A stretch of 64,000 bases of DNA from Undibacterium parvum (GTDB lineage: Bacteria > Pseudomonadota > Gammaproteobacteria > Burkholderiales > Burkholderiaceae_D): assembly GCF_003955735.1 (NCBI RefSeq), contig NZ_CP034464.1, forward strand, positions 2,108,001-2,172,000, in the 5' to 3' direction. Numbering within the stretch: the first letter of the stretch is position 1; each line of letters begins with the position of its first letter. The notes under the pieces were generated by a model. The model was given only the letters and a program-made list of their open reading frames with translations. It did not search any database and was not told the origin of the DNA. A program made the translations under genes and the position numbers. Shown in pieces: positions 1 through 64,000 of this stretch.

Positions 1-1673
1 TGGCCGAAGTGCGTGAAGCGGTCGATTTTTTACGTTACTACGCGGCCCAGGTAGAATTTTTGCCGAACACGCAGGCCCTGGGTCCGGTGGTGTGTATCAG
101 CCCTTGGAATTTCCCGTTGGCGATCTTTATCGGCGAGGTCAGCGCGGCGCTGGCGGCGGGTAATGTGGTGCTGGCGAAGCCGGCCGAACAGACGCCTTTA
201 ATTGCTTTTAAGGCTATTCAATTACTGCATGACGCCGGTGTTCCACGTGGAGCATTGCAATTCTTGCCGGGTACGGGCGAGGTGGTCGGCGCCCAGCTGG
301 TGGCGGATAAGCGCGTTAAAGGCGTGATCTTTACCGGCTCTACCGAAGTGGCGCATATCATCAATCGCACTTTGGCCAAGCGTTCAGTGGCCGAGCATAT
401 CGACATCCCTTTGATCGCCGAAACTGGTGGCCAGAACGTCATGATCGTCGACAGCAGTGCCTTGCCGGAGCAGGTCGTCAATGATGTGATTTCTTCCGCC
501 TTTGATAGCGCCGGTCAACGTTGCTCTGCCTTGCGTGTGCTTTGCCTGCAAGTCGACATCGCTGATAAAACGCTGGAAATGCTGAAGGGCGCGATGCAAG
601 AATTGCGTGTCGGTAAACCGAATCAGTTGGCGATCGATATCGGGCCGGTGATCGATAGAGAGGCGCAGCAAGCGCTGCAAGCGCATATCGATAAAATGCG
701 CGGGCAAGCCAAGAATTTTTACGCACTCGATCTGCCGGTTTCCTGCGAGAACGGCACTTTCATTGCACCTACCATGATGGAGATCTCTTCTTTGTCTGAG
801 CTGACAAAAGAAGTGTTTGGTCCGGTCTTGCACGTCTTGCGTTACAAGCGCGACGAACTGCCTAAATTGCTAGAATCTATCAATGCCAGCGGCTTTGGTT
901 TGACCTTGGGCGTGCATTCACGCATCGATGAAACCATCGATTTCATCACGCAAAGAGCGCATGTCGGGAATATTTACGTGAATCGCAATATCGTCGGCGC
1001 GGTCGTTGGCGTGCAGCCTTTTGGCGGTGAAGGTAAATCCGGTACTGGCCCGAAAGCCGGCGGCCCTCTGTATCTGAAGCGTCTGCAAAAAAATCCGGCG
1101 GCGGCGATTGCCGGACATAGCGTCTACGAACGTCAGGCACCAGGCGCATTGGATGCCTTGCTGGTCTGGGCCAAAACCCATGGCCATGAAAAAATCGCCG
1201 AACTGGCAGAGCAATATGCGCATCGCAGCCCTTACAAAATGACGATGGTCTTGCCCGGCCCTACCGGCGAGCGCAATACCCTGTCATTCGCACCGCGTGG
1301 TCGGGTGTTTTGCGCTGCCAGTACGGTCAATTGTCTGCTGAACCAAATCGCCGCTTTGCTGGCTACCGGTAATACCCCGGTGTTACCGGCGCAGAGCATC
1401 AGCTTATTGCCTAGCGGCTTGCCTATGCTGGTCCGTGATCGTATCTTGCAGGCAGAAGCGACCCAGGCGCAGGTCCAGTTTGCCTTAGTCGAAGGCAATC
1501 TGTTAGCCGACTACAAAACCCTGTTCGCAGGGCAAAATGAGGCGATCGTCTGCGTTATCGAGATGCAAGAAAGCAATGAAGCACCATTGTGGCGTCTGGT
1601 CGCCGAGCGCGCCTTATGCATTAACACCACGGCAGCTGGGGGCAATGCCAGTTTGATGACTTTGCAGAACTAA
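1..1673 (+). CDS. putA: PutA, C-terminal (P5C dehydrogenase) part; cut by window start
   Basis: The frame is already open at base 3 and no start is visible, so this is the 3' portion (557 codons) of a longer gene. It encodes the aldehyde dehydrogenase half of proline utilisation A, which oxidises glutamate-gamma-semialdehyde (from proline) to glutamate with NAD+. Visible hallmarks are SPWNFPL, the glutamate of AETGGQN (codon at 420), the nucleophilic Cys of AGQRCSALR (codon at 522) and the C-terminal PFGGEGKSGTGPKAGGP stretch. About 190 residues follow the ALDH core, matching the extra C-terminal domain of long PutA types. The proline dehydrogenase half should lie upstream of the window. A strong intrinsic terminator follows 19 bases after the stop. 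Confidence 0.93.
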   Translation, partial: AEVREAVDFLRYYAAQVEFLPNTQALGPVVCISPWNFPLAIFIGEVSAALAAGNVVLAKPAEQTPLIAFKAIQLLHDAGVPRGALQFLPGTGEVVGAQLVADKRVKGVIFTGSTEVAHIINRTLAKRSVAEHIDIPLIAETGGQNVMIVDSSALPEQVVNDVISSAFDSAGQRCSALRVLCLQVDIADKTLEMLKGAMQELRVGKPNQLAIDIGPVIDREAQQALQAHIDKMRGQAKNFYALDLPVSCENGTFIAPTMMEISSLSELTKEVFGPVLHVLRYKRDELPKLLESINASGFGLTLGVHSRIDETIDFITQRAHVGNIYVNRNIVGAVVGVQPFGGEGKSGTGPKAGGPLYLKRLQKNPAAAIAGHSVYERQAPGALDALLVWAKTHGHEKIAELAEQYAHRSPYKMTMVLPGPTGERNTLSFAPRGRVFCAASTVNCLLNQIAALLATGNTPVLPAQSISLLPSGLPMLVRDRILQAEATQAQVQFALVEGNLLADYKTLFAGQNEAIVCVIEMQESNEAPLWRLVAERALCINTTAAGGNASLMTLQN

Positions 1674-1692
1674 TTTCTGAGTCGCTAAATGA

Positions 1693-1726
1693 AAAAAAAG
1701 CCGGGCATTTTTGCCCGGCTTTTTTA
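1693..1726 (+). terminator. Intrinsic terminator of putA
   Basis: A perfect GC-rich stem (AGCCGGGCA / TGCCCGGCT) with a tiny T-rich loop is preceded by an A run and followed by a T run, 19 bases after the putA stop. The flanking A and T runs extend the stem and would let it work on both strands. Confidence 0.9.
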
Positions 1727-1823
1727 CATTTTAGGCAGTTCATCTGCTTAAATAATTAGCACTTTATTTCAGGCGAAATTGCGACTAATATGAATTTATC
1801 TCTAGCTAGTTGTGGTGTGTGTC

Positions 1824-2486
1824 ATGAGCAGTATTGTTACAGGTGCGGGTATAGGCTCTAGTGCTAGCGTGATTAGCGCAGGCAAGACCGGACTTGCCCT
1901 GATTAATGCCATAGGGAAACCAAAACCCGAAACTGCCAGCGATAAATCAAGCAAGATTGACAACAGTGCCGGCCTCGCACCCAGCCCCAAGGTTGCGGAT
2001 GCGCCGGTTAAGAATGCCAGTGCCACGGTGCAACTGAGTGATGAAGCCAAGGCCACGGTAGAGCGCCTACAAGCGCGCGACAGGCAGGTACGCGCACATG
2101 AGCAAGCCCATCTGGCGGCCAGTGGTGGTTTGGCCACTAGCGGTGCTTCCTACACCTATCAAAAAGGTCCGGATGGGGTGCGTTACGCGGTCGGTGGCGA
2201 AGTGAGTATCGATGTCTCGCCTGGTAGTACACCGCAAGAAACCATCGCCCGTGCCATCACCATACGCGCCGCCGCGCTAGCGCCAGCCGATCCTTCAGGG
2301 CCGGATCGAGCAATCGCTGCGCAGGCCAGTCAGATGGAGCAAAAAGCCCGTAACGAACTGGCGACCCAGCAGCAAGGCCAGGTAGAAACTCAGCCGCAAA
2401 ATAAGTCCGGTAAAGGCGCGGCAGCGTACGCCGCCGTCTCCGAGAGCGGTAAGGTTGAGGCTACTCGCATCAATAACTACGCCTGA
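1824..2486 (+). CDS. SprA-related (CJM1_0395 type) putative metalloprotease
   Basis: A 220-residue protein of the SprA-related family (Pfam PF12118), described as putative metalloproteases; no substrate is known to me. The first ~70 residues are low complexity (Ser/Ala/Gly/Lys). The conserved core follows: RAHEQAHLAASGG contains an HExxH zinc-protease-like motif (His92, Glu93, His96), then TYQKGPDGVRYAVGGEV and the IRAAALAPADPS segment typical of the family. A coiled, Gln/Lys-rich tail ends it. I place the start at the ATG at 1824; a GTG four codons upstream is also in frame, and neither has a good ribosome site. It stands alone after the putA terminator. Confidence 0.75.
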   Translation: MSSIVTGAGIGSSASVISAGKTGLALINAIGKPKPETASDKSSKIDNSAGLAPSPKVADAPVKNASATVQLSDEAKATVERLQARDRQVRAHEQAHLAASGGLATSGASYTYQKGPDGVRYAVGGEVSIDVSPGSTPQETIARAITIRAAALAPADPSGPDRAIAAQASQMEQKARNELATQQQGQVETQPQNKSGKGAAAYAAVSESGKVEATRINNYA

Positions 2487-2502
2487 AGTAAGGCCTGAAG
2501 TG

Positions 2503-2585
2503 GCGCCTTTTTTGGTGAAGCAAAAAAGGTATGTAGCTGCCGGTCTACCACCGGCCGGCAATCGCACAACAACGACAGAAGAACA
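2503..2585 (+). repeat. Intergenic repeat module B, copy 1
   Basis: This segment (GGTGAAGCAAAAAAGG, then GCCGGTCTACCACCGGC, then CAATCGCACAACAACGA) is closely matched at 19193-19278. The GCCGGT-ctacc-ACCGGC core forms a small hairpin. In both places a REP-like A copy follows about 45-50 bases further on. Together with the A copy it fills much of the gene-free stretch 2487-2918. Confidence 0.7.
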
Positions 2586-2633
2586 TCAAACACTGAACAA
2601 CAGCAATCAAAAACACCTTAAGCCCAGCGCGCA

Positions 2634-2697
2634 TATCCCATGCGCCTCGCAGGCAGGCATGCCTGAAGAAGCGCATGGAATATGGGTGATGGCAGGG
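2634..2697. repeat. REP-like repeat A, copy 1
   Basis: Two imperfect inverted arms, CAGCGCGCATATCCCATGCG and GCGCATGGAATATGGGTGATG, are separated by about 24 bases. The same arms recur at several other intergenic sites in the window. I see nothing else in 2698-2918 except a moderately AT-rich stretch upstream of the next gene. Confidence 0.75.
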
Positions 2698-2918
2698 TCG
2701 GTTTGTAAATACCGTACCGCACAAGCGTACAGCGAGATACGGGCGATTTCGTGCAATGCAGACGGTGCGCATGGCGCACCCTATGCCAACCTGGCTGCTG
2801 AGCTATTCTTGATATATTTTGATCTTCATCAGTGAAACTATGAGATTGATATTTACATTTTTTCCAGTAGGCGTATAAATATCCCTAGCACTCCTTCTCC
2901 TTCACCAGTGAGTTTCGT

Positions 2919-3362
2919 ATGCCATCCAAACGCTCATCGCCCGCCGTTAAATACAGCGAACTTCTCGATGCCTTCGACCTCATCAGTGCGGCACCGCAAT
3001 ATACGAATAACGCCTATATCTGCAAAGACAGCGGCAAAGTGTATGTGGCGCTAGCCGACAGTGACGAGGAGGAAGACGAGCTGCCGGAAGACGTGAATAG
3101 CTCTGAGCATTACCTGGAGTTGCCACATAAAAATGACTTCGATTTGGGCAATGCTTTGGCGCTGGCGTTTGCCGAGCAAGAGCTACCCGATCATTACCAG
3201 ACTTTGGCCGACTACTTCCACGCCAAAGGTGCTTACGCCCGCTTCAAAGCGTTTTTACAAGGTAAAAATCTACTCGAAGCCTGGTATCAATACGAGATCA
3301 AGGCCACCGAAACCGCCTTGCGCCATTGGTGCGAAGAGCATCATATTGCCTTGATCAACTGA
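2919..3362 (+). CDS. UPF0158 family protein
   Basis: A 147-residue, acidic, soluble protein matching the UPF0158 family (PF03682) in layout: an N-terminal part with the YICKDSGKVYV strand, an acidic loop (SDEEEDELPED), the YLELPHKNDFDLG signature, and a helical C-terminal half with RFKAFL and ALRHWCEEHHI. The family has no established biochemical function. The ATG at 2919 follows a TTTCGT leader and has only a weak ribosome site. No partner gene is evident: the following LysR gene is convergent, its end 26 bases away. Confidence 0.7.
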   Translation: MPSKRSSPAVKYSELLDAFDLISAAPQYTNNAYICKDSGKVYVALADSDEEEDELPEDVNSSEHYLELPHKNDFDLGNALALAFAEQELPDHYQTLADYFHAKGAYARFKAFLQGKNLLEAWYQYEIKATETALRHWCEEHHIALIN

Positions 3363-3388
3363 AAATACCGCGCTGAGCCAGGCCGAGC

Positions 3389-4297
3389 TTAAGCCGATTC
3401 TGCGGGACGCCAATCGGGGTCTTGCGCAAACCATTCCAATAGATGATCTAGCATGGCGCGTAGCGCTGGTTGCATGTGCTCGCGCGAGGTGTAGATGCCG
3501 TACACGCCTAATTGCTGAGGCTGATATTCTGGCAAAAGCTGCAGCAGCTGTCCGCTGGCGATCAAAGCTGCGACCGCAGCGCGCGGCTGTAAGGAGATAC
3601 CAACGCCCTTGATGCTGGCCGCCAGCAAAGCCATCGATTCATTCGATGAGAGATTGCCACTGACCGCGACCGCGCTGGTCTGCCCGGCGTGGCTGAACTG
3701 CCATAGACTTTTGCCAAAATAACTGTAAGTCAGACAATTATGCGCACTCAGGTCCTGGATATTTTGGGGCCAGCCATGTTGCGCCAAATACGCCGGTGCG
3801 GCGCACACCATCGAGTCACAAGTGGCAAGGCGACGCGCGATCTGGTTCGGCTCTAGCGCATTGGTGATGCGGATTGCCAGATCGATGCCCTGCTGGACCA
3901 GATTCACGGCACGATTATCCACCTGTAACTCGATCGCGGTGAGCGGATAGTGGACTAAAAAACTGCTCACAGCGTCGGCCAGCGTGCCCTGTGCCAGCCA
4001 ATGCGAGCTGGCGATACGCAACAAACCTTGCGGCGTGGCTGGATCGAGGCTGGCATTGTGCATGCTGCCCGCCAAAGCCAACATGGCACGGCAACGTTCC
4101 AGGGTTTGCTCACCGGCCGCACTCAGGCTGAGGCGACGGGTACTGCGATGCAAGAGGCGGGCCCCGGCCCACGCTTCCATCTCGGCCAGATAGCGCGTCA
4201 CCATGGCGCGTGACATATCGAGCGCTTCGGCAGCAGCCACCATACTGCCGCGCTGGGCGATTTCTACAAAGACCTGAGCGGCGGTGATTCTATCCAT
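3389..4297 (-). CDS. LysR-family transcriptional regulator
   Basis: A 302-residue LysR-type regulator: N-terminal winged helix-turn-helix (residues ~1-60, ITAAQVFVEIAQRGSMVAAA, then MSRAMVTRYLAEME) and a C-terminal effector-binding domain with the DLAIRITN segment near residue 135. It is transcribed divergently from the beta-lactamase-fold gene at 4418, the usual arrangement for a LysR protein and its target. The 120-base gap contains two inverted repeats suited to LysR binding. The effector cannot be inferred. Confidence 0.92.
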   Translation of the reverse strand: MDRITAAQVFVEIAQRGSMVAAAEALDMSRAMVTRYLAEMEAWAGARLLHRSTRRLSLSAAGEQTLERCRAMLALAGSMHNASLDPATPQGLLRIASSHWLAQGTLADAVSSFLVHYPLTAIELQVDNRAVNLVQQGIDLAIRITNALEPNQIARRLATCDSMVCAAPAYLAQHGWPQNIQDLSAHNCLTYSYFGKSLWQFSHAGQTSAVAVSGNLSSNESMALLAASIKGVGISLQPRAAVAALIASGQLLQLLPEYQPQQLGVYGIYTSREHMQPALRAMLDHLLEWFAQDPDWRPAESA

Positions 4298-4316
4298 GCC
4301 TTGCTTTCATCATTAT

Positions 4317-4347
4317 ATTCGTTCGAATTATGCAATTAATCATTGCA
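4317..4347. promoter_or_regulatory. Candidate LysR operator (two adjacent dyads)
   Basis: Between the divergent LysR and metallo-hydrolase genes lie ATTCG-tt-CGAAT (4317-4328) and, immediately next to it, TGCAAT-taatc-ATTGCA (4331-4347). A further CGAAT half site occurs at 4367-4371. Adjacent dyads in a divergent gap are typical of LysR recognition plus activation sites. Assignment to this regulator is inference. Confidence 0.5.
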
Positions 4348-4417
4348 ATTTACACTGTTTTTCAAACGAATAGGGCCGCCTATACTCGCCTCACTCCCAC
4401 TTTATTGAAAGCCCATC

Positions 4418-5281
4418 ATGTTCAAACAAACTCTGATCGCTAGCGCCCTCGCTGCTACTACCCTGCTTAGCAATGCCGCTACTTTGTCACTAGAAGTGCA
4501 TAACCCTGGCGAGGCGGCGATTTTCCCGGTGGCCTCGGTACTGGTTAGCGGTGCCAAAGAGATGGTGTTGATCGATGCCCAATTCTCGCGCAGCGAAGCA
4601 GAAAAATTGGTGGCGCGCATACGTGCCAGCGGTAAAACCCTGAGCACCGTGTATATCAGCCACGGCGATCCAGATTTCTATTTTGGACTGGATGTGATCC
4701 AAGCCGCGTTTCCGCAGGCAAAAATAGTCGCCAGCGCCGCCACGGTGGCCGCGATACAAAAAAAGGGTGCCGCCAAGATTGCCTACTGGGGCCCTATCCT
4801 GAAACAAAATGCGCCACTTAGCCTGGTCGTACCTGAGGTGTTACAGGGCGACAGCATACAACTGGAAGGCGAGACGCTGAAGATATCCGGCCCACAAGGC
4901 GCAGCTTCCGAGCGCAGCTATGTCTGGATTCCCTCCATCAAAGCGGTGGTCGGTGGCGTGGCCTTATTTAAGGGTTTGCACGTCTGGACCGCCGACAGCC
5001 AAAGCGCGGCATCGCGCCAGGAATGGTTGAAAACTTTAGACGGCATCGCGGCATTGCAAGCGAGCACCGTGGTGCCCGGGCATTTTAAAGTCGGCGCTGC
5101 GCTGACAGCGGACAGCATCAGTTTTACCCGCGACTATTTGCTTAAATTTGCGGCCGAAACCAGTATCGCGACTAACTCGGGTGAGCTGATCGCGGCCATG
5201 CGTAGCGCCTATCCGGATGTGGGTCTGGATGCCGCCTTGCAAACTAGCGCCAAAGTCGCCAAGGGTGAAATGAAGTGGTAA
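4418..5281 (+). CDS. Secreted metallo-beta-lactamase-fold protein with degenerate metal site
   Basis: A 287-residue MBL-fold protein with a signal peptide (MFKQTLIASALAATTLLSNA) and thus probably periplasmic. The fold is supported by MVLIDAQF (Asp53), the SHGDPDFYFGLDVI segment at residues 81-94 and VVPGHFK (His222). The classic HxHxDH metal motif is altered: His82 is kept, but the expected second His is Asp84 and the final His is Phe87. Activity may therefore use a changed metal site or be lost. It is probably controlled by the divergent LysR gene at 3389. Substrate unknown. Confidence 0.8.
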   Translation: MFKQTLIASALAATTLLSNAATLSLEVHNPGEAAIFPVASVLVSGAKEMVLIDAQFSRSEAEKLVARIRASGKTLSTVYISHGDPDFYFGLDVIQAAFPQAKIVASAATVAAIQKKGAAKIAYWGPILKQNAPLSLVVPEVLQGDSIQLEGETLKISGPQGAASERSYVWIPSIKAVVGGVALFKGLHVWTADSQSAASRQEWLKTLDGIAALQASTVVPGHFKVGAALTADSISFTRDYLLKFAAETSIATNSGELIAAMRSAYPDVGLDAALQTSAKVAKGEMKW

Positions 5282-5301
5282 GCCGGTTTTAAAATACCCC
5301 C

Positions 5302-5374
5302 CTGCCACTGCGCATAGTCTATGCGGCTCTGCAAGGCATCTTCCAACAAGCGCATGGGATATGCGCGCTGGCAG
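5302..5374. repeat. REP-like repeat A, copy 2
   Basis: Arms CTGCCACTGCGCATAGTCTA and CATGGGATATGCGCGCTGG face each other across a short spacer in the gap after the MBL gene. It belongs to the same family as the copies at 2634, 15061, 18630, 19316 and 59955. Confidence 0.72.
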
Positions 5375-5480
5375 TGCTGCTTCTGAATATCAGGCTGAGT
5401 CTGGCGGTTACGCTTAAGCCGAGAGCGATCTTATGCTCACTGCTTGCTAAGCTGGATTATTGCGGGTGTTTTTTCATGCT

Positions 5481-5514
5481 CAATTTAAATAAACATTTTT
5501 GTTTATTTAAATTG
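5481..5514. promoter_or_regulatory. Perfect 14-bp-arm palindrome, candidate operator
   Basis: CAATTTAAATAAAC (5481-5494) and GTTTATTTAAATTG (5501-5514) are exact inverted copies separated by six bases. The element lies 54 bases upstream of the MFS/regulator operon. A possible -10 (TATACT, 5524-5529) would put the -35 region inside the right arm, so a bound repressor would block transcription. The AAAC-N6-GTTT centre resembles the CAAC-N6-GTTG site known for cyanobacterial SufR, which fits the SufR-like regulator encoded in the operon. Confidence 0.65.
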
Positions 5515-5523
5515 AAATTCGTC

Positions 5524-5529
5524 TATACT
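5524..5529 (+). promoter_or_regulatory. Possible -10 box of the MFS/regulator operon
   Basis: TATACT lies 39 bases upstream of the MFS start codon; the -35 region at the usual distance falls on the right arm of the palindrome. Position only, not tested. Confidence 0.35.
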
Positions 5530-5568
5530 TCAGGCTAGGTTTCCATCCCAACTTGAAACGACGGCTTT

Positions 5569-6789
5569 ATGAAAACACCGCTACTGATCGCCACCGCCTG
5601 TCTGCTGGCGCTGCTCTCTACTGTGGGTGCGGCGCTGCCTTATCCTATCTTGCCGCCGCTGTTTGCGGCTGACGCCAGCAATAGTCTGAATCACTTCATG
5701 GGTTTGCCGCCCAAACTTTTGTTTGGCATCGCCTTGAGTATTAATCCGCTAGGTTTGCTGCTAGGTTCGGCCTTACTCGGGCCTTTATCGGATCGCTTTG
5801 GCCGACGTCCGGTGTTGTTAAGCAGCGCTTTGGGAGCCGCACTTGGGCATGCGATTACTGCCTGGGCTTTGCTATTGCAGTCGTATCCGCTGTTTATACT
5901 GGCACGATTTGTTACCGGATTAATGGAAGGCAATGCATCGGTGGCGCGCGCCTTACTGGCTGACCGGCTCACGGGCGATAAGCGGGTCAAGGCGCTGGCG
6001 TGGCTCAATGGCGCGTTTTATGCAGGCTGGCTGGCCGGGCCATTATTGGCCGGCGTCACTTTAGTCTGGGGGATTACCGTGCCATTTTGGATAGCGGCCG
6101 GAGCACTCGTGCTGGCCGCCGCCTTGGTAATGATGAGCATGCCCACAGAGGCTCGATCCAAAGCCACTACCTCGTGGTGGCAAGTGGCGCGTGATCAGCA
6201 TACCTTGCTGTTATTGCGGCATCCGGCTTTGCGTAGTTTGTTTGTGATTCAGCTCGCTTACACCTGTGGTGTTACTGCGTTTTACGAATTTTATCCGCTG
6301 TGGCTGGTCGAAGTGCCAGGCTACGATGCGCAGGGAATTGCCTGGATGACGGCGGCTCTGTGCGGCTTGATGATAGTCAGTTCATTTTTTGCCGGCCGTC
6401 CAAGCACGATAGCCCCTTTGCGACGGATACGCTGGCATGCTTATTTTGTGGCGGGCGCGATTGCCTGCCTGGCTATCGGTAATCTGTGGCTGGGTTTGGC
6501 GGCGATTATCCTGTTTGGGATACCGAATTCATTTTATAACGCGATACTGCCGAGCTGGTGTGCCGAGCAGTTTGGTCACTACGGCCAAGGTGCGGTAATG
6601 GGCTTGATCTCGACCACTTTTTGTCTGGCAAATATCATCATGGCCTTAATCGGCTCGGTGCTGACCCTGATCGATACCCGTCTGATTTTGCTACTGGGCG
6701 CCGCGCTAAGTAGTTGGGCCGCCTGGCGTATCGGGCACTGGCAAAAAGAGTTAGCGCTGCAAGCAGGCAAGCAGCTGGAGGCCGCATGA
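5569..6789 (+). CDS. MFS transporter (TetA-like drug exporter type)
   Basis: A 406-residue integral membrane protein with about 12 hydrophobic segments. The loop 2-3 signature GPLSDRFGRRPVLL of the major facilitator superfamily is present, as in 12-helix drug:H+ antiporters, and the cytoplasmic mid-loop falls near residues 195-215. Its stop overlaps the start of the regulator gene by four bases (ATGA), so the two are translationally coupled. With the operator palindrome upstream, it looks like an exporter or importer under autoregulated control. Substrate cannot be read from sequence. Confidence 0.88.
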   Translation: MKTPLLIATACLLALLSTVGAALPYPILPPLFAADASNSLNHFMGLPPKLLFGIALSINPLGLLLGSALLGPLSDRFGRRPVLLSSALGAALGHAITAWALLLQSYPLFILARFVTGLMEGNASVARALLADRLTGDKRVKALAWLNGAFYAGWLAGPLLAGVTLVWGITVPFWIAAGALVLAAALVMMSMPTEARSKATTSWWQVARDQHTLLLLRHPALRSLFVIQLAYTCGVTAFYEFYPLWLVEVPGYDAQGIAWMTAALCGLMIVSSFFAGRPSTIAPLRRIRWHAYFVAGAIACLAIGNLWLGLAAIILFGIPNSFYNAILPSWCAEQFGHYGQGAVMGLISTTFCLANIIMALIGSVLTLIDTRLILLLGAALSSWAAWRIGHWQKELALQAGKQLEAA

Positions 6790-7406
6790 ATACCGCTGAA
6801 CGTGTTCTGTATCTGCTTAAAACCCGTGGCCCGCAAACCGCACAAGAGATCGCCGAAAGTTTAGAACTCACTTCTATGGGCGCGCGTCGCCAGCTCGAAG
6901 CCTGGCAAGAAAAAGGCATACTCAGTTGTGAGGACGCAGCCGAGAAAATTGGTAGACCGACGCGCCGCTGGCAATTGACAGCAGAAGGGCATGCGCGTTT
7001 CCCGGATAGACATGGTGATCTGACGGTGCAAATCATCGCCCAGGTGCGTAGCTTGTTTGGCGAAGCTGGTCTGGAAAAACTGATCAGCGCGCGCGAACAA
7101 GATACTGAAGCACTGTATGTCGCCGCCCTATCCAAGGCAAACAACCTCAAAGCCAGGGTCAAGGCGCTCAGTACGGCACGCAATGCCGAAGGCTATATGG
7201 CGCATATGGAAATTCAAGACGACGGCAGTTTGCATCTGATCGAAGACCATTGCCCGATCTGCGCAGCGGCGCAAAGCTGTCAGCAGTTTTGTCGTTCAGA
7301 ATTAGCGGTTTTTCAGCGCGTATTGGGGCCGCAATGCAGCGTAGAAAGAATCGAACACTTGCAAGCCGGTGCGCGCCGTTGCGTATATCTGGTGCGCGAG
7401 AAATAA
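6786..7406 (+). CDS. SufR/COG2345-like HTH regulator with conserved cysteines
   Basis: A 206-residue protein with an N-terminal winged helix (residues ~4-65, AERVLYLLKTRGPQTAQEIA, GRPTRRW wing) and a C-terminal domain ending with the cysteine pattern HCPICAAAQSCQQFC (Cys156, 159, 165, 169), Cys184 and Cys199 (RRCVYLV). This matches regulators of the SufR/COG2345 type, in which three of these cysteines hold an iron-sulfur cluster in cyanobacterial SufR. The start ATG overlaps the MFS stop. No suf or isc genes are nearby, so here it probably controls its own operon through the palindrome at 5481. Cluster binding is inference. Confidence 0.78.
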   Translation: MNTAERVLYLLKTRGPQTAQEIAESLELTSMGARRQLEAWQEKGILSCEDAAEKIGRPTRRWQLTAEGHARFPDRHGDLTVQIIAQVRSLFGEAGLEKLISAREQDTEALYVAALSKANNLKARVKALSTARNAEGYMAHMEIQDDGSLHLIEDHCPICAAAQSCQQFCRSELAVFQRVLGPQCSVERIEHLQAGARRCVYLVREK

Positions 7407-7468
7407 AGCGCTTTGTTTAGTCAAGCCCAGCTTAGGCTCTCTTTTTTATTTTTTAAAACCGAAGGCCG

Positions 7469-7515
7469 AATATCCATGATGCCTACAGACCGATATTGCT
7501 CGGAAAGCCGCATGT
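7469..7515. repeat. Hairpin companion of the 120-bp element, copy 1 (degenerate)
   Basis: The stretch AATATCCATGATGCC...CCGATATTG...AAGCCGCATG aligns with the much better palindrome at 46169-46222. It sits next to a 120-bp element in both places, with the pair inverted as a unit. The arms here are degraded. Confidence 0.5.
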
Positions 7516-7534
7516 TTATTACGGAAGGCGGTTG

Positions 7535-7654
7535 GGAACTTCTAAAAAACCGTTAATCGGGATGCAGCACAAGGCGCAAACCGGAGCAATACGTCGGTAT
7601 TGCGAGGATTTGCAACGCCGCGATGCGCCCGAGTATAGGGTTTTTAGAAATTCC
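7535..7654 (+). repeat. 120-bp inverted-repeat element, copy 1 (MITE-like)
   Basis: The element begins GGAACTTCTAAAAAACC and ends GGGTTTTTAGAAATTCC, giving terminal inverted repeats of about 17 bp with few mismatches. An internal hairpin GCAATAC-gtcg-GTATTGC is present. A near-identical copy lies in reverse orientation at 46036-46155. Both copies sit between convergent genes; there is no coding capacity. It could act as a bidirectional terminator or be a non-autonomous mobile element. Confidence 0.8.
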
Positions 7655-7681
7655 AGTTGATTTTTCAATTTGAGTTCCACC

Positions 7682-8593
7682 TCAATGCTGCAATTGCGCT
7701 TCTAGATAATCAATCAATACTCTGAGCTTGGGTGCCAGATAGCGGTTCGGTGGATACAGCAGGTATGCGCTGCCGCGGTAGGCGGTGAGTAATTCCCAAT
7801 CGGCTAAGACGCGTTGCAGACGGCCCTCCGCTAGCGCGGCTTGGGCGGTGAAGACTGGCAGACTGGCGATGCCCCAAGCGTCCAGCGCAGCCGCTAAGCG
7901 CATCTCCGTATTATTCGCGATATAGCGGCCCTGCACCACGACGCTCTGGCTAAGCGCGCCTTGCTGCAAGACCCAGCGATTATCGTTGGCATGTTCGCCC
8001 AGATAGATGCAATCGTGTCCGCTGAGATCATGCGGTGCGTGCGGGATGCCACGCGCGCTCAAATAAGCCGGCGCGGCTACCAAAATTTGCTCTATCAGCT
8101 GCAGCGGTTTGGCCACCAGACCGAGTGGCGGCTGATCGGTGATGCGGATTCCCAGGTCTATATCTTCCTGCAATAGATCGGTGGGGCGATCAGTGACGAT
8201 CATCTGCAGATTGATTTCCGGATATAGGCGCAAAAAATCGCCAAGCAGAGGTTGTATCACTTGCTTGGCAAAGGCTTTCGGCGCGCTCAGACGTATCAGG
8301 CCTTGCGGCTGGGCGTTGACCGCGCTCACAGTGCTGGCTAAGCGCGCCGCCGCCAGCATATCCTGGGCGTACTGCGCTACCGTTTGGCCCGCCTCACTCA
8401 GACGTAAAGAGCGCGTGGTACGTACAAATAATTGCAATTTTAGGCTAGCTTCCAGACTAGAAATTTGTCGGCTAACCGCCGATGGCATGCAATTGAGGGC
8501 GCGCGCAGCGGCCGAGAAACTGCCGGTTTCTATCACCTTGACCATTACCGCCAAGCCTGGGAGTAAATTAATTAACTTATCATTGATGCTCAT
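7682..8593 (-). CDS. LysR-family transcriptional regulator
   Basis: A 303-residue LysR-type protein with N-terminal HTH (ETGSFSAAARALNCMPSAVS, ~residues 21-40) and effector domain containing GLIRLSAPKAF and DIDLGIRITD. It resembles the CrgA/AaeR-like branch of LysR proteins (TRSLRLSEAGQ after the HTH). The EamA transporter at 8708 is divergent, with a 114-base gap, and is the likely target. Effector unknown. Confidence 0.92.
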   Translation of the reverse strand: MSINDKLINLLPGLAVMVKVIETGSFSAAARALNCMPSAVSRQISSLEASLKLQLFVRTTRSLRLSEAGQTVAQYAQDMLAAARLASTVSAVNAQPQGLIRLSAPKAFAKQVIQPLLGDFLRLYPEINLQMIVTDRPTDLLQEDIDLGIRITDQPPLGLVAKPLQLIEQILVAAPAYLSARGIPHAPHDLSGHDCIYLGEHANDNRWVLQQGALSQSVVVQGRYIANNTEMRLAAALDAWGIASLPVFTAQAALAEGRLQRVLADWELLTAYRGSAYLLYPPNRYLAPKLRVLIDYLEAQLQH

Positions 8594-8613
8594 GGCGCAT
8601 AAGTCCTATGCAA

Positions 8614-8624
8614 ATTCACTGAAT
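8614..8624. promoter_or_regulatory. Small dyad in LysR/EamA divergent gap
   Basis: ATTCA-c-TGAAT is a perfect 11-base dyad in the 114-base gap between divergent genes, at a plausible place for LysR binding. It is short and could occur by chance. Confidence 0.3.
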
Positions 8625-8707
8625 TATCAAAATCCGAGTATAGATCCATAATCGCCTGGTCGCAGCAATCGCCTGCTAAATATTCCAAGACCACCGGAGA
8701 GTCGCTC

Positions 8708-9643
8708 ATGTTAAAACGCCTGCCTATGGCCGAATTGATGTTATTTGCAGTCGCCATGGTGTGGGGCTGTAGTTATGGCGTAGCGAAAATCGCGCTGTTT
8801 TATTACCCCGTGCTAGGATTTTTGGCCTTGCGCTTCGGCTTGACTTTCTTCATCTTGCTACCCAGCCTGAGCAATTTTCGCAGTCTCGAGGTGAAAAACG
8901 CCTGGCGTATAGGTCTGCCTTTGGGCTTGATTTTATTGGCAATTTTTTTGTGCGAAACCTATGGCATTACACTCACGAGTGCCAGCAATGCGGCGTTTTT
9001 GATTTCTCTGTGCGTGGTGTTGACGCCGCTGGTTGAGTGGCTAGTGTTAAAGCAAGCACCGAATTCCTACACGCTGGGCGCTATCGCACTGGCGCTGCTA
9101 GGTGCTATTTTGCTGATGCCCAATCTGGGTCTCAATTTCAGCTTCAGTTTCAGCTTCAATCCTGGCGATTGCCTGATACTGGCTGCGGCCGTCTTGCGCG
9201 CATTTTTTATGGTGCAGAGCAAGCGCCTGACGCAGCATCAGCAACTCTCCACGCTGGCCTTGACAGCGGTGCAATCGGGCGTCTTGATGCTGGGTTGCTT
9301 AAGTCTGGCGGCATTAAGCCCTAGCGGTTTGCCCGCTTTACCGCAGGCGCTGGTATTTTGGGGCGCAACTTTGTTCCTGGTGTTGTTTTGCACACTGTTT
9401 GCCTTCTTCGCGCAAAATTATGCGATCCGCCGCAGCAACCCAACCAAAGTCGCGCTACTACTGGGCAGTGAGCCGGCCTTCGGCGCCTTGTTTGCCGTAC
9501 TATTTTTGGGTGAGCATTTAAGCGCGCAGGCGCTGCTCGGTGGCAGTCTGATCGTTGTGGCATCTTTAGCTGCCAGCCTGCAAGCGCCGATTAAAAAGAG
9601 TAAATTATTCGGGCAGCTAATCGGCAGGCAATTGAACTCTTAG
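8708..9643 (+). CDS. EamA/DMT-family transporter
   Basis: A 311-residue membrane protein with about ten hydrophobic helices in two repeated halves, as in the drug/metabolite transporter EamA family. Family features include the N-terminal AMVWGCSYGVAKIAL helix, the LTSASNAAFLISL helix in the first half, and ALLLGSEPAFGALFAVLFLG near the end of the second repeat. A GGAG ribosome site precedes the ATG. Such proteins export or import small metabolites; the substrate is not readable. Probably regulated by the divergent LysR gene at 7682. Confidence 0.9.
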   Translation: MLKRLPMAELMLFAVAMVWGCSYGVAKIALFYYPVLGFLALRFGLTFFILLPSLSNFRSLEVKNAWRIGLPLGLILLAIFLCETYGITLTSASNAAFLISLCVVLTPLVEWLVLKQAPNSYTLGAIALALLGAILLMPNLGLNFSFSFSFNPGDCLILAAAVLRAFFMVQSKRLTQHQQLSTLALTAVQSGVLMLGCLSLAALSPSGLPALPQALVFWGATLFLVLFCTLFAFFAQNYAIRRSNPTKVALLLGSEPAFGALFAVLFLGEHLSAQALLGGSLIVVASLAASLQAPIKKSKLFGQLIGRQLNS

Positions 9644-9667
9644 GTTTTCTAGTGGATAATTACGCGC

Positions 9668-9916
9668 ATGAACGATACCACTACCTTCCCCCCTTTCCCT
9701 GACCGTTTGTCAGTTGATCCACGTAGTCCTTACTACAGCGCGGCCGTGTTCGAACACGAAGTCGGCATTAATCTGAACGGCAAAGAACGTTTAGAAGTCG
9801 AAGAATATTGCATCAGCGAAGGCTGGATTAAAGTCCCTGCTGGCAAAGCCGTCGATCGCAAGGGCCAGCCCTTGATGATCAAAGTAAAAGGCACGGTAGT
9901 ACCGTTTTATCGTTAA
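9668..9916 (+). CDS. DUF3297 family protein
   Basis: An 82-residue protein matching the DUF3297 family (PF11730) over its length: LPDRLS-like start (FPDRLSVDPRSPYYS), the HEVGINLNGKER core, CISEGWIKV and a C-terminal KGTVVPFYR. The family is widespread in proteobacteria and has no established function. It lies 24 bases after the EamA gene and may be cotranscribed. A strong terminator follows. Confidence 0.85.
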   Translation: MNDTTTFPPFPDRLSVDPRSPYYSAAVFEHEVGINLNGKERLEVEEYCISEGWIKVPAGKAVDRKGQPLMIKVKGTVVPFYR

Positions 9917-9944
9917 AAACTCGCTGCTCTAAAACCAAATTCAA

Positions 9945-9982
9945 AAAAGGCCAGTATCGCCATGCAGCGATACTGGCCTTTT
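9945..9982 (+). terminator. Intrinsic terminator after DUF3297 gene
   Basis: A 16-bp perfect stem (AAAAGGCCAGTATCGC / GCGATACTGGCCTTTT) with a six-base loop ends in a T run. It lies 28 bases after the stop codon and could act on both strands. Confidence 0.88.
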
Positions 9983-10079
9983 CAATAAGCGGTGTCAGTA
10001 AGCTGTGTAAGTAAGCTTAGTTAGTAAGCGGCTTGACCGGAATCGGGCTGCCCAGAATTTTTCGAATACATCAACAATA

Positions 10080-10117
10080 GAGCCACTTCGATTGGCTTTC
10101 TTTTTGAAGTGGTTCTA
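10080..10117. other. Hairpin in the gap before the FAD oxidase gene
   Basis: In the 380-base gene-free stretch 9917-10296 the only other structure I see is AGAGCCACTTC / GAAGTGGTTCT with a 16-base T-rich loop, followed a few bases later by CTTTTTC. It may be a weak terminator or a regulatory fold; no function is assigned. Confidence 0.35.
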
Positions 10118-10296
10118 GCTTTTTCAATTTCAAAAATTTACTCTCTACTTGCTTTGCAATTGCCAGTTTTTGGCTAGGATAGACGGCCAAACTAGGCTAG
10201 GATTTGTGCGCACGCGCTGAGACAGCGATGGCAATCATACTGCTTTTTTGCGCAAGACAATTGCAGCTAACACCTCACCAACGGAGTAAGAGTTCT

Positions 10297-11586
10297 ATGG
10301 CAACCCAAAGGATCAATTCGTATTATTCAGCAAGCATCAATCAAGTGCATCATTTCCCGCAGCTTGAATCTGATGTCGAGGTCGATGTGGTGGTGATCGG
10401 TGCTGGTTTTACTGGAGTGGCCGCTGCATTAGAATTGGCAGAAAGAGGTAAAAAGGTGGCACTGATCGAAGCCAATAAAGTCGGCTGGGGGCAGTCTGGG
10501 CGCAATGGCGGCCAGGTCACCGGCAGCTTGTCGGGCGAGGGCGCGATGCGCAAACAACTGAGCAGCTTTATGAGCGCAGCTGAGGCCGATGAATTTATCT
10601 GGTTTTTGCGCTGGCGCGGGCACGATATTATCAAAAACCGTATAGAAAAATACGGCATCGCTTGCGACCTCAAATTCGGCCATCTGCACACGGCCTACAA
10701 GCCCAGCCATGTCAAAGAATTGCGCGCTGAGCGTGATCTGGCGCAGCGACGCGGCATGGGCGATCAGGTCGAGCTGATAGAGGCCAAAGACATGGGGCAG
10801 TTTCTCGATACGCCTTTGTATCACGGTGGCCTCTACAATAAAAAGAATATGCATCTGCATCCGCTCAATCTGTGCATAGGCGAAGCGCAGGCGCTGGTAA
10901 GCCTGGGTGGTTTAATTTTTGAAGACTCGCCAGTGACGAATATTGTGCATGGCGACAGACCAGAAGTGCATACTGCCAAAGGGCGCGTGATCGCGCATCA
11001 AGTCTTGCTGGCTGGCGATGTGTATCACAAGCTGGAACAAAAAAAACTAGGCGGCATGATATTCCCCGCCGCCGGTGGCATCATCACCACCGCGCCATTG
11101 GGCAGTTTGGCCAAACAACTCAACCCGAAAGACGTGGCAGTCTATGATTGCCGTTTCGTGCTCGATTACTATCGTATGACGGCCGACGGGCGTTTGTTAT
11201 TTGGCGGCGGTGCCAACTATTCGGGCAAAGAATCACGCGATATTGCGGCCGAATTGCGTCCCTGTGTAGAACGCACCTTCCCGCTCCTGAAAGGGGTGGA
11301 GATAGAGTACGAATGGAGTTGCAATATGGGCATAGTCATCAACCGGGTGCCACAACTGGGTAAGCTCTCGCCCAATGTCTGGTACGCACAAGGCTACTCT
11401 GGCCATGGGGTCGCAACCTCTCATATCGTCGGCGAGATCATGGCCAATGCCATGACTGGCAATAGCACGCGCTTTGATAGTTTTGATCAATTCAAGCATA
11501 TCCGGGTGCCGCTGGGCGATTGGTTTGGCAATCAACTACTGGCTTTAGGCATGCATTACTACCTGTTTATGGAGCGCTTTCACTGA
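10297..11586 (+). CDS. FAD-dependent oxidoreductase, gamma-glutamylputrescine oxidase (PuuB/OrdL) type
   Basis: A 429-residue DAO-family flavoprotein. The FAD-binding signature is at residues ~31-60: VVVIGAGFTGVAAALELAER followed by GWGQSGRNGGQ, the latter typical of PuuB/OrdL proteins that oxidise gamma-glutamylputrescine or related amines. The C-terminal half has GRLLFGGGANYSG and VWYAQGYSGHGVA, which close the FAD site. I chose the ATG at 10297, preceded by GGAG ten bases upstream; an in-frame GTG at 10204 would add an unlikely 31-residue N-terminus. No other putrescine genes are adjacent, so the substrate is inferred only from family. Confidence 0.85.
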   Translation: MATQRINSYYSASINQVHHFPQLESDVEVDVVVIGAGFTGVAAALELAERGKKVALIEANKVGWGQSGRNGGQVTGSLSGEGAMRKQLSSFMSAAEADEFIWFLRWRGHDIIKNRIEKYGIACDLKFGHLHTAYKPSHVKELRAERDLAQRRGMGDQVELIEAKDMGQFLDTPLYHGGLYNKKNMHLHPLNLCIGEAQALVSLGGLIFEDSPVTNIVHGDRPEVHTAKGRVIAHQVLLAGDVYHKLEQKKLGGMIFPAAGGIITTAPLGSLAKQLNPKDVAVYDCRFVLDYYRMTADGRLLFGGGANYSGKESRDIAAELRPCVERTFPLLKGVEIEYEWSCNMGIVINRVPQLGKLSPNVWYAQGYSGHGVATSHIVGEIMANAMTGNSTRFDSFDQFKHIRVPLGDWFGNQLLALGMHYYLFMERFH

Positions 11587-11623
11587 CTCAGCATCCGGCG
11601 GCAGAAGTGGCTGTGGCGGCGCG

Positions 11624-12385
11624 CTAGGGCAGGCGTAAATCTCGTAAACGCTGGTGTAGCTCATCGTCCCAGTCGAGCTTGAGTTGCTGCTTGGCGCACA
11701 GATAGTGTTCGGTAAATACGTCCAGGTAAGCCTCCAGAGTTTGCGCGGCCAGCGTCTCACCAGCCAGCGCCAGACATAAGGCGGCCACCTCAGAGGTACA
11801 CAAATGATCATCGCGCCGTGAACGCCGCAGGCGATAACGCGATAATTGCTCAGGTGCCAAACTGAGCACAGGAAATTGTGCCAGATAAGGGCTTTTTTTA
11901 AAGATCTTGCGCGCCTCTGGCCAGGTCGCATCGAGCAAGATAAACAGCGGCCGCTTGCGCTCCTGATCTGAAACAGTATCGTTTTTTTCGACTGGCAGCA
12001 ACTGCGTCACAACCCGCTCAGGCGCCACAAATTCACCAGGAAACACCACATACGGCTGCCATTGCGGATCGGCCAACAAGCTCAATAAGGCAGGATCAAC
12101 TTCAGTGCGGGCCCAGCCAAAGGCCGTGGTAGCGGGCACCACATCAGCGATCAGCCAGCCGGTATTGCTAGGTTTCAGGGTCTCATGTTCCGCCATGATC
12201 AGACACACCCCGGCACGGGTAGGCACCACAGTACGCAAGCCGCACAGGCAATGACTGAGGATCAGGCGGCAACCAGCACAGCGCTCGCCATGCGGCCCGC
12301 CCCGCGCCAGAAATGGCCGCGTACTACGTAGCAGGCGAGCCGAGCGCAGACGGGATACAGCATGTGGTAAATGGACGTGGGTCAT
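11624..12385 (-). CDS. DTW-domain tRNA-uridine aminocarboxypropyltransferase (TapT/YfiP-like)
   Basis: A 253-residue DTW-domain protein (PF03942). Such enzymes transfer the 3-amino-3-carboxypropyl group of S-adenosylmethionine to uridine in tRNA (acp3U47 in E. coli). It has an N-terminal cysteine cluster, ERCAGCRLILSHCLC (Cys36, 39, 46, 48), a zinc-ribbon-like feature of the family. The name-giving motif appears as LLDATWPEARKI, with Asp-Ala-Thr-Trp as in YfiP-type members, followed by YRLRRSRRDDHLCTSEVAAL. It is convergent with the FAD oxidase gene, 37 bases apart. Confidence 0.85.
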   Translation of the reverse strand: MTHVHLPHAVSRLRSARLLRSTRPFLARGGPHGERCAGCRLILSHCLCGLRTVVPTRAGVCLIMAEHETLKPSNTGWLIADVVPATTAFGWARTEVDPALLSLLADPQWQPYVVFPGEFVAPERVVTQLLPVEKNDTVSDQERKRPLFILLDATWPEARKIFKKSPYLAQFPVLSLAPEQLSRYRLRRSRRDDHLCTSEVAALCLALAGETLAAQTLEAYLDVFTEHYLCAKQQLKLDWDDELHQRLRDLRLP

Positions 12386-12630
12386 GTGAATTTCAACTGT
12401 CGCTTTTATAGCAGAAAACTCTCTTTAAAAAAACAACCTAGTTATATTCACAGGAGGCTTTCCAAAGTTAAGCGTAAAATATAAGGCTGTTTTGTCAGCG
12501 TCTATGCGATCAGGAAATTAGCCCATTTTCCTGTATAGAAGCGCACGTATATGGGCTAAAACCCTGTGATATTTCTCGATTTTAAACGTCGATTACGACA
12601 CTTTTATTTGCATTTATTTTTTTTGACATT

Positions 12631-14268
12631 ATGAATAATTTAAGCATACGTTTCCGCATTACCGCTGGCTTAGCATTGATCTTATTGCTTGCTGTTCTGA
12701 GCGCAGCCAATTCATTGTATCAAAATATTTCGATCAAATATGAGTCTAGCGAAGTCAGTTCTTCCTGGATACCGGCTATAGGAAATTTGGGGCAAATGAA
12801 AGGCTACGTTAGCGATCACTATCTGCTGGTAAGTGACCATATGGCTGGCCGAGGCGCAGTTGATGCGGCTGTTTTTAATAAAGAATTACAAGAGATCGAA
12901 TCCAAACTGAGCAAAGCCACCGAAGTCTATCTAGCGACTTTACTCACTTATACAGCAGAAAATGCAGCCCAAGGCGATGCAGAAAAAGCTTTGGTTGCCG
13001 ATTATCAGCGCAAGCGCGACACTTATTTTAAACTGGTGAAAGCTGGTTTGGCCGATGTCGCTGATACAGCTGCCACGCCTGCCATGGTAGAGATGGCGAA
13101 GCAGGCTTATGCAGAGAAAACACCCGCAGCATTTCGTGAAGCCTACAGCGCAATGGAAGCAATTTTGAGCTTCAATCTAAACGGTACCGCGCTAGCCGCG
13201 GAAACCGTCTCACAAACGGTAAAAAGTGCCGAAAAAGCCATGCTGGCAGCCTTGGCATTTATTATCCTCATCGGGTTTGCGCTGATCTGGGCGATTCCAC
13301 GTAGCGTTGTAGTCCCAGTGCAAGAAGCTGTTTCGCTTGCGCAAAAGATCGCAGAAGGCGACCTGAGCCGCGATGTAATAATCACGAGGCACGACGAATT
13401 GGGGACCTTACTTAGTAATCTCGGTGCCATGCAAAAAAATCTGGCCATGGTGGTATCCAACGTACGTAAAGGATCCGAAGAAGTGGCCAGCGCAAGCGCT
13501 GAAATTGCACAAGGCAACTTAGATCTTTCTTCCAGAACAGAGCAACAAGCAAGTGCACTCGAACAAACCGCTGCGAGCATGGAAGAACTCGGCTCTACCG
13601 TAAAACAGAATGCGGAAAATTCGCGCTTAGCCAATCAACTGGCCGTGAGTGCGTCAAAAATTGCCGTACAGGGCGGTGATGTAGTCGGTCAAGTAGTGGA
13701 GACTATGAGGGGCATCAATAGTTCGTCGCAAAAAATTTCGGACATCATCGGCGTCATTGACGCGATTGCCTTTCAAACCAATATCCTGGCGCTTAATGCG
13801 GCAGTGGAAGCGGCAAGGGCTGGGGAAAACGGACGCGGATTTGCGGTGGTGGCCAGCGAAGTACGTTCATTGGCGGGGCGCAGCGCGGAAGCGGCTCGCG
13901 AAATTAAGATACTCATCAGTGATAGTGTCGAACGCGTAGAGCAAGGCACTATGCTTGTCGATAAAGCAGGTGCGACTATGGAAGAAATCGTGAACTCGAT
14001 TCGCCGGGTGACCGAAATTATGGCAGAAATAAGCGTCGCTAGCGACGAGCAATCTGCAGGGGTAGCCCAAGTGGGCGAGGCAGTAAATCATATGGACGAA
14101 ACGACACAACAAAACGCCGCCTTGGTTGAACAAATGGCTGCAGCTGCGGCCAGTCTGCAATCACAGGCGCAAGATCTAGTGCAAGTGGTCGCCACTTTCA
14201 AGCTAAGTGACGACACAGAATTGCCGCTGTACGCGGTGCATCGTGTAGAGCAGTTGAGCCTACGCTAA
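12631..14268 (+). CDS. Methyl-accepting chemotaxis protein
   Basis: A 545-residue chemoreceptor. Layout: N-terminal membrane helix (~residues 8-28), a ~175-residue periplasmic four-helix-bundle sensor, second membrane helix (~203-222), HAMP domain (~225-275) and a cytoplasmic signalling coiled coil. The conserved hairpin tip is [20 protein letters not shown], followed by [17 protein letters not shown]. Methylation-type Gln/Glu pairs flank it ([16 protein letters not shown]). No CheR-binding pentapeptide is seen at the C-terminus. It stands alone; 12386-12630 upstream is AT-rich and I see no clear promoter in it. Ligand unknown. Confidence 0.95.
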
Positions 14269-14328
14269 TTGAGTCAGTGTTAAGGCCTGTCTCATTTTTA
14301 CTATCACTATAGGCTTGCAGCCAGTCAG

Positions 14329-14442
14329 CTAGTCAAGCTTGATCGTAAAACTCGCCAATTGGCGCACCAGCTCGTCGTCACGAAAGGGCAGTGCAGCAAC
14401 AAAATGCGCCGCACCGCCAATATACTGGGTAGTATCACGCCG
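14329..14442 (-). pseudogene. Possible C-terminal coding remnant
   Basis: Reading leftward, a frame without start encodes RDTTQYIGGAAHFVAALPF and then RDDELVRQLASFTIKLD before a TAG. The composition is protein-like and unlike random antisense. It is in a different frame from the FMN reductase that ends at 14435, overlapping it by a few bases. It could be the debris of a deleted gene or a frameshifted extension. I recognise no family. Confidence 0.3.
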
Positions 14443-14974
14443 CCGGCAAGACCGTCAAGCTACTCAGCGCCTGCAGCAGTTGCTGCTCCAGATCGGGGTT
14501 TTTGAGGGTGCCAAGCGCCACATCAAAATTCTCATAAAAGCTAGGGATAGCCAGACTGGCCTTGACCTGGCCGCCAAAAAACGGCGCTGAATTAGTCGCT
14601 GCCGCCAACACGCTGGCACCTCCGCGCGCACCAGGCGAAGTGGACAGTAACACCACAGGCTTACCCTGAAAAACTTTGGAATTAATCCGAGAGCACCAAT
14701 CGAAAAGATTTTTATAGGCGGCGCTATACGAGCCATTGTGCTCGGCAAAAGAAATCAGCAAGGCATCGCTACCAGCGATTTTTTCCAGGAAGGCCAGTGC
14801 CAAGGCCGGCTGTCCCAACTGCTCTTCTTTGTCGACACTGAATAAGGGTAATTCGTAATCGTTCAGATCTAGCACTTCGACCTGCGCAACAGGCAGCAAG
14901 CTGGCGGCATGCTTCACCAATTGCAGATTGATCGATTTTTTACTACTACTGGCAGCGAAGGCTAACAATTTCAT
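14435..14974 (-). CDS. NADPH-dependent FMN reductase family protein
   Basis: A 179-residue flavodoxin-like protein (PF03358). The FMN phosphate loop is at the N-terminus (MKLLAFAASSSKKSINLQLV), and the second flavin-contact region SFAEHNGSYSAAYKNLFDWC matches the PEYNGS-type motif of ChrR/SsuE-like reductases. The third is LSTSPGARGG. Such enzymes reduce FMN, quinones or chromate with NAD(P)H. The gene starts next to a gap shared with the porin gene and is transcribed away from it. Confidence 0.88.
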   Translation of the reverse strand: MKLLAFAASSSKKSINLQLVKHAASLLPVAQVEVLDLNDYELPLFSVDKEEQLGQPALALAFLEKIAGSDALLISFAEHNGSYSAAYKNLFDWCSRINSKVFQGKPVVLLSTSPGARGGASVLAAATNSAPFFGGQVKASLAIPSFYENFDVALGTLKNPDLEQQLLQALSSLTVLPAA

Positions 14975-15060
14975 TTGTGTTTTCTCAAAGTTAAGGACCC
15001 GATATCAGGAATGGTGGCGGGCGAAATCATCATTGTAATTGATGCATGCAATTACAGCAT

Positions 15061-15137
15061 GCCGCCAACGCGCATATCCCATGCGGGCTGCAGGGCAGGG
15101 TGCCTGAAGAAGGGCATGGAATATGAGCGGTGGCAGT
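15061..15137. repeat. REP-like repeat A, copy 3
   Basis: Arms GCCAACGCGCATATCCCATG and GGCATGGAATATGAGCGGTG. It lies in the 390-base gene-free gap 14975-15364 between the FMN reductase and porin genes. The rest of that gap holds a G-rich segment with an imperfect hairpin around 15235-15265 and the porin ribosome site; nothing else is evident. Confidence 0.7.
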
Positions 15138-15364
15138 GCCTTGTGTTGCGCATCGCCTACACACCACTAGCTAAAACCCATAACGACAGCTAACTGAAAG
15201 CTAGGCTTGCCTACCATGGAGGCTGATTGCTAGGGGGGGCGCGCTTGATCAAAGCGAGCCCTAGGCCTTGCGGGATTTTTTTGTATCTCAAAAAAATGTG
15301 CTCAAGGCTTCCCGCCTGAGCAATTCACAAGCACTAACTTGACTACTTTTGGAGACTCTCAAAA

Positions 15365-16417
15365 ATGAAAAAAAGCCTGATCTGCGCTGCGGCGCTCAGT
15401 ATGATTGCCAGCCTGGCACATGCACAATCGAATGTGACTATTTACGGTTTGATCGATGCCAATCTGACCTACAACAATAACGCGAGCGCGGCCAAAGATG
15501 GCCAGTTCAAACTCAATAGCGGTGGTATGAATACCTCCCGTCTGGGTTTTCGTGGTACCGAAGATTTAGGCAATGGTTTGAAGGCAGTGATGCAACTGGA
15601 AAGCGGTATCTTGCTCGACACTGGCGCCACTGACGGTGAAATGTTTGGTCGTCAAGCCAATGTCGGCCTGCAAGGCGAATTCGGTAAGCTGATCGCTGGT
15701 CGTTCATATAGCACGACCTATGATTTCATCTTGCCTTTCGATCCTATGGGTTATGCGCCTCAGTATTCCTGGGCGACTTCGGCCGGTGCGACTGGCTCAC
15801 GTAAAGACGGCATGCTGACCGGCACTTCAAATATGCTGAAATACCAATTCGACAGCAGCAGCTTCAAACTCGGTGCGACTTATGGTCTGGGTGAAGTGGC
15901 AGGCGATAACGCCTCTAGCGCCAAGCTGGCTTTAGCGGCTGCGTATATGGCTGGCCCATTTGCCGCGACACTGGCGTTTGATCAAGTTAATGGTGTGACG
16001 ACCGCTGCTGGTGCCATGGATAAGGCCAAGACTATCCACGCTGCTGCCAACTATCAACTCGACAGCGTTAAATTGTATGCAGCGTATCGCAATTACAAGA
16101 AGACTCTGGCGAGCGGCGCAGCCGATTTGCGCAGCGATTTATTCTGGGGCGGCGTCGACTTTAAGCTTAGCCCGGTATGGACACTGACTGGCGCTTACTA
16201 CTATCAGGATATCAAGAACGTAGCAGCGGCAGCCGATGCTGATCCTAGTATGTTCGTCGCGCGTGCCAAATACGCTTTATCCAAGCGTACCGACATCTAT
16301 GTCACCGGTGCCTATGCCAAGGGTCGCAACGACAAGATAGTCGGTGTGTCACGCGATGATGCGGCTTTTGGTACTAGCCAAAATTCTTTCACAGTAGGTA
16401 TGCAACACCGCTTCTAA
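15365..16417 (+). CDS. Outer membrane porin (Gram-negative porin family)
   Basis: A 350-residue porin of the betaproteobacterial type (PF13609). A signal peptide (MKKSLICAAALSMIASLAHA) precedes the mature start QSNVTIYGLIDANLTY, the first beta strand. Alternating beta strands continue, with the SRLGFRGTEDLGNGLKA and FGRQANVGLQGEFGKLIAGR segments diagnostic of this family, and the protein ends in an aromatic residue (MQHRF), the outer-membrane assembly signal. A GGAG site precedes the ATG. It probably forms a trimeric diffusion channel. A strong terminator follows. Confidence 0.95.
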   Translation: MKKSLICAAALSMIASLAHAQSNVTIYGLIDANLTYNNNASAAKDGQFKLNSGGMNTSRLGFRGTEDLGNGLKAVMQLESGILLDTGATDGEMFGRQANVGLQGEFGKLIAGRSYSTTYDFILPFDPMGYAPQYSWATSAGATGSRKDGMLTGTSNMLKYQFDSSSFKLGATYGLGEVAGDNASSAKLALAAAYMAGPFAATLAFDQVNGVTTAAGAMDKAKTIHAAANYQLDSVKLYAAYRNYKKTLASGAADLRSDLFWGGVDFKLSPVWTLTGAYYYQDIKNVAAAADADPSMFVARAKYALSKRTDIYVTGAYAKGRNDKIVGVSRDDAAFGTSQNSFTVGMQHRF

Positions 16418-16434
16418 GCTCAGGCTATGAAGTC

Positions 16435-16474
16435 AAAAGCCAGCCCTTGCGCTCTGCAGGGCTGGCTTTTTTTT
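16435..16474 (+). terminator. Intrinsic terminator of the porin gene
   Basis: A 13-bp perfect stem (AAAAGCCAGCCCT / AGGGCTGGCTTTT) with a ten-base loop and a T8 tail lies 18 bases after the porin stop. Confidence 0.92.
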
Positions 16475-16483
16475 GCCCCCGGC

Positions 16484-16780
16484 TCAGATCTGAGCGATCA
16501 CGTCTGGCAAAGCCTTCGACCAATGGTAAATCTCTACACTCTGGCGCAAACCTTGCTGCCAGAACGGATCACTCTGAAATGCCGCCTCGACCGCAGCTTT
16601 GTTATCAGCCTCAAGTATCCACAGCGCGCCGACTGGCGTCTCGCCCAACTCATGACGTAAAGAGCCAGCGACCTTAATCTGCGCTTGCCGTTCAGCCAGC
16701 CAGTCTATGTGTTGCTGCAAAAATTCAGCTCTGATTGCGCCCTGGCCTGGCAGGTCGGTAAAACGTACGACGAACAGCAT
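16484..16780 (-). CDS. YciI family protein
   Basis: A 98-residue protein with the YCII-related domain (PF03795), a small ferredoxin-like alpha/beta fold. Seen here: the N-terminal strand MLFVVRFTDLPG, a conserved HIDWL helix (residues ~24-28), AGSLRHELGETPVGALWILEA and a C-terminal DPFWQQG with VEIYHW. The conserved His/Asp are thought to form a putative active site in the family, but function is unproven. It is convergent with the porin gene. Confidence 0.88.
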   Translation of the reverse strand: MLFVVRFTDLPGQGAIRAEFLQQHIDWLAERQAQIKVAGSLRHELGETPVGALWILEADNKAAVEAAFQSDPFWQQGLRQSVEIYHWSKALPDVIAQI

Positions 16781-16900
16781 GACTATCCTCTGCTTAAATA
16801 AGTTTGAACTTACACAAAAATGGCTAGATAGGATAACCCAAGCTTGGGCGCTTGTCTGTCTGTGCTAAGCTAATGCATCCTCTTTTTCCTAGCCTCTGTC

Positions 16901-17680
16901 ATGTGCCAGTTACTCGCAATGAATTGCAATACCCCGACCGACATCATGTTCAGTTTTACCGGCTTTGCGCTGCGTGGCGGCAATACCGACGAGCATAAAG
17001 ATGGCTGGGGCATTGCGTTTTTTGAGGGCAAGGGCGTGCGCCATTTTGTCGATCATCAGGCCGCGGTCGATTCGCCGATTGCGGGTCTGATCAAGAGTTA
17101 TCCGATTAAATCGAAGAATGTGATTGCGCATATCCGTAAGGCGACGCAGGGCGTGGTTAGCCTGGAAAATTGCCATCCTTTTGTGCGCGAATGCTGGGGC
17201 GTTTACTGGGTATTTGCCCACAATGGCGACCTGAAAAATTTCGCGCCTGTGCTAGATGCTGCTTACCATACCGTCGGCAGCACTGACAGCGAATGGGCCT
17301 TTTGTTATGTGATGCAAGAGATGCGCAAACACTTTGGTGATAGTATGCCGCCACTGGCTGAGATTAGCCGCTTCCTGCGCCAGATTTGTAGCGAGATTGC
17401 CGCCTACGGCACCTTCAATATGACGCTCTCAAACGGCGAGGCGCTGTTCGTCCATTGCTCGACCAATTTGCACTATATCGTGCGCCAGTATCCATTCTGC
17501 GAAGCGACTTTATCGGACGAAGATATCGCAATCGATTTTGCGGCAGTCACCACGCCGCAAGATAAAGTGGCGCTGATCGCGACCGCGCCGCTGACCTGCA
17601 ATGAACATTGGACGCCATTTGGGGCCGGCGAATTTAAGGTCTTTGTCGATGGCGATGTGCTGGCCGCGGAGGCCGCATGA
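16901..17680 (+). CDS. Class II glutamine amidotransferase (YafJ-like)
   Basis: A 259-residue N-terminal-nucleophile amidotransferase. The protein starts Met-Cys2 (MCQLLAMNCN); Cys2 becomes the catalytic N-terminus after removal of Met. Further family motifs are LRGGNTDEHKDGWGIAFFEG, VIAHIRKATQG and NCHPFVRECWGVYWVFAHNG. It has no synthetase partner domain, like YafJ of E. coli, whose acceptor is unknown. Its stop overlaps the start of the downstream LysR gene by four bases, implying coexpression. Confidence 0.9.
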   Translation: MCQLLAMNCNTPTDIMFSFTGFALRGGNTDEHKDGWGIAFFEGKGVRHFVDHQAAVDSPIAGLIKSYPIKSKNVIAHIRKATQGVVSLENCHPFVRECWGVYWVFAHNGDLKNFAPVLDAAYHTVGSTDSEWAFCYVMQEMRKHFGDSMPPLAEISRFLRQICSEIAAYGTFNMTLSNGEALFVHCSTNLHYIVRQYPFCEATLSDEDIAIDFAAVTTPQDKVALIATAPLTCNEHWTPFGAGEFKVFVDGDVLAAEAA

Positions 17681-18606
17681 CTAAGCCAAAACAAGATCAG
17701 CTCGACACCCATCTGCTGCGGGTTTTGCACACCTTATTAAGTGAGCGCAGCGTAACCCGCGCTGCCATCAAACTCGGGCAGTCACAACCGGCTGTTAGCA
17801 ATACCCTCAAGCGCCTGCGCGAGATTACTGGCGACGCCATCCTGGTGCGCAGTAAAAACGGCATGACCGTGACGCTGCGCGGCGAAGAATTATTTGTGCT
17901 GGCCAAGCAGGGTTTGCAGATCATAGACAGCATCGCCAACCCGCCACCACTGTTTGTTCCCGCCAGCACCCAGCGCGTATTTAATTTGGGCGCACCGGAT
18001 TATTTAAGTGTCTTGCTGATCCCCGCAATTATTGAAAAAATTCGCACTCAGGCACCGCATGCCAGTCTGGTCGTACATGCCTTGAATGCCGGTTTTGATT
18101 ATGTGGCAGCGCTAGAAAACGGTACGCTCGATTGCGTCATCGGCAACTGGCCGGATCTGCCTGCGCATCTACATCTGACCCAATTATTTGAAGATGAAGT
18201 AGTCTGCATGATTCACCAAAATCATCCGGTGGTGAAACACGGTTTGTCGCTCAAGCATTATGTAGAGATGGAACATCTGGCACCGTCCCCGTACACCTTG
18301 GGACATCGCAATATCATCGACAATGCGCTTACGGCACTCGGTTTAAAACGCAAGATACACATGACCATCCCGTATTTCGGCATGGTGCCGCAGATCCTTG
18401 CCAAGACCGATCTGATCTTTACCACTAGCCGCAGCTTCGCCCTGCAATGCGCCAAAGACTGGCCGATCGCGGTGCTGCCGGTACCGCTGGCGATACCGAA
18501 GATGCAGTTCTTTATGCTCTGGCATGAGCGCGTTCACGCTGCCGCCGAAGTGCAGTGGTTACGCCGCATCGTGGCAGAAGCGGCCACGGCAGTGGTGGCG
18601 GTTTAA
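17677..18606 (+). CDS. LysR-family transcriptional regulator
   Basis: A 309-residue LysR protein of the NodD/PcpR-like subgroup: HTH at residues ~9-67 (LLRVLHTLLSERSVTRAA, GQSQPAVSNTLKRLRE) and effector domain with FNLGAPDYLSVLLIPAI and GTLDCVIGNWPDLP. Its ATG overlaps the stop of the amidotransferase gene, an unusual same-strand coupling that suggests joint regulation. A repeat-filled gap follows. Confidence 0.92.
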   Translation: MTKPKQDQLDTHLLRVLHTLLSERSVTRAAIKLGQSQPAVSNTLKRLREITGDAILVRSKNGMTVTLRGEELFVLAKQGLQIIDSIANPPPLFVPASTQRVFNLGAPDYLSVLLIPAIIEKIRTQAPHASLVVHALNAGFDYVAALENGTLDCVIGNWPDLPAHLHLTQLFEDEVVCMIHQNHPVVKHGLSLKHYVEMEHLAPSPYTLGHRNIIDNALTALGLKRKIHMTIPYFGMVPQILAKTDLIFTTSRSFALQCAKDWPIAVLPVPLAIPKMQFFMLWHERVHAAAEVQWLRRIVAEAATAVVAV

Positions 18607-18629
18607 TCTGGCGAATTTTAAAAGTGGCA

Positions 18630-18703
18630 AGCCCAGCGCGCATATTCCATGCGGCTCTCAGGCCATGCAGGCTGGGAACCCGCATGGAATATGCGCGCTG
18701 GCA
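18630..18703. repeat. REP-like repeat A, copy 4 (best conserved)
   Basis: Arms CAGCGCGCATATTCCATGCG and CGCATGGAATATGCGCGCTG are exact inverted copies over 20 bp, with a spacer of about 30 bases. It forms the left outer arm of the large imperfect palindrome 18630-19390. Confidence 0.85.
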
Positions 18704-18719
18704 GGGTGCTTGAAAAAAT

Positions 18720-18935
18720 CGGGTTTTGCGGTCGCCTTCTTTTGCTTACATTTTCTTGGCTTCGCCAAAAAAGGTATGCCAAAAAAGGCGCCGCAAAGTC
18801 GCTGTCCCTGCGGGATACCCAATTGTGCAGGTCGTAAAATGGGAAAAGTTCGAAACTCGCTACGCTCAAACACGAACCTTTCTAATCCATTTTCCGCCCC
18901 GCACAATTGGCAGCGCCACATGCGAATTCGAGTCA
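18720..18935 (+). repeat. Repeat module C, left copy
   Basis: The stretch from GCAAAGTCGCTGTCCCTGCG through TTGTGCAGGTCGTAAAATGG to CGCCACATGCGAA is matched, inverted and diverged, at 19045-19222. It contains long apparent reading frames but they are low-complexity by-products of the repeat. The following spacer 18932-18962 has three GTCAAAA words spaced 12 bases apart. Confidence 0.65.
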
Positions 18936-19044
18936 AAAGCAGAGTCAAAACCCAAGTCAAAAGCACCGGATTGCCGTAGCTTGATGTGTGTTGGCATTGC
19001 GTTTGCAGAGGAATGGAAGTCGCACTTCGGATGTGTTGACCTTC

Positions 19045-19222
19045 GCCTTTCGCATGTGGCGCTGCCGCTTGTGCATGGCAGAAAATGGATTAGGAATGAA
19101 GCTTGTTTGAGCGCAGCGAGTTTGCTTCATTCCCCATTTTTTGACCTGCACAGGCGGGCACCCGAAGGGCAGCGACTTTGCGTCGCCTTCTTTTGCTTCC
19201 GTTTCTTGGCGAAGCAAGAAAA
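19045..19222 (-). repeat. Repeat module C, right (inverted) copy
   Basis: Reverse-complement match of 18780-18935: TTCGCATGTGGCGCTGCC, AAAATGGATTAGGAATGAAG, GACCTGCACAGGCGGGCACC and GCAGCGACTTTGCGTCGCC face their left-copy counterparts. Similarity is interrupted but runs over about 150 bases. Confidence 0.65.
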
Positions 19223-19278
19223 GGGAGTAGCCGCCGGTCTACCACCGGCCAGCAATCTCACATCAACGAAAGAAGTAA
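19193..19278 (+). repeat. Intergenic repeat module B, copy 2
   Basis: TTGGCGAAGCAAGAAAAGGG, GCCGGTCTACCACCGGCC and CAATCTCACATCAACGA match the module at 2503-2585. As there, a REP-like A copy follows after about 40 bases. Confidence 0.7.
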
Positions 19279-19315
19279 AAAAACGACCTAGCAACCGCAA
19301 ACCAAAAACAGCATG

Positions 19316-19390
19316 CCGCCAGCGCGCATATTCCATGCGGCTTACAGGCCTATGTGCTTGAAGAAGCGCATGGAATATGGGCGCTGGCGC
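19316..19390. repeat. REP-like repeat A, copy 5
   Basis: Arms CCAGCGCGCATATTCCATGC and GCATGGAATATGGGCGCTGG. It is the right outer arm of the large imperfect palindrome. No gene is present in 18607-19540. Confidence 0.82.
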
Positions 19391-19540
19391 TGCCTGTTTT
19401 GAGATACCATGCGACGCAATAGATGAAGCCCATTGCGCCCTACGATTACGCCTTACCGGGTTGGCAAGGCAGGTAAATGGAATTTCACGTGGTGCGACAT
19501 ACATGATTACACTACGCTAATCGCACCTACGCCGAATAGG

Positions 19541-19855
19541 TTAAGCATCTGGTTCTGTAATAATTTCTTTTGGTTGAAACGGATTATTTACAGCCATTGC
19601 TCTCAGGATAAGCGGTGCAGAAATTCCAATATTGACAGCTAAGACAGGCTTTAACACAATGTCAGACGATACATACATAAATGCAAGTCCGCCGCCAAGT
19701 ACAGGCATGATAAAAAATGAAAACCAATAAAGCCAATCTTTTAGATCTGGTCTCTGTGATTTTGGCAGCTTGTGTAGTTCTGCGAGTTCTAAAAATTTAG
19801 TTGCAAAAGCGCCAAATACAGCAAATAAAACTGGTGATACAAACGAATCTGTCAT
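19541..19855 (-). CDS. Small membrane protein of unknown function (3 predicted helices)
   Basis: A 104-residue protein I do not recognise. Three hydrophobic segments are visible, at about residues 6-24 (SPVLFAVFGAFATKFLELA), 42-64 (WLYWFSFFIMPVLGGGLAFM) and 68-90 (VLKPVLAVNIGISAPLILRA), joined by a charged loop (HKLPKSQRPDLKD). It begins one base after the stop of the winged-helix-like gene at 19857, so the two form a tight operon. Base composition is clearly more AT-rich than the neighbours, suggesting acquisition by transfer. Confidence 0.6.
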   Translation of the reverse strand: MTDSFVSPVLFAVFGAFATKFLELAELHKLPKSQRPDLKDWLYWFSFFIMPVLGGGLAFMYVSSDIVLKPVLAVNIGISAPLILRAMAVNNPFQPKEIITEPDA

Positions 19856-19856
19856 T

Positions 19857-20126
19857 TTAATCGCCCCTATTTTTAAATGCCGAAATCAGTCTTTTAAAAG
19901 GACTTGTTTGCTGGCGATGTTTTTCTCTAGATGCAAATAAGGATTCGCCTTTGGTGTTTGGCACAGATGACATTACTACGCGATCACCTTTGCTAACAAT
20001 CACTTTACGTACGGTGTCAGTCGATACTTTTGTTTCGTTAGAAATTCCACTGATCGTCCTCCACATAAATTTTGGATTTTCTAATGCTGTCTGAATTTTT
20101 TGCTCGTCGGAATTTTCTCTTTTCAT
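19857..20126 (-). CDS. Small winged-helix-like protein of unknown function
   Basis: An 89-residue basic protein. The middle (residues ~19-66) reads like a winged helix-turn-helix: FMWRTISGISNETKVSTDTV would be helices 1-3, with recognition helix VRKVIVSKG, and the SSVPNTKGESLFASR segment a beta wing. The tail is rich in Lys/Arg/Gln. AAGGA lies six bases before the ATG. It is the first gene of a two-gene unit with the membrane protein at 19541 and lies 76 bases downstream of metH on the same strand. AT-rich compared with neighbours. Function unknown. Confidence 0.6.
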   Translation of the reverse strand: MKRENSDEQKIQTALENPKFMWRTISGISNETKVSTDTVRKVIVSKGDRVVMSSVPNTKGESLFASREKHRQQTSPFKRLISAFKNRGD

Positions 20127-20202
20127 ATAAATCCTTAAAAATCAAATAAAAACAACAATTGCCTATTTGTTTCTTTGCGATATTTGCTTCAATTTACTCC
20201 CA

Positions 20203-23952
<3,750 letters not shown>

Positions 23953-23966
23953 GATTTCTGTCTCTA

Positions 23967-24007
23967 AAGCAAAAAACCCGATCAAACACTCGCAGGCGGG
24001 ATCGGGT
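23967..24007 (-). terminator. Terminator-like hairpin in the metH leader (candidate attenuator)
   Basis: On the metH strand, CCCGATC (24007 downward) pairs with GATCGGG across a 16-base GC-rich loop and is followed at once by TTTTTT, the form of an intrinsic terminator, ending about 20 bases before the metH start codon. A possible TATAAT lies at 24055-24060 upstream. This order (promoter, terminator, gene) suggests transcription attenuation. I could not recognise a known S-adenosylhomocysteine, SAM or cobalamin riboswitch core. Confidence 0.55.
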
Positions 24008-24054
24008 AAGAAGTAAGCGCAATCTGGCTCGTAAAGCTACGCTGGAAGGCATAA

Positions 24055-24060
24055 ATTATA
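24055..24060 (-). promoter_or_regulatory. Possible metH -10 box
   Basis: TATAAT on the minus strand about 100 bases upstream of the metH start; no good -35 hexamer is seen at 17 bases, so the call is tentative. Confidence 0.35.
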
Positions 24061-24180
24061 CGTCAAAGCCAGAACTAAGACGCCCGATACTGCGCGATCG
24101 CGGCGATTTTCTTAGACTTTGTGGTTAGATGTTTATGCGCTTCATCGTAGCAGCCTGGGCTCAGCTAAGCTGGCGCGCAT

Positions 24181-24213
24181 AAAAAAAGACGCATCTTCTT
24201 GCGAAAGATGCGC
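24181..24213 (-). terminator. Intrinsic terminator of the terC-like gene
   Basis: On the minus strand the stem GCGCATCTT / AAGATGCGT with a seven-base loop is followed by a T7 run, 31 bases after the stop codon at 24244. The rest of 24008-24180 holds the metH leader and no gene. Confidence 0.88.
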
Positions 24214-24243
24214 CCAAAGGGGAATGATGTAAGGACTGCTTGT

Positions 24244-25197
24244 TTAGTCTTTTTTACGGGTGGCGATCAGGCTGGCAATAATCGAGCCGGCTAACAGCGT
24301 ACCTATGACTAATAAAGAAACGGTGGTCGGCACATGTATCCATTTGACGATGAGCATCTTGATACCGACAAACATCAGGACAAAAGCCAGGCCAAATTTC
24401 AATAAGTGGAAGCGATCCGCCATATCGGCCAGCAAGAAGTACAGTGCACGCAGACCCATGATGGCAAAAATATTCGAGGTGAAGACGATGAAAGGATCGG
24501 TCGTCACCGCAAAAATCGCCGGTATCGAATCGACCGCAAACACCACGTCGGATATTTCTATCAGTATCAAGACTAAAAACAGCGGGGTGTACACGCGCTT
24601 GCCGTTTTCTATGATGCTAAATTTTTCACCATGGTAGCCCTTAGTAAATGGCAGCATCTTCTTCATCAGACGCAATACCGGATTGGCTTCCAGATCGGGT
24701 TCTTTTTCGGCAGCCACCAACATGCGCATACCAGTGAACAGCAGAAAAATACCAAATAAATACAAGACCCAGGAAAACTGCGTGACTACCCAAGTGCCGG
24801 CTAAGATCATCGCGATGCGCATGACAATGGCGCCGAGTACACCGTATAGCAAGACCTTGCGCTGATATTGCACAGGCACGGCGAAATGGCTAAAAATAAG
24901 CAGAAATACGAAGACGTTATCGACCGAGAGTGATTTTTCTATCACGTAGCCAGTCAGGAACTCCATTGCCTTGGTATTCGCGACTTCCAGGCTGACAGTT
25001 TCTTTGAGGTAAAACCAGAGGCCATAGTCAAAGAGCAAGGCCAGGCTGACCCAGACCGCGGACCAGATCGCAGCTTCTTTGACGCCCACTTTGTGTGCTT
25101 TGGAGCCGCCTAGGGCAAAGACGTCGAGCAGTATCATGCCGAGAACAAAGGCAATGAAAGCCGCCCACATCCAGGGATGTGCGATGGTGTGTAGCAT
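24244..25197 (-). CDS. TerC/Alx family integral membrane protein
   Basis: A 317-residue membrane protein of the TerC family (PF03741), with about eight to nine helices. The conserved acidic membrane motifs are visible: FLTGYVIEKSLSVDNVFVFL and LILIEISDVVFAVDSIPAIF, whose acidic residues are thought to coordinate metal. Members such as Alx (manganese export) and TerC (tellurite-linked) handle divalent metal efflux. The ATG at 25197 follows an AGAGAG site. A hairpin at 25219-25246 lies just upstream. I looked for a yybP-ykoY manganese riboswitch and did not see one. Confidence 0.92.
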   Translation of the reverse strand: MLHTIAHPWMWAAFIAFVLGMILLDVFALGGSKAHKVGVKEAAIWSAVWVSLALLFDYGLWFYLKETVSLEVANTKAMEFLTGYVIEKSLSVDNVFVFLLIFSHFAVPVQYQRKVLLYGVLGAIVMRIAMILAGTWVVTQFSWVLYLFGIFLLFTGMRMLVAAEKEPDLEANPVLRLMKKMLPFTKGYHGEKFSIIENGKRVYTPLFLVLILIEISDVVFAVDSIPAIFAVTTDPFIVFTSNIFAIMGLRALYFLLADMADRFHLLKFGLAFVLMFVGIKMLIVKWIHVPTTVSLLVIGTLLAGSIIASLIATRKKD

Positions 25198-25218
25198 GGT
25201 TTTCTCTCTGTTTAATAT

Positions 25219-25246
25219 GAAATGCGGGGTGGCTGCCCCGCATTTC
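25219..25246. terminator. Perfect hairpin between BI-1 and terC-like genes
   Basis: GAAATGCGGGG / CCCCGCATTTC is an exact 11-bp stem with a six-base loop. It lies 60 bases after the BI-1 gene stop and 22 bases before the terC-like start on the same strand. There is no T tail, so it may be a weak terminator or a leader structure. Confidence 0.5.
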
Positions 25247-25306
25247 TTAGCTTAGTACTTTTTATACACTGTCGCGAGCTTGTTTGGCCACGAGCTGAGA
25301 TTGCGT

Positions 25307-25993
25307 TTATTCTTTATCTATAAATCCCAGCAATTGCAATAAGCTGGTGAACAGATTAAAGATCGTGATGTACAGGCTGACGGTGGCCATGACGTAATTG
25401 GTTTCGCCGCCACGAATGATGTTGCTGGTTTCAAACAAAATCATGCCCGACATCAGCAACACCATGACTGCCGAGATGGTCAACGATAAGGCTGGGATCT
25501 GGAAGAAGATCGCGCCCAGACTCGCCACAAAGGTGACCAACATGCCTATCATCAAGAAACCAGCCATGAAGCTGAAATCACGTTTGCTGATCAATACGTA
25601 AGCCGACAGGCCCATGAAAATGATACCGGTCAAACCCATCGCGCCCATCACGATACTACTGCCGCCTGGCATGGCCAGATAACGGCTGATGATAGGGCCC
25701 AAGGTAAAGCCCATGAAGCCGGTTAAGGCGAACACTGAGGCGATGCCCCAGGCGCTGTTACGCAATTTGGTGGTGAGAAACAATAAGCCGAAATAGCCGA
25801 CCAAGGTAATGATCAGACCCGGATTCGGCAAAGAAAACGCCACGCTGGCACCGGCAGTCAGGGCTGAAAACAGCAAAGTCATGGACAACAGCATATAGGT
25901 GTTGCGCAAAACCTTATGGCTCGCGCTGGCGCTGCTGTCTACATAATCGACGGTTTGTGCATCATGCACGTTAGAACTGCTTAATATTTTCAT
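25307..25993 (-). CDS. Bax inhibitor-1/YccA family membrane protein
   Basis: A 228-residue membrane protein with seven hydrophobic helices, of the BI-1 family (PF01027). Features: a cytoplasmic N-terminus, then LRNTYMLLSMTLLFSALTAG, GFTLGPIISRY, and a C-terminal end GGETNYVMATVSLYITIFNL and LLQLLGF typical of YccA-like members. Bacterial members are linked to FtsH regulation and calcium leak. The ATG at 25993 is preceded by AGGAG at a good distance, so the longer in-frame start upstream is rejected. Divergent from nhaR. Confidence 0.92.
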   Translation of the reverse strand: MKILSSSNVHDAQTVDYVDSSASASHKVLRNTYMLLSMTLLFSALTAGASVAFSLPNPGLIITLVGYFGLLFLTTKLRNSAWGIASVFALTGFMGFTLGPIISRYLAMPGGSSIVMGAMGLTGIIFMGLSAYVLISKRDFSFMAGFLMIGMLVTFVASLGAIFFQIPALSLTISAVMVLLMSGMILFETSNIIRGGETNYVMATVSLYITIFNLFTSLLQLLGFIDKE

Positions 25994-26137
25994 ACGTTTC
26001 TCCTGAAATTTTGAAAACACAGATGTGTCGCAAATGTTTTCGCCTTCGCAACAGAAGGTGAGGTCAGTGTAATCGCTGTTATTTAACAATAAAAGTCGAA
26101 TATAATTGTTAAACACTTCGTATTTTTCGATGAATTT

Positions 26138-27064
26138 ATGTCTCAACTCAACTACAAGCATTTACATTATTTTTGGGTGGTCGCCAAAGCCGGCAGTATT
26201 GCCAGAGCCAGCGAGCAGTTACACCTGACGCCGCAAACGATCAGTGGCCAGTTAAGCCTGTTTGAAGAGGTGCAGGGTGAGCAGCTGTTTAAAAAGAGTG
26301 GGCGTAATCTGGAACTGACTGAGGCTGGGCGATTGGTCTTGAGTTACGCTGAAGAAATTTTCTCGCTAGGCCAAGAACTGGAGCAGGTGCTGCATCATAG
26401 GCCCACCGAGCGCACCGTGCAATTGCGGGTCGGCGTCTCGGATGCGGTGGCCAAAGCGGTCGCGTACCGTCTACTTGAACCTGCTCTGGCATTGCCGCAA
26501 ACCCTGCGGATTAATTGCCGTGAAGGTAAGCTCGATTATCTGCTGGCGGAACTGGCGATGCACAAACTCGACATCGTGATCACCGATACGCCGATGCCGC
26601 CCACCGTCAAGGTCAAGGCTTACACCCATCAGTTGGGCGAATGCGGGATTAGTTTTTTTGCCACCAAGGCCTTGGTGCAGCAGTATCCGGCGCCTTTTCC
26701 TGCTTGTCTTGATGCGGCACCGCTGTTATTGCCCGGTGAGGATTCTGCCTTGCGTTCCAAATTAATGCATTGGTTGAGTACGCAGCAATTGCATCCGCGT
26801 ATCGCTGGCGAATTTGATGATAGCGCCCTGATGAGCGCCTTTGGTCAGGCTGGCGCGGGTTTTTTTGCCGCGCCTTCGAGTATCGCCGATATGGTGATGC
26901 GGCAATACGATGTCTCGCTAGTGGGGCATACCGAGCAAATCCGTGAGCAGTTTTATGCGATCTCGGTGCAACGAAAATTAAGCCATCCGGCGGTACTGGC
27001 GATCAGCCGTGCTGCGCAGCAAAGCAACTTTGGGGACTTGACCGAGACGCCGGAGCTTGCTTAA
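26138..27064 (+). CDS. nhaR: LysR-family regulator NhaR
   Basis: A 308-residue LysR protein of the NhaR subgroup, recognised by its N-terminus: MSQLNYKHLHYFWVVAKAGS, then HLTPQTISGQLSLFEE and LFKKSGRNLELTEAGRLVL. NhaR activates the sodium/proton antiporter gene nhaA and other osmotic-response genes in enterobacteria. No nhaA is in the window, so the target here is unknown. Divergent from the BI-1 family gene with a 144-base gap. Confidence 0.88.
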   Translation: MSQLNYKHLHYFWVVAKAGSIARASEQLHLTPQTISGQLSLFEEVQGEQLFKKSGRNLELTEAGRLVLSYAEEIFSLGQELEQVLHHRPTERTVQLRVGVSDAVAKAVAYRLLEPALALPQTLRINCREGKLDYLLAELAMHKLDIVITDTPMPPTVKVKAYTHQLGECGISFFATKALVQQYPAPFPACLDAAPLLLPGEDSALRSKLMHWLSTQQLHPRIAGEFDDSALMSAFGQAGAGFFAAPSSIADMVMRQYDVSLVGHTEQIREQFYAISVQRKLSHPAVLAISRAAQQSNFGDLTETPELA

Positions 27065-27083
27065 ATAAGGGGAGTATCGAGCT

Positions 27084-27128
27084 ACTACAGCTGCTTGCGC
27101 ACATACTACGTGCGCAAGCAGCTGTAGT
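27084..27128. other. Perfect 19-bp-arm hairpin between nhaR and fmt
   Basis: ACTACAGCTGCTTGCGCAC (27084-27102) and its exact reverse complement (27110-27128) enclose a seven-base loop in the convergent gap. There is no T run on either side. It would form an extremely stable RNA hairpin on both transcripts. Confidence 0.7.
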
Positions 27129-27159
27129 GATCTCATACTGGGAGGGAGTATCTGATATT

Positions 27160-27189
27160 TTCAATTGCACTTCACGCAGTGCAATTGAA
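27160..27189 (-). terminator. Perfect 12-bp-arm hairpin at the end of fmt
   Basis: TTCAATTGCACT / AGTGCAATTGAA with a six-base loop begins one base beyond the fmt stop codon. On the fmt strand it is followed by AAATATC rather than a T run, so termination is plausible but unproven. Confidence 0.5.
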
Positions 27190-27190
27190 T

Positions 27191-28168
27191 CTAGTGCGAG
27201 AAAATTTGCCCCGGTGTGATCGCAAAACCCTTGAGAAATTCAGCCGCTGGCAAGCGCTTGCCGCCCGGTTTTTGCAGCTCTAACAGACGCAGCACCGAGG
27301 CTCCGCTATCGCAAGCGAGCAACACGCCATCCTGCGCATTGGCGGCCAGCACCTGGCCAGATACAGCCGTGCTGGATTGATCGACGACCCCAGTTACCTG
27401 TTCGGCACGCCAGATTTTGACGATAGTGCCATCGAGCACTGCGTGCGCACCCGGAAAAGGATTGAAGGCGCGAATTTTTCTGTCTAGCGCCAAGGCAGAT
27501 AAACTGAAATCGAGCGCCGCTTCTTCTTTGCTGATTTTGGCCGCGTAAGTGACGCCAAGTTCTGGCTGCACAGTGGCGGGCAGTGTGCCTTGCTCAAGCT
27601 GACGCAGGGCTTTGACTATCATGCTTCCACCTAGTGCAGCGAGTTTATCGTGCAGGCTGCCGGTACTGTCGTCATCCGCAATCGCGATGTTTTCGATAGC
27701 CAGCATGGGGCCGGTATCGAGGCCGAGCTCCATCTGCATGATGGTGATGCCGGTTTCGCTATCGCCGCTTTCAATCGCTCTGTGGATAGGTGCGGCACCG
27801 CGCCAGCGCGGTAACAGGGAACCGTGAATATTGATGCAACCGAGACGCGGGATTTCTAATGCGGACAGCGGTAGGATTAAACCGTAGGCCGCGACCACCA
27901 TGACGTCGTGCGGCGTCGCTTTGAGTAGTGCATGCGCTTCTTGCGCGATCTCGGGATACTTGCCGTCTAAGCGCAAGGAGATCGGTTGCGCGACTGGGAT
28001 ATTCTGTTCCAACGCAAATTGTTTGACCGCAGAAGCGTGCATTTGCATGCCACGTCCGGCCGGCCTATCTGGTTGCGTCAGTACCAGTGGAATTTCAAAG
28101 CCAGCAGCGTGCAGTGCCTTGAGCGCCACTGCGGCAAATTCCGGGGTGCCGGCAAAGATTACTCTCAT
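27191..28168 (-). CDS. fmt: Methionyl-tRNA formyltransferase
   Basis: A 325-residue enzyme that formylates initiator Met-tRNA using 10-formyltetrahydrofolate. The N-terminal [19 protein letters not shown] and the signature [20 protein letters not shown] carry the catalytic Asn-His; the catalytic Asp is in [11 protein letters not shown]. The C-terminal tRNA-binding barrel contains [12 protein letters not shown]. Its ATG overlaps the def stop by four bases (ATGA), the classic def-fmt operon. Confidence 0.97.
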
Positions 28169-28695
28169 CGGCGACCGCGCTGCTTGTCGTATTGCTCCTG
28201 ACGCTCTTCCTTGAGCATTTTGGTCTTGATACGATTGCGTTTGAGAGGAGACAGATATTCGACAAACACCTTGCCGATCAGATGATCCATCTCATGTTGT
28301 ACGCACACCGCCAGCAAGCCATCTGCATGCAGCTCGAAGGAATTACCGTCGATGTCGAGCGCCCGCACTTTTACTTCGGCGGCGCGTTCTACGCCATCAT
28401 AAATTCCCGGCACCGAGAGGCAACCCTCGTCATACACCTTGCGTTCAGGGCTGGACCAGATAATTTCTGGATTAATGAATACCAAAAGATCAGTATTTGT
28501 TTCAGATGTATCAATCACGACCAATTGTTCGTGCACATCAACCTGCGAGGCAGCTAGCCCTACACCAGGGGCGTCGTACATGGTTTCGGCCATGTCAGCG
28601 ACCAATTTTTTCAGGCGGGCATCAAAAATTGTAACCGGCTTGGCAATTTTGTGCAGACGGGCATCAGGATAACGTAGAATATTAAGTATAGACAT
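28165..28695 (-). CDS. def: Peptide deformylase
   Basis: A 176-residue iron/zinc peptide deformylase that removes the formyl group from nascent proteins. All three motifs are present: [16 protein letters not shown] (metal-binding Cys) and QHEMDHLIG (HExxH). I chose the ATG at 28695 ([11 protein letters not shown]); an in-frame GTG four codons upstream is possible. It is the first gene of the def-fmt pair and is divergent from the LysM-dprA cluster. The 28696-28890 gap should hold both promoters. Confidence 0.97.
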
Positions 28696-28890
28696 AGGGC
28701 TTTTCACAACAGGCTTACCCTGTTGTAGTGCGTTTTCTCTTGCTAGTTCAAGGATTTATGGGCAGAATTTGATCCAAATTGGTAAGTTTGGCAAGTGCGT
28801 GCTTGCCTGTGCAAAACAATATGAAGATGCTACAGCCTTGTTTTAACAGTAGCATTATGAAAAATCAGCATCATGCATCGGACAAATTTC

Positions 28891-29982
28891 ATGAAAAAGT
28901 TTAGCACAATCGCTCTGCTCTTTGCTATCGCCTTTCCGGCACTGCAGGCATTGCCTGCCTATGCACAAGAGCAAAAGGCCTCCTCACGCAGCAATAAATG
29001 CGCATTTTTACCAGATGCTCCGGATAAACATGTGGTCGTAAAAGGCGATACCTTGTGGGGTATTTCCGGTAAATTTTTACAAAATCCATGGTGCTGGCCA
29101 GAAGTCTGGGGCATGAATCGCGAAGAAATTCGTAATCCACATTGGATTTATCCCAACCAAATCGTGTATTTTGACCGCACTACCGGACGCCTGCGCTTAG
29201 GCAGCCCAGTCAGTGGTGGCGGTAAATCAGGTACCACCCATCTGACGCCGCAAATCCGTTCGGAAAATATGGACAAGGATGCGATTTCCGCGATTCCAGC
29301 CAATTTAATTGAGCCATTTTTATCGCAGCCTCTGATCATAGAGCAAAACGAAATGGCGACGGCTCCGCGTATTGTGGCTGCGCCAGAAGGTCGCGTTACC
29401 ATGTCCAAGAGTGACAAGGCTTACGTACGTGGCGATCTGCAAGGCGGCACCTCGTTTCAGGTGTTTCGTCCGGGCGTTCCTCTGAAAGATCCTGAAACTA
29501 AGGCTGTGATCGGTTATGAGGCAGTGTTTCTGGGCACGGTGAAGCTAGAGCGTACTGCCAAAACGCCGGATGGCGTTGATACCTTCATTGTTGCTAGTTC
29601 AAAAGAAGAGATGGCGGTTGGTGACAGACTGAAACCGACACCGCCTACGCCTATTTTTAATTACATGCCGCACGCGCCTGAGCAAGCCGTCAATGCACGT
29701 GTGGTGTCGATTTATGGTGGTGTTAATCAAGCAGGCCAGAATCAAATCATCAGCATTAATCGCGGTAGCGATGCAGGCTTAGATGTCGGCACGGTATTGG
29801 GCTTGTCACGTTTTGGTCAGACCATTGCGGATCGTACTGATAACAAGAAAATGATACGTTTGCCGGATGAACGTTACGGTACGCTATTTATTTTCCGTGT
29901 TTTCAAAAACATTTCTTACGGTTTAGTGATGCAAGTCACGGATACCGTAGTAGTCGGCGATCTGGCGCAATCTCCTGAGTAA
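28891..29982 (+). CDS. LysM-domain exported protein
   Basis: A 363-residue secreted protein. The signal peptide is MKKFSTIALLFAIAFPALQA with a cleavage site near Ala25. A single LysM peptidoglycan-binding domain follows (residues ~47-95: HVVVKGDTLWGISGKFL, then NPHWIYPNQIVYF). The rest (~residues 130-363) is a conserved beta-rich region without a recognised enzyme motif. The gene precedes dprA in Burkholderiales generally and probably acts at the cell wall. I chose the second Met (28891), directly ahead of the signal peptide. Confidence 0.88.
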   Translation: MKKFSTIALLFAIAFPALQALPAYAQEQKASSRSNKCAFLPDAPDKHVVVKGDTLWGISGKFLQNPWCWPEVWGMNREEIRNPHWIYPNQIVYFDRTTGRLRLGSPVSGGGKSGTTHLTPQIRSENMDKDAISAIPANLIEPFLSQPLIIEQNEMATAPRIVAAPEGRVTMSKSDKAYVRGDLQGGTSFQVFRPGVPLKDPETKAVIGYEAVFLGTVKLERTAKTPDGVDTFIVASSKEEMAVGDRLKPTPPTPIFNYMPHAPEQAVNARVVSIYGGVNQAGQNQIISINRGSDAGLDVGTVLGLSRFGQTIADRTDNKKMIRLPDERYGTLFIFRVFKNISYGLVMQVTDTVVVGDLAQSPE

Positions 29983-30011
29983 GTAAGCAATTCGAGCTAA
30001 GGATTAGCTTG

Positions 30012-31106
30012 ATGGAAGCATGGTTAGACTGGCTACGTTTGGAACAAACCGCTGGAGTCGGTCTAGACACTGCACGCAAACTGCTGGCCGCCTTCGGGCT
30101 GCCAGCTCAAATTTTCCAGGCAAGCCATGCGGCCTTGACGCAAGTCGTCTCTGAACGTGTGGCGCTGGCGCTGCTCAATCCAGATTCAGCCGGACTAGAA
30201 ATACAAATAGAGCGCACTCGTGCCTGGTGCCAGCAAGCTGGGAATCAGGTCTTGACGCTAATAGATGCCGAGTATCCGCCAGCTCTTTTAGAGATTCCCG
30301 ATCCTCCCATTCTGATTTATGTCAAAGGCCGTAGCGCGCTATTGACTGCCCCCAGTATTGCTGTAGTCGGTAGCCGCAATGCCACGGCTCAGGGTCTTAG
30401 TCATGCAGAAAAATTTTCCGAAGCCTTAAGTCATGCTGGATTGACGATCAGCTCGGGCCTCGCTGCCGGAATCGATGCTGCGGCGCATCAAGGTGGTTTG
30501 CGTGGTATCGGTTCTACCATCGCCGTGATAGGTACGGGGGCGGATATTGTGTATCCTGCCCGCAATCGGAATTTAGCCCATTTGATCGCTAACGAAGGTT
30601 GCATCATCAGCGAATATGCACTGGGGATGCCGGCGATAGCGGCGAATTTTCCGCGTAGAAATCGGCTGATCTCTGGATTGGCCAAAGGGGTATTGGTGAT
30701 TGAGGCGGCAGCGCAGTCCGGATCTTTGATCACGGCGCGTATGGCAGCCGAGCAGGGCAGAGATGTCTTCGCGATTCCAGGTTCGATACACTCGCCACTG
30801 TCCAAAGGCTGCCATCAATTGATTAAGCAAGGCGCCAAGTTAGTCGACGCTGCGCAGGATATTTTAGATGAGTTGCGGGTGCTGCCTATGATGAGCGCAA
30901 CGTCTGTTATTCAAACCGAGTTGGTGTTAGACCCTGCCGCTAAGGACCCATTATTACTGGCCTTAGGATACGATCCTGTCCATATTGATACCTTACTGGC
31001 AAGAACGACTTATGATATAGCCAGTCTATCAGCGCAACTTCTCGAACGTGAACTGGCCGGACAAATTGAGAGCTTACATGGAGGAATGTACAGGCGTTTG
31101 GTTTAA
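30012..31106 (+). CDS. dprA: DNA-processing protein DprA
   Basis: A 364-residue DprA/Smf protein, which loads RecA on incoming single-stranded DNA during transformation. Order of domains: an N-terminal helical region (~residues 1-75, SAM-like), the Rossmann-like core with AVVGSRNATAQG, SGLAAGIDAAAHQGGL and TGADIVYPARNRNL, then FPRRNRLISGLA, and a C-terminal winged helix (DPVHIDTLLARTTYD). Start ATG at 30012; a TTG just upstream is in frame. It lies 29 bases after the LysM gene and is likely cotranscribed. Confidence 0.95.
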   Translation: MEAWLDWLRLEQTAGVGLDTARKLLAAFGLPAQIFQASHAALTQVVSERVALALLNPDSAGLEIQIERTRAWCQQAGNQVLTLIDAEYPPALLEIPDPPILIYVKGRSALLTAPSIAVVGSRNATAQGLSHAEKFSEALSHAGLTISSGLAAGIDAAAHQGGLRGIGSTIAVIGTGADIVYPARNRNLAHLIANEGCIISEYALGMPAIAANFPRRNRLISGLAKGVLVIEAAAQSGSLITARMAAEQGRDVFAIPGSIHSPLSKGCHQLIKQGAKLVDAAQDILDELRVLPMMSATSVIQTELVLDPAAKDPLLLALGYDPVHIDTLLARTTYDIASLSAQLLERELAGQIESLHGGMYRRLV

Positions 31107-31186
31107 TCGATGTATGGATGATAATTTTTTGAGAAAAAATGCCTACAAGACTTGTTTCGTATCCACCTAAAGGCTAAAGTGACACT

Positions 31187-31672
31187 ATGTTTGATATCCT
31201 TGTCTACCTCTACGAAACCTATTACCGTCCGGACGCCTGTCCAGAGACGGCCGTGTTGGCTAAAAAACTTTCAGCTGTCGGCTTTGAGGAAGATGAAATT
31301 TCCGAAGCGCTAGATTGGCTCACGGTGCTGGCTGATACCACCAATGACATGCTGAAACAGGATGCGCCAATCAAGTTAGGCACTGAATTATCGAAAGGTT
31401 TTCGTATTTATGCTGAGCAAGAAATTTCTGTGCTCGGAACTGCTGCGATGGGCTTTATCCATTTTCTGGAGTCGGCCGGCTTACTCGACTCGAAACAAAG
31501 AGAAATTGTCATCGAGCGCAGTTTAGCGATTCATGAGTCGCCAGTACCTTTGGATAAACTGAAAGTGATCGTCTTGATGATGCTTTGGAGTCAAGGCAAG
31601 GATCCTGATATGCTGATGTTTGACGAAATGCTGTTATCGGACGACGAGAGCGAGCCGCGTCAATTGCATTAA
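31187..31672 (+). CDS. smg: Smg family protein (DUF494)
   Basis: A 161-residue acidic helical protein matching Smg/DUF494 over its length: start [13 protein letters not shown], middle [23 protein letters not shown] (a helix with LGT), and [19 protein letters not shown] near the C-terminus. The family is consistently encoded next to dprA, but its role is unknown. Lies 80 bases after dprA. Confidence 0.92.
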
Positions 31673-31864
31673 AAAATTTCTAAACGGCTGAATAGTTCTT
31701 AAAAAGACAAGGCTTGTTGCTGTTTTTAACAAATCTCTATTATCATTCCCCGCTGCGCCCTTGCATTTAGGGTAGTCTTACGCTTATATGCCCTAGCCAC
31801 TTCACTTGCGTTGCTGATTGCCCGCACGCAAGGCTAAAAAAATCAATTTAAGAATAGTAAACCT

Positions 31865-34438
31865 ATGACAAAAACGCTCATCATCGCTGAGAAACCCTCG
31901 GTTGCAAACGATATCGCCAAGACTTTGGGTGGTTTTACCAAGCATGATGATTACTTTGAATCGGATGAGTATGTACTCTCTTCCGCGGTCGGTCATCTAC
32001 TAGAAATTGCCGTACCGGAAGAGCATGATGTTAAGCGTGGCAAATGGACTTTTACTCATTTACCGATGATACCGCCGTATTTTGCCTTGAATCCTATTGC
32101 CAAAACCGAGTCCAGACTCAAGGTTTTGAACAAATTGATCAAGCGTAAAGATGTCTCCGCACTTATCAACGCATGCGATGCCGGGCGTGAGGGCGAGTTG
32201 ATTTTCCGCTTGATTGCGCAGCACGCAAAAGCCAAACAACCGGTTAGCCGTCTGTGGTTACAGTCTATGACACCGGGCGCGATACGTGAAGGCTTTAAAA
32301 AACTGCGTAGCGACGAACAGATGTTGCCTTTAGCAGATGCGGCTCGTTGCCGTTCTGAGGCCGATTGGTTGATCGGTATTAATGGCACGCGTGCTATGAC
32401 CGCGTTTAATTCTAAAGAAGGCGGTTTTTATCTGACTACGGTGGGTCGGGTGCAAACGCCAACCCTGTCTATCGTAGTCGAACGTGAAGAGAAGATTAAA
32501 AATTTCGTATCCCGAGATTTTTGGGAAGTTCGTGCCGAATTCGTCTGTGCTGCAGGTATTTATGAGGGCCGTTGGCTGGACCATCAGTTCAAGAAAGATG
32601 AGACCGATCCAGAGAAAAAAGCCGAACGCTTGTGGGCGAAAGCTGCTGCCGAGTCTATCGTTGCGGCTTGTCGTGGCAAACAGGGCAATGTTAGAGAAGA
32701 ATCGAAACCAGCCACACAGATGGCACCAGCCTTATTCGATTTAACTAGCTTACAGCGCGAAGCCAACTCCCGATTCGGTTTTTCCGCAAAAAATACCTTG
32801 GGGCTAGCACAAGCTCTGTATGAAAAGCACAAGGTGTTAACCTACCCACGTACCGATTCTCGTCACTTGCCCGAGGATTACTTAGATACCGTTAAGCAAA
32901 CTATGTCGAGTTTGTCTGAAACTAATAATTTTCAGCAATTTTCTTCGCAAATTCTAAAAAATAATTGGGTAAAGCCGAACAAAAGAATTTTTGATAATAC
33001 AAAAATTAGTGATCACTTTGCAATAATTCCTACTGGCCAGGCACCTAAAAATCTCTCAGAGCCAGAGCAAAAATTGTACGACATGGTGACACGTCGATTT
33101 ATGGCGGTGTTTTTCCCTGCTGCAGAATTTCAAGTGACGACCAGAATCACAGAAGTCTCCGGCCATCAGTTTAAGACTGAAGGTAAGGTGATGACTAATC
33201 CTGGTTGGTTGGCAATCTACGGTAAAGACGTGCAAGACGACGCCGATCCGGAAAATAGCGGCAATTTGGTGGCCGTAGCTCAGGGTGAAAAAGTTAAGAC
33301 TGAAAAAGTGACAGCGAATGGTTTGGTGACCAAACCACCTGCACGTTATTCTGAGGCGACTTTGTTGTCTGCCATGGAAGGCGCTGGTAAATTATTAGAT
33401 GATGGTGAATTACGCGAAGCGATGGCCGGCAAGGGTCTAGGGACTCCAGCGACGCGTGCTGCCACCATCGAGGGTTTGATTTACGAGAAATACCTTCTAC
33501 GTGAAGGACGTGAATTGATCCCTACCGCTAAAGCATTTCAATTGATGACTTTATTGCGTGGTTTAGGCGTTGATGAATTAACTTCGCCAGAGTTGACGGG
33601 TGAGTGGGAATACAAGCTTTCACAAATGGAGCGTGGGAAGATTAGCCGTGAAGAGTTTATGCGTGAAATCGCTCAGATGACGCAGATCATAGTTAAGCGT
33701 GCCAAGGAATACGATAACGACACAATTCCTGGTGATTACGCGACTTTGACTACGCCATGCCCAAATTGTGGCGGCGTTGTTAAAGAAAATTATCGACGTT
33801 TTGCCTGCACTAAATGTGAATTTTCTATGAGCAAGACGCCTGGCAGCCGACAGTTTGAAGTTGCCGAAGTTGAGGAAGTATTGAGCAAGCGCGAAATTGG
33901 TCCGCTGCAAGGTTTTCGCTCGAAGATGGGGCGGCCTTTCGCGGCAATTCTGAAAATTGTCCGTGATGAAGAGCACAATAATTTCAAACTTGAATTTGAT
34001 TTTGGCCAAAATCAAGACGATGAAGATGCTGAACCAGTTGATTTTACTGGACAGACTGCGTTAGGCCCATGCCCGAAATGCGCTAGCGGTGTGTATGAAA
34101 TGGGACTGGCCTATGTGTGTGAAAAAACTATGGCAAAGCCAAAGGCATGTGATTTCCGTAGCGGACGCATTATCTTGCAGCAAGAGATTCTGCCTGAGCA
34201 AATGGCAAAATTACTTAATGATGGTAAGACCGATTTACTGCCCGGATTTATTTCGCAACGCACCCGCCGACCATTTAAAGCCTTTTTAGTCAGGGGCAAA
34301 GACGGAAAAGTCAGTTTTGAGTTTGAGGAGCGTAAAGCTAAGGCCCCAGCAAAAGCAAGTGCGAAAACTAAAGCCGCTGCTGAGGATGCTACTCCACCCG
34401 TCAAAAAAGCTGCCGTGAGGAAAAAGAAAGTCGCTTAA
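31865..34438 (+). CDS. topB: DNA topoisomerase III
   Basis: An 857-residue type IA topoisomerase, which relaxes and decatenates DNA through a covalent tyrosine link. The TOPRIM domain is N-terminal (LIIAEKPSVANDIAKTL, acidic NACDAGREGELIF). The active-site tyrosine is Tyr327 in VLTYPRTDSRHLP. A zinc ribbon (CPNCGG...CTKCEF) near residue 630, a second Cys set (CPKCASG) and topoisomerase C-terminal repeats follow; the tail is Lys/Ala-rich. In this lineage topB follows dprA-smg, where many other bacteria have topA. Confidence 0.93.
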   Translation: MTKTLIIAEKPSVANDIAKTLGGFTKHDDYFESDEYVLSSAVGHLLEIAVPEEHDVKRGKWTFTHLPMIPPYFALNPIAKTESRLKVLNKLIKRKDVSALINACDAGREGELIFRLIAQHAKAKQPVSRLWLQSMTPGAIREGFKKLRSDEQMLPLADAARCRSEADWLIGINGTRAMTAFNSKEGGFYLTTVGRVQTPTLSIVVEREEKIKNFVSRDFWEVRAEFVCAAGIYEGRWLDHQFKKDETDPEKKAERLWAKAAAESIVAACRGKQGNVREESKPATQMAPALFDLTSLQREANSRFGFSAKNTLGLAQALYEKHKVLTYPRTDSRHLPEDYLDTVKQTMSSLSETNNFQQFSSQILKNNWVKPNKRIFDNTKISDHFAIIPTGQAPKNLSEPEQKLYDMVTRRFMAVFFPAAEFQVTTRITEVSGHQFKTEGKVMTNPGWLAIYGKDVQDDADPENSGNLVAVAQGEKVKTEKVTANGLVTKPPARYSEATLLSAMEGAGKLLDDGELREAMAGKGLGTPATRAATIEGLIYEKYLLREGRELIPTAKAFQLMTLLRGLGVDELTSPELTGEWEYKLSQMERGKISREEFMREIAQMTQIIVKRAKEYDNDTIPGDYATLTTPCPNCGGVVKENYRRFACTKCEFSMSKTPGSRQFEVAEVEEVLSKREIGPLQGFRSKMGRPFAAILKIVRDEEHNNFKLEFDFGQNQDDEDAEPVDFTGQTALGPCPKCASGVYEMGLAYVCEKTMAKPKACDFRSGRIILQQEILPEQMAKLLNDGKTDLLPGFISQRTRRPFKAFLVRGKDGKVSFEFEERKAKAPAKASAKTKAAAEDATPPVKKAAVRKKKVA

Positions 34439-34664
34439 TGTAAGTCTGATATGGTTGTTACAGTTTACTTACGATAATATATTGGGCGCCCAAAGTGTGA
34501 GAAGAAAATTTGTCCGCGCGACGATTTTATTCTCGCTTTTTGAAAAATAAGCCTATTATTTTATGTACCAGTAAGTGCTTCAGAGAAGAGTTCGCCTATG
34601 CTAAAGACCGGAGTTGGTTCATAGTTTTGCAATTTTTCAGATGTGATGCATGACAAGGAAAAGT

Positions 34665-37370
34665 ATGGATCCGAAAAAATTGTTAGCAACCGCCCGTACA
34701 GAATTTCTCATCGCTGTTTCTGAGGCGACGCAAAAGACTGTTCCGCGTTGTCTTGAAGATTTATTCAAGAGGGCCGATGCGAGTTACTCGTCTGCTGAGC
34801 AAGGTCGCTTGTTGAATACGCGCTCTATCCTGCAAGAACAAGCAAATTCATTGAAGCAGCAAATGAGCAAGACTATGGAAGTTTTGCTAACGCGAAGTTT
34901 TCAAACAACTTATAACACCTATCGACCTAGCGCTGCTTTCGCCCTCGATGCAACCAGTCTTTCACTGGTTGATGCCACTGCGTTCGAAGACGAACTCCGG
35001 ATTGACGATGTCACCAAACGTTTTAGAAGTGAAGCCGAAGAGCAATTGCGGGATTTAAATATTCGCATAGCATTATTGTTTGAGCAAGACGTTATCAAAG
35101 AGCGGGAAAATCCATTTCGCCCCTATCTATTAGCGCGCTGTATTTCCACCACGGTAGAAAATTTTGGACTTAGTACTGATATCAGCACTTGTCTGATCGA
35201 ACAATTCACAGAGAATTTCGCCGCGCATATTGCGCCAATTTACAATGCGGTTAACTCCCATTTGGCGAAGCACGGCATCGCAGCCCAATTACAGCTAAAA
35301 ATAAAGAAATCGCCGACGCAATCTGCTGCAAGCCAAGCAAGCACCGAACATGGACACGAATCCGACGAATTAGAGCAAGATTTTCGTAATAGCCAGCAGC
35401 ATGGGTTCGAGAACAGTCGACCAGGTTTTGGATCTGACTATCAAAATCAACAGTCACAACAGCAACATGCACAACCACAAAGTCAATATCAGAATATGGC
35501 CCAAAGCGACTACCCAAATGATGGCGGTAGAAGCAGAGTTGATCAACTATTAGACAACGTGCGAGGTAAAACCTCGGGCATGATGCCGGCGCACGCGATG
35601 TCGCAAGAGCACGGATCTGCAGTCCCATCAAGGTCGGCCAAACAATCTGGATGGTTAGGTAGTGGGCAAGCGATGGGCGGCGTGCTGAGAAAGTTTTTTG
35701 GCAGCGATAGAAATAATTCAGAAGTTTCTTCAGGCTCTGCTCATAGCCCTGTGGGATCCTTTTCGCAAGCTGGAGCCAGTACTCATCAAACATCGGGAGA
35801 TGCGCAATTTTCAGGCAGCACCGGTAACGCATCTACATATTCAGAGCCTATGAGAAATACAGGTAATGAAGTTTTTGGTGAGGCGAGAGCTAGCAATAAT
35901 GAAAGTGCTGCTGCGGGCGGATTATCCTATGGTGGCGGGCAACTTGCGAGTACCGTACATGGAATGCAAAGGGCGCATACGCCAGTTACTGCCGAGATGT
36001 ACGATAGTCAGGGAGATGTTCGTAATCTGATTCTCGAGCAAAGAGCTGCCCTGAATGAAATGACGAAAAATGTCGATGAATTGATGACCATCGATATTGT
36101 TGCAATGCTGTTTGAGTTTATTTTGCGTGACAATCAGGTGCCGGCTGAAGTGCGAGCCCAGTTGGGACGCTTGCAATTTATGGTATTAAAAATTGCATTG
36201 CGTGATACTACTTTGCTGACGCAAAAAGGACATCCAGCGCGTATGTTGGTCAATCGCATAGGCTCAATTTCTTTGGGGTTGAAGCAATTAGATCCGAGCG
36301 GAGTCCAGATAACAGAAGAAATTTGCCGCATTGTTGAAACTTTGCTGCACGACGAAAGTGAGAATCCTCAACTATTCTCAAAAATGCTCGATGAATTCGA
36401 TGCGTTTATTGCGAGGGAATTGCGTGCTGGCGATAAAAATGTTGAGCGTACCGTCGAAGCCGTCGAGCAAGTCCAGAACCGCACTTTAAGGTTTGCGCAC
36501 ACGACCGCTCAAATGAGCGAAGCGCTCTCAGGATTAACTATTGACGCGTATTTGCAGGAATTTTTGCAAAGTGTTTGGGTGCTTGCCGTTGAGATGGCTG
36601 ATCGCCAAGACGAAAAACGCGCACGCCGATATCGTCTATTAGTACCGGATTTGCTTTGGAGCATAGTGCCAAAACTCAAGGAAGATGATCGCACTCAACT
36701 ATTTGCCTTGTTGCCGATCATCTTAAATACTTTAAGAGAAGGTCTTGCTTCGATCGCATGGGACGCTACGCGCCAAAAAGATCTGATGAATTGGTTGGTA
36801 GATGCTCATACTAGCGCCTTACGTGCTAGCCACTCGGCAACCTTGGTTCATATTCCTTCGCTACCATCCATTCATGAGCATTTTGAAATATTCGTAAATA
36901 CCCCGGAAGCCAGTCCGAATTCTGAATTTACTTCCAGCATAGTGTTGGATTCACGTAAATTTCTAGAGGAAGCGATTAAGGAGCTGGATATCAAGGTGCA
37001 AATGCTAGATCAAGTATTTGATCGAGAACTTCCAAGCGAAAGTGCTGAAGATGCCTCAGCCGCAGAATCAGATTCGGATTCGGATAGCTTGGATAGTATT
37101 GAAGCGCGGCTTCGTAGTGGCGTCGCAATGGAAATTAACTTGGGTGGCAAACCTAGCATGGGGCAACTCAAATGGGTTGATCCCAGTGTTAGTAATCTAG
37201 TTCTTAGTCTCGATGGACAAGATCAGCCATCGGTGGTGAGTGTCCGCATGTTTCGTCGTATGATTGCACACGGGCGCGTCAGGTTTATAGAAAGCGAACC
37301 CCTATTTGAGCGCGCAGTTCAATCACTTCTTAAGTCAGCTGACAACATAGACCAAACGGCTTTAGCATAA
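34665..37370 (+). CDS. DUF1631 family protein
   Basis: A 901-residue cytoplasmic protein of DUF1631 (PF07793), a betaproteobacterial/gammaproteobacterial family sometimes misnamed thymidine phosphorylase. Seen here: N-terminal helical region (~1-220), a long low-complexity Gln/Ser/Gly/His linker (~225-440), a conserved helical block (ILEQRAALNEMTKNVDELMT onward), and a C-terminal segment with the EINLGGKPSMGQLKWV strand and FRRMIAHGRVRFIESEPLFE, which looks PilZ-like. AAGGAAA just before 34665 decides the start over the ATG at 34650. Function unknown. Confidence 0.85.
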   Translation: MDPKKLLATARTEFLIAVSEATQKTVPRCLEDLFKRADASYSSAEQGRLLNTRSILQEQANSLKQQMSKTMEVLLTRSFQTTYNTYRPSAAFALDATSLSLVDATAFEDELRIDDVTKRFRSEAEEQLRDLNIRIALLFEQDVIKERENPFRPYLLARCISTTVENFGLSTDISTCLIEQFTENFAAHIAPIYNAVNSHLAKHGIAAQLQLKIKKSPTQSAASQASTEHGHESDELEQDFRNSQQHGFENSRPGFGSDYQNQQSQQQHAQPQSQYQNMAQSDYPNDGGRSRVDQLLDNVRGKTSGMMPAHAMSQEHGSAVPSRSAKQSGWLGSGQAMGGVLRKFFGSDRNNSEVSSGSAHSPVGSFSQAGASTHQTSGDAQFSGSTGNASTYSEPMRNTGNEVFGEARASNNESAAAGGLSYGGGQLASTVHGMQRAHTPVTAEMYDSQGDVRNLILEQRAALNEMTKNVDELMTIDIVAMLFEFILRDNQVPAEVRAQLGRLQFMVLKIALRDTTLLTQKGHPARMLVNRIGSISLGLKQLDPSGVQITEEICRIVETLLHDESENPQLFSKMLDEFDAFIARELRAGDKNVERTVEAVEQVQNRTLRFAHTTAQMSEALSGLTIDAYLQEFLQSVWVLAVEMADRQDEKRARRYRLLVPDLLWSIVPKLKEDDRTQLFALLPIILNTLREGLASIAWDATRQKDLMNWLVDAHTSALRASHSATLVHIPSLPSIHEHFEIFVNTPEASPNSEFTSSIVLDSRKFLEEAIKELDIKVQMLDQVFDRELPSESAEDASAAESDSDSDSLDSIEARLRSGVAMEINLGGKPSMGQLKWVDPSVSNLVLSLDGQDQPSVVSVRMFRRMIAHGRVRFIESEPLFERAVQSLLKSADNIDQTALA

Positions 37371-37605
37371 AGTACGATCTTAAAAAAGCCATCCTTATAC
37401 ATAGACCCCTTTTTTGCATTCTCCAGCCCTAGTTGTTGAAGACCCCATAAATCAATTCAACAAAAGCTTGCCAATCCTAGTTAGGCTTTGCTATAGTTCG
37501 CCTCCCGCTGAAGAGCGGGGCGAAATGAAGGAAATAAGGCAGACGAATTAACCTTAGGTTTGAATGAAGATGTGAATCAAATTCAAGCGCTAATAAAACA
37601 AGGGG
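37371..37605. other. Gap between DUF1631 gene and rRNA promoter
   Basis: No gene seen. A short hairpin CCCGCT-gaag-AGCGGG lies at about 37504-37519. AT-rich sequence immediately upstream of the promoter at 37606 could serve as an UP element. Confidence 0.4.
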
Positions 37606-37634
37606 TTGACGAGTAGAAGGAAATGCCGCATAAT
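37606..37634 (+). promoter_or_regulatory. rRNA operon promoter
   Basis: TTGACG (37606-37611) and CATAAT (37629-37634) are separated by exactly 17 bases, a good sigma-70 promoter. The leader to 16S is about 310 bases. I saw no second promoter of equal quality. Confidence 0.8.
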
Positions 37635-37738
37635 CTCATCTCTCTGCTGCTTACAAACAAAACGCTTTGTAGCAATCTGGCAGAAACGCTTTGCAGTCGG
37701 TGAGAATCGATAGTGACGCGCCAAAAAACAGAAGACAG

Positions 37739-37750
37739 ATCTTTAACAAT
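37739..37750 (+). promoter_or_regulatory. boxA antitermination signal, leader
   Basis: GATCTTTAACAA matches the boxA core (CTTTAACAA) bound by NusB/NusE to keep polymerase elongating through rRNA genes. Confidence 0.75.
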
Positions 37751-37752
37751 TA

Positions 37753-37776
37753 ACAGTCAATAAATGTGGGCACTTG
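37753..37776 (+). other. 16S processing stem, left strand
   Basis: The stretch with AGTCAATAAATGTGGGCACTT is an imperfect reverse complement of AAGTGTCCACACTTATTGACT after 16S (about 39510-39530), forming the long stem cut by RNase III. Confidence 0.65.
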
Positions 37777-37952
37777 ATAAAGAGCGCGGCTAATTACTTC
37801 GGTAGTTAGTTCAACTTAAAAAATATCAAATGTTCGCAAAAGTAATAAATAGGATGCTTGAGAACGCAAGTTCAAAAGTAGCCTGTCAGTTATTTGAGTG
37901 AGCGACACCGTTCGCAAGAACGGAGTTCAGAAATGAACACAAAACAGAGATT

Positions 37953-39488
<1,536 letters not shown>

Positions 39489-39581
39489 GAGTGCGCTACA
39501 AGTTAAGTGTCCACACTTATTGACTGTTAATGATAAAGAACGTAGCGATGGAGCGATTCATCGGTACCGAGTTCCCGAATT

Positions 39582-39657
39582 GGGGGTTTAGCTCATCTGG
39601 TAGAGCACCTGCTTTGCAAGCAGGGGGTGAACGGTTCGATCCCGTTAACCTCCACCA
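39582..39657 (+). tRNA. tRNA-Ala(TGC)
   Basis: A 76-nt cloverleaf including encoded CCA. Anticodon TGC in the loop TTTGCAA; the alanine identity pair G3-U70 is present in the acceptor stem. It is the first tRNA of the spacer. Confidence 0.97.
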
Positions 39658-39686
39658 TTTACGTAGTAAAGAAGTCGTAAATAAGT

Positions 39687-39763
39687 GGGGCTGTAGCTCA
39701 GCTGGTTAGAGCACCGTGTTGATAACGCGGGGGTCGTTGGTTCGAGTCCAACCAGCCCTACCA
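39687..39763 (+). tRNA. tRNA-Ile(GAT)
   Basis: A 77-nt cloverleaf including encoded CCA, anticodon GAT in the loop TTGATAA, acceptor GGGGCTG with CAGCCCT. It lies 29 bases after tRNA-Ala. Confidence 0.97.
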
Positions 39764-39858
39764 GTAAAATGGAGTGGGAAGAAAAAACAAATGTGAGTAG
39801 CGCGCGCGCTATTGAGATTTGTTCTTTCGAAACGAAAGCAAAGTATCAAGTAAGACCG

Positions 39859-39869
39859 TTCTTTAACAA
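39859..39869 (+). promoter_or_regulatory. boxA antitermination signal, 16S-23S spacer
   Basis: TTCTTTAACAA matches boxA and repeats the leader element. The remaining spacer to 23S (39870-40229) has no gene; its end carries the left strand of the 23S processing stem. Confidence 0.75.
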
Positions 39870-40229
39870 TTGAGAAGAAGTAAAGTAGAAATAATCAAAA
39901 TTATTTCTGTGAAGGAAATTAATAACGACAGTTATTAACGATAATTCATGGAAGGGTTGTGATTGTATCAAACAAACATAAAATGTATTAAAAAGAGTTT
40001 GAAAAGCACTGTAGCAATACAGGGTTTTAGAAAATCAAATATCTTGAGATACGGCAAACGCTAAAGTAATACTCATAGTAATAAGAACTATAGCGATTTT
40101 TTGGTGATGAACCTGAGCGTAGGTGTTACTGGAAAAATCATCTGGCTCTGCCAGTGATTTTGAACTAGCACCACATCAAAGTAGATTTTTACTTTGATGT
40201 GAACAATCAGACGCCAGAATCTAAAGTTA

Positions 40230-43112
<2,883 letters not shown>

Positions 43113-43391
43113 ACTTTAGTGTTATAGATTTACGACAAGTATTGTTTGTGTGTTTGCCTTATGTCGTCGAGGAATCGACGAAGTTTGGTACAAATCACAA
43201 CCGCCTAAGTCCTGCACTCAACATGCAGGCACGCTGCAGCGATGGTCAATCGCTCAGCACACATGATTATTGATGGACAAGTGAACCATGTTCGCTTGCC
43301 TTGGTGGTGCAAACCGCCCTACGACCCTTCTTCCCAATTGGACCTTGTGCGACTCACAAAGCAACGTGAACCACACAAAGTCAACAAGTTA

Positions 43392-43506
43392 TGCCTGATG
43401 ACCATAGCAAGTCGGTACCACCCCTTCCCATCCCGAACAGGACCGTGAAACGACTCCGCGCCAATGATAGTGCTGCAACCAGTGTGAAAGTAGGTCATCG
43501 TCAGGC
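43392..43506 (+). rRNA. rrf: 5S ribosomal RNA, first copy
   Basis: About 115 nt, from TGCCTGATGACCATAGCAAG to GTCATCGTCAGGCT, with terminal complementarity. The 280 bases between 23S and this gene hold no gene. Confidence 0.95.
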
Positions 43507-43515
43507 TTTTATTAG

Positions 43516-43557
43516 AAAACCCCTCAACAGATTCCTGTTGAGGGGTTTTTGCTTTTT
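43516..43557 (+). terminator. Terminator after first 5S
   Basis: AAAACCCCTCAACAG / CTGTTGAGGGGTTTTT with a small loop and T-rich tail, about ten bases after 5S. A second 5S gene nevertheless follows. Confidence 0.88.
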
Positions 43558-43662
43558 GTGAGTAGTATGTGTTTGTACATAAGACACACGTTCAGGATAA
43601 TTTACCCAATTCGATTTTTTGCGATTCACAATTTAGCGTGATCACAAGTAATCAAGCAGTCA

Positions 43663-43777
43663 TGCCTGATGACCATAGCAAGTCGGTACCACCCCTTCCC
43701 ATCCCGAACAGGACTGTGAAACGACTCTGCGCCAATGATAGTGCTGCAACCAGTGTGAAAGTAGGTCATCGTCAGGC
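43663..43777 (+). rRNA. rrf: 5S ribosomal RNA, second copy
   Basis: About 115 nt, nearly identical to the first 5S. Two differences are visible, GGACTGTG for GGACCGTG and ACTCTGCG for ACTCCGCG. The 5S unit with its upstream AAG-rich lead is a tandem duplication of about 270 bases. Confidence 0.95.
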
Positions 43778-43786
43778 TCTTATTAG

Positions 43787-43826
43787 AAAACCCCTCCGCA
43801 GAAATGCCGAGGGGTTTTTGCTTTTC
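43787..43826 (+). terminator. Terminator after second 5S
   Basis: AAAACCCCTC / GAGGGGTTTTT with a 12-base loop, followed by GCTTTTC. It ends the rRNA operon. Confidence 0.88.
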
Positions 43827-43940
43827 TGCGCTTATACTCAGCAGCGACCGATTCGTCGCCCTAGGATTCGTTCCATCGCAGACTCCCAAAACGGCAAAGT
43901 CATCGCTTAAAATTGTTTGAATTCTCAATTGGTGCCACTT

Positions 43941-45212
43941 ATGACAGAACAAGCTCTTCCCTCAGAAGTCACACTACAAAGCGAAACCTGGCTGACCCGA
44001 TATCGCAATTTCGCGGTCTTTTCGCGCGCCTGGTATCGACATCGCAGCTATGCTTGGTCGGGCATGGCGTGGATAGCATTTTTTTTGATGCTCGCTATTT
44101 TTTACTTGGCGCGATGGGATATGCGGGCCTTCCTGGCTTTTTCAATACCAATTTTATTTGGCGTTCAAGTCTTGGCATTGCTAGGCTCTGGTATGGCAAC
44201 ATGGCTGCGTCAGAAAAATTATCCAGAGCAAAAAGAAGCGCTGCTACTTAGTCTGGCTGTTTTGCTAGGTGCCGTATTCAGTTATATGATTTTTGAGGGC
44301 AGTCGTTACACAGCTAGTTATCTGGCCTACGGTGACGGCAGCTTGGAGATTAAATTGAGTGACCTCAAGCATCCTAGCGCGCAATTCTCTCCTCAACTCA
44401 AAGCTGCCGAGTCAGTCATTGAAAATTCTAAGGATGCCGTCGATACCAAATCTCTTGCTACGTTTAAGCGGGCGGTTGATGCTGTCGCGACGCTAGTTGT
44501 ATTGCTACACCTGGGAAGTGGCTTTGATCTTTGGATTTTTTTCAGGCAACGTAAAAAGCTGATGCTCTCTTTGCAGAAGGAGGAGCTCAAGCGCGCGCAA
44601 GATGCCCGACGTGAGGCTGAACTCAGATTATCGGTGTTGGCAGCGCAGGTAGAACCGCATTTCTTGTTCAATACCTTGGCGGGGGTCAGATCAGCGATTT
44701 TGACTGAGCCTTTGCGCGCCACAATGATGGTCGATCATTTAGTCGATTTTTTACGCGCCAGCATTCCGCAGATGCGTGGCGATGGGACTGCTTCGCAGGG
44801 TCGTCTGGCGCAACAACTCGATGCCGCGCGTGCTTATCTGGGATTGATGCAAGCTCGAATCCCACGACTCACGTTCAGCATTAGCAGCGAAATCGAAGAT
44901 GCGGCTCTACCGCCCTTACTCTTGATTTCGCTCGTAGAGAATGCTGTCAAACATGGTGTTGAGCCTAAGATAGGGCCGGTGCATATACAGATCTCAGCGC
45001 GTCGCCTGCTACAAAATGAAGAGGCACTTTTGGAGGTGCAGGTGTCGGATAATGGGGGTGGTTTTTCCGGCAGTGTTTCGGGCGGCGGTATCGGCTTGGT
45101 GAATATCCGCGAGCGCCTGGCGTCCACTTACGGCGCTAGCGCCAGTCTAAGCTTGAAGTCGCTAGCGCAAGGCGGAGTCGCCGCCATTATAGTTTTGCCA
45201 TTTACCAGCTAA
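43941..45212 (+). CDS. LytS/AlgZ-type sensor histidine kinase
   Basis: A 423-residue membrane kinase of the His_kinase family (PF06580). About four hydrophobic segments lie in residues ~35-190, followed by a coiled coil rich in Lys/Glu. The phospho-acceptor is His240 in QVEPHFLFNTLAGVRSAI; the ATP-binding N-box is LISLVENAVKHGVEPK and the G-box DNGGGFSG...GGGIGLVNIRERL. The ATG at 43941 is preferred over a TTG eight codons earlier. It pairs with the LytTR regulator 12 bases downstream. Confidence 0.92.
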   Translation: MTEQALPSEVTLQSETWLTRYRNFAVFSRAWYRHRSYAWSGMAWIAFFLMLAIFYLARWDMRAFLAFSIPILFGVQVLALLGSGMATWLRQKNYPEQKEALLLSLAVLLGAVFSYMIFEGSRYTASYLAYGDGSLEIKLSDLKHPSAQFSPQLKAAESVIENSKDAVDTKSLATFKRAVDAVATLVVLLHLGSGFDLWIFFRQRKKLMLSLQKEELKRAQDARREAELRLSVLAAQVEPHFLFNTLAGVRSAILTEPLRATMMVDHLVDFLRASIPQMRGDGTASQGRLAQQLDAARAYLGLMQARIPRLTFSISSEIEDAALPPLLLISLVENAVKHGVEPKIGPVHIQISARRLLQNEEALLEVQVSDNGGGFSGSVSGGGIGLVNIRERLASTYGASASLSLKSLAQGGVAAIIVLPFTS

Positions 45213-45224
45213 TAGGAAGCTTTC

Positions 45225-46016
45225 ATGAGCACAGCCATCATCGCCGATGACGAGGATTTGCCGCGTACCGAACTGCGGCGCATGCTGCAACAGCATTGGC
45301 CAGAATTAAAGATCAACGCCGAGTGTGAGCATGGCCTGGATGCTTTGGAGGCCATCCACACGCAGCAGCCAGACATTGCCTTCTTAGATATTCGTATGCC
45401 GGGCATGTCCGGTTTGGATGTCGCGCATGCTGTAAAGGGCCGTTGTCAGGTGCTGTTTACTACGGCTTACGATAGCCATGCGCTTGATGCGTTCGCCGCT
45501 GGTGCCATCGATTATTTGCTCAAACCTATCGTTGCGGAGCGCCTCATCGAAGCGATCGCGCGTTTGAAAGAGCGAGTCGCCAACAAACATAGTCAGCCGC
45601 AATCGTCCCAGCTAGCTACTGGCGACCCGCGCCTAGAGTTGAATAAAATGATGCAAGAGTTAGACAAGCGCTTGCGGCATACAACACCGGAAAGAATACG
45701 CTGGATCAGTGCCAGCGTCGGCGATACGATTAAGATGTTTCCGGTGGATAAAATTCTGTTTTTCAGCTCCGATGAAAAATACACACGCGTCGTGAGTAGT
45801 GATGATGAGGCGCATGTACGCAAGCCACTGAAAGAATTGATCGAGGGCCTGGATCCCGAGGTATTTTGGCAAATCCATAGGGGTGTGGTGGTCAGAGCCG
45901 ATGCGATTGCGCGTGCCCAGCGTGACGAAATGGGTAGAGTCACGGTAGAGTTGCGCGGCAGCACGGAAATACTCAAGGTCAGCCTGGCCTATGCCTGGCG
46001 CTTCAAACCTATGTGA
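45225..46016 (+). CDS. LytTR-family response regulator (AlgR/LytR type)
   Basis: A 263-residue regulator: receiver domain (residues ~1-120) with phospho-acceptor Asp55 in AFLDIRMPGMSG and the Thr/Lys switch in LFTTAYDSHAL and YLLKPI, a linker, and a C-terminal LytTR DNA-binding domain (~160-260; KILFFSSDEKYTRVV, FWQIHRGVVVRADAI). Likely the partner of the kinase just upstream. Target genes unknown. It ends next to a 120-bp repeat element. Confidence 0.93.
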   Translation: MSTAIIADDEDLPRTELRRMLQQHWPELKINAECEHGLDALEAIHTQQPDIAFLDIRMPGMSGLDVAHAVKGRCQVLFTTAYDSHALDAFAAGAIDYLLKPIVAERLIEAIARLKERVANKHSQPQSSQLATGDPRLELNKMMQELDKRLRHTTPERIRWISASVGDTIKMFPVDKILFFSSDEKYTRVVSSDDEAHVRKPLKELIEGLDPEVFWQIHRGVVVRADAIARAQRDEMGRVTVELRGSTEILKVSLAYAWRFKPM

Positions 46017-46035
46017 AACGGATGCACCGGTAGAG

Positions 46036-46155
46036 GAAACTTCTAAAAACCCCATACTCGGGCGCATCGCGGCGTTGCAAGTCCTCGCAATACCGACGTA
46101 TTGCTCCGGTTTGCGCCTTGCGCTGCATCCCGATTAACGGGTTTTTAGAAGTTCC
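46036..46155 (-). repeat. 120-bp inverted-repeat element, copy 2 (MITE-like)
   Basis: Reverse complement of the element at 7535-7654 with only scattered mismatches. Ends GGAAACTTCTAAAAACCCC and GGGTTTTTAGAAGTTCC; internal hairpin GCAATAC-cgac-GTATTGC. Again it lies between convergent genes. Confidence 0.8.
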
Positions 46156-46168
46156 CTAGATACATCTG

Positions 46169-46222
46169 CAGTATCCATGCGCCTTGCAAGCCGATATTGG
46201 CCTGTAAGGCGTATGGATACTG
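46169..46222. repeat. Hairpin companion of the 120-bp element, copy 2
   Basis: CAGTATCCATGCGCCTT (46169-46185) and AAGGCGTATGGATACTG (46206-46222) form 17-bp arms with one mismatch. It is 13 bases from the 120-bp element; a degenerate relative is at 7469-7515. The CCATGCG core also resembles the REP-like A family. Confidence 0.65.
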
Positions 46223-46253
46223 GGTGGACGGGGTCATATTCTATGAAATGGGA

Positions 46254-48677
46254 TTACACGCGGCGCACGGCTTTCGCCGCAAGGGGTAAGTAGGCTTGTT
46301 CAAATTCGCTGGCGGATAAGGCGGGCGAATACAGAAAACCTTGCAGCTCATCGCAATTGAGGGATGCCAAAAAGTCTCTTTGCTCAGCATTTTCTACGCC
46401 CTCCGCGATCACGCGTAATTTTAAGGCGTGTGCCAGACTGATGATGGCGGTCACGATGGCGATATCGCTTTCGTCGCCAGGCAGATTCATGATGAAAGAG
46501 CGATCGATTTTGAGCTTACTAATCGGAAAGCGCTTCAGATAACTGAGGCTAGAATAGCCAGTACCAAAATCGTCGATAGACATTTTAACCCCCAACTCGG
46601 CCAGCGCTTGCAGGCGTTTCAGGGTTTCTTCTACATCGCGTATTAAGATAGATTCGGTCAGCTCCAATTCGATACGATCGGGCGGTAATGCGGCTTCATG
46701 TAAAGCCTGCGCAATGTTTTCGACAAAGTCAGATTGTTGAAATTGCAGCGCCGAGACATTGACTGAAATACTCAGCTTATGGCCTTGCTGATGCCATAGC
46801 GCTGCCTGGGCGATGGCGCTATGCATGACCCAATTGCCTATCGCCACAATGACGCCGGTCTCTTCGGCGATAGGGATGAAACGCGCCGGACTGACTTCTC
46901 CCAAATCCTTATCGTTCCAGCGCAGTAGTGCTTCTACCCCAAACAAGCGGTCGTTATCGAGATTGACTAAGGGTTGGTAGTGCAGGCGAAACTGATTATG
47001 CTCCAAGGCCTGGCGCATCGCGTGATCGATCTTCATGCGCGACAACAAACCTATATTCATCTGGCGCTGGTAAAAACGGAAGTCAGAACGGCCTCTTTCC
47101 TTGACATGGTACATCGCGCTATCGGCATTTTTTATCAGCTCGTCCATGCTCTCGCCATCGTCGGGATACAGCGCGACGCCGATGCTGCTGGTAACGGTGA
47201 AATGCATGCCATCGATCGTGAAGGGCGCTTTCAATTCTTCCAGAACGCGGCGCGCACAGATTTCAGCGCCGCTGGCATCCGCCTGATGCAGCAGCAAGAC
47301 AAATTCATCACCGCCTAGACGGGCCGCAGTATCGACCTGGCGTACACATTTTTTCAGTCTTTCGGTTACCTCGATCAAGACTTTGTCACCAAAGTGGTGA
47401 CCCATAGAATCATTGATTTGCTTGAAGTGATCCAGGTCCAAAAATAAGACCGCAAAACTACTGCCCTGATTGCTGGCGTAATTAATCGATTGTTTAATTC
47501 TTTCGCTCAGCAACAAGCGATTCGGCAAACCGGTCAAGACATCAGAAAACGCCAATTCTTCAATTTTTTTATTCGCAGTGTGGCTCTCGGTTCTGTCCTT
47601 GAAAAAACCGATGTAATGCATGGTTTTGCCATTTTCATCTTGCACCCGCACCAGAGAAATCATGCACAGATAGGCATGCCCATTCTTGCGTCGATTCCAT
47701 AATTCGGCTTCACAATAGCCCTGCGCCTCGAGTCGCTCTAGCATCAGCTGTACTTGCTCGGAATTACTGGTTTCTGAGAAAAAATCGCGCGGGGTCAGGC
47801 CCAGCATTTCGCGCTCGGTATAACTGGTTAAACGCTCAAAACTAGGATTGGTGGTGACGATCTTTTGCTCGGCATCGGTGATGAAGATGGCGTCGGTACT
47901 CGATTCGAATACCTTAGATGCCAATTGCAGGCGCGCCTCATTGGCCAGTCTGAGCGTAATGTCTCGATACGAATAAACCCGGCCTATCGGTCGACCGCGC
48001 GCATATTGCGGTAAAGTGACGCGCTCCAATATTTTGCCTGAGCGCAGTATTAAAACATCGGTCGCTTCCAACAGCGGCGAGCGGCGTATCGTGCCCAGAC
48101 GTTCAGCGTAGTGACTTGCGTCCACCATGCAACGGTCCATCCAGGCGTAGATCGCCGGATCGTCACGTTGCGTGAGTAATTCTTCGGGGAGGCTTAATAA
48201 CTCGGCAAAGAGATGGTTATAGCTGCGGATAGCGCCGTCCAGATCGGTCACCAAAATACCGTCAGCGGTCGATTCCAGGGTGGCGCGCAATTCTGCAATC
48301 AGTTTTTCTAGTTCATTCTCAACTTGACGCTGTGCGCTGTGATCGCGTATTGCCAGCACAAACAAGCTGGTATTGAGATCTATCCTGACCAGCGTCACGC
48401 GCCTTTCGACTTGGATAATGCTGCCGTCGGCACGTTGCAAAAGGGTTTCTGAAAAGATGTTATCTGATAAGCCCGCTGCCACATCTTCCCAAAAGAAAAT
48501 ATCTTCGGGCGCGGCTGCCAGTTCCACTACCGGTTTATTCAGCAAAGCTTGGTCGCTGAGCTTGAGTAAGTCATGTGCTGAACGATTTGCCGCCACTATC
48601 CTTAGCTGCAAGGGATCGACCAGCAGCACCGCTTCCAGCATGCCTTCGATCAGGGCCGACCAGTGGGGCGACTTCAT
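46254..48677 (-). CDS. PAS-GGDEF-EAL cyclic-di-GMP enzyme
   Basis: An 807-residue cytoplasmic protein without membrane helices. Order: three PAS-type sensor segments (~residues 5-120, 125-245, 250-370; SSTDAIFITDAEQKIVTTNP marks the third), a GGDEF domain with intact GGDEF at 455-459, and an EAL domain with EAL at 582-584 plus KLKIDRSFI and IAEGVEN. Both active sites look usable, for making and breaking c-di-GMP. Its ATG overlaps the stop of the HD-GYP gene by four bases. Confidence 0.94.
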   Translation of the reverse strand: MKSPHWSALIEGMLEAVLLVDPLQLRIVAANRSAHDLLKLSDQALLNKPVVELAAAPEDIFFWEDVAAGLSDNIFSETLLQRADGSIIQVERRVTLVRIDLNTSLFVLAIRDHSAQRQVENELEKLIAELRATLESTADGILVTDLDGAIRSYNHLFAELLSLPEELLTQRDDPAIYAWMDRCMVDASHYAERLGTIRRSPLLEATDVLILRSGKILERVTLPQYARGRPIGRVYSYRDITLRLANEARLQLASKVFESSTDAIFITDAEQKIVTTNPSFERLTSYTEREMLGLTPRDFFSETSNSEQVQLMLERLEAQGYCEAELWNRRKNGHAYLCMISLVRVQDENGKTMHYIGFFKDRTESHTANKKIEELAFSDVLTGLPNRLLLSERIKQSINYASNQGSSFAVLFLDLDHFKQINDSMGHHFGDKVLIEVTERLKKCVRQVDTAARLGGDEFVLLLHQADASGAEICARRVLEELKAPFTIDGMHFTVTSSIGVALYPDDGESMDELIKNADSAMYHVKERGRSDFRFYQRQMNIGLLSRMKIDHAMRQALEHNQFRLHYQPLVNLDNDRLFGVEALLRWNDKDLGEVSPARFIPIAEETGVIVAIGNWVMHSAIAQAALWHQQGHKLSISVNVSALQFQQSDFVENIAQALHEAALPPDRIELELTESILIRDVEETLKRLQALAELGVKMSIDDFGTGYSSLSYLKRFPISKLKIDRSFIMNLPGDESDIAIVTAIISLAHALKLRVIAEGVENAEQRDFLASLNCDELQGFLYSPALSASEFEQAYLPLAAKAVRRV

Positions 48678-49969
48678 GAAACCGCTCCGCTCACTGGCAG
48701 TTCTATGCCGCGCTCAAAAAAGTAGCACAGGCGTTTGCGTGGAGATAAATAATCGTAAGCGGCCTTCGGCAATTGCAGCGGTTTTAAACTGCGCCGGATT
48801 CCGAGATTTGCTTCTTGTTCCAGGTTGATCACCAGCGCATCTTCGCGCGCGATCTCGGGGTTGTGGATCACCACTTTGGGCTTGATCGGTCTGGCCGAAT
48901 TCATCGCCACCACCAGCGCATAGCGCTCATCTGTCAATTGCACTACCGAGCCTGGCGGATACACCCCCATCATGCGGATAAAGGCGGTCATGGTTGGGGT
49001 ATTAAATTGCGCCTTGAATTGGGTAAATACTTGTGACAAGGCTTCATGCGGTGTCACCGCCATGGCCGGATTGCCAGGGTTGCATAGATTATCGTAACGA
49101 TTCGCCAGTGCCACGATACTGCTCAGTGGCGAGATTTTTTCGCCCTTAATCGCACTCGGGTAACCACTGCCATCGGCCAGCTCATGATGTTGCGCGATCA
49201 ATAGCAGGGTGCTGGGATTGAGCTCCATCTTGCGGCCCATATTCAGGCCATACAGTACATGATTTTGATACAACTGTTTTTCTGCGTGGCTATATTGCTC
49301 GTCTTGCCAGCGCAGCCTATCTGGTAACTCCATTTTTCCTATGTCGTGTAACAAGGCGCCCATGCCCAAGTCCAGCATTTGCGGTTTGCTCAATTGCAGC
49401 GCTTTACCCAGTAGCAGCGACACCACCGTCACATTAATAGAATGTAGCGAGGTTTTTTCACCGGCTTTTTCAGATAGTAAGCGTATCGCGGCTTCTTCTT
49501 CGCCTAATACTCCCGCCAGAAAACCTTGTATCAAGACCTGGGTTTGTTCCTTGGCAAAAACAGGTTGGCTATGGACGAATTCTGTGACTTGTTTGAAGGT
49601 TTGGGTGGCAAGGCCAAATTGGCGCTCGCAGGCGAGCAAGCTGGTATGTTGGCTTGCCAGCATCTCACGCCTGAGGCGTGCTTCTTCCGCTTTCGGGGAT
49701 TCACTACGCGCTGCCGGTAACGGGCTGGCACTCTGCCCAGCCGCAGCAAGCGTGGTATTGGCAGGTGCCGGATTTTCAGGATTACTTTTTTCGGGCGAGT
49801 AGCGCACCCGCTCTAGGCCTAAAGAACGAATGATGTTGATCTGTTCCTGGCTGCGTATTAGAAAATTATTGACTGGAAAAGGATGATCCATCCAGCCCAT
49901 ATCGAGATACACGAACATGCCGATACGCAGCCGTGTCACTTCGATAAATTGTGTCTGGGTATCGGTCAT
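48674..49969 (-). CDS. HD-GYP domain phosphodiesterase (DUF3391 N-terminus)
   Basis: A 431-residue protein. The N-terminal part (~residues 1-100) matches DUF3391 (VTRLRIGMFVYLDMGWMDHP). The HD-GYP domain has intact metal motifs His208-Asp209 in LLHDIGKMELP, then YQNHVLYG and HHELADGSGYP. Such proteins hydrolyse c-di-GMP to GMP. The start ATG at 49969 is favoured over a TTG six codons upstream. It is the first gene of an overlapping pair with the PAS-GGDEF-EAL gene, so both c-di-GMP enzymes are made together. Confidence 0.93.
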   Translation of the reverse strand: MTDTQTQFIEVTRLRIGMFVYLDMGWMDHPFPVNNFLIRSQEQINIIRSLGLERVRYSPEKSNPENPAPANTTLAAAGQSASPLPAARSESPKAEEARLRREMLASQHTSLLACERQFGLATQTFKQVTEFVHSQPVFAKEQTQVLIQGFLAGVLGEEEAAIRLLSEKAGEKTSLHSINVTVVSLLLGKALQLSKPQMLDLGMGALLHDIGKMELPDRLRWQDEQYSHAEKQLYQNHVLYGLNMGRKMELNPSTLLLIAQHHELADGSGYPSAIKGEKISPLSSIVALANRYDNLCNPGNPAMAVTPHEALSQVFTQFKAQFNTPTMTAFIRMMGVYPPGSVVQLTDERYALVVAMNSARPIKPKVVIHNPEIAREDALVINLEQEANLGIRRSLKPLQLPKAAYDYLSPRKRLCYFFERGIELPVSGAVS

Positions 49970-50299
49970 AGAGCAAGTTTGAATCAAGGCAGCAAGCGTG
50001 AAATTGCTAAAAAATTATCAATTTAAGAAGATCGCCGTGCAGAAAACAGTATTTTTAATAATTACTTTGAGTATAAGCTTAAATGGCTACACTCATGCTT
50101 TAAAGATATTCTTATTTAGGGCCGATGAATCAGAATTTTGTGGTATTTCAGACGTAGCTAATAGACCTAAGTCTATAGCATAGGTGAAATTGGGCAATTT
50201 TCCCAAGATCTAAGCTGTGCGTCTGTTTTAGAGTACGAACAGCGGCAAAGCCGGAACCGGCCTTGCCTTGTGCGTCTGTGAGTTTTTAAGTCGGTTTGC
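49970..50299. other. Gap between HD-GYP and S46 peptidase genes
   Basis: AT-rich next to the HD-GYP start, presumably its promoter. A hairpin GGCAAAGCCGG / CCGGCCTTGCC lies at 50244-50267, downstream of the peptidase gene on the minus strand, but lacks a T tail. I see no convincing gene. Confidence 0.4.
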
Positions 50300-52492
50300 T
50301 TATTTCTTGAGCTTGGCGCCCGGATACTTCAGCGTCATTTCTTGGAGCAGATTGTCGGCATGATCGACTTCCTGCATTACCCACAACATGTAACGGATAT
50401 CGAGGTGGATGGCGCGCGTGATCTGGGTATCGAAGTACCAATCTTTGGTGATCGATTCGTAAGTCGAATCAAAATTGAGGCCTATCAGTTCGCCATTCTT
50501 ATTCAGCACCGCCGAGCCAGAATTGCCGCCGGTGGTGTCGGCGCTGGACAAGAAATTCACTGGCACGCTACCCAGTACCGCATCCTTAAACACGCCGTAA
50601 CGCTGTTGCGCTATGGCGGTCAGCAAATTGGCAGGCGCATTGAAAGGCGCTTGCCCTGTGTGTTTTTCGACTATGCCTTGCACGGTGGTGAACGGCCCTT
50701 TGGTTATGCCATCGCGTGGTGTGTAGGGCGCGACATTGCCGTAGCTGACGCGCAAGGTCGAGTTGGCATCCGGATAGACCGGTTTGCCTTGCGATTTTTT
50801 CCAGGCGATCAGTGCTTGCATGTATTGCGGGATCACTCGCTCCAGATTGCCATCGACTTCCTTGCGGCGGTTTTCCAGGCTGATTGCGGTGTCTTGTAAT
50901 TGCACCGCCAGCCGGATGAAGGCGTCATCCGATTGCTGGAAGGTGGCCTGATCTTTTTCCAGCCAGGCCAGGCGTTGGGCGGTATCGGCCAATTGGCTGT
51001 GTTGATACAGTGTGTCTAGCTTGGCGGGCAATAAAGTATCCAGACCGAGCGGGCGGCTGGCGGCGGGCAAGGTTTGGTAGCGTTGCAAAGCAGCGGCATA
51101 GCGTGCCTGATCGACACTGGCCACCAAAGATTGCTCAAGGCGGCTCAGGCGTGCCTTGATGAAGGGGACATCGCGTTGTTGATAGCCTGCTTCGCGTTCG
51201 GCATCTGGTTTGCTGCGCTCTTGTGCCAAGCGGTACAGGCTGCGCGCGCTCTTGAGTAAATCGCTATTGCTGGCCACTGCCCAGGCAAATTCCTGTTCGC
51301 TCAACGCCATGTCGCTGGCGATCACGCTATCGAGTTCGCTGAGTAAAGTGGCCGCCGACGCATCTGACTTAGGCTGTTGCTTGAGCCAGTCGCGAAACGC
51401 GGCATCTTGCCCATCCTTGATGATGGCAATATCCTTGCGCGCAAAGCCGGCCAGCAGACCCTGAGTTTTTTTCAGATTGTTGTGCAGGCCCTTGACCACG
51501 CTGGCATAGCGCACTTCGGCATTCGCATCGCCCTTGGTGGCGGCCGCGATCACTGCCAGATCGGCCTGCAATTCGGTCACCCGTGCCGGGAAGCTGGTGT
51601 CGCGCGCATAGCGGATCTCGCTCGCTAGCTTGTAGCGACTGGTGCGGCCAGGGTAGCCGGCCAGCAAGATCGCATCGCCGTTTTTCAGACCCTGAGCTGA
51701 AACCACCAGAAAATCTTTCGACTTATACGGTACGTTGTCGGCAGAAGGATCAGCCGGACGGCCATCTTTGCCGACATAGGCGCGCAGGAAGGCGAAGTCG
51801 CCGGTGTGGCGCGGCCATTCGTAATTATCCACATCACCGCCAAAATTGCCTATCTTGTCGGAGGGCGCATACACCAGACGTACGTCCCGTATCATCATCT
51901 GACGGATGCGGTAGTACTCCAGCCCGCGATGAAAACTAGGCACCGAGCAACGATAAGCCGGATCTTGCTCGCATTCGGCAATCAGGCTCTTGATACGATT
52001 CTCTACATGCTCATGACGGGCACGTCCCGACATCGCCGGGGTGATGCCCTTCAGCACCTGGGTCGTGACGTTTTCCAGACTATCGGTCACATACACCAGG
52101 CTGCTAGGGCCAGCCGGCAATTCGGCGGCGCGCGTCTTGGCCAGAAAACCTGCGCTGATGTAATTATGTTCGGGGCTGGAATTGCGTTGCACCGCCGAGT
52201 AAGCGCAATGATGATTGGTGACGATCAAGCCACTGTCCGAGACAAACGAGGCCGAACAACCACCGAGCGAGACCATCGCGCTCATAGGATGCTTAGACAA
52301 GTCGGCGAATTTTTCGGCGGGGATGCTGATACCGACGCGTTTTAATTCTGACTTAAGTTGCGGCAACTGATGCGGCTGCCACTGGCCTTCATCGGCGCTG
52401 GCGTGGCCCGCTGCAAGTAGCAGGGCGAAGGGGAAAACGAGGGATTTGAACAAAGAAAACTCCGAGAGGGATTTTTTAGGGGCTGGTGCCAT
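50300..52492 (-). CDS. S46 family dipeptidyl-peptidase (DPP7/DPP11 type)
   Basis: A 730-residue exported serine peptidase that removes dipeptides from the N-terminus of peptides in the periplasm. Signal sequence ends near HASA (residue ~33). Catalytic triad by homology: His94/95 in IVTNHHCAYSA, Asp222 in GGDVDNYEWPRH and Ser658 in TGGNSGSAVLN. Length matches the family (~720). An alternative TTG start at 52453, with CTCGGAG seven bases upstream, would give a more compact signal peptide (MFKSLVFPFALLLAAGHASA) and may be the true one. Confidence 0.92.
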   Translation of the reverse strand: MAPAPKKSLSEFSLFKSLVFPFALLLAAGHASADEGQWQPHQLPQLKSELKRVGISIPAEKFADLSKHPMSAMVSLGGCSASFVSDSGLIVTNHHCAYSAVQRNSSPEHNYISAGFLAKTRAAELPAGPSSLVYVTDSLENVTTQVLKGITPAMSGRARHEHVENRIKSLIAECEQDPAYRCSVPSFHRGLEYYRIRQMMIRDVRLVYAPSDKIGNFGGDVDNYEWPRHTGDFAFLRAYVGKDGRPADPSADNVPYKSKDFLVVSAQGLKNGDAILLAGYPGRTSRYKLASEIRYARDTSFPARVTELQADLAVIAAATKGDANAEVRYASVVKGLHNNLKKTQGLLAGFARKDIAIIKDGQDAAFRDWLKQQPKSDASAATLLSELDSVIASDMALSEQEFAWAVASNSDLLKSARSLYRLAQERSKPDAEREAGYQQRDVPFIKARLSRLEQSLVASVDQARYAAALQRYQTLPAASRPLGLDTLLPAKLDTLYQHSQLADTAQRLAWLEKDQATFQQSDDAFIRLAVQLQDTAISLENRRKEVDGNLERVIPQYMQALIAWKKSQGKPVYPDANSTLRVSYGNVAPYTPRDGITKGPFTTVQGIVEKHTGQAPFNAPANLLTAIAQQRYGVFKDAVLGSVPVNFLSSADTTGGNSGSAVLNKNGELIGLNFDSTYESITKDWYFDTQITRAIHLDIRYMLWVMQEVDHADNLLQEMTLKYPGAKLKK

Positions 52493-52738
52493 GCAATCGC
52501 AGTAGGCAGACCTAAGCTAAGCGACTTAGATTCTCAATTGCAAGAAAAGTTCCTGTGAGCCTCGTTTTTTCCTGCGCTAGCTTGAAAAAAATAGCGGGAA
52601 TTGAAACAATTTACAAATATTTTCGCGCGTATGGAATAAAGTGAGTTCAGCAGCGTTTACCTCGATGTAAGCTCGGCTCTACCAGATCAACTGCCGTGCT
52701 TAGTTTTGTGTGTGTTCCCATCTCAAACAGGAAATAAA

Positions 52739-53113
52739 ATGAAAACTGCAAAAATGGTAATCGCCGCGCTGGCGATCAGTCTGTTCTCAAGCGCCGCTAC
52801 GGCCGATGCTGGTGCTCCCAAAGTTCAGGATGGCATCCTGGTCAGCGACAGCGGCATGAGTCTGTATCACTTCGATAAAGACATGGCCGGCAATGGCAAG
52901 AGTCACTGCAATGGCCCTTGTCTGGCGCTGTGGCCAGCCTTGCCGGCACCCACCACCCTGCCTGCTGGCAAGTATTCGGTGGTGATCCGCGATGATGGCA
53001 GCAAACAGTTGGCGTATGACGGCAAGCCCTTGTATCTGTACGCAGCCGATAAGCAAGCCGGTGAGCGCAATGGCGATAATTTTAAGAGCGTCTGGCATCT
53101 GGTGAAAGAATAA
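52739..53113 (+). CDS. Secreted YxFxxD-repeat protein (COG4315 family)
   Basis: A 124-residue exported protein with signal peptide MKTAKMVIAALAISLFSSAATA. It contains two copies of the YHFDKD/YLYAAD motif (Y-x-[FY]-x-x-D) and the HCNGPCLALWPALPAP segment typical of the family (PF03640), whose function is unknown. The ATG at 52739 follows AGGAAAT. The ECF sigma gene starts 73 bases downstream, an association seen for this family, so it may be part of that regulon. Confidence 0.88.
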   Translation: MKTAKMVIAALAISLFSSAATADAGAPKVQDGILVSDSGMSLYHFDKDMAGNGKSHCNGPCLALWPALPAPTTLPAGKYSVVIRDDGSKQLAYDGKPLYLYAADKQAGERNGDNFKSVWHLVKE

Positions 53114-53186
53114 ACGCCGGCGCTTTTTTTGCTCAGCAGGCTCTTGATCGCACCAAGTTCAGCGTTGATATTTGCCAGAGATCTCC

Positions 53187-53693
53187 ATGCCCAATGATCA
53201 CGCCCTCTTGCTAGATTGCATTCCCCGCCTGCGCCGCTATGCGCGTGCGCTGGTGGGCGAGCAAGCCGGGGCCGACGATCTGGTGCAAGATACCCTAGAA
53301 CGTGGCTGGCAAAAATTGGCGGCCTGGCGTCAAGGCAGTGATATGCGCGCCTGGTTGTTTAGTATCATGCACAATTTGCGCATGGATCAGCTACGCAAAC
53401 CCACGCTGCCCACCGAAGTCTTGGATGAAGCTACCCCGCCGCCCGTGATGGCAGCGAGCCAGAGCCACGGCCTGGAAGTACGCGATTTGCAAACTGCGCT
53501 CGCCATGTTGCCGCTAGAGCAGCGCCAGGTCTTGCTGTTGGTCGCATTAGAACAAATGACTTACGAAGAGGTGGCGCAGACGCTGTCGCTACCGCTAGGT
53601 ACGGTGATGTCGCGGCTGTCGCGTGGGCGCGAAAAACTCCGTGCCCTGATGGATGGTCGTAATCTGGTCGCAGCGCTGCGCGTGGTGAAATAG
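53187..53693 (+). CDS. ECF-family RNA polymerase sigma factor
   Basis: A 168-residue extracytoplasmic-function sigma factor. Region 2 is at ~residues 10-75 (YARALVGEQAGADDLVQDTL, RAWLFSIMHNLRMDQLR) and region 4 at ~105-155 (LPLEQRQVLLLVALEQMTYE, GTVMSRLSRGREKLRAL). The ATG at 53187 is chosen over an upstream in-frame TTG. It is followed 15 bases later by a probable anti-sigma gene. Target promoters cannot be predicted here. Confidence 0.93.
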   Translation: MPNDHALLLDCIPRLRRYARALVGEQAGADDLVQDTLERGWQKLAAWRQGSDMRAWLFSIMHNLRMDQLRKPTLPTEVLDEATPPPVMAASQSHGLEVRDLQTALAMLPLEQRQVLLLVALEQMTYEEVAQTLSLPLGTVMSRLSRGREKLRALMDGRNLVAALRVVK

Positions 53694-53708
53694 CATGAAG
53701 GTCGATCA

Positions 53709-54530
53709 ATGAAACACTTGCCTGTCACCGAAGCCGATTTGCACGCCTATGTCGATGGCCTGCTGCCGGCCGACCGGGCGGTCGAGGTCGCCGCCTATTT
53801 AACGGCGCGTCCCGCCGAGCAAACCCGATTAAAGACCTATCGCGCCCAAAATACTGCTTTGCGCGCCATGTTTAATCCTGTGCTCGAAGAGCCTGTGCCG
53901 CTGGCCTTATTGAACCTGCCTAGAGCTGCGCGGGCAGCGCCGATTGATCAGCCGCACGCTTGGCGTTGGCAAAGCCTGGCGGCAAGTCTGGCGATCGCCT
54001 TGGTCAGTGGCAGTACCGGCTGGTTATTGCACGGGGCTGCGACGCCAAACCTGGAGCTGGCGCAGCTGGAAAGGCCGGCTAAGGCAGGGCTGGGCAAGGC
54101 CTCGGGGCTAGCGCATCAGGCCGCCATCGCGCATGTCGTGTACAGCCCCGATCTGCGCCGTCCGGTAGAGATAGGGGCGGATCAGGAAGATCAACTGGTG
54201 GGCTGGCTTTCCAAACGCATGGGGAATCAAATCCGTCCGCCAAAATTGGGCAAGCTAGGGTATGAGCTGATCGGCGGTCGCTTACTGCCCGGCGAAAGCG
54301 GCCCGGTAGCGCAATTCATGTATCACGACAGCACCGGGCAGCGCCTGACCCTGTACGTCTCGACCGAGCAAGTACACAACCAGGACACCGGCTTTAAGTT
54401 CAGTCAGGAAGGCCCGGTACAGGTGTTTTACTGGATCGATGGTAAGTTCGGCTATGCGCTCTCGGGTGGTATCAATAAAGCCGAGCTGGGCAAAATCGCC
54501 AGCGCGGTGTATGCACAACTGGCACCCTGA
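53709..54530 (+). CDS. Probable anti-sigma factor (membrane-anchored)
   Basis: A 273-residue protein. The N-terminal ~70 residues start TEADLHAYVDGLLPADRAVE, the zinc-less anti-sigma type fold; one transmembrane helix follows (~residues 85-105, SLAASLAIALVSGSTGWLLH), leaving a periplasmic domain (GRLLPGESGPVAQFMYH). Its position after the ECF gene supports a role in holding that sigma factor inactive until a periplasmic signal. The signal is unknown. Confidence 0.88.
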   Translation: MKHLPVTEADLHAYVDGLLPADRAVEVAAYLTARPAEQTRLKTYRAQNTALRAMFNPVLEEPVPLALLNLPRAARAAPIDQPHAWRWQSLAASLAIALVSGSTGWLLHGAATPNLELAQLERPAKAGLGKASGLAHQAAIAHVVYSPDLRRPVEIGADQEDQLVGWLSKRMGNQIRPPKLGKLGYELIGGRLLPGESGPVAQFMYHDSTGQRLTLYVSTEQVHNQDTGFKFSQEGPVQVFYWIDGKFGYALSGGINKAELGKIASAVYAQLAP

Positions 54531-54549
54531 AGCACGGCTAGCGCTGTAA

Positions 54550-54708
54550 CTGTTCAGCCTGCTATTAAAATTATTAAAAACAAAACGAAAACATCTCAAA
54601 GGAGGCACAGAGACACAGTGAAAAACGGAGAACTGTCTTGCTTTCCTCTGTGAATCTCTGTGCCTCTGTGTTGAGTGGTTTTGACTTTCTTCATAGCGGG
54701 CTGAACAG
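54550..54708. repeat. 159-bp palindromic element
   Basis: Outer arms CTGTTCAGCCTGCTAT (54550-54565) and ATAGCGGGCTGAACAG (54693-54708) match as inverted repeats with one mismatch. Inner arms AGGCACAGAGA (54603-54613) and TCTCTGTGCCT (54655-54665) pair too. No coding capacity; MITE-like. The CACAGAGACACAG words recall a repeat class common in bacteria. Confidence 0.6.
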
Positions 54709-54740
54709 TAAGCTAGCCCACCATCAATTTTTTAAGCCCT

Positions 54741-54766
54741 GGCCGCGCGCGCATAGCCCATGCGGG
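54741..54766. repeat. REP-like repeat A, left half only
   Basis: GCGCGCGCATAGCCCATGCG is one arm of the repeat; the second arm is missing because the IS1111-type element begins a few bases further on. A candidate for the lost arm is CTTATGGACTATGCGCCAGC at about 57431, past the IS1111 and first IS30 elements. Confidence 0.5.
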
Positions 54767-54786
54767 TTTTATATGAACACCTTCCA

Positions 54787-55068
54787 TTTGCCAAGGTATT
54801 TTTTATGTTTTATTAAATAGGTAAAGCTGCAGTTTTATATCCGGCCTTAGTGCAGGTAAATACCCTGCGGGCCCCGATGGAATCTGCTGACTCACGCCTC
54901 ATTTCCAGGACGGGCTGTTAGCCCTAACCCGCATACAGGTTTGGTGAATCACGGTCTGACCTATTTGCCATCACACTAAAATAGCCTTACGCAAACTATG
55001 AACTTCTTTGTCTTGCCTTACCACTGACTCCTTTTGGAGCTCAAACTCAGTCATGCAATGCCGTATAC
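54787..55068 (-). ncRNA. Candidate bridge-RNA region of the IS1111-type element
   Basis: Noncoding right end between transposase stop and inverted repeat. In IS1111 elements this end is reported to encode the bridge RNA that guides recombination. On the minus strand it can form GGGTTAGGGCTAACAGCCC and GCAGG-gtattta-CCTGC stems. Identity as RNA is inference from position and length; boundaries unknown. Confidence 0.4.
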
Positions 55069-56151
55069 TTATCCACGGCGGCGGGCGTGGTCCATCACAA
55101 GACCATGAACGCTCGCCGCGGTGGGTAAGTCGGCCGGTTTGACACTGACATGCCCACGATCATACTTTTTTCCGTGCGCCAGAATTGCCCAGATTGTCCT
55201 GGCCATTTTATTCGCCAGTGCCACGACCACGACATTTTTTGGCCGCCGCGGATTGATCCCTTGTAACCAGGCGCTCGGCTCCTTGCTATGCTCAAGAACA
55301 GATCGGGCACCGTGGATCAGCAGCGTGCGTAAGTAGCTGTCGCCGCGCTTGCTGATGCCTAGCAATCGCACCTTGCCACCCGTGCCAGTTTGCCCGGGAA
55401 CGATCCCCAACCAGGCAGCGAATTGCCGTCCCGAGGTGAACACGTTGGCATTACCCACGGTAGCGACAACCGCGGTGGCGGTGATTAAGCCCACACCGGG
55501 TATTTCTGCGATGTCTTGGCTGGCCTGGTCTTCTTTCATCCAGGTCTGTAAGCGTCGCTCAATGTCTGCGACCTGATGATCGAGGGTACTGAGCATGTTC
55601 CAGCGTTCGCGTAGTGTCTCGATCAGAAAGGCCGGCAAACGCTCATCGAGGCGCGCCAGAATACCCGGCATAGCCGCATTGAGCGCGGCACGACCGAGCG
55701 CCATGACTTCGCCAAATTCCATCAATAAACCGCGCAGTTCATTACTTTGCATCGTGCGAAATTTAATCAGTTGCTGACGCATCCGGTGCAGTGCCAGCAC
55801 CGCTTGTTGTGCTTCTGTTTTAAGCGCCACCGCTTTGATACCAGGCTGCTGTACGGCCATCCTGATGGCACGCGCATCGGCGGCGTCATTCTTGTTGCCC
55901 ATCACAAAAGCCTTGACCGCTTTACCTGGCATGAGCTTGACGTGATGCCCCATTGCCGTCAATTTGCGGCCCCAGTGCTGCGCACCACCACAGGCTTCCA
56001 TGCCGATCAGGCAGGATGTTAGGTTCACAAAATAGTCGAGAAATTTCGCGCGTTTGAGCTGTTTATTGAAAATCTCACCGGTTTCCTGATCAACCCAGTG
56101 CAACTGAAATACGCTCTTGGCAATGTCGATGCCGTCTACGGTATGATTCAT
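55069..56151 (-). CDS. IS110-family transposase
   Basis: A 360-residue DEDD-type transposase. The N-terminal RuvC-like domain has acidic residues Asp9 (GIDIAKSVF), Glu53 (GMEACGG), Asp90 and Asp93 (NKNDAADARAI). The C-terminal Transposase_20 domain has IPGVGLITATAVVA and the conserved serine of RGDSYLRTLLIHGAR. The ATG at 56151 follows GGAGAA; a longer in-frame start exists but lacks a site. Length fits the family (~340). Intact and presumably active. Confidence 0.93.
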   Translation of the reverse strand: MNHTVDGIDIAKSVFQLHWVDQETGEIFNKQLKRAKFLDYFVNLTSCLIGMEACGGAQHWGRKLTAMGHHVKLMPGKAVKAFVMGNKNDAADARAIRMAVQQPGIKAVALKTEAQQAVLALHRMRQQLIKFRTMQSNELRGLLMEFGEVMALGRAALNAAMPGILARLDERLPAFLIETLRERWNMLSTLDHQVADIERRLQTWMKEDQASQDIAEIPGVGLITATAVVATVGNANVFTSGRQFAAWLGIVPGQTGTGGKVRLLGISKRGDSYLRTLLIHGARSVLEHSKEPSAWLQGINPRRPKNVVVVALANKMARTIWAILAHGKKYDRGHVSVKPADLPTAASVHGLVMDHARRRG

Positions 56152-56315
56152 TTGGATTCTCCTTCTCTCAAGTGGTTTGGTGTTACAGCTCCACTTTGGC
56201 ACATCGATGCCGTTGGGTTGTGAGAATCCTTCTTTTTTTCTCACTATTGCCCAATTGCACTGCCGTTACTCTTTCATCCGGGTGGAAGGTGTTCATTCCA
56301 TTTCCAGCCTATCTT

Positions 56316-57373
56316 GCGAATTAAAGTTCGAATTGCGACGGTAAAAGGATAAAAATACAAAGGTTTTGCTCGTTACAGGAGTACCTTTGTATTGTTCTTA
56401 ACCCAAGGAAATCGCAATGGAATTTACTCACCTCAGAGCTAAACAGCGCTCGCAAATTGAACGCCTGCTAGCGTCAAAAACCAGCGTAAGCAAGATTGCC
56501 ACAGTAGTTGGAGTAGATCGTTCAACCATTTATCGCGAGATCAAGCGAGGCAAAGTAAATCAAAAATACAACGCCCTCGCGTCCAATGAAAGAACGCTTA
56601 AACGTATTGCCAAAAGCGCGGCCAATCATCCAACCAAACCGAAAGAAATCTGGCCGCTGGTGCGACATTTATTAAATCAGGAATGGTCTCCAGACGAAAT
56701 CAGCGCACGTTTGCGGATTGCTGGCAGCGAAGAGAACTGGTCTATCAGTCATCAAACGATCTACAACTGGATACGGCGTACCAAGAGTGCTTTGAATAAA
56801 AAATTACGTCGCTATCAGCTTGCCAAGGTCTGGAAGCCCGCCAAATCTAGCTATCCGGCCGGTCGCAAGAGTATTCGACAGCGTCCCAAAGACGCGCTGG
56901 CAAGAGAGATTGCCGGTCACTGGGAGGGCGACACCATCCGCGGACAGTCACATCATCACTGCCTACTCACCTTGGTCGAACGCAAAAGCTTGTACACCAA
57001 AATCTCGCCCGTCTTGCAAAAGACGGCCATCACTGTTGCCGCTGCGGTTGGTAAGGAACTCAATGGATTACCCGGCCTTTCACTGACCTTAGATAATGGC
57101 TGTGAATTTGCGCACTTCAAAGACATGGGCTTACCGGTCTTCTTTGCCGATCCTGGTCGCCCTCGGCAGCGCTCCCGCAATGAAAATACCAATGGTTTGA
57201 TCCGTCAATACATACCAAAAAGAATGCGTCTGAAGACACTTTCCAGGGCGCGCATTCAACACATTGAAGACCGCCTGAATCATCGCCCCAGAAAAACTTT
57301 AGGCTACAAAACGCCACATGAAGTACTATTTAATTTAACACCTAATTCCGTCGCATTTCGAACTTGAATTCGC
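56316..57373 (+). mobile_element. IS30-family element, copy 1
   Basis: A 1058-bp element bounded by imperfect 26-bp inverted repeats, left GCGAATTAAAGTTCGAATTG and right CATTTCGAACTTGAATTCGC. The transposase stop codon falls inside the right repeat. The outermost GC may be a target duplication rather than part of the element. It lies 19 bases beyond the IS1111-type inverted repeat. Copy 2 is at 58892-59949 in the same orientation. Confidence 0.88.
56417..57367 (+). CDS. IS30-family transposase, copy 1
   Basis: A 316-residue DDE transposase. N-terminal HTH (~residues 8-45, RSQIERLLASKTSVSKIATV, GVDRSTIYREIKRG), then a catalytic domain: first Asp in GHWEGDTIRG, second in LTLDNGCEFAHF, and Glu in RNENTNGLIRQY. 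Slightly below the IS30 mean length but uninterrupted. It differs from copy 2 at only a few residues (Lys/Asn, Asp/Gly, Ala/Thr, Thr/Leu and Gly/Ala changes). Confidence 0.95.
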   Translation: MEFTHLRAKQRSQIERLLASKTSVSKIATVVGVDRSTIYREIKRGKVNQKYNALASNERTLKRIAKSAANHPTKPKEIWPLVRHLLNQEWSPDEISARLRIAGSEENWSISHQTIYNWIRRTKSALNKKLRRYQLAKVWKPAKSSYPAGRKSIRQRPKDALAREIAGHWEGDTIRGQSHHHCLLTLVERKSLYTKISPVLQKTAITVAAAVGKELNGLPGLSLTLDNGCEFAHFKDMGLPVFFADPGRPRQRSRNENTNGLIRQYIPKRMRLKTLSRARIQHIEDRLNHRPRKTLGYKTPHEVLFNLTPNSVAFRT

Positions 57374-57460
57374 AAGGCAGGCCGGACAGGCGCATGAGCA
57401 CTGCGTGAGCGGGCAGGGTGGCTGGAAAGCCTTATGGACTATGCGCCAGCAGCCAGTGCT
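57374..57460. repeat. Repeat-derived flank of IS30 copy 1
   Basis: GGACAGGCGCATGAGC and TGAGCGGGCAG match, inverted, the right flank of copy 2 (CTGCCCGCTCAGGCATAGCC, GCGCCTGTCC). It also holds an arm-like TATGGACTATGCGCCAGC. 57461-57623 contains no recognisable gene. Confidence 0.55.
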
Positions 57461-57623
57461 GAGGTGAAGATGGATGCATCAGTGAGTTTGTGCGAAAATT
57501 CGTGCTCGCAAAGTTCGCATACACCTACAAAAAACTGACCCCAAGCTATGCTACCAAACTCCCTCCGCGCTGACCGCGCCCAGTACTCGTTCTGCGCATC
57601 CCGCGTGCTTAGTGTGCTGTCCC

Positions 57624-58826
57624 ATGCATAGTCAAACCGAGTTTGACTGGCGCAGCATAGGCGCTTTGAATACCGTCTCGACCCTGGCGCAAGTGGGGCA
57701 ATTTGGCATCGCCTTTGTGGTGCTGCCGGTATGGTTGGTTGAGCAGGGTTTAAATGCCTCGCAACTGGGCATGTTCGCCGCTTCCTTGTGGCTGGGGCAG
57801 TTGCCCGGTTTGGGCTTTGCGCCTTGGTTGTGCAAGCGTTTTGGCGATAAACAAGTGATACTCGCTGGCTTGTTTTCTACCCTGCTGGCGCTGAGCTGCG
57901 CGGCCTTGGTGGGCTGGCCGTTTTGGCTGATCGCGGGGGCGCTGGCTGGCTTCGGTCTTGGCTTGCGCTGGATCGCCTTAGAGCCCTGGTTGTATCTGAT
58001 TGCGCCAGCTCACGCGCGCGGGCGTCTGGTCGGCTTTCATGAAACTCTGATCGCCTTGGCGCCTATCGTCGCGCCGCTGCTGGCCGCTTATTTTGGGATA
58101 CATGGTAAGGCGATTTTTTGGATAGGTGCAGGCTTTACCCTGGCCGCCATCGTGCCGCTGTGCCTGGCCAGAAGCGCCACCATTCAGACGCACCAGCCAG
58201 GGACAGGAGTTAGCGGGACGAGCACAGGTGGGGCCAGAATGAAGGCCGCGATCGCGCAGATTTTCCGGCAGCCGCGCGACCACATCTTCAAGCAAGGCAT
58301 CGTGATTGCGCTCTTGGGCGGCATGAGCGAGGCCGCGCTATCGGGCCTGTTTGCGATCTTTGCGCAAGAGCGCGGTTATGCGGTATTGCAGATCACCGAT
58401 TTGCTGGCGCTGTTTGGGGTGGGCGGTTTGCTGCTGCAATACCCAGTGGGCTGGCTGACCGATCACACCAGCCTGGGTACGGCAGCCATCAGTTGCGCAC
58501 TGGGAACCGTGCTGGTGGCGCTCTGCATGAGCCTGCCGCTGGCCTATCTGCCTATGCAGGTGGCGGTGTTCTTGTTGGGTGGTTTTATCACCGCTTTTCT
58601 GACCATGGCATTGATCGCCAGCACCACCACCGGTTCCGGTGATATGGCGCAAAACGTCAGCCTGCTGTCGATGCTGTACACCCTCAGCGCGGTGGCCGGC
58701 CCCTTGATCGCCGGGTTGGTGATGCAGACTAGCCATGCCGATGCCCTGATGTGGCTGATCGCGCTAGCCGCCTTGAGCATGGCCAGCATACTGGCGCTGT
58801 ACGGCCGCAATAGCCGGACTAGATAG
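57624..58826 (+). CDS. MFS transporter between the IS30 copies
   Basis: A 400-residue membrane protein with about twelve hydrophobic helices. It starts MHSQTEFDWRSIGALNTVST, and the loop 2-3 region is FAPWLCKRFGDKQVIL; the sixth-seventh helix loop near residue 190-215 is polar. It belongs to the YbfB/sugar-like MFS group at most; substrate unknown. ATG at 57624 preferred over a GTG four codons earlier. It is the only gene between two directly repeated IS30 copies, which could mobilise it. Confidence 0.85.
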   Translation: MHSQTEFDWRSIGALNTVSTLAQVGQFGIAFVVLPVWLVEQGLNASQLGMFAASLWLGQLPGLGFAPWLCKRFGDKQVILAGLFSTLLALSCAALVGWPFWLIAGALAGFGLGLRWIALEPWLYLIAPAHARGRLVGFHETLIALAPIVAPLLAAYFGIHGKAIFWIGAGFTLAAIVPLCLARSATIQTHQPGTGVSGTSTGGARMKAAIAQIFRQPRDHIFKQGIVIALLGGMSEAALSGLFAIFAQERGYAVLQITDLLALFGVGGLLLQYPVGWLTDHTSLGTAAISCALGTVLVALCMSLPLAYLPMQVAVFLLGGFITAFLTMALIASTTTGSGDMAQNVSLLSMLYTLSAVAGPLIAGLVMQTSHADALMWLIALAALSMASILALYGRNSRTR

Positions 58827-58848
58827 CCAGCCTAAATTTTTGCATCAT

Positions 58849-58891
58849 CTAGCCGCTCGCGCATAGTCCATGCGGGTTTGCGGGCTGGCAT
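58849..58891. repeat. REP-like repeat A, left arm before IS30 copy 2
   Basis: GCTCGCGCATAGTCCATGCG is a single arm; the IS30 copy begins 20 bases later. A likely mate, CCCGCATGGGATATGCGCAG, is at about 60004, beyond the insertion. Confidence 0.55.
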
Positions 58892-59949
58892 GCGAATTAA
58901 AGTTCGAATTGCGACGGCATAAGGATAGAAATACAAAGATTTTACTCGTTACAGGAGTACCTTTGTATTGTTCTTAACCCAAGGAAATCGCAATGGAATT
59001 TACTCACCTCAGAGCTAAACAGCGCTCGCAAATTGAACGCCTGCTAGCGTCAAAAACCAGCGTAAGCAAGATTGCCACAGTAGTTGGAGTAGATCGTTCA
59101 ACCATTTATCGCGAGATCAAGCGAGGCAAAGTAAATCAAAAATACAACGCCCTCGCGTCCAATGAAAGAACGCTTAAACGTATTGCCAAAAGCGCGGCCA
59201 ATCATCCAACCAAACCGAAAGAAATCTGGCCGCTGGTGCGACATTTATTAAATCAAGAATGGTCTCCAGACGAAATCAGCGCACGTTTGCGCATTGCGGG
59301 CAGTGAAGAGAATTGGTCTATCAGTCACCAAACGATCTACAACTGGATACGGCGTACCAAGAGTGCATTGAATAAAAAATTACGTCGCTATCAGCTTGCC
59401 AACGTCTGGAAGCCCGCCAAATCTAGCTATCCGGCCGGTCGCAAGAGTATTCGACAGCGTCCCAAAGGCGCGTTGACAAGAGAGATTGCTGGTCACTGGG
59501 AAGGCGACACCATCCGCGGACAGTCACATCATCACTGCCTACTCACTTTGGTCGAACGCAAAAGCTTGTACACCAAAATCTCTCCCGTCTTGCAAAAGAC
59601 GGCCATCCTTGTTGCCGCTGCGGTTGGAAAAGAACTCAATGGATTGCCCGCCCTTTCACTGACCTTAGATAATGGCTGTGAATTTGCGCACTTTAAAGAC
59701 ATGGGCTTACCGGTCTTCTTTGCCGATCCTGGTCGCCCTCGGCAGCGCTCCCGCAATGAAAATACCAATGGTTTGATCCGTCAATACATACCAAAAAGAA
59801 TGCGTCTGAAGACACTTTCCAGGGCGCGCATTCAACACATTGAAGACCGCCTGAATCATCGCCCCAGAAAAACTTTAGGCTACAAAACGCCACATGAAGT
59901 ACTATTTAATTTAACACCTAATTCCGTCGCATTTCGAACTTGAATTCGC
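58892..59949 (+). mobile_element. IS30-family element, copy 2
   Basis: 1058 bp with the same terminal inverted repeats as copy 1 and the same orientation. It is flanked by REP-like sequence on both sides. With copy 1 it brackets the MFS gene in a composite-transposon-like arrangement of about 3.6 kb. Confidence 0.88.
58993..59943 (+). CDS. IS30-family transposase, copy 2
   Basis: A 316-residue IS30 transposase almost identical to the one at 56417, with the same HTH and DDE residues. Distinguishing residues are Asn in QLANVWK, Gly and Thr in RPKGALTREI, Leu in TAILVAA and Ala in LPALS. Silent differences cluster in the 3' two-thirds, so the copies are related but not freshly duplicated. Intact. 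Confidence 0.95.
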   Translation: MEFTHLRAKQRSQIERLLASKTSVSKIATVVGVDRSTIYREIKRGKVNQKYNALASNERTLKRIAKSAANHPTKPKEIWPLVRHLLNQEWSPDEISARLRIAGSEENWSISHQTIYNWIRRTKSALNKKLRRYQLANVWKPAKSSYPAGRKSIRQRPKGALTREIAGHWEGDTIRGQSHHHCLLTLVERKSLYTKISPVLQKTAILVAAAVGKELNGLPALSLTLDNGCEFAHFKDMGLPVFFADPGRPRQRSRNENTNGLIRQYIPKRMRLKTLSRARIQHIEDRLNHRPRKTLGYKTPHEVLFNLTPNSVAFRT

Positions 59950-59954
59950 ATATC

Positions 59955-60029
59955 TGCCCGCTCAGGCATAGCCTATGCGCCTGTCCAGCCTGCCTATCGG
60001 CAAACCCGCATGGGATATGCGCAGTGGGC
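59955..60029. repeat. REP-like repeat A, copy after IS30 copy 2
   Basis: Arms GCCCGCTCAGGCATAGCCTA and CATGGGATATGCGCAGTGGG around a 30-base spacer. It lies between IS30 copy 2 and the acyltransferase gene end. Confidence 0.6.
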
Positions 60030-60059
60030 CTGTGCCAAAACTATTCTTCAGCATTTTTG

Positions 60060-61262
60060 CTACAGAGATGTTTTGCTGTTCAGCTTGCCTAAGCCGAACA
60101 GCGGTCGCAGTAAGGCATGGCGTTTGACGATCTCATAGCCGCCGAAACTCAGTATCAGGGTGGCGACGATGAGCAGGCATGCTTCTGCTGGCGCTGCTAG
60201 TTGATAGGGTTTTAAAGCATGTGCCAACATCACGATGATGGTCTGGTGAAAAATATACACAGGGAAAATTGCCACGGTCAGATAGCGGCGTGCCGCATGG
60301 TCTTTTTGCAGATGGAGGCGAGCAAAGCCACAAGCGCCTAAAATTGCGGTCCACTCCAAAATCACCCAAATACCACGCTGCATCAGGCGTAGCCAGTCTG
60401 GCGCTGGATGGACATTATTGAAATAGGCATAGTAGCTGACCAGAAAAATCCAAGCTACGAGTGCGCTCAGCAGACTGGGCCAGCGCAAGCGCACCAGCTC
60501 TTGCCAAAATCGATCTGAGGGCGCAATCAGGGCGCCAAACAGGAAGAAAAACAAGTAATTGGCATGATTAAACCAATCGTCGATCAAGGCATGCGTCGTT
60601 GGAAAATGATTTAACATCACCACGCGTATCAAGGCCAGATAAAGTATCGGTAGCACGATGATGCGCCAGCCTCGCAGTTGATTTATCAAGACCGCCCGTA
60701 GACGCGAAAACCAGTTGGCTCTGAGCGCGATGAAAACAGCTAGTACTAAGCTGTAGGCCCACAGATAGGCGACAAACCAGAGGTGATTCCAGGTCGGCAA
60801 AATCAGGCAGCCATCTTTGCAAAATCCTGAGTAGCCACTCAGATACAGCTTCATAAAATCCAAATAACTACCGGGATAGGCGAGTTTTTCTATGACTTCA
60901 AAATAAGTTTGAGGCGGCACGATGATCAGCATGCCAAACAGTAAGGGCGGCAACAGGCGGCCACTTCTTTGTCGGGCAAACTTTGCTGCACTATGTTTTT
61001 GTAGCATGAAGGCGGATGCCACACCGGAGACCAAAAACAAGAGGCTCAAGCGCCACGGTGAGCTTAGCAGCATCAGCGGTTTGATCGTGTCTATCACATG
61101 CGGACTATTCACATGCCAGTCTTCGCCTACGTAGTACATGCCTACGTGATAGAAAATGAGTAAGAAGAAGGCGATGATACGTACCCAATCCAAAAAATAC
61201 AGGCGCTCGCTAGTGCTGGCGCTGGCGGGAAGGGCTGTCGATGTAGTGGAAGACTGAGGCAT
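60060..61262 (-). CDS. Acyltransferase-3 family membrane protein
   Basis: A 400-residue membrane protein of the acyltransferase 3 family (PF01757), with about ten helices. The first helix region reads RLYFLDWVRIIAFFLLIFYH, with the conserved Arg-x(n)-His pattern of the family, and LLSSPWRLSLLFLVSGVASA follows. It resembles OpgC-like proteins that transfer acyl groups (succinyl, acetyl) to envelope glucans or sugars. I chose the Met at 61262, next to the polar leader PQSSTTSTAL. Divergence from neighbours leaves no clear operon. Confidence 0.88.
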   Translation of the reverse strand: MPQSSTTSTALPASASTSERLYFLDWVRIIAFFLLIFYHVGMYYVGEDWHVNSPHVIDTIKPLMLLSSPWRLSLLFLVSGVASAFMLQKHSAAKFARQRSGRLLPPLLFGMLIIVPPQTYFEVIEKLAYPGSYLDFMKLYLSGYSGFCKDGCLILPTWNHLWFVAYLWAYSLVLAVFIALRANWFSRLRAVLINQLRGWRIIVLPILYLALIRVVMLNHFPTTHALIDDWFNHANYLFFFLFGALIAPSDRFWQELVRLRWPSLLSALVAWIFLVSYYAYFNNVHPAPDWLRLMQRGIWVILEWTAILGACGFARLHLQKDHAARRYLTVAIFPVYIFHQTIIVMLAHALKPYQLAAPAEACLLIVATLILSFGGYEIVKRHALLRPLFGLGKLNSKTSL

Positions 61263-61375
61263 GCTCTTGCTCGCGAAGTGAACGATACAGAGTAGCCTAC
61301 GCAGGTGGAGCAGCAACTGCCATCAAATTGTGGCGAAATGGGGTTGGGATGGGGCGAGTCGGATGCAACGCAAAG

Positions 61376-62074
61376 TTAATCTTCAATTTTCAGATAGCTC
61401 AGCACCGCGCTACGATACTGGCGACTACAGGGCAGACGAGCAGCGTCTTTCATGAGCAATTGGGCATCGCCTTTTTGGGTGGGAATAAATTGTTGAATCG
61501 AACATAATTGCACCAGATAGCGCCGATGGCATCGCACAAAGCCGCTACCGAGTTTTTCTAATATGCCACTCAGAGTCTGGCGCAACATGTGCTGACCGTT
61601 GACGGTATGCAGCAAGACATAATTATCGGCCGCCTCGACCCACAGAATATCGCTCAGTTTGACGACCTGAATTCGACCTTTCTCATTGCAGAGTAAATGA
61701 TCTGCCGTTACCACTGGTTTTTGCAAGCGCTCGCGGGCTTTTTGCAGGGCGCGTAAAAAACGCGCTTCGTCATACGGCTTCATCAGATAGTCGATGGCGT
61801 TGGCATCAAAAGCCTGTAGCGCATACTGATCATAGGCGGTGACGAAAACGATCAAAGGCGCAGGTTCAGGCAGTTGCGTGGCGAGGCTGATGCCATCTAG
61901 CTCGGGCATCTGCACGTCCAAAAAAACCAGATCTGGTGGATAGGCGCGGATCGTCTGCAAAGCCTCATTGCCATCGCGCGCTTCGGCGATATGGCTGACA
62001 TCGCTTTGCTGACTAAGCAGGCGGCGTAGTTTATCGCGCGCCGGCCGTTCATCATCGACTATGAGTATTTTCAT
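61376..62074 (-). CDS. LytTR-family response regulator, second system
   Basis: A 232-residue regulator: receiver domain (residues ~1-115) with Asp53 in VFLDVQMPELDG and the switch residues in IVFVTAYDQYALQAF and YLMKPYDEARF, then a LytTR domain (~130-230; ILWVEAADNYVLLHTVNGQH, GFVRCHRRYLVQLCSIQ). It follows its kinase by seven bases. Related in layout to the pair at 43941-46016 but clearly a separate paralogue. Confidence 0.93.
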   Translation of the reverse strand: MKILIVDDERPARDKLRRLLSQQSDVSHIAEARDGNEALQTIRAYPPDLVFLDVQMPELDGISLATQLPEPAPLIVFVTAYDQYALQAFDANAIDYLMKPYDEARFLRALQKARERLQKPVVTADHLLCNEKGRIQVVKLSDILWVEAADNYVLLHTVNGQHMLRQTLSGILEKLGSGFVRCHRRYLVQLCSIQQFIPTQKGDAQLLMKDAARLPCSRQYRSAVLSYLKIED

Positions 62075-62081
62075 CGCTCCC

Positions 62082-63170
62082 TCAACATGGCAAACGCAGT
62101 GTGGTCTTTACTCCGGCAGGCATCAGCTGGCTAATTTCCAGACTGGCCTTGGTCTGATGTAAAGCCTGCAGACGTTGTCTGAGATTATCCAAGCCTATGG
62201 CCTTAGCCGTAGCTGTTTTTACTGCTTGCAGTAGGCCGGCATCATCTTCTAGCGTGATGATCAATTGCCTAGTGTTGGGCGCAGAGATTGATGGCCCCAA
62301 GTAAGCCGAAATGCGGATATGCGTAAGTTGCGAGCGCCGTTCTACCGTATGTTTAAAGCTATTTTCTAAGATGGTTTGCAGACTCATCACTGGCACCAGG
62401 CAAGACAAACAGTCGTCGGCAATATCCCAGCTGATCTCTACTCTATCGACGAAACGTAGAGACATGAGCTTGGCGTAGGACTGTAGTAAGCGCAGCTCTT
62501 GGGCTAAGGCGATTTCGGTTTGTTGATCTAATTCCAGGGTGCCGCGCAAGAGATCGGCAATTTGTGTGAGTGCCGTGTCGGCCAGTTTCAGGTCGGAATA
62601 CATGAGGGACGAGACGGTGTTGAGCGCATTAAATAAAAAATGCGGTTGCATCTGCTGTGTCAATCTATGCATCTGCGCCTGACGCAACAAGCTCTGCGAT
62701 TTTTCTGAATTTTTCTTTTCCTCCAATAAGGCCGCATAGGCTTGGATACCAAAAATCACCACATAAAATATGCCGAGAAACATCCCTAATTTACTGGTTT
62801 CATATAAAAATAATTTGCCCCAGCTTGCATGTTGATAAACCAGCCCTAAGGCGGCATACACGGCATGCCGCAGCGCAAATACGATGACAACAAACAGAGT
62901 ACAAATCAGCGGCAGCACCGCCAGTTGCGCCAGAAACCAGCGCATCGGGGTTTGCAATAGTGTTTGGTTAGTGAGTAGCCTCCTCTGCATCAGCAGCAAG
63001 AGCGTGCCGACGATGGCAGAAGAGCTCTCCCAGAAAACCGGCTCCCATATATGTTTGCCACCGCTGCGCAAATGTTCCTGAACCGCTACCGCGATCATCA
63101 GACTCCAGAATAACAACCAGCCTAGCGCCATCGCCTTGCGGATACGAGTGTGGAAAAGTTTGGCGAGCAT
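62082..63170 (-). CDS. LytS/YehU-type sensor histidine kinase, second system
   Basis: A 362-residue membrane kinase of PF06580. About four hydrophobic segments lie in residues ~12-150, with no obvious periplasmic sensor domain. The phospho-acceptor is His177 in QQMQPHFLFNALNTVSSL; the N-box is MSLQTILENSFKHTVERR and a short G-box is followed by KAIGLDNLRQRLQAL. It is the first gene of a kinase-regulator pair. The signal is unknown. Confidence 0.92.
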   Translation of the reverse strand: MLAKLFHTRIRKAMALGWLLFWSLMIAVAVQEHLRSGGKHIWEPVFWESSSAIVGTLLLLMQRRLLTNQTLLQTPMRWFLAQLAVLPLICTLFVVIVFALRHAVYAALGLVYQHASWGKLFLYETSKLGMFLGIFYVVIFGIQAYAALLEEKKNSEKSQSLLRQAQMHRLTQQMQPHFLFNALNTVSSLMYSDLKLADTALTQIADLLRGTLELDQQTEIALAQELRLLQSYAKLMSLRFVDRVEISWDIADDCLSCLVPVMSLQTILENSFKHTVERRSQLTHIRISAYLGPSISAPNTRQLIITLEDDAGLLQAVKTATAKAIGLDNLRQRLQALHQTKASLEISQLMPAGVKTTLRLPC

Positions 63171-63185
63171 AGGCTAGAACTAGAC

Positions 63186-64000
63186 TTACGATGAGGGCAA
63201 CAAACTCTGAGCGCCTAGCCAACGGCCGCTGGCGCACAGCTCACGGCTGACATCGAGTACCAATTTTTCTACTGCCAGTGCGGCATTGGTGAGTGGTAGG
63301 TTTTTGTTTGAGCAGAGCACCACAGTACGCGATAAATCGCTAGCTGAAATACTGCTGGCGCGCATTTCACCGCGTTGTATCTCGGCCAAAAATGGCGATA
63401 CCGGCAAAATCGTCGCGCCCATATCGGCCATGATGGCGGACTTTAAGATCGCTATCGAGGTAATGTCTATGACTTGCTTAATCTCTAGTCCGGCCTGCCT
63501 GACCCGACTTTCTATGCGCGGCCGCACTCCATGCGCAATACTCGGAAGTATCAAACTCGCTTGTAGCGCTTTCGCCAGAGTGATGCTTTTGCGCTGCGTG
63601 GCAAATTGCGAATCAGCGCGCGTGATGTACATCATTTCTTCTTCTACCATAGGCTTGAGATTAAAGCCCGCCAACTGACCGTCGTCAAACAGGATGGCTA
63701 AATTTAATCGGCCAGCGCGCAATTGCTCGGTAAGATTGCCAGTTAATTCTTCGGTTAGCTGAAACACGATGTCGGGATAGGTGGCGCGCACTGCCGTCAA
63801 TAAAGGCAAGGCTAGCGCGCCCGAGGCGCTTTGCGGTATCCCTAGCGCCACCGTGCCGCTGGGTTTGTCGGTCGATTGCGTGACGGCTGACTTGGCATCA
63901 TGGACTTGCTTGAGTATGGCCTGCGCATGCTGATAAAAAATCTTGCCGGCATCGGTGGCTTGCATGCCCTGCGCCGATCTGTGCATCAGGCTGGCCCCGA
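63186..64000 (-). CDS. LysR-family regulator, 3' part; cut by window end
   Basis: The frame remains open to the window end, so the DNA-binding N-terminus lies outside. What remains begins GASLMHRSAQGMQATDAGKI, the end of a LysR winged helix, followed by the full effector domain (GTVALGIPQSASGALALPLL, LRAGRLNLAILFDDGQLAGF). The pattern resembles Nac/CynR-like members. It ends 15 bases from the kinase gene on the same strand. Confidence 0.88.
   Translation of the reverse strand, partial: GASLMHRSAQGMQATDAGKIFYQHAQAILKQVHDAKSAVTQSTDKPSGTVALGIPQSASGALALPLLTAVRATYPDIVFQLTEELTGNLTEQLRAGRLNLAILFDDGQLAGFNLKPMVEEEMMYITRADSQFATQRKSITLAKALQASLILPSIAHGVRPRIESRVRQAGLEIKQVIDITSIAILKSAIMADMGATILPVSPFLAEIQRGEMRASSISASDLSRTVVLCSNKNLPLTNAALAVEKLVLDVSRELCASGRWLGAQSLLPSS

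Follow-up and report, generated by a model that had tools for sequence, protein, structure and literature searches.

A winged-helix and three-helix membrane protein gene pair beside metH of Undibacterium parvum: a mobile two-gene unit and candidate conflict module

Two small genes follow metH on the reverse strand of the 64-kb stretch of Undibacterium parvum DNA analysed here (the window). The first (19857-20126, reverse strand) is an intact ORF for an 89 aa protein whose model is that of a winged helix; the second (19541-19855, reverse strand), also intact, encodes a protein of 104 aa that is predicted to be a three-helix membrane protein. The ORF list confirmed the two originally predicted reading frames, with a single base between the stop of the first and the start of the second (TAA-A-ATG). 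Database searches at E ≤ 0.001 gave 56 proteins for the membrane gene and, for the winged-helix profile, 159 (of which 120 were listed), each count including the window's own protein; on this ground we regard the two as real genes and not chance ORFs. A Shine-Dalgarno-like AAGGAT (20131-20136, reverse strand) precedes the winged-helix gene. The original prediction assigned a ribosome site to this gene only; this is wrong, because the ATG of the membrane gene is preceded by a Shine-Dalgarno-like AGGGG of its own, eight bases away and within the 3′ end of the first gene (19864-19868, reverse strand). The metH ORF (20203-23985, reverse strand) is the upstream neighbour and lies outside the module, as the flank of the insertion described below. 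Its stop is separated from the pair by a gap of 76 bases (20127-20202, reverse strand), in which no inverted repeat with both arms inside was found among the 25 longest of 35 listed. Scanning 19300-20400 for promoter- and terminator-like sites gave nothing above the level expected from shuffled sequence.

The pair has a GC content of 37.5%, compared with 51.2% for the window and 53.8% for metH, and is thus as AT-rich as had been claimed; 5 of 1269 sliding 586-base segments of the window (step 50) were equally low. Further low-GC stretches were seen at 12301-13036, 37251-38036 and 39501-40536, the last of which contains the genes for tRNA-Ala and tRNA-Ile, an arrangement known from ribosomal RNA operons. 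On the far side of the pair, the inverted-repeat listing revealed an imperfect palindromic repeat (18615-19405, no strand assigned) made of nested inverted repeats. The 'repeat cluster' noted beside the pair therefore exists as a large imperfect palindrome but is not specific to it: the element has 170 matches, on both strands, in the window's genome and is a member of an interspersed palindromic repeat family.

The model of the first protein consists of three helices, two wing strands and a long helix. It aligns with solved winged-helix structures, and both the model and these alignments have the three helices and the two-strand wing in that order, bearing out the fold that had been guessed. 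Z-alpha folds were tied with other winged helices among the structural matches. Set beside Z-alpha and other winged-helix domains (PKZ, ADAR1; IclR, MarR), the protein differs in having no Pfam match above the cut-off and in conserving WRT, SS and LYTTR together with a variable recognition helix. In the family alignment the wing and the WRT turn are near-invariant and the conserved residues are WRT, SSxPS, G and LYTTR; the would-be recognition helix (36-45) is mostly variable, with the buried V39 and I43 as exceptions. With that helix so variable, conservation gives no support to the DNA binding that had been suggested. The C-terminus is basic only (mean charge +3.2 across residues 71-89). An amphipathic C-terminal helix acting as a membrane binder was considered and rejected (mean z 0.07 over shuffles; residues 74-87, 120 sequences).

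A related winged helix (hhalign E 3e-8) ends proteins of ∼222 aa that have apparent membrane segments, as judged by eye (L067-L071 and L073); those of L068, L069 and L070 are identical. We rejected a true fusion of both partners in these loci because the membrane part is unrelated to the membrane protein of the pair (probability 0.3%, four rows). In L067, L068 and L070, the loci shown with neighbours, a gene that looks vWA-like by eye adjoins the ∼222-aa gene.

The predicted model of the membrane protein (pLDDT 84.9) places helices at residues 2-29, 41-63 and 70-89, as expected for the three-helix membrane protein that had been proposed. Residues invariant in the family alignment include G15, L22, E26, R35, D37, Y43, W44, N75, G77, S79, A80, P81 and R85; the C-terminal tail is fixed and its final residue is alanine. 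The loop 28-40 is positively charged, and by the charge rule the protein is predicted to be N-out, with a cytosolic loop RPDLKDxxYW. Relatives occur in records named, among others, Chromobacterium, Vibrio, Enterobacter, Photobacterium and Candidatus Scalindua, and Chloroflexi homologues are 30-35% identical to the window's protein.

At all 13 independent loci the two genes are adjacent, with the winged-helix gene directly upstream and a gap of -4 to +4 bp, so that the description of the two genes as one cassette holds throughout. These loci, each of which shows the two small co-oriented adjacent genes of a type II toxin-antitoxin layout, are the window and 12 proteobacterial loci, namely L003-L011 (nine, proteobacterial by title), L002 (a Vibrio europaeus plasmid), L020 (the sole viral-contig locus, same DNA as L027) and L065/L089. 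A genome-contig scan of 84,980 species, limited by its peptide patterns, had returned 13 loci, nine of them proteobacterial. L065 was found via the winged-helix profile alone, and hhalign then matched the adjacent gene to the membrane family as a diverged member (E 5e-19); this locus is a fair test of the pairing. One start, in L003, was selected because it aligns, and the L011 membrane gene has an interrupted reading frame. When the 12 loci in which neither gene is broken were compared, 62 of 66 comparisons showed higher conservation of the membrane protein than of the winged-helix protein (mean identity 52.7% vs 38.3%), and the identities of the two partners rose together (r 0.77). Four Chloroflexi loci (L012-L015) and L031 have a membrane homologue with no visible winged-helix ORF alongside, and distant winged helices lie within longer proteins in L018, L019, L067-L071 and L073. 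L025 and L026 were dropped as weak membrane-profile matches in transporter-like proteins (395 and ∼420 aa), L072 as weak, and L018 and L019 as weak winged-helix matches of other architecture; L022, L033 and the second G540 copy (L030) were left out of the locus set.

Among relatives of the window's genome the pair is extremely rare. Searches for the winged-helix gene found it in none of the 42 other genus genomes and in none of 97 other relatives in all, some of them incomplete drafts; the search for the membrane gene likewise found it in none of 146 other genomes of relatives, a sample that overlaps the first. The C-terminal part of metH was detected in 39 of 43 genomes of the genus; 29 other metH loci were compared, 28 of them with flank, and the pair was present in none. 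Gene content 3′ of metH varies by species group, and some groups share a gene there. Because the flank is variable and the pair is missing from all 28 flanks, the comparison indicates that the pair is an insertion at the variable metH 3′ flank. This agrees with the original proposal, as do the low GC and the absence of the winged-helix gene from the genus genomes, which is the opposite of a pair kept at this locus in all relatives with normal base composition. The metH 3′ flank may be an insertion hotspot in the genus. In a 398-genome phylum sample the window's genome was the only clear carrier, two weak matches having other architectures. Searches centred on other genomes gave, with the centre genome counted, two clear carriers among 394 genomes, two among 244 (with seven weak others), one among 178 and one among 150; a Chloroflexi-type search gave two among 301, again including the centre. 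Many small unrelated ORFs were seen in the metH 3′ flanks L036-L064.

That the pair is mobile, as had been supposed, is borne out by its patchiness among relatives, by high identity between distant groups and by an integron-like copy in Methylophilus (L009). Integron attC sites have the form of a RYYYAAC...GTTRRRY hairpin just after the gene, with a stem-spacer-stem shape. In L009 a 70-base GCCCAAC...GTTAGAC element (10310-10379) lies 19 bases after the stop and folds to -26.7 kcal/mol on the bottom strand and -11.3 kcal/mol on the top strand; L010 has a 37-base version (10309-10345) right after the pair. The L009 element makes a good attC-like hairpin; the L010 version is short and may be decayed. 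The bare attC pattern occurs ∼0.03 times per 400 bases and strand. Compared over 2-kb stretches, L009 and L010 share one 650-bp block, 85% identical, that spans ∼36 bases before to ∼30 bases after the pair. To judge from its sequence, the Methylophilus pair looks like an integron cassette. In L010 the pair stands between two copies, 91% identical, of a 359-bp stretch of a gene that appears flippase-like by eye; it seemingly lies inside this flippase gene (8723-11044). Phage-defence cassettes are reported for Vibrio integrons (PMC12409362). The L009 copy resembles these in its attC-like hairpin after the stop and its small two-gene cargo, but 11 of the 13 pair loci, the window included, differ in having no attC-like site within 400 bases of the pair.

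The genes next to the pair are varied. In Alkalimonas (L004) and in the viral-contig locus (L020/L027), IetA (E 7e-88 and 2e-85) and IetS (2e-45 in both) are encoded directly upstream. The pair begins 46 bases after ietS in L004, and in L020/L027 the first possible start of the pair ORF coincides with the final base of ietS. In both cases ietS and the pair are co-oriented and, judged by this arrangement, possibly one operon. The one IetS profile used (PDLC02197, which also matches in 6 of 14 control genomes) was searched in 12 pair genomes and gave full-length matches in these two, each time directly next to the pair. The other ten have no full-length match, with weak partial ones in G534, G535 and G1369; the window's genome has none at all. 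Immediately beyond the IetAS-pair cluster, L027 has a 3224-aa ORF (9822-19496) in the opposite orientation. Elsewhere, a Peptidase_C1 gene follows the pair in L007; a DUF6602/NucC-like nuclease (5e-20) and then AbiJ_NTD5 and Abi_C are found in L011; and in L002 DUF4238 precedes the pair and DUF262 (PADLOC Orf5/HEC-06) follows it. L005 has LmuA and LmuB 2.8 kb downstream, and upstream ORFs that look integrase-like by eye as well as a HEPN-like gene just under the Pfam cut-off. L003 has a phage integrase nearby and an 863-aa neighbour without a family match. In the window, L003, L006, L008, L009, L010 and L089, neither a defence gene nor a peptidase was recognized next to the pair. In the Chloroflexi locus L012 the membrane homologue is flanked by an MBL-fold gene on one side and a C25 peptidase on the other, and a C1 peptidase lies further along; L013 and L014 resemble L012 by eye. 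The homologue follows a C14 caspase in L015 (Chloroflexi), and in L031 it is flanked by an LCAT-like hydrolase and a CHAT-nSTAND1 protein.

A control scan compared ORFs of ≥ 150 aa within 5 kb of the pair at the 13 loci (79 proteins) with 14 random stretches (105 proteins), taken from seven of those contigs at two per contig, using PADLOC at E ≤ 1e-15; the contigs of L006, L007 and L008 do not allow a full 5 kb to each side of the pair, and the pair position of L089 was ∼190 bases off. Recognized defence genes lay within 5 kb at five of the 13 pair loci (IetAS twice, Lamassu, DUF262/Orf5 and the L011 nuclease), as against at least one of the 14 control stretches (L084, a type I RM operon placed by its methylase motif). 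Unplaced PADLOC matches were one MzaA-like and three mad3 in the pair set (among the best 25 of 43 families) and PDC-M68B, REase_II, mad2 and mad3 in the control set (among the best 25 of 49 families). As the Fisher p is 0.08, 0.21 or 0.42 for one, two or three positive control stretches, the defence-gene neighbourhood of the pair is suggestive, no more.

The pair went unrecognized in the family libraries, as at first sight. Neither protein had a match above the cut-off in Pfam or NCBIfam or a good match in PHROGs; in PADLOC-DB 2023, 57 membrane proteins gave one match (E 0.066) and 11 winged-helix proteins one (E 0.0099). No strong homology to a housekeeping pair was found in the libraries searched, and our literature searches found no description of a winged-helix/membrane pair, although one may exist. 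Small two-gene defence systems made of a sensor and a transmembrane effector exist, for instance CBASS with a TM effector. Like them, the pair is mobile and encodes, in adjacent co-oriented genes, one soluble protein and one small membrane protein of several helices; it differs in having no cyclase, ATPase or known sensor domain, nor any PADLOC match better than that just given. IetAS, composed of the AAA ATPase IetA and the subtilase IetS, is linked to the pair by the two genomes in which the pair follows ietS on the same strand, and is unlike it in that the pair itself has neither ATPase nor protease and the window's genome has no PDLC02197 match. The mechanism of IetAS was still called undescribed in a 2023 paper (PMC9958689). 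The Chloroflexi membrane homologues stand among C14, C25 and CHAT-nSTAND1 genes, like those of caspase/CHAT/STAND conflict systems, but have no adjacent winged-helix ORF, and the sections of the two accounts of these systems available to us do not name the small membrane protein (PMC7159879; PMC8195603).

What these data support best is that the genes of a winged-helix protein and a three-helix membrane protein form a conserved unit that moves horizontally. Going further, we give about even chances to the proposal that the pair is a mobile sensor/membrane-effector conflict module, most likely anti-phage, and treat it as a candidate; it is favoured by the pair's mobility and neighbours, by a soluble partner that diverges faster, and by the fact that this winged helix recurs in proteins with apparent membrane segments. 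The membrane protein, with its invariant E26, N75 and R85, would be the effector, which may oligomerize or open in the inner membrane. The winged-helix protein would be the faster-evolving sensor or adaptor and would bind the membrane protein on the cytosolic side through WRT, SSxPS, G and LYTTR, either keeping it off or switching it on upon a trigger, which might be a nucleic acid, a protein of the phage or a protease event. Stand-alone pairs such as that of the window would detect the trigger themselves, and elsewhere the pair or its membrane half may be appended to protease systems that gate it, putatively IetAS, the papain-like peptidase, and the caspase-like C14, C25 and CHAT genes in Chloroflexi.

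The strongest competitor is a toxin-antitoxin or addiction pair, in which the winged helix neutralizes or represses a small membrane toxin and stabilizes the locus without phage sensing. Such a pair would look much like this one, with small genes that adjoin or overlap, a patchy distribution and mobility, and a putative nucleic-acid-binding fold encoded upstream of a membrane protein. The occasional neighbour IetAS is itself described as a toxin-antitoxin pair (PMC5006074). We nevertheless judge this explanation unlikely. The residues kept are those of the wing and WRT turn and not of the recognition helix, and no two-armed inverted repeat is among the 25 longest listed for the 76-base gap; autoregulation is unsupported for these two reasons. 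Moreover, the Chloroflexi membrane homologue stands without an adjoining winged-helix ORF.

The boldest part of the conflict-module proposal is the protease link, suggested by the presence, in one lineage or another, of genes for S8 subtilase, papain-like C1 and caspase-like peptidases close to members of the membrane family; the stand-alone copies have no need of it. Caspase-like C14, C25 and CHAT proteins belong to one clan, and different proteases feed gasdermins, a comparison for a common membrane output. In its widest form, which we consider doubtful, the candidate would be a portable immune effector module, consisting of a membrane protein with a C-terminal alanine tail and a winged-helix guard. 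One cassette would then be shared by stand-alone, integron and protease-triggered uses (IetAS in Gammaproteobacteria; the membrane half with C14, C25 or CHAT in Chloroflexi), so that different protease folds would lead to one membrane-perforating output.

A function outside conflict, with a small regulator and a membrane protein serving stress, transport or envelope homeostasis and only incidentally mobile, would fit the control comparison, in which the excess of defence genes near the pair is no more than suggestive, the strong conservation of the membrane protein and the isolated copies after housekeeping genes (metH in the window; by eye an htpG-like gene in L009). It is hard to reconcile with the extreme patchiness (none among the 97 and 146 other relatives of the overlapping samples, and, in five other samples of 150 to 394 genomes each, one or two clear carriers counting the centre), the high identity between distant groups and the integron-like cassette of L009, and seems to us quite improbable. 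Least probable is a membrane adaptor or anchor for protease systems (IetAS, papain-like, caspase-like) that is not an effector, its isolated copies being stranded or served by a distant partner: IetS directly beside the pair in both genomes with a full-length match and the peptidase genes of other loci (Peptidase_C1 in L007 and L012; C25 in L012 and, by eye, L013 and L014; C14 in L015; CHAT-nSTAND1 in L031) speak for it, but ten of the 12 pair genomes, the window's included, keep the pair without a full-length PDLC02197 match.

If the conflict-module proposal is true, the pair would represent a two-protein membrane effector family that is missing from PADLOC-DB 2023 and small enough for integrons, and IetAS would gain a membrane partner that possibly acts downstream of it. 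Should the two genes have no part in defence, they are still a conserved mobile pair, present in distant bacteria and nameless in the libraries searched. A protein of L018 (1468-1998) has one apparent TM segment and a C-terminal winged helix and is encoded beside a membrane protein that by eye looks peptidoglycan-binding-like; it is another, apparently membrane-tethered, winged helix.
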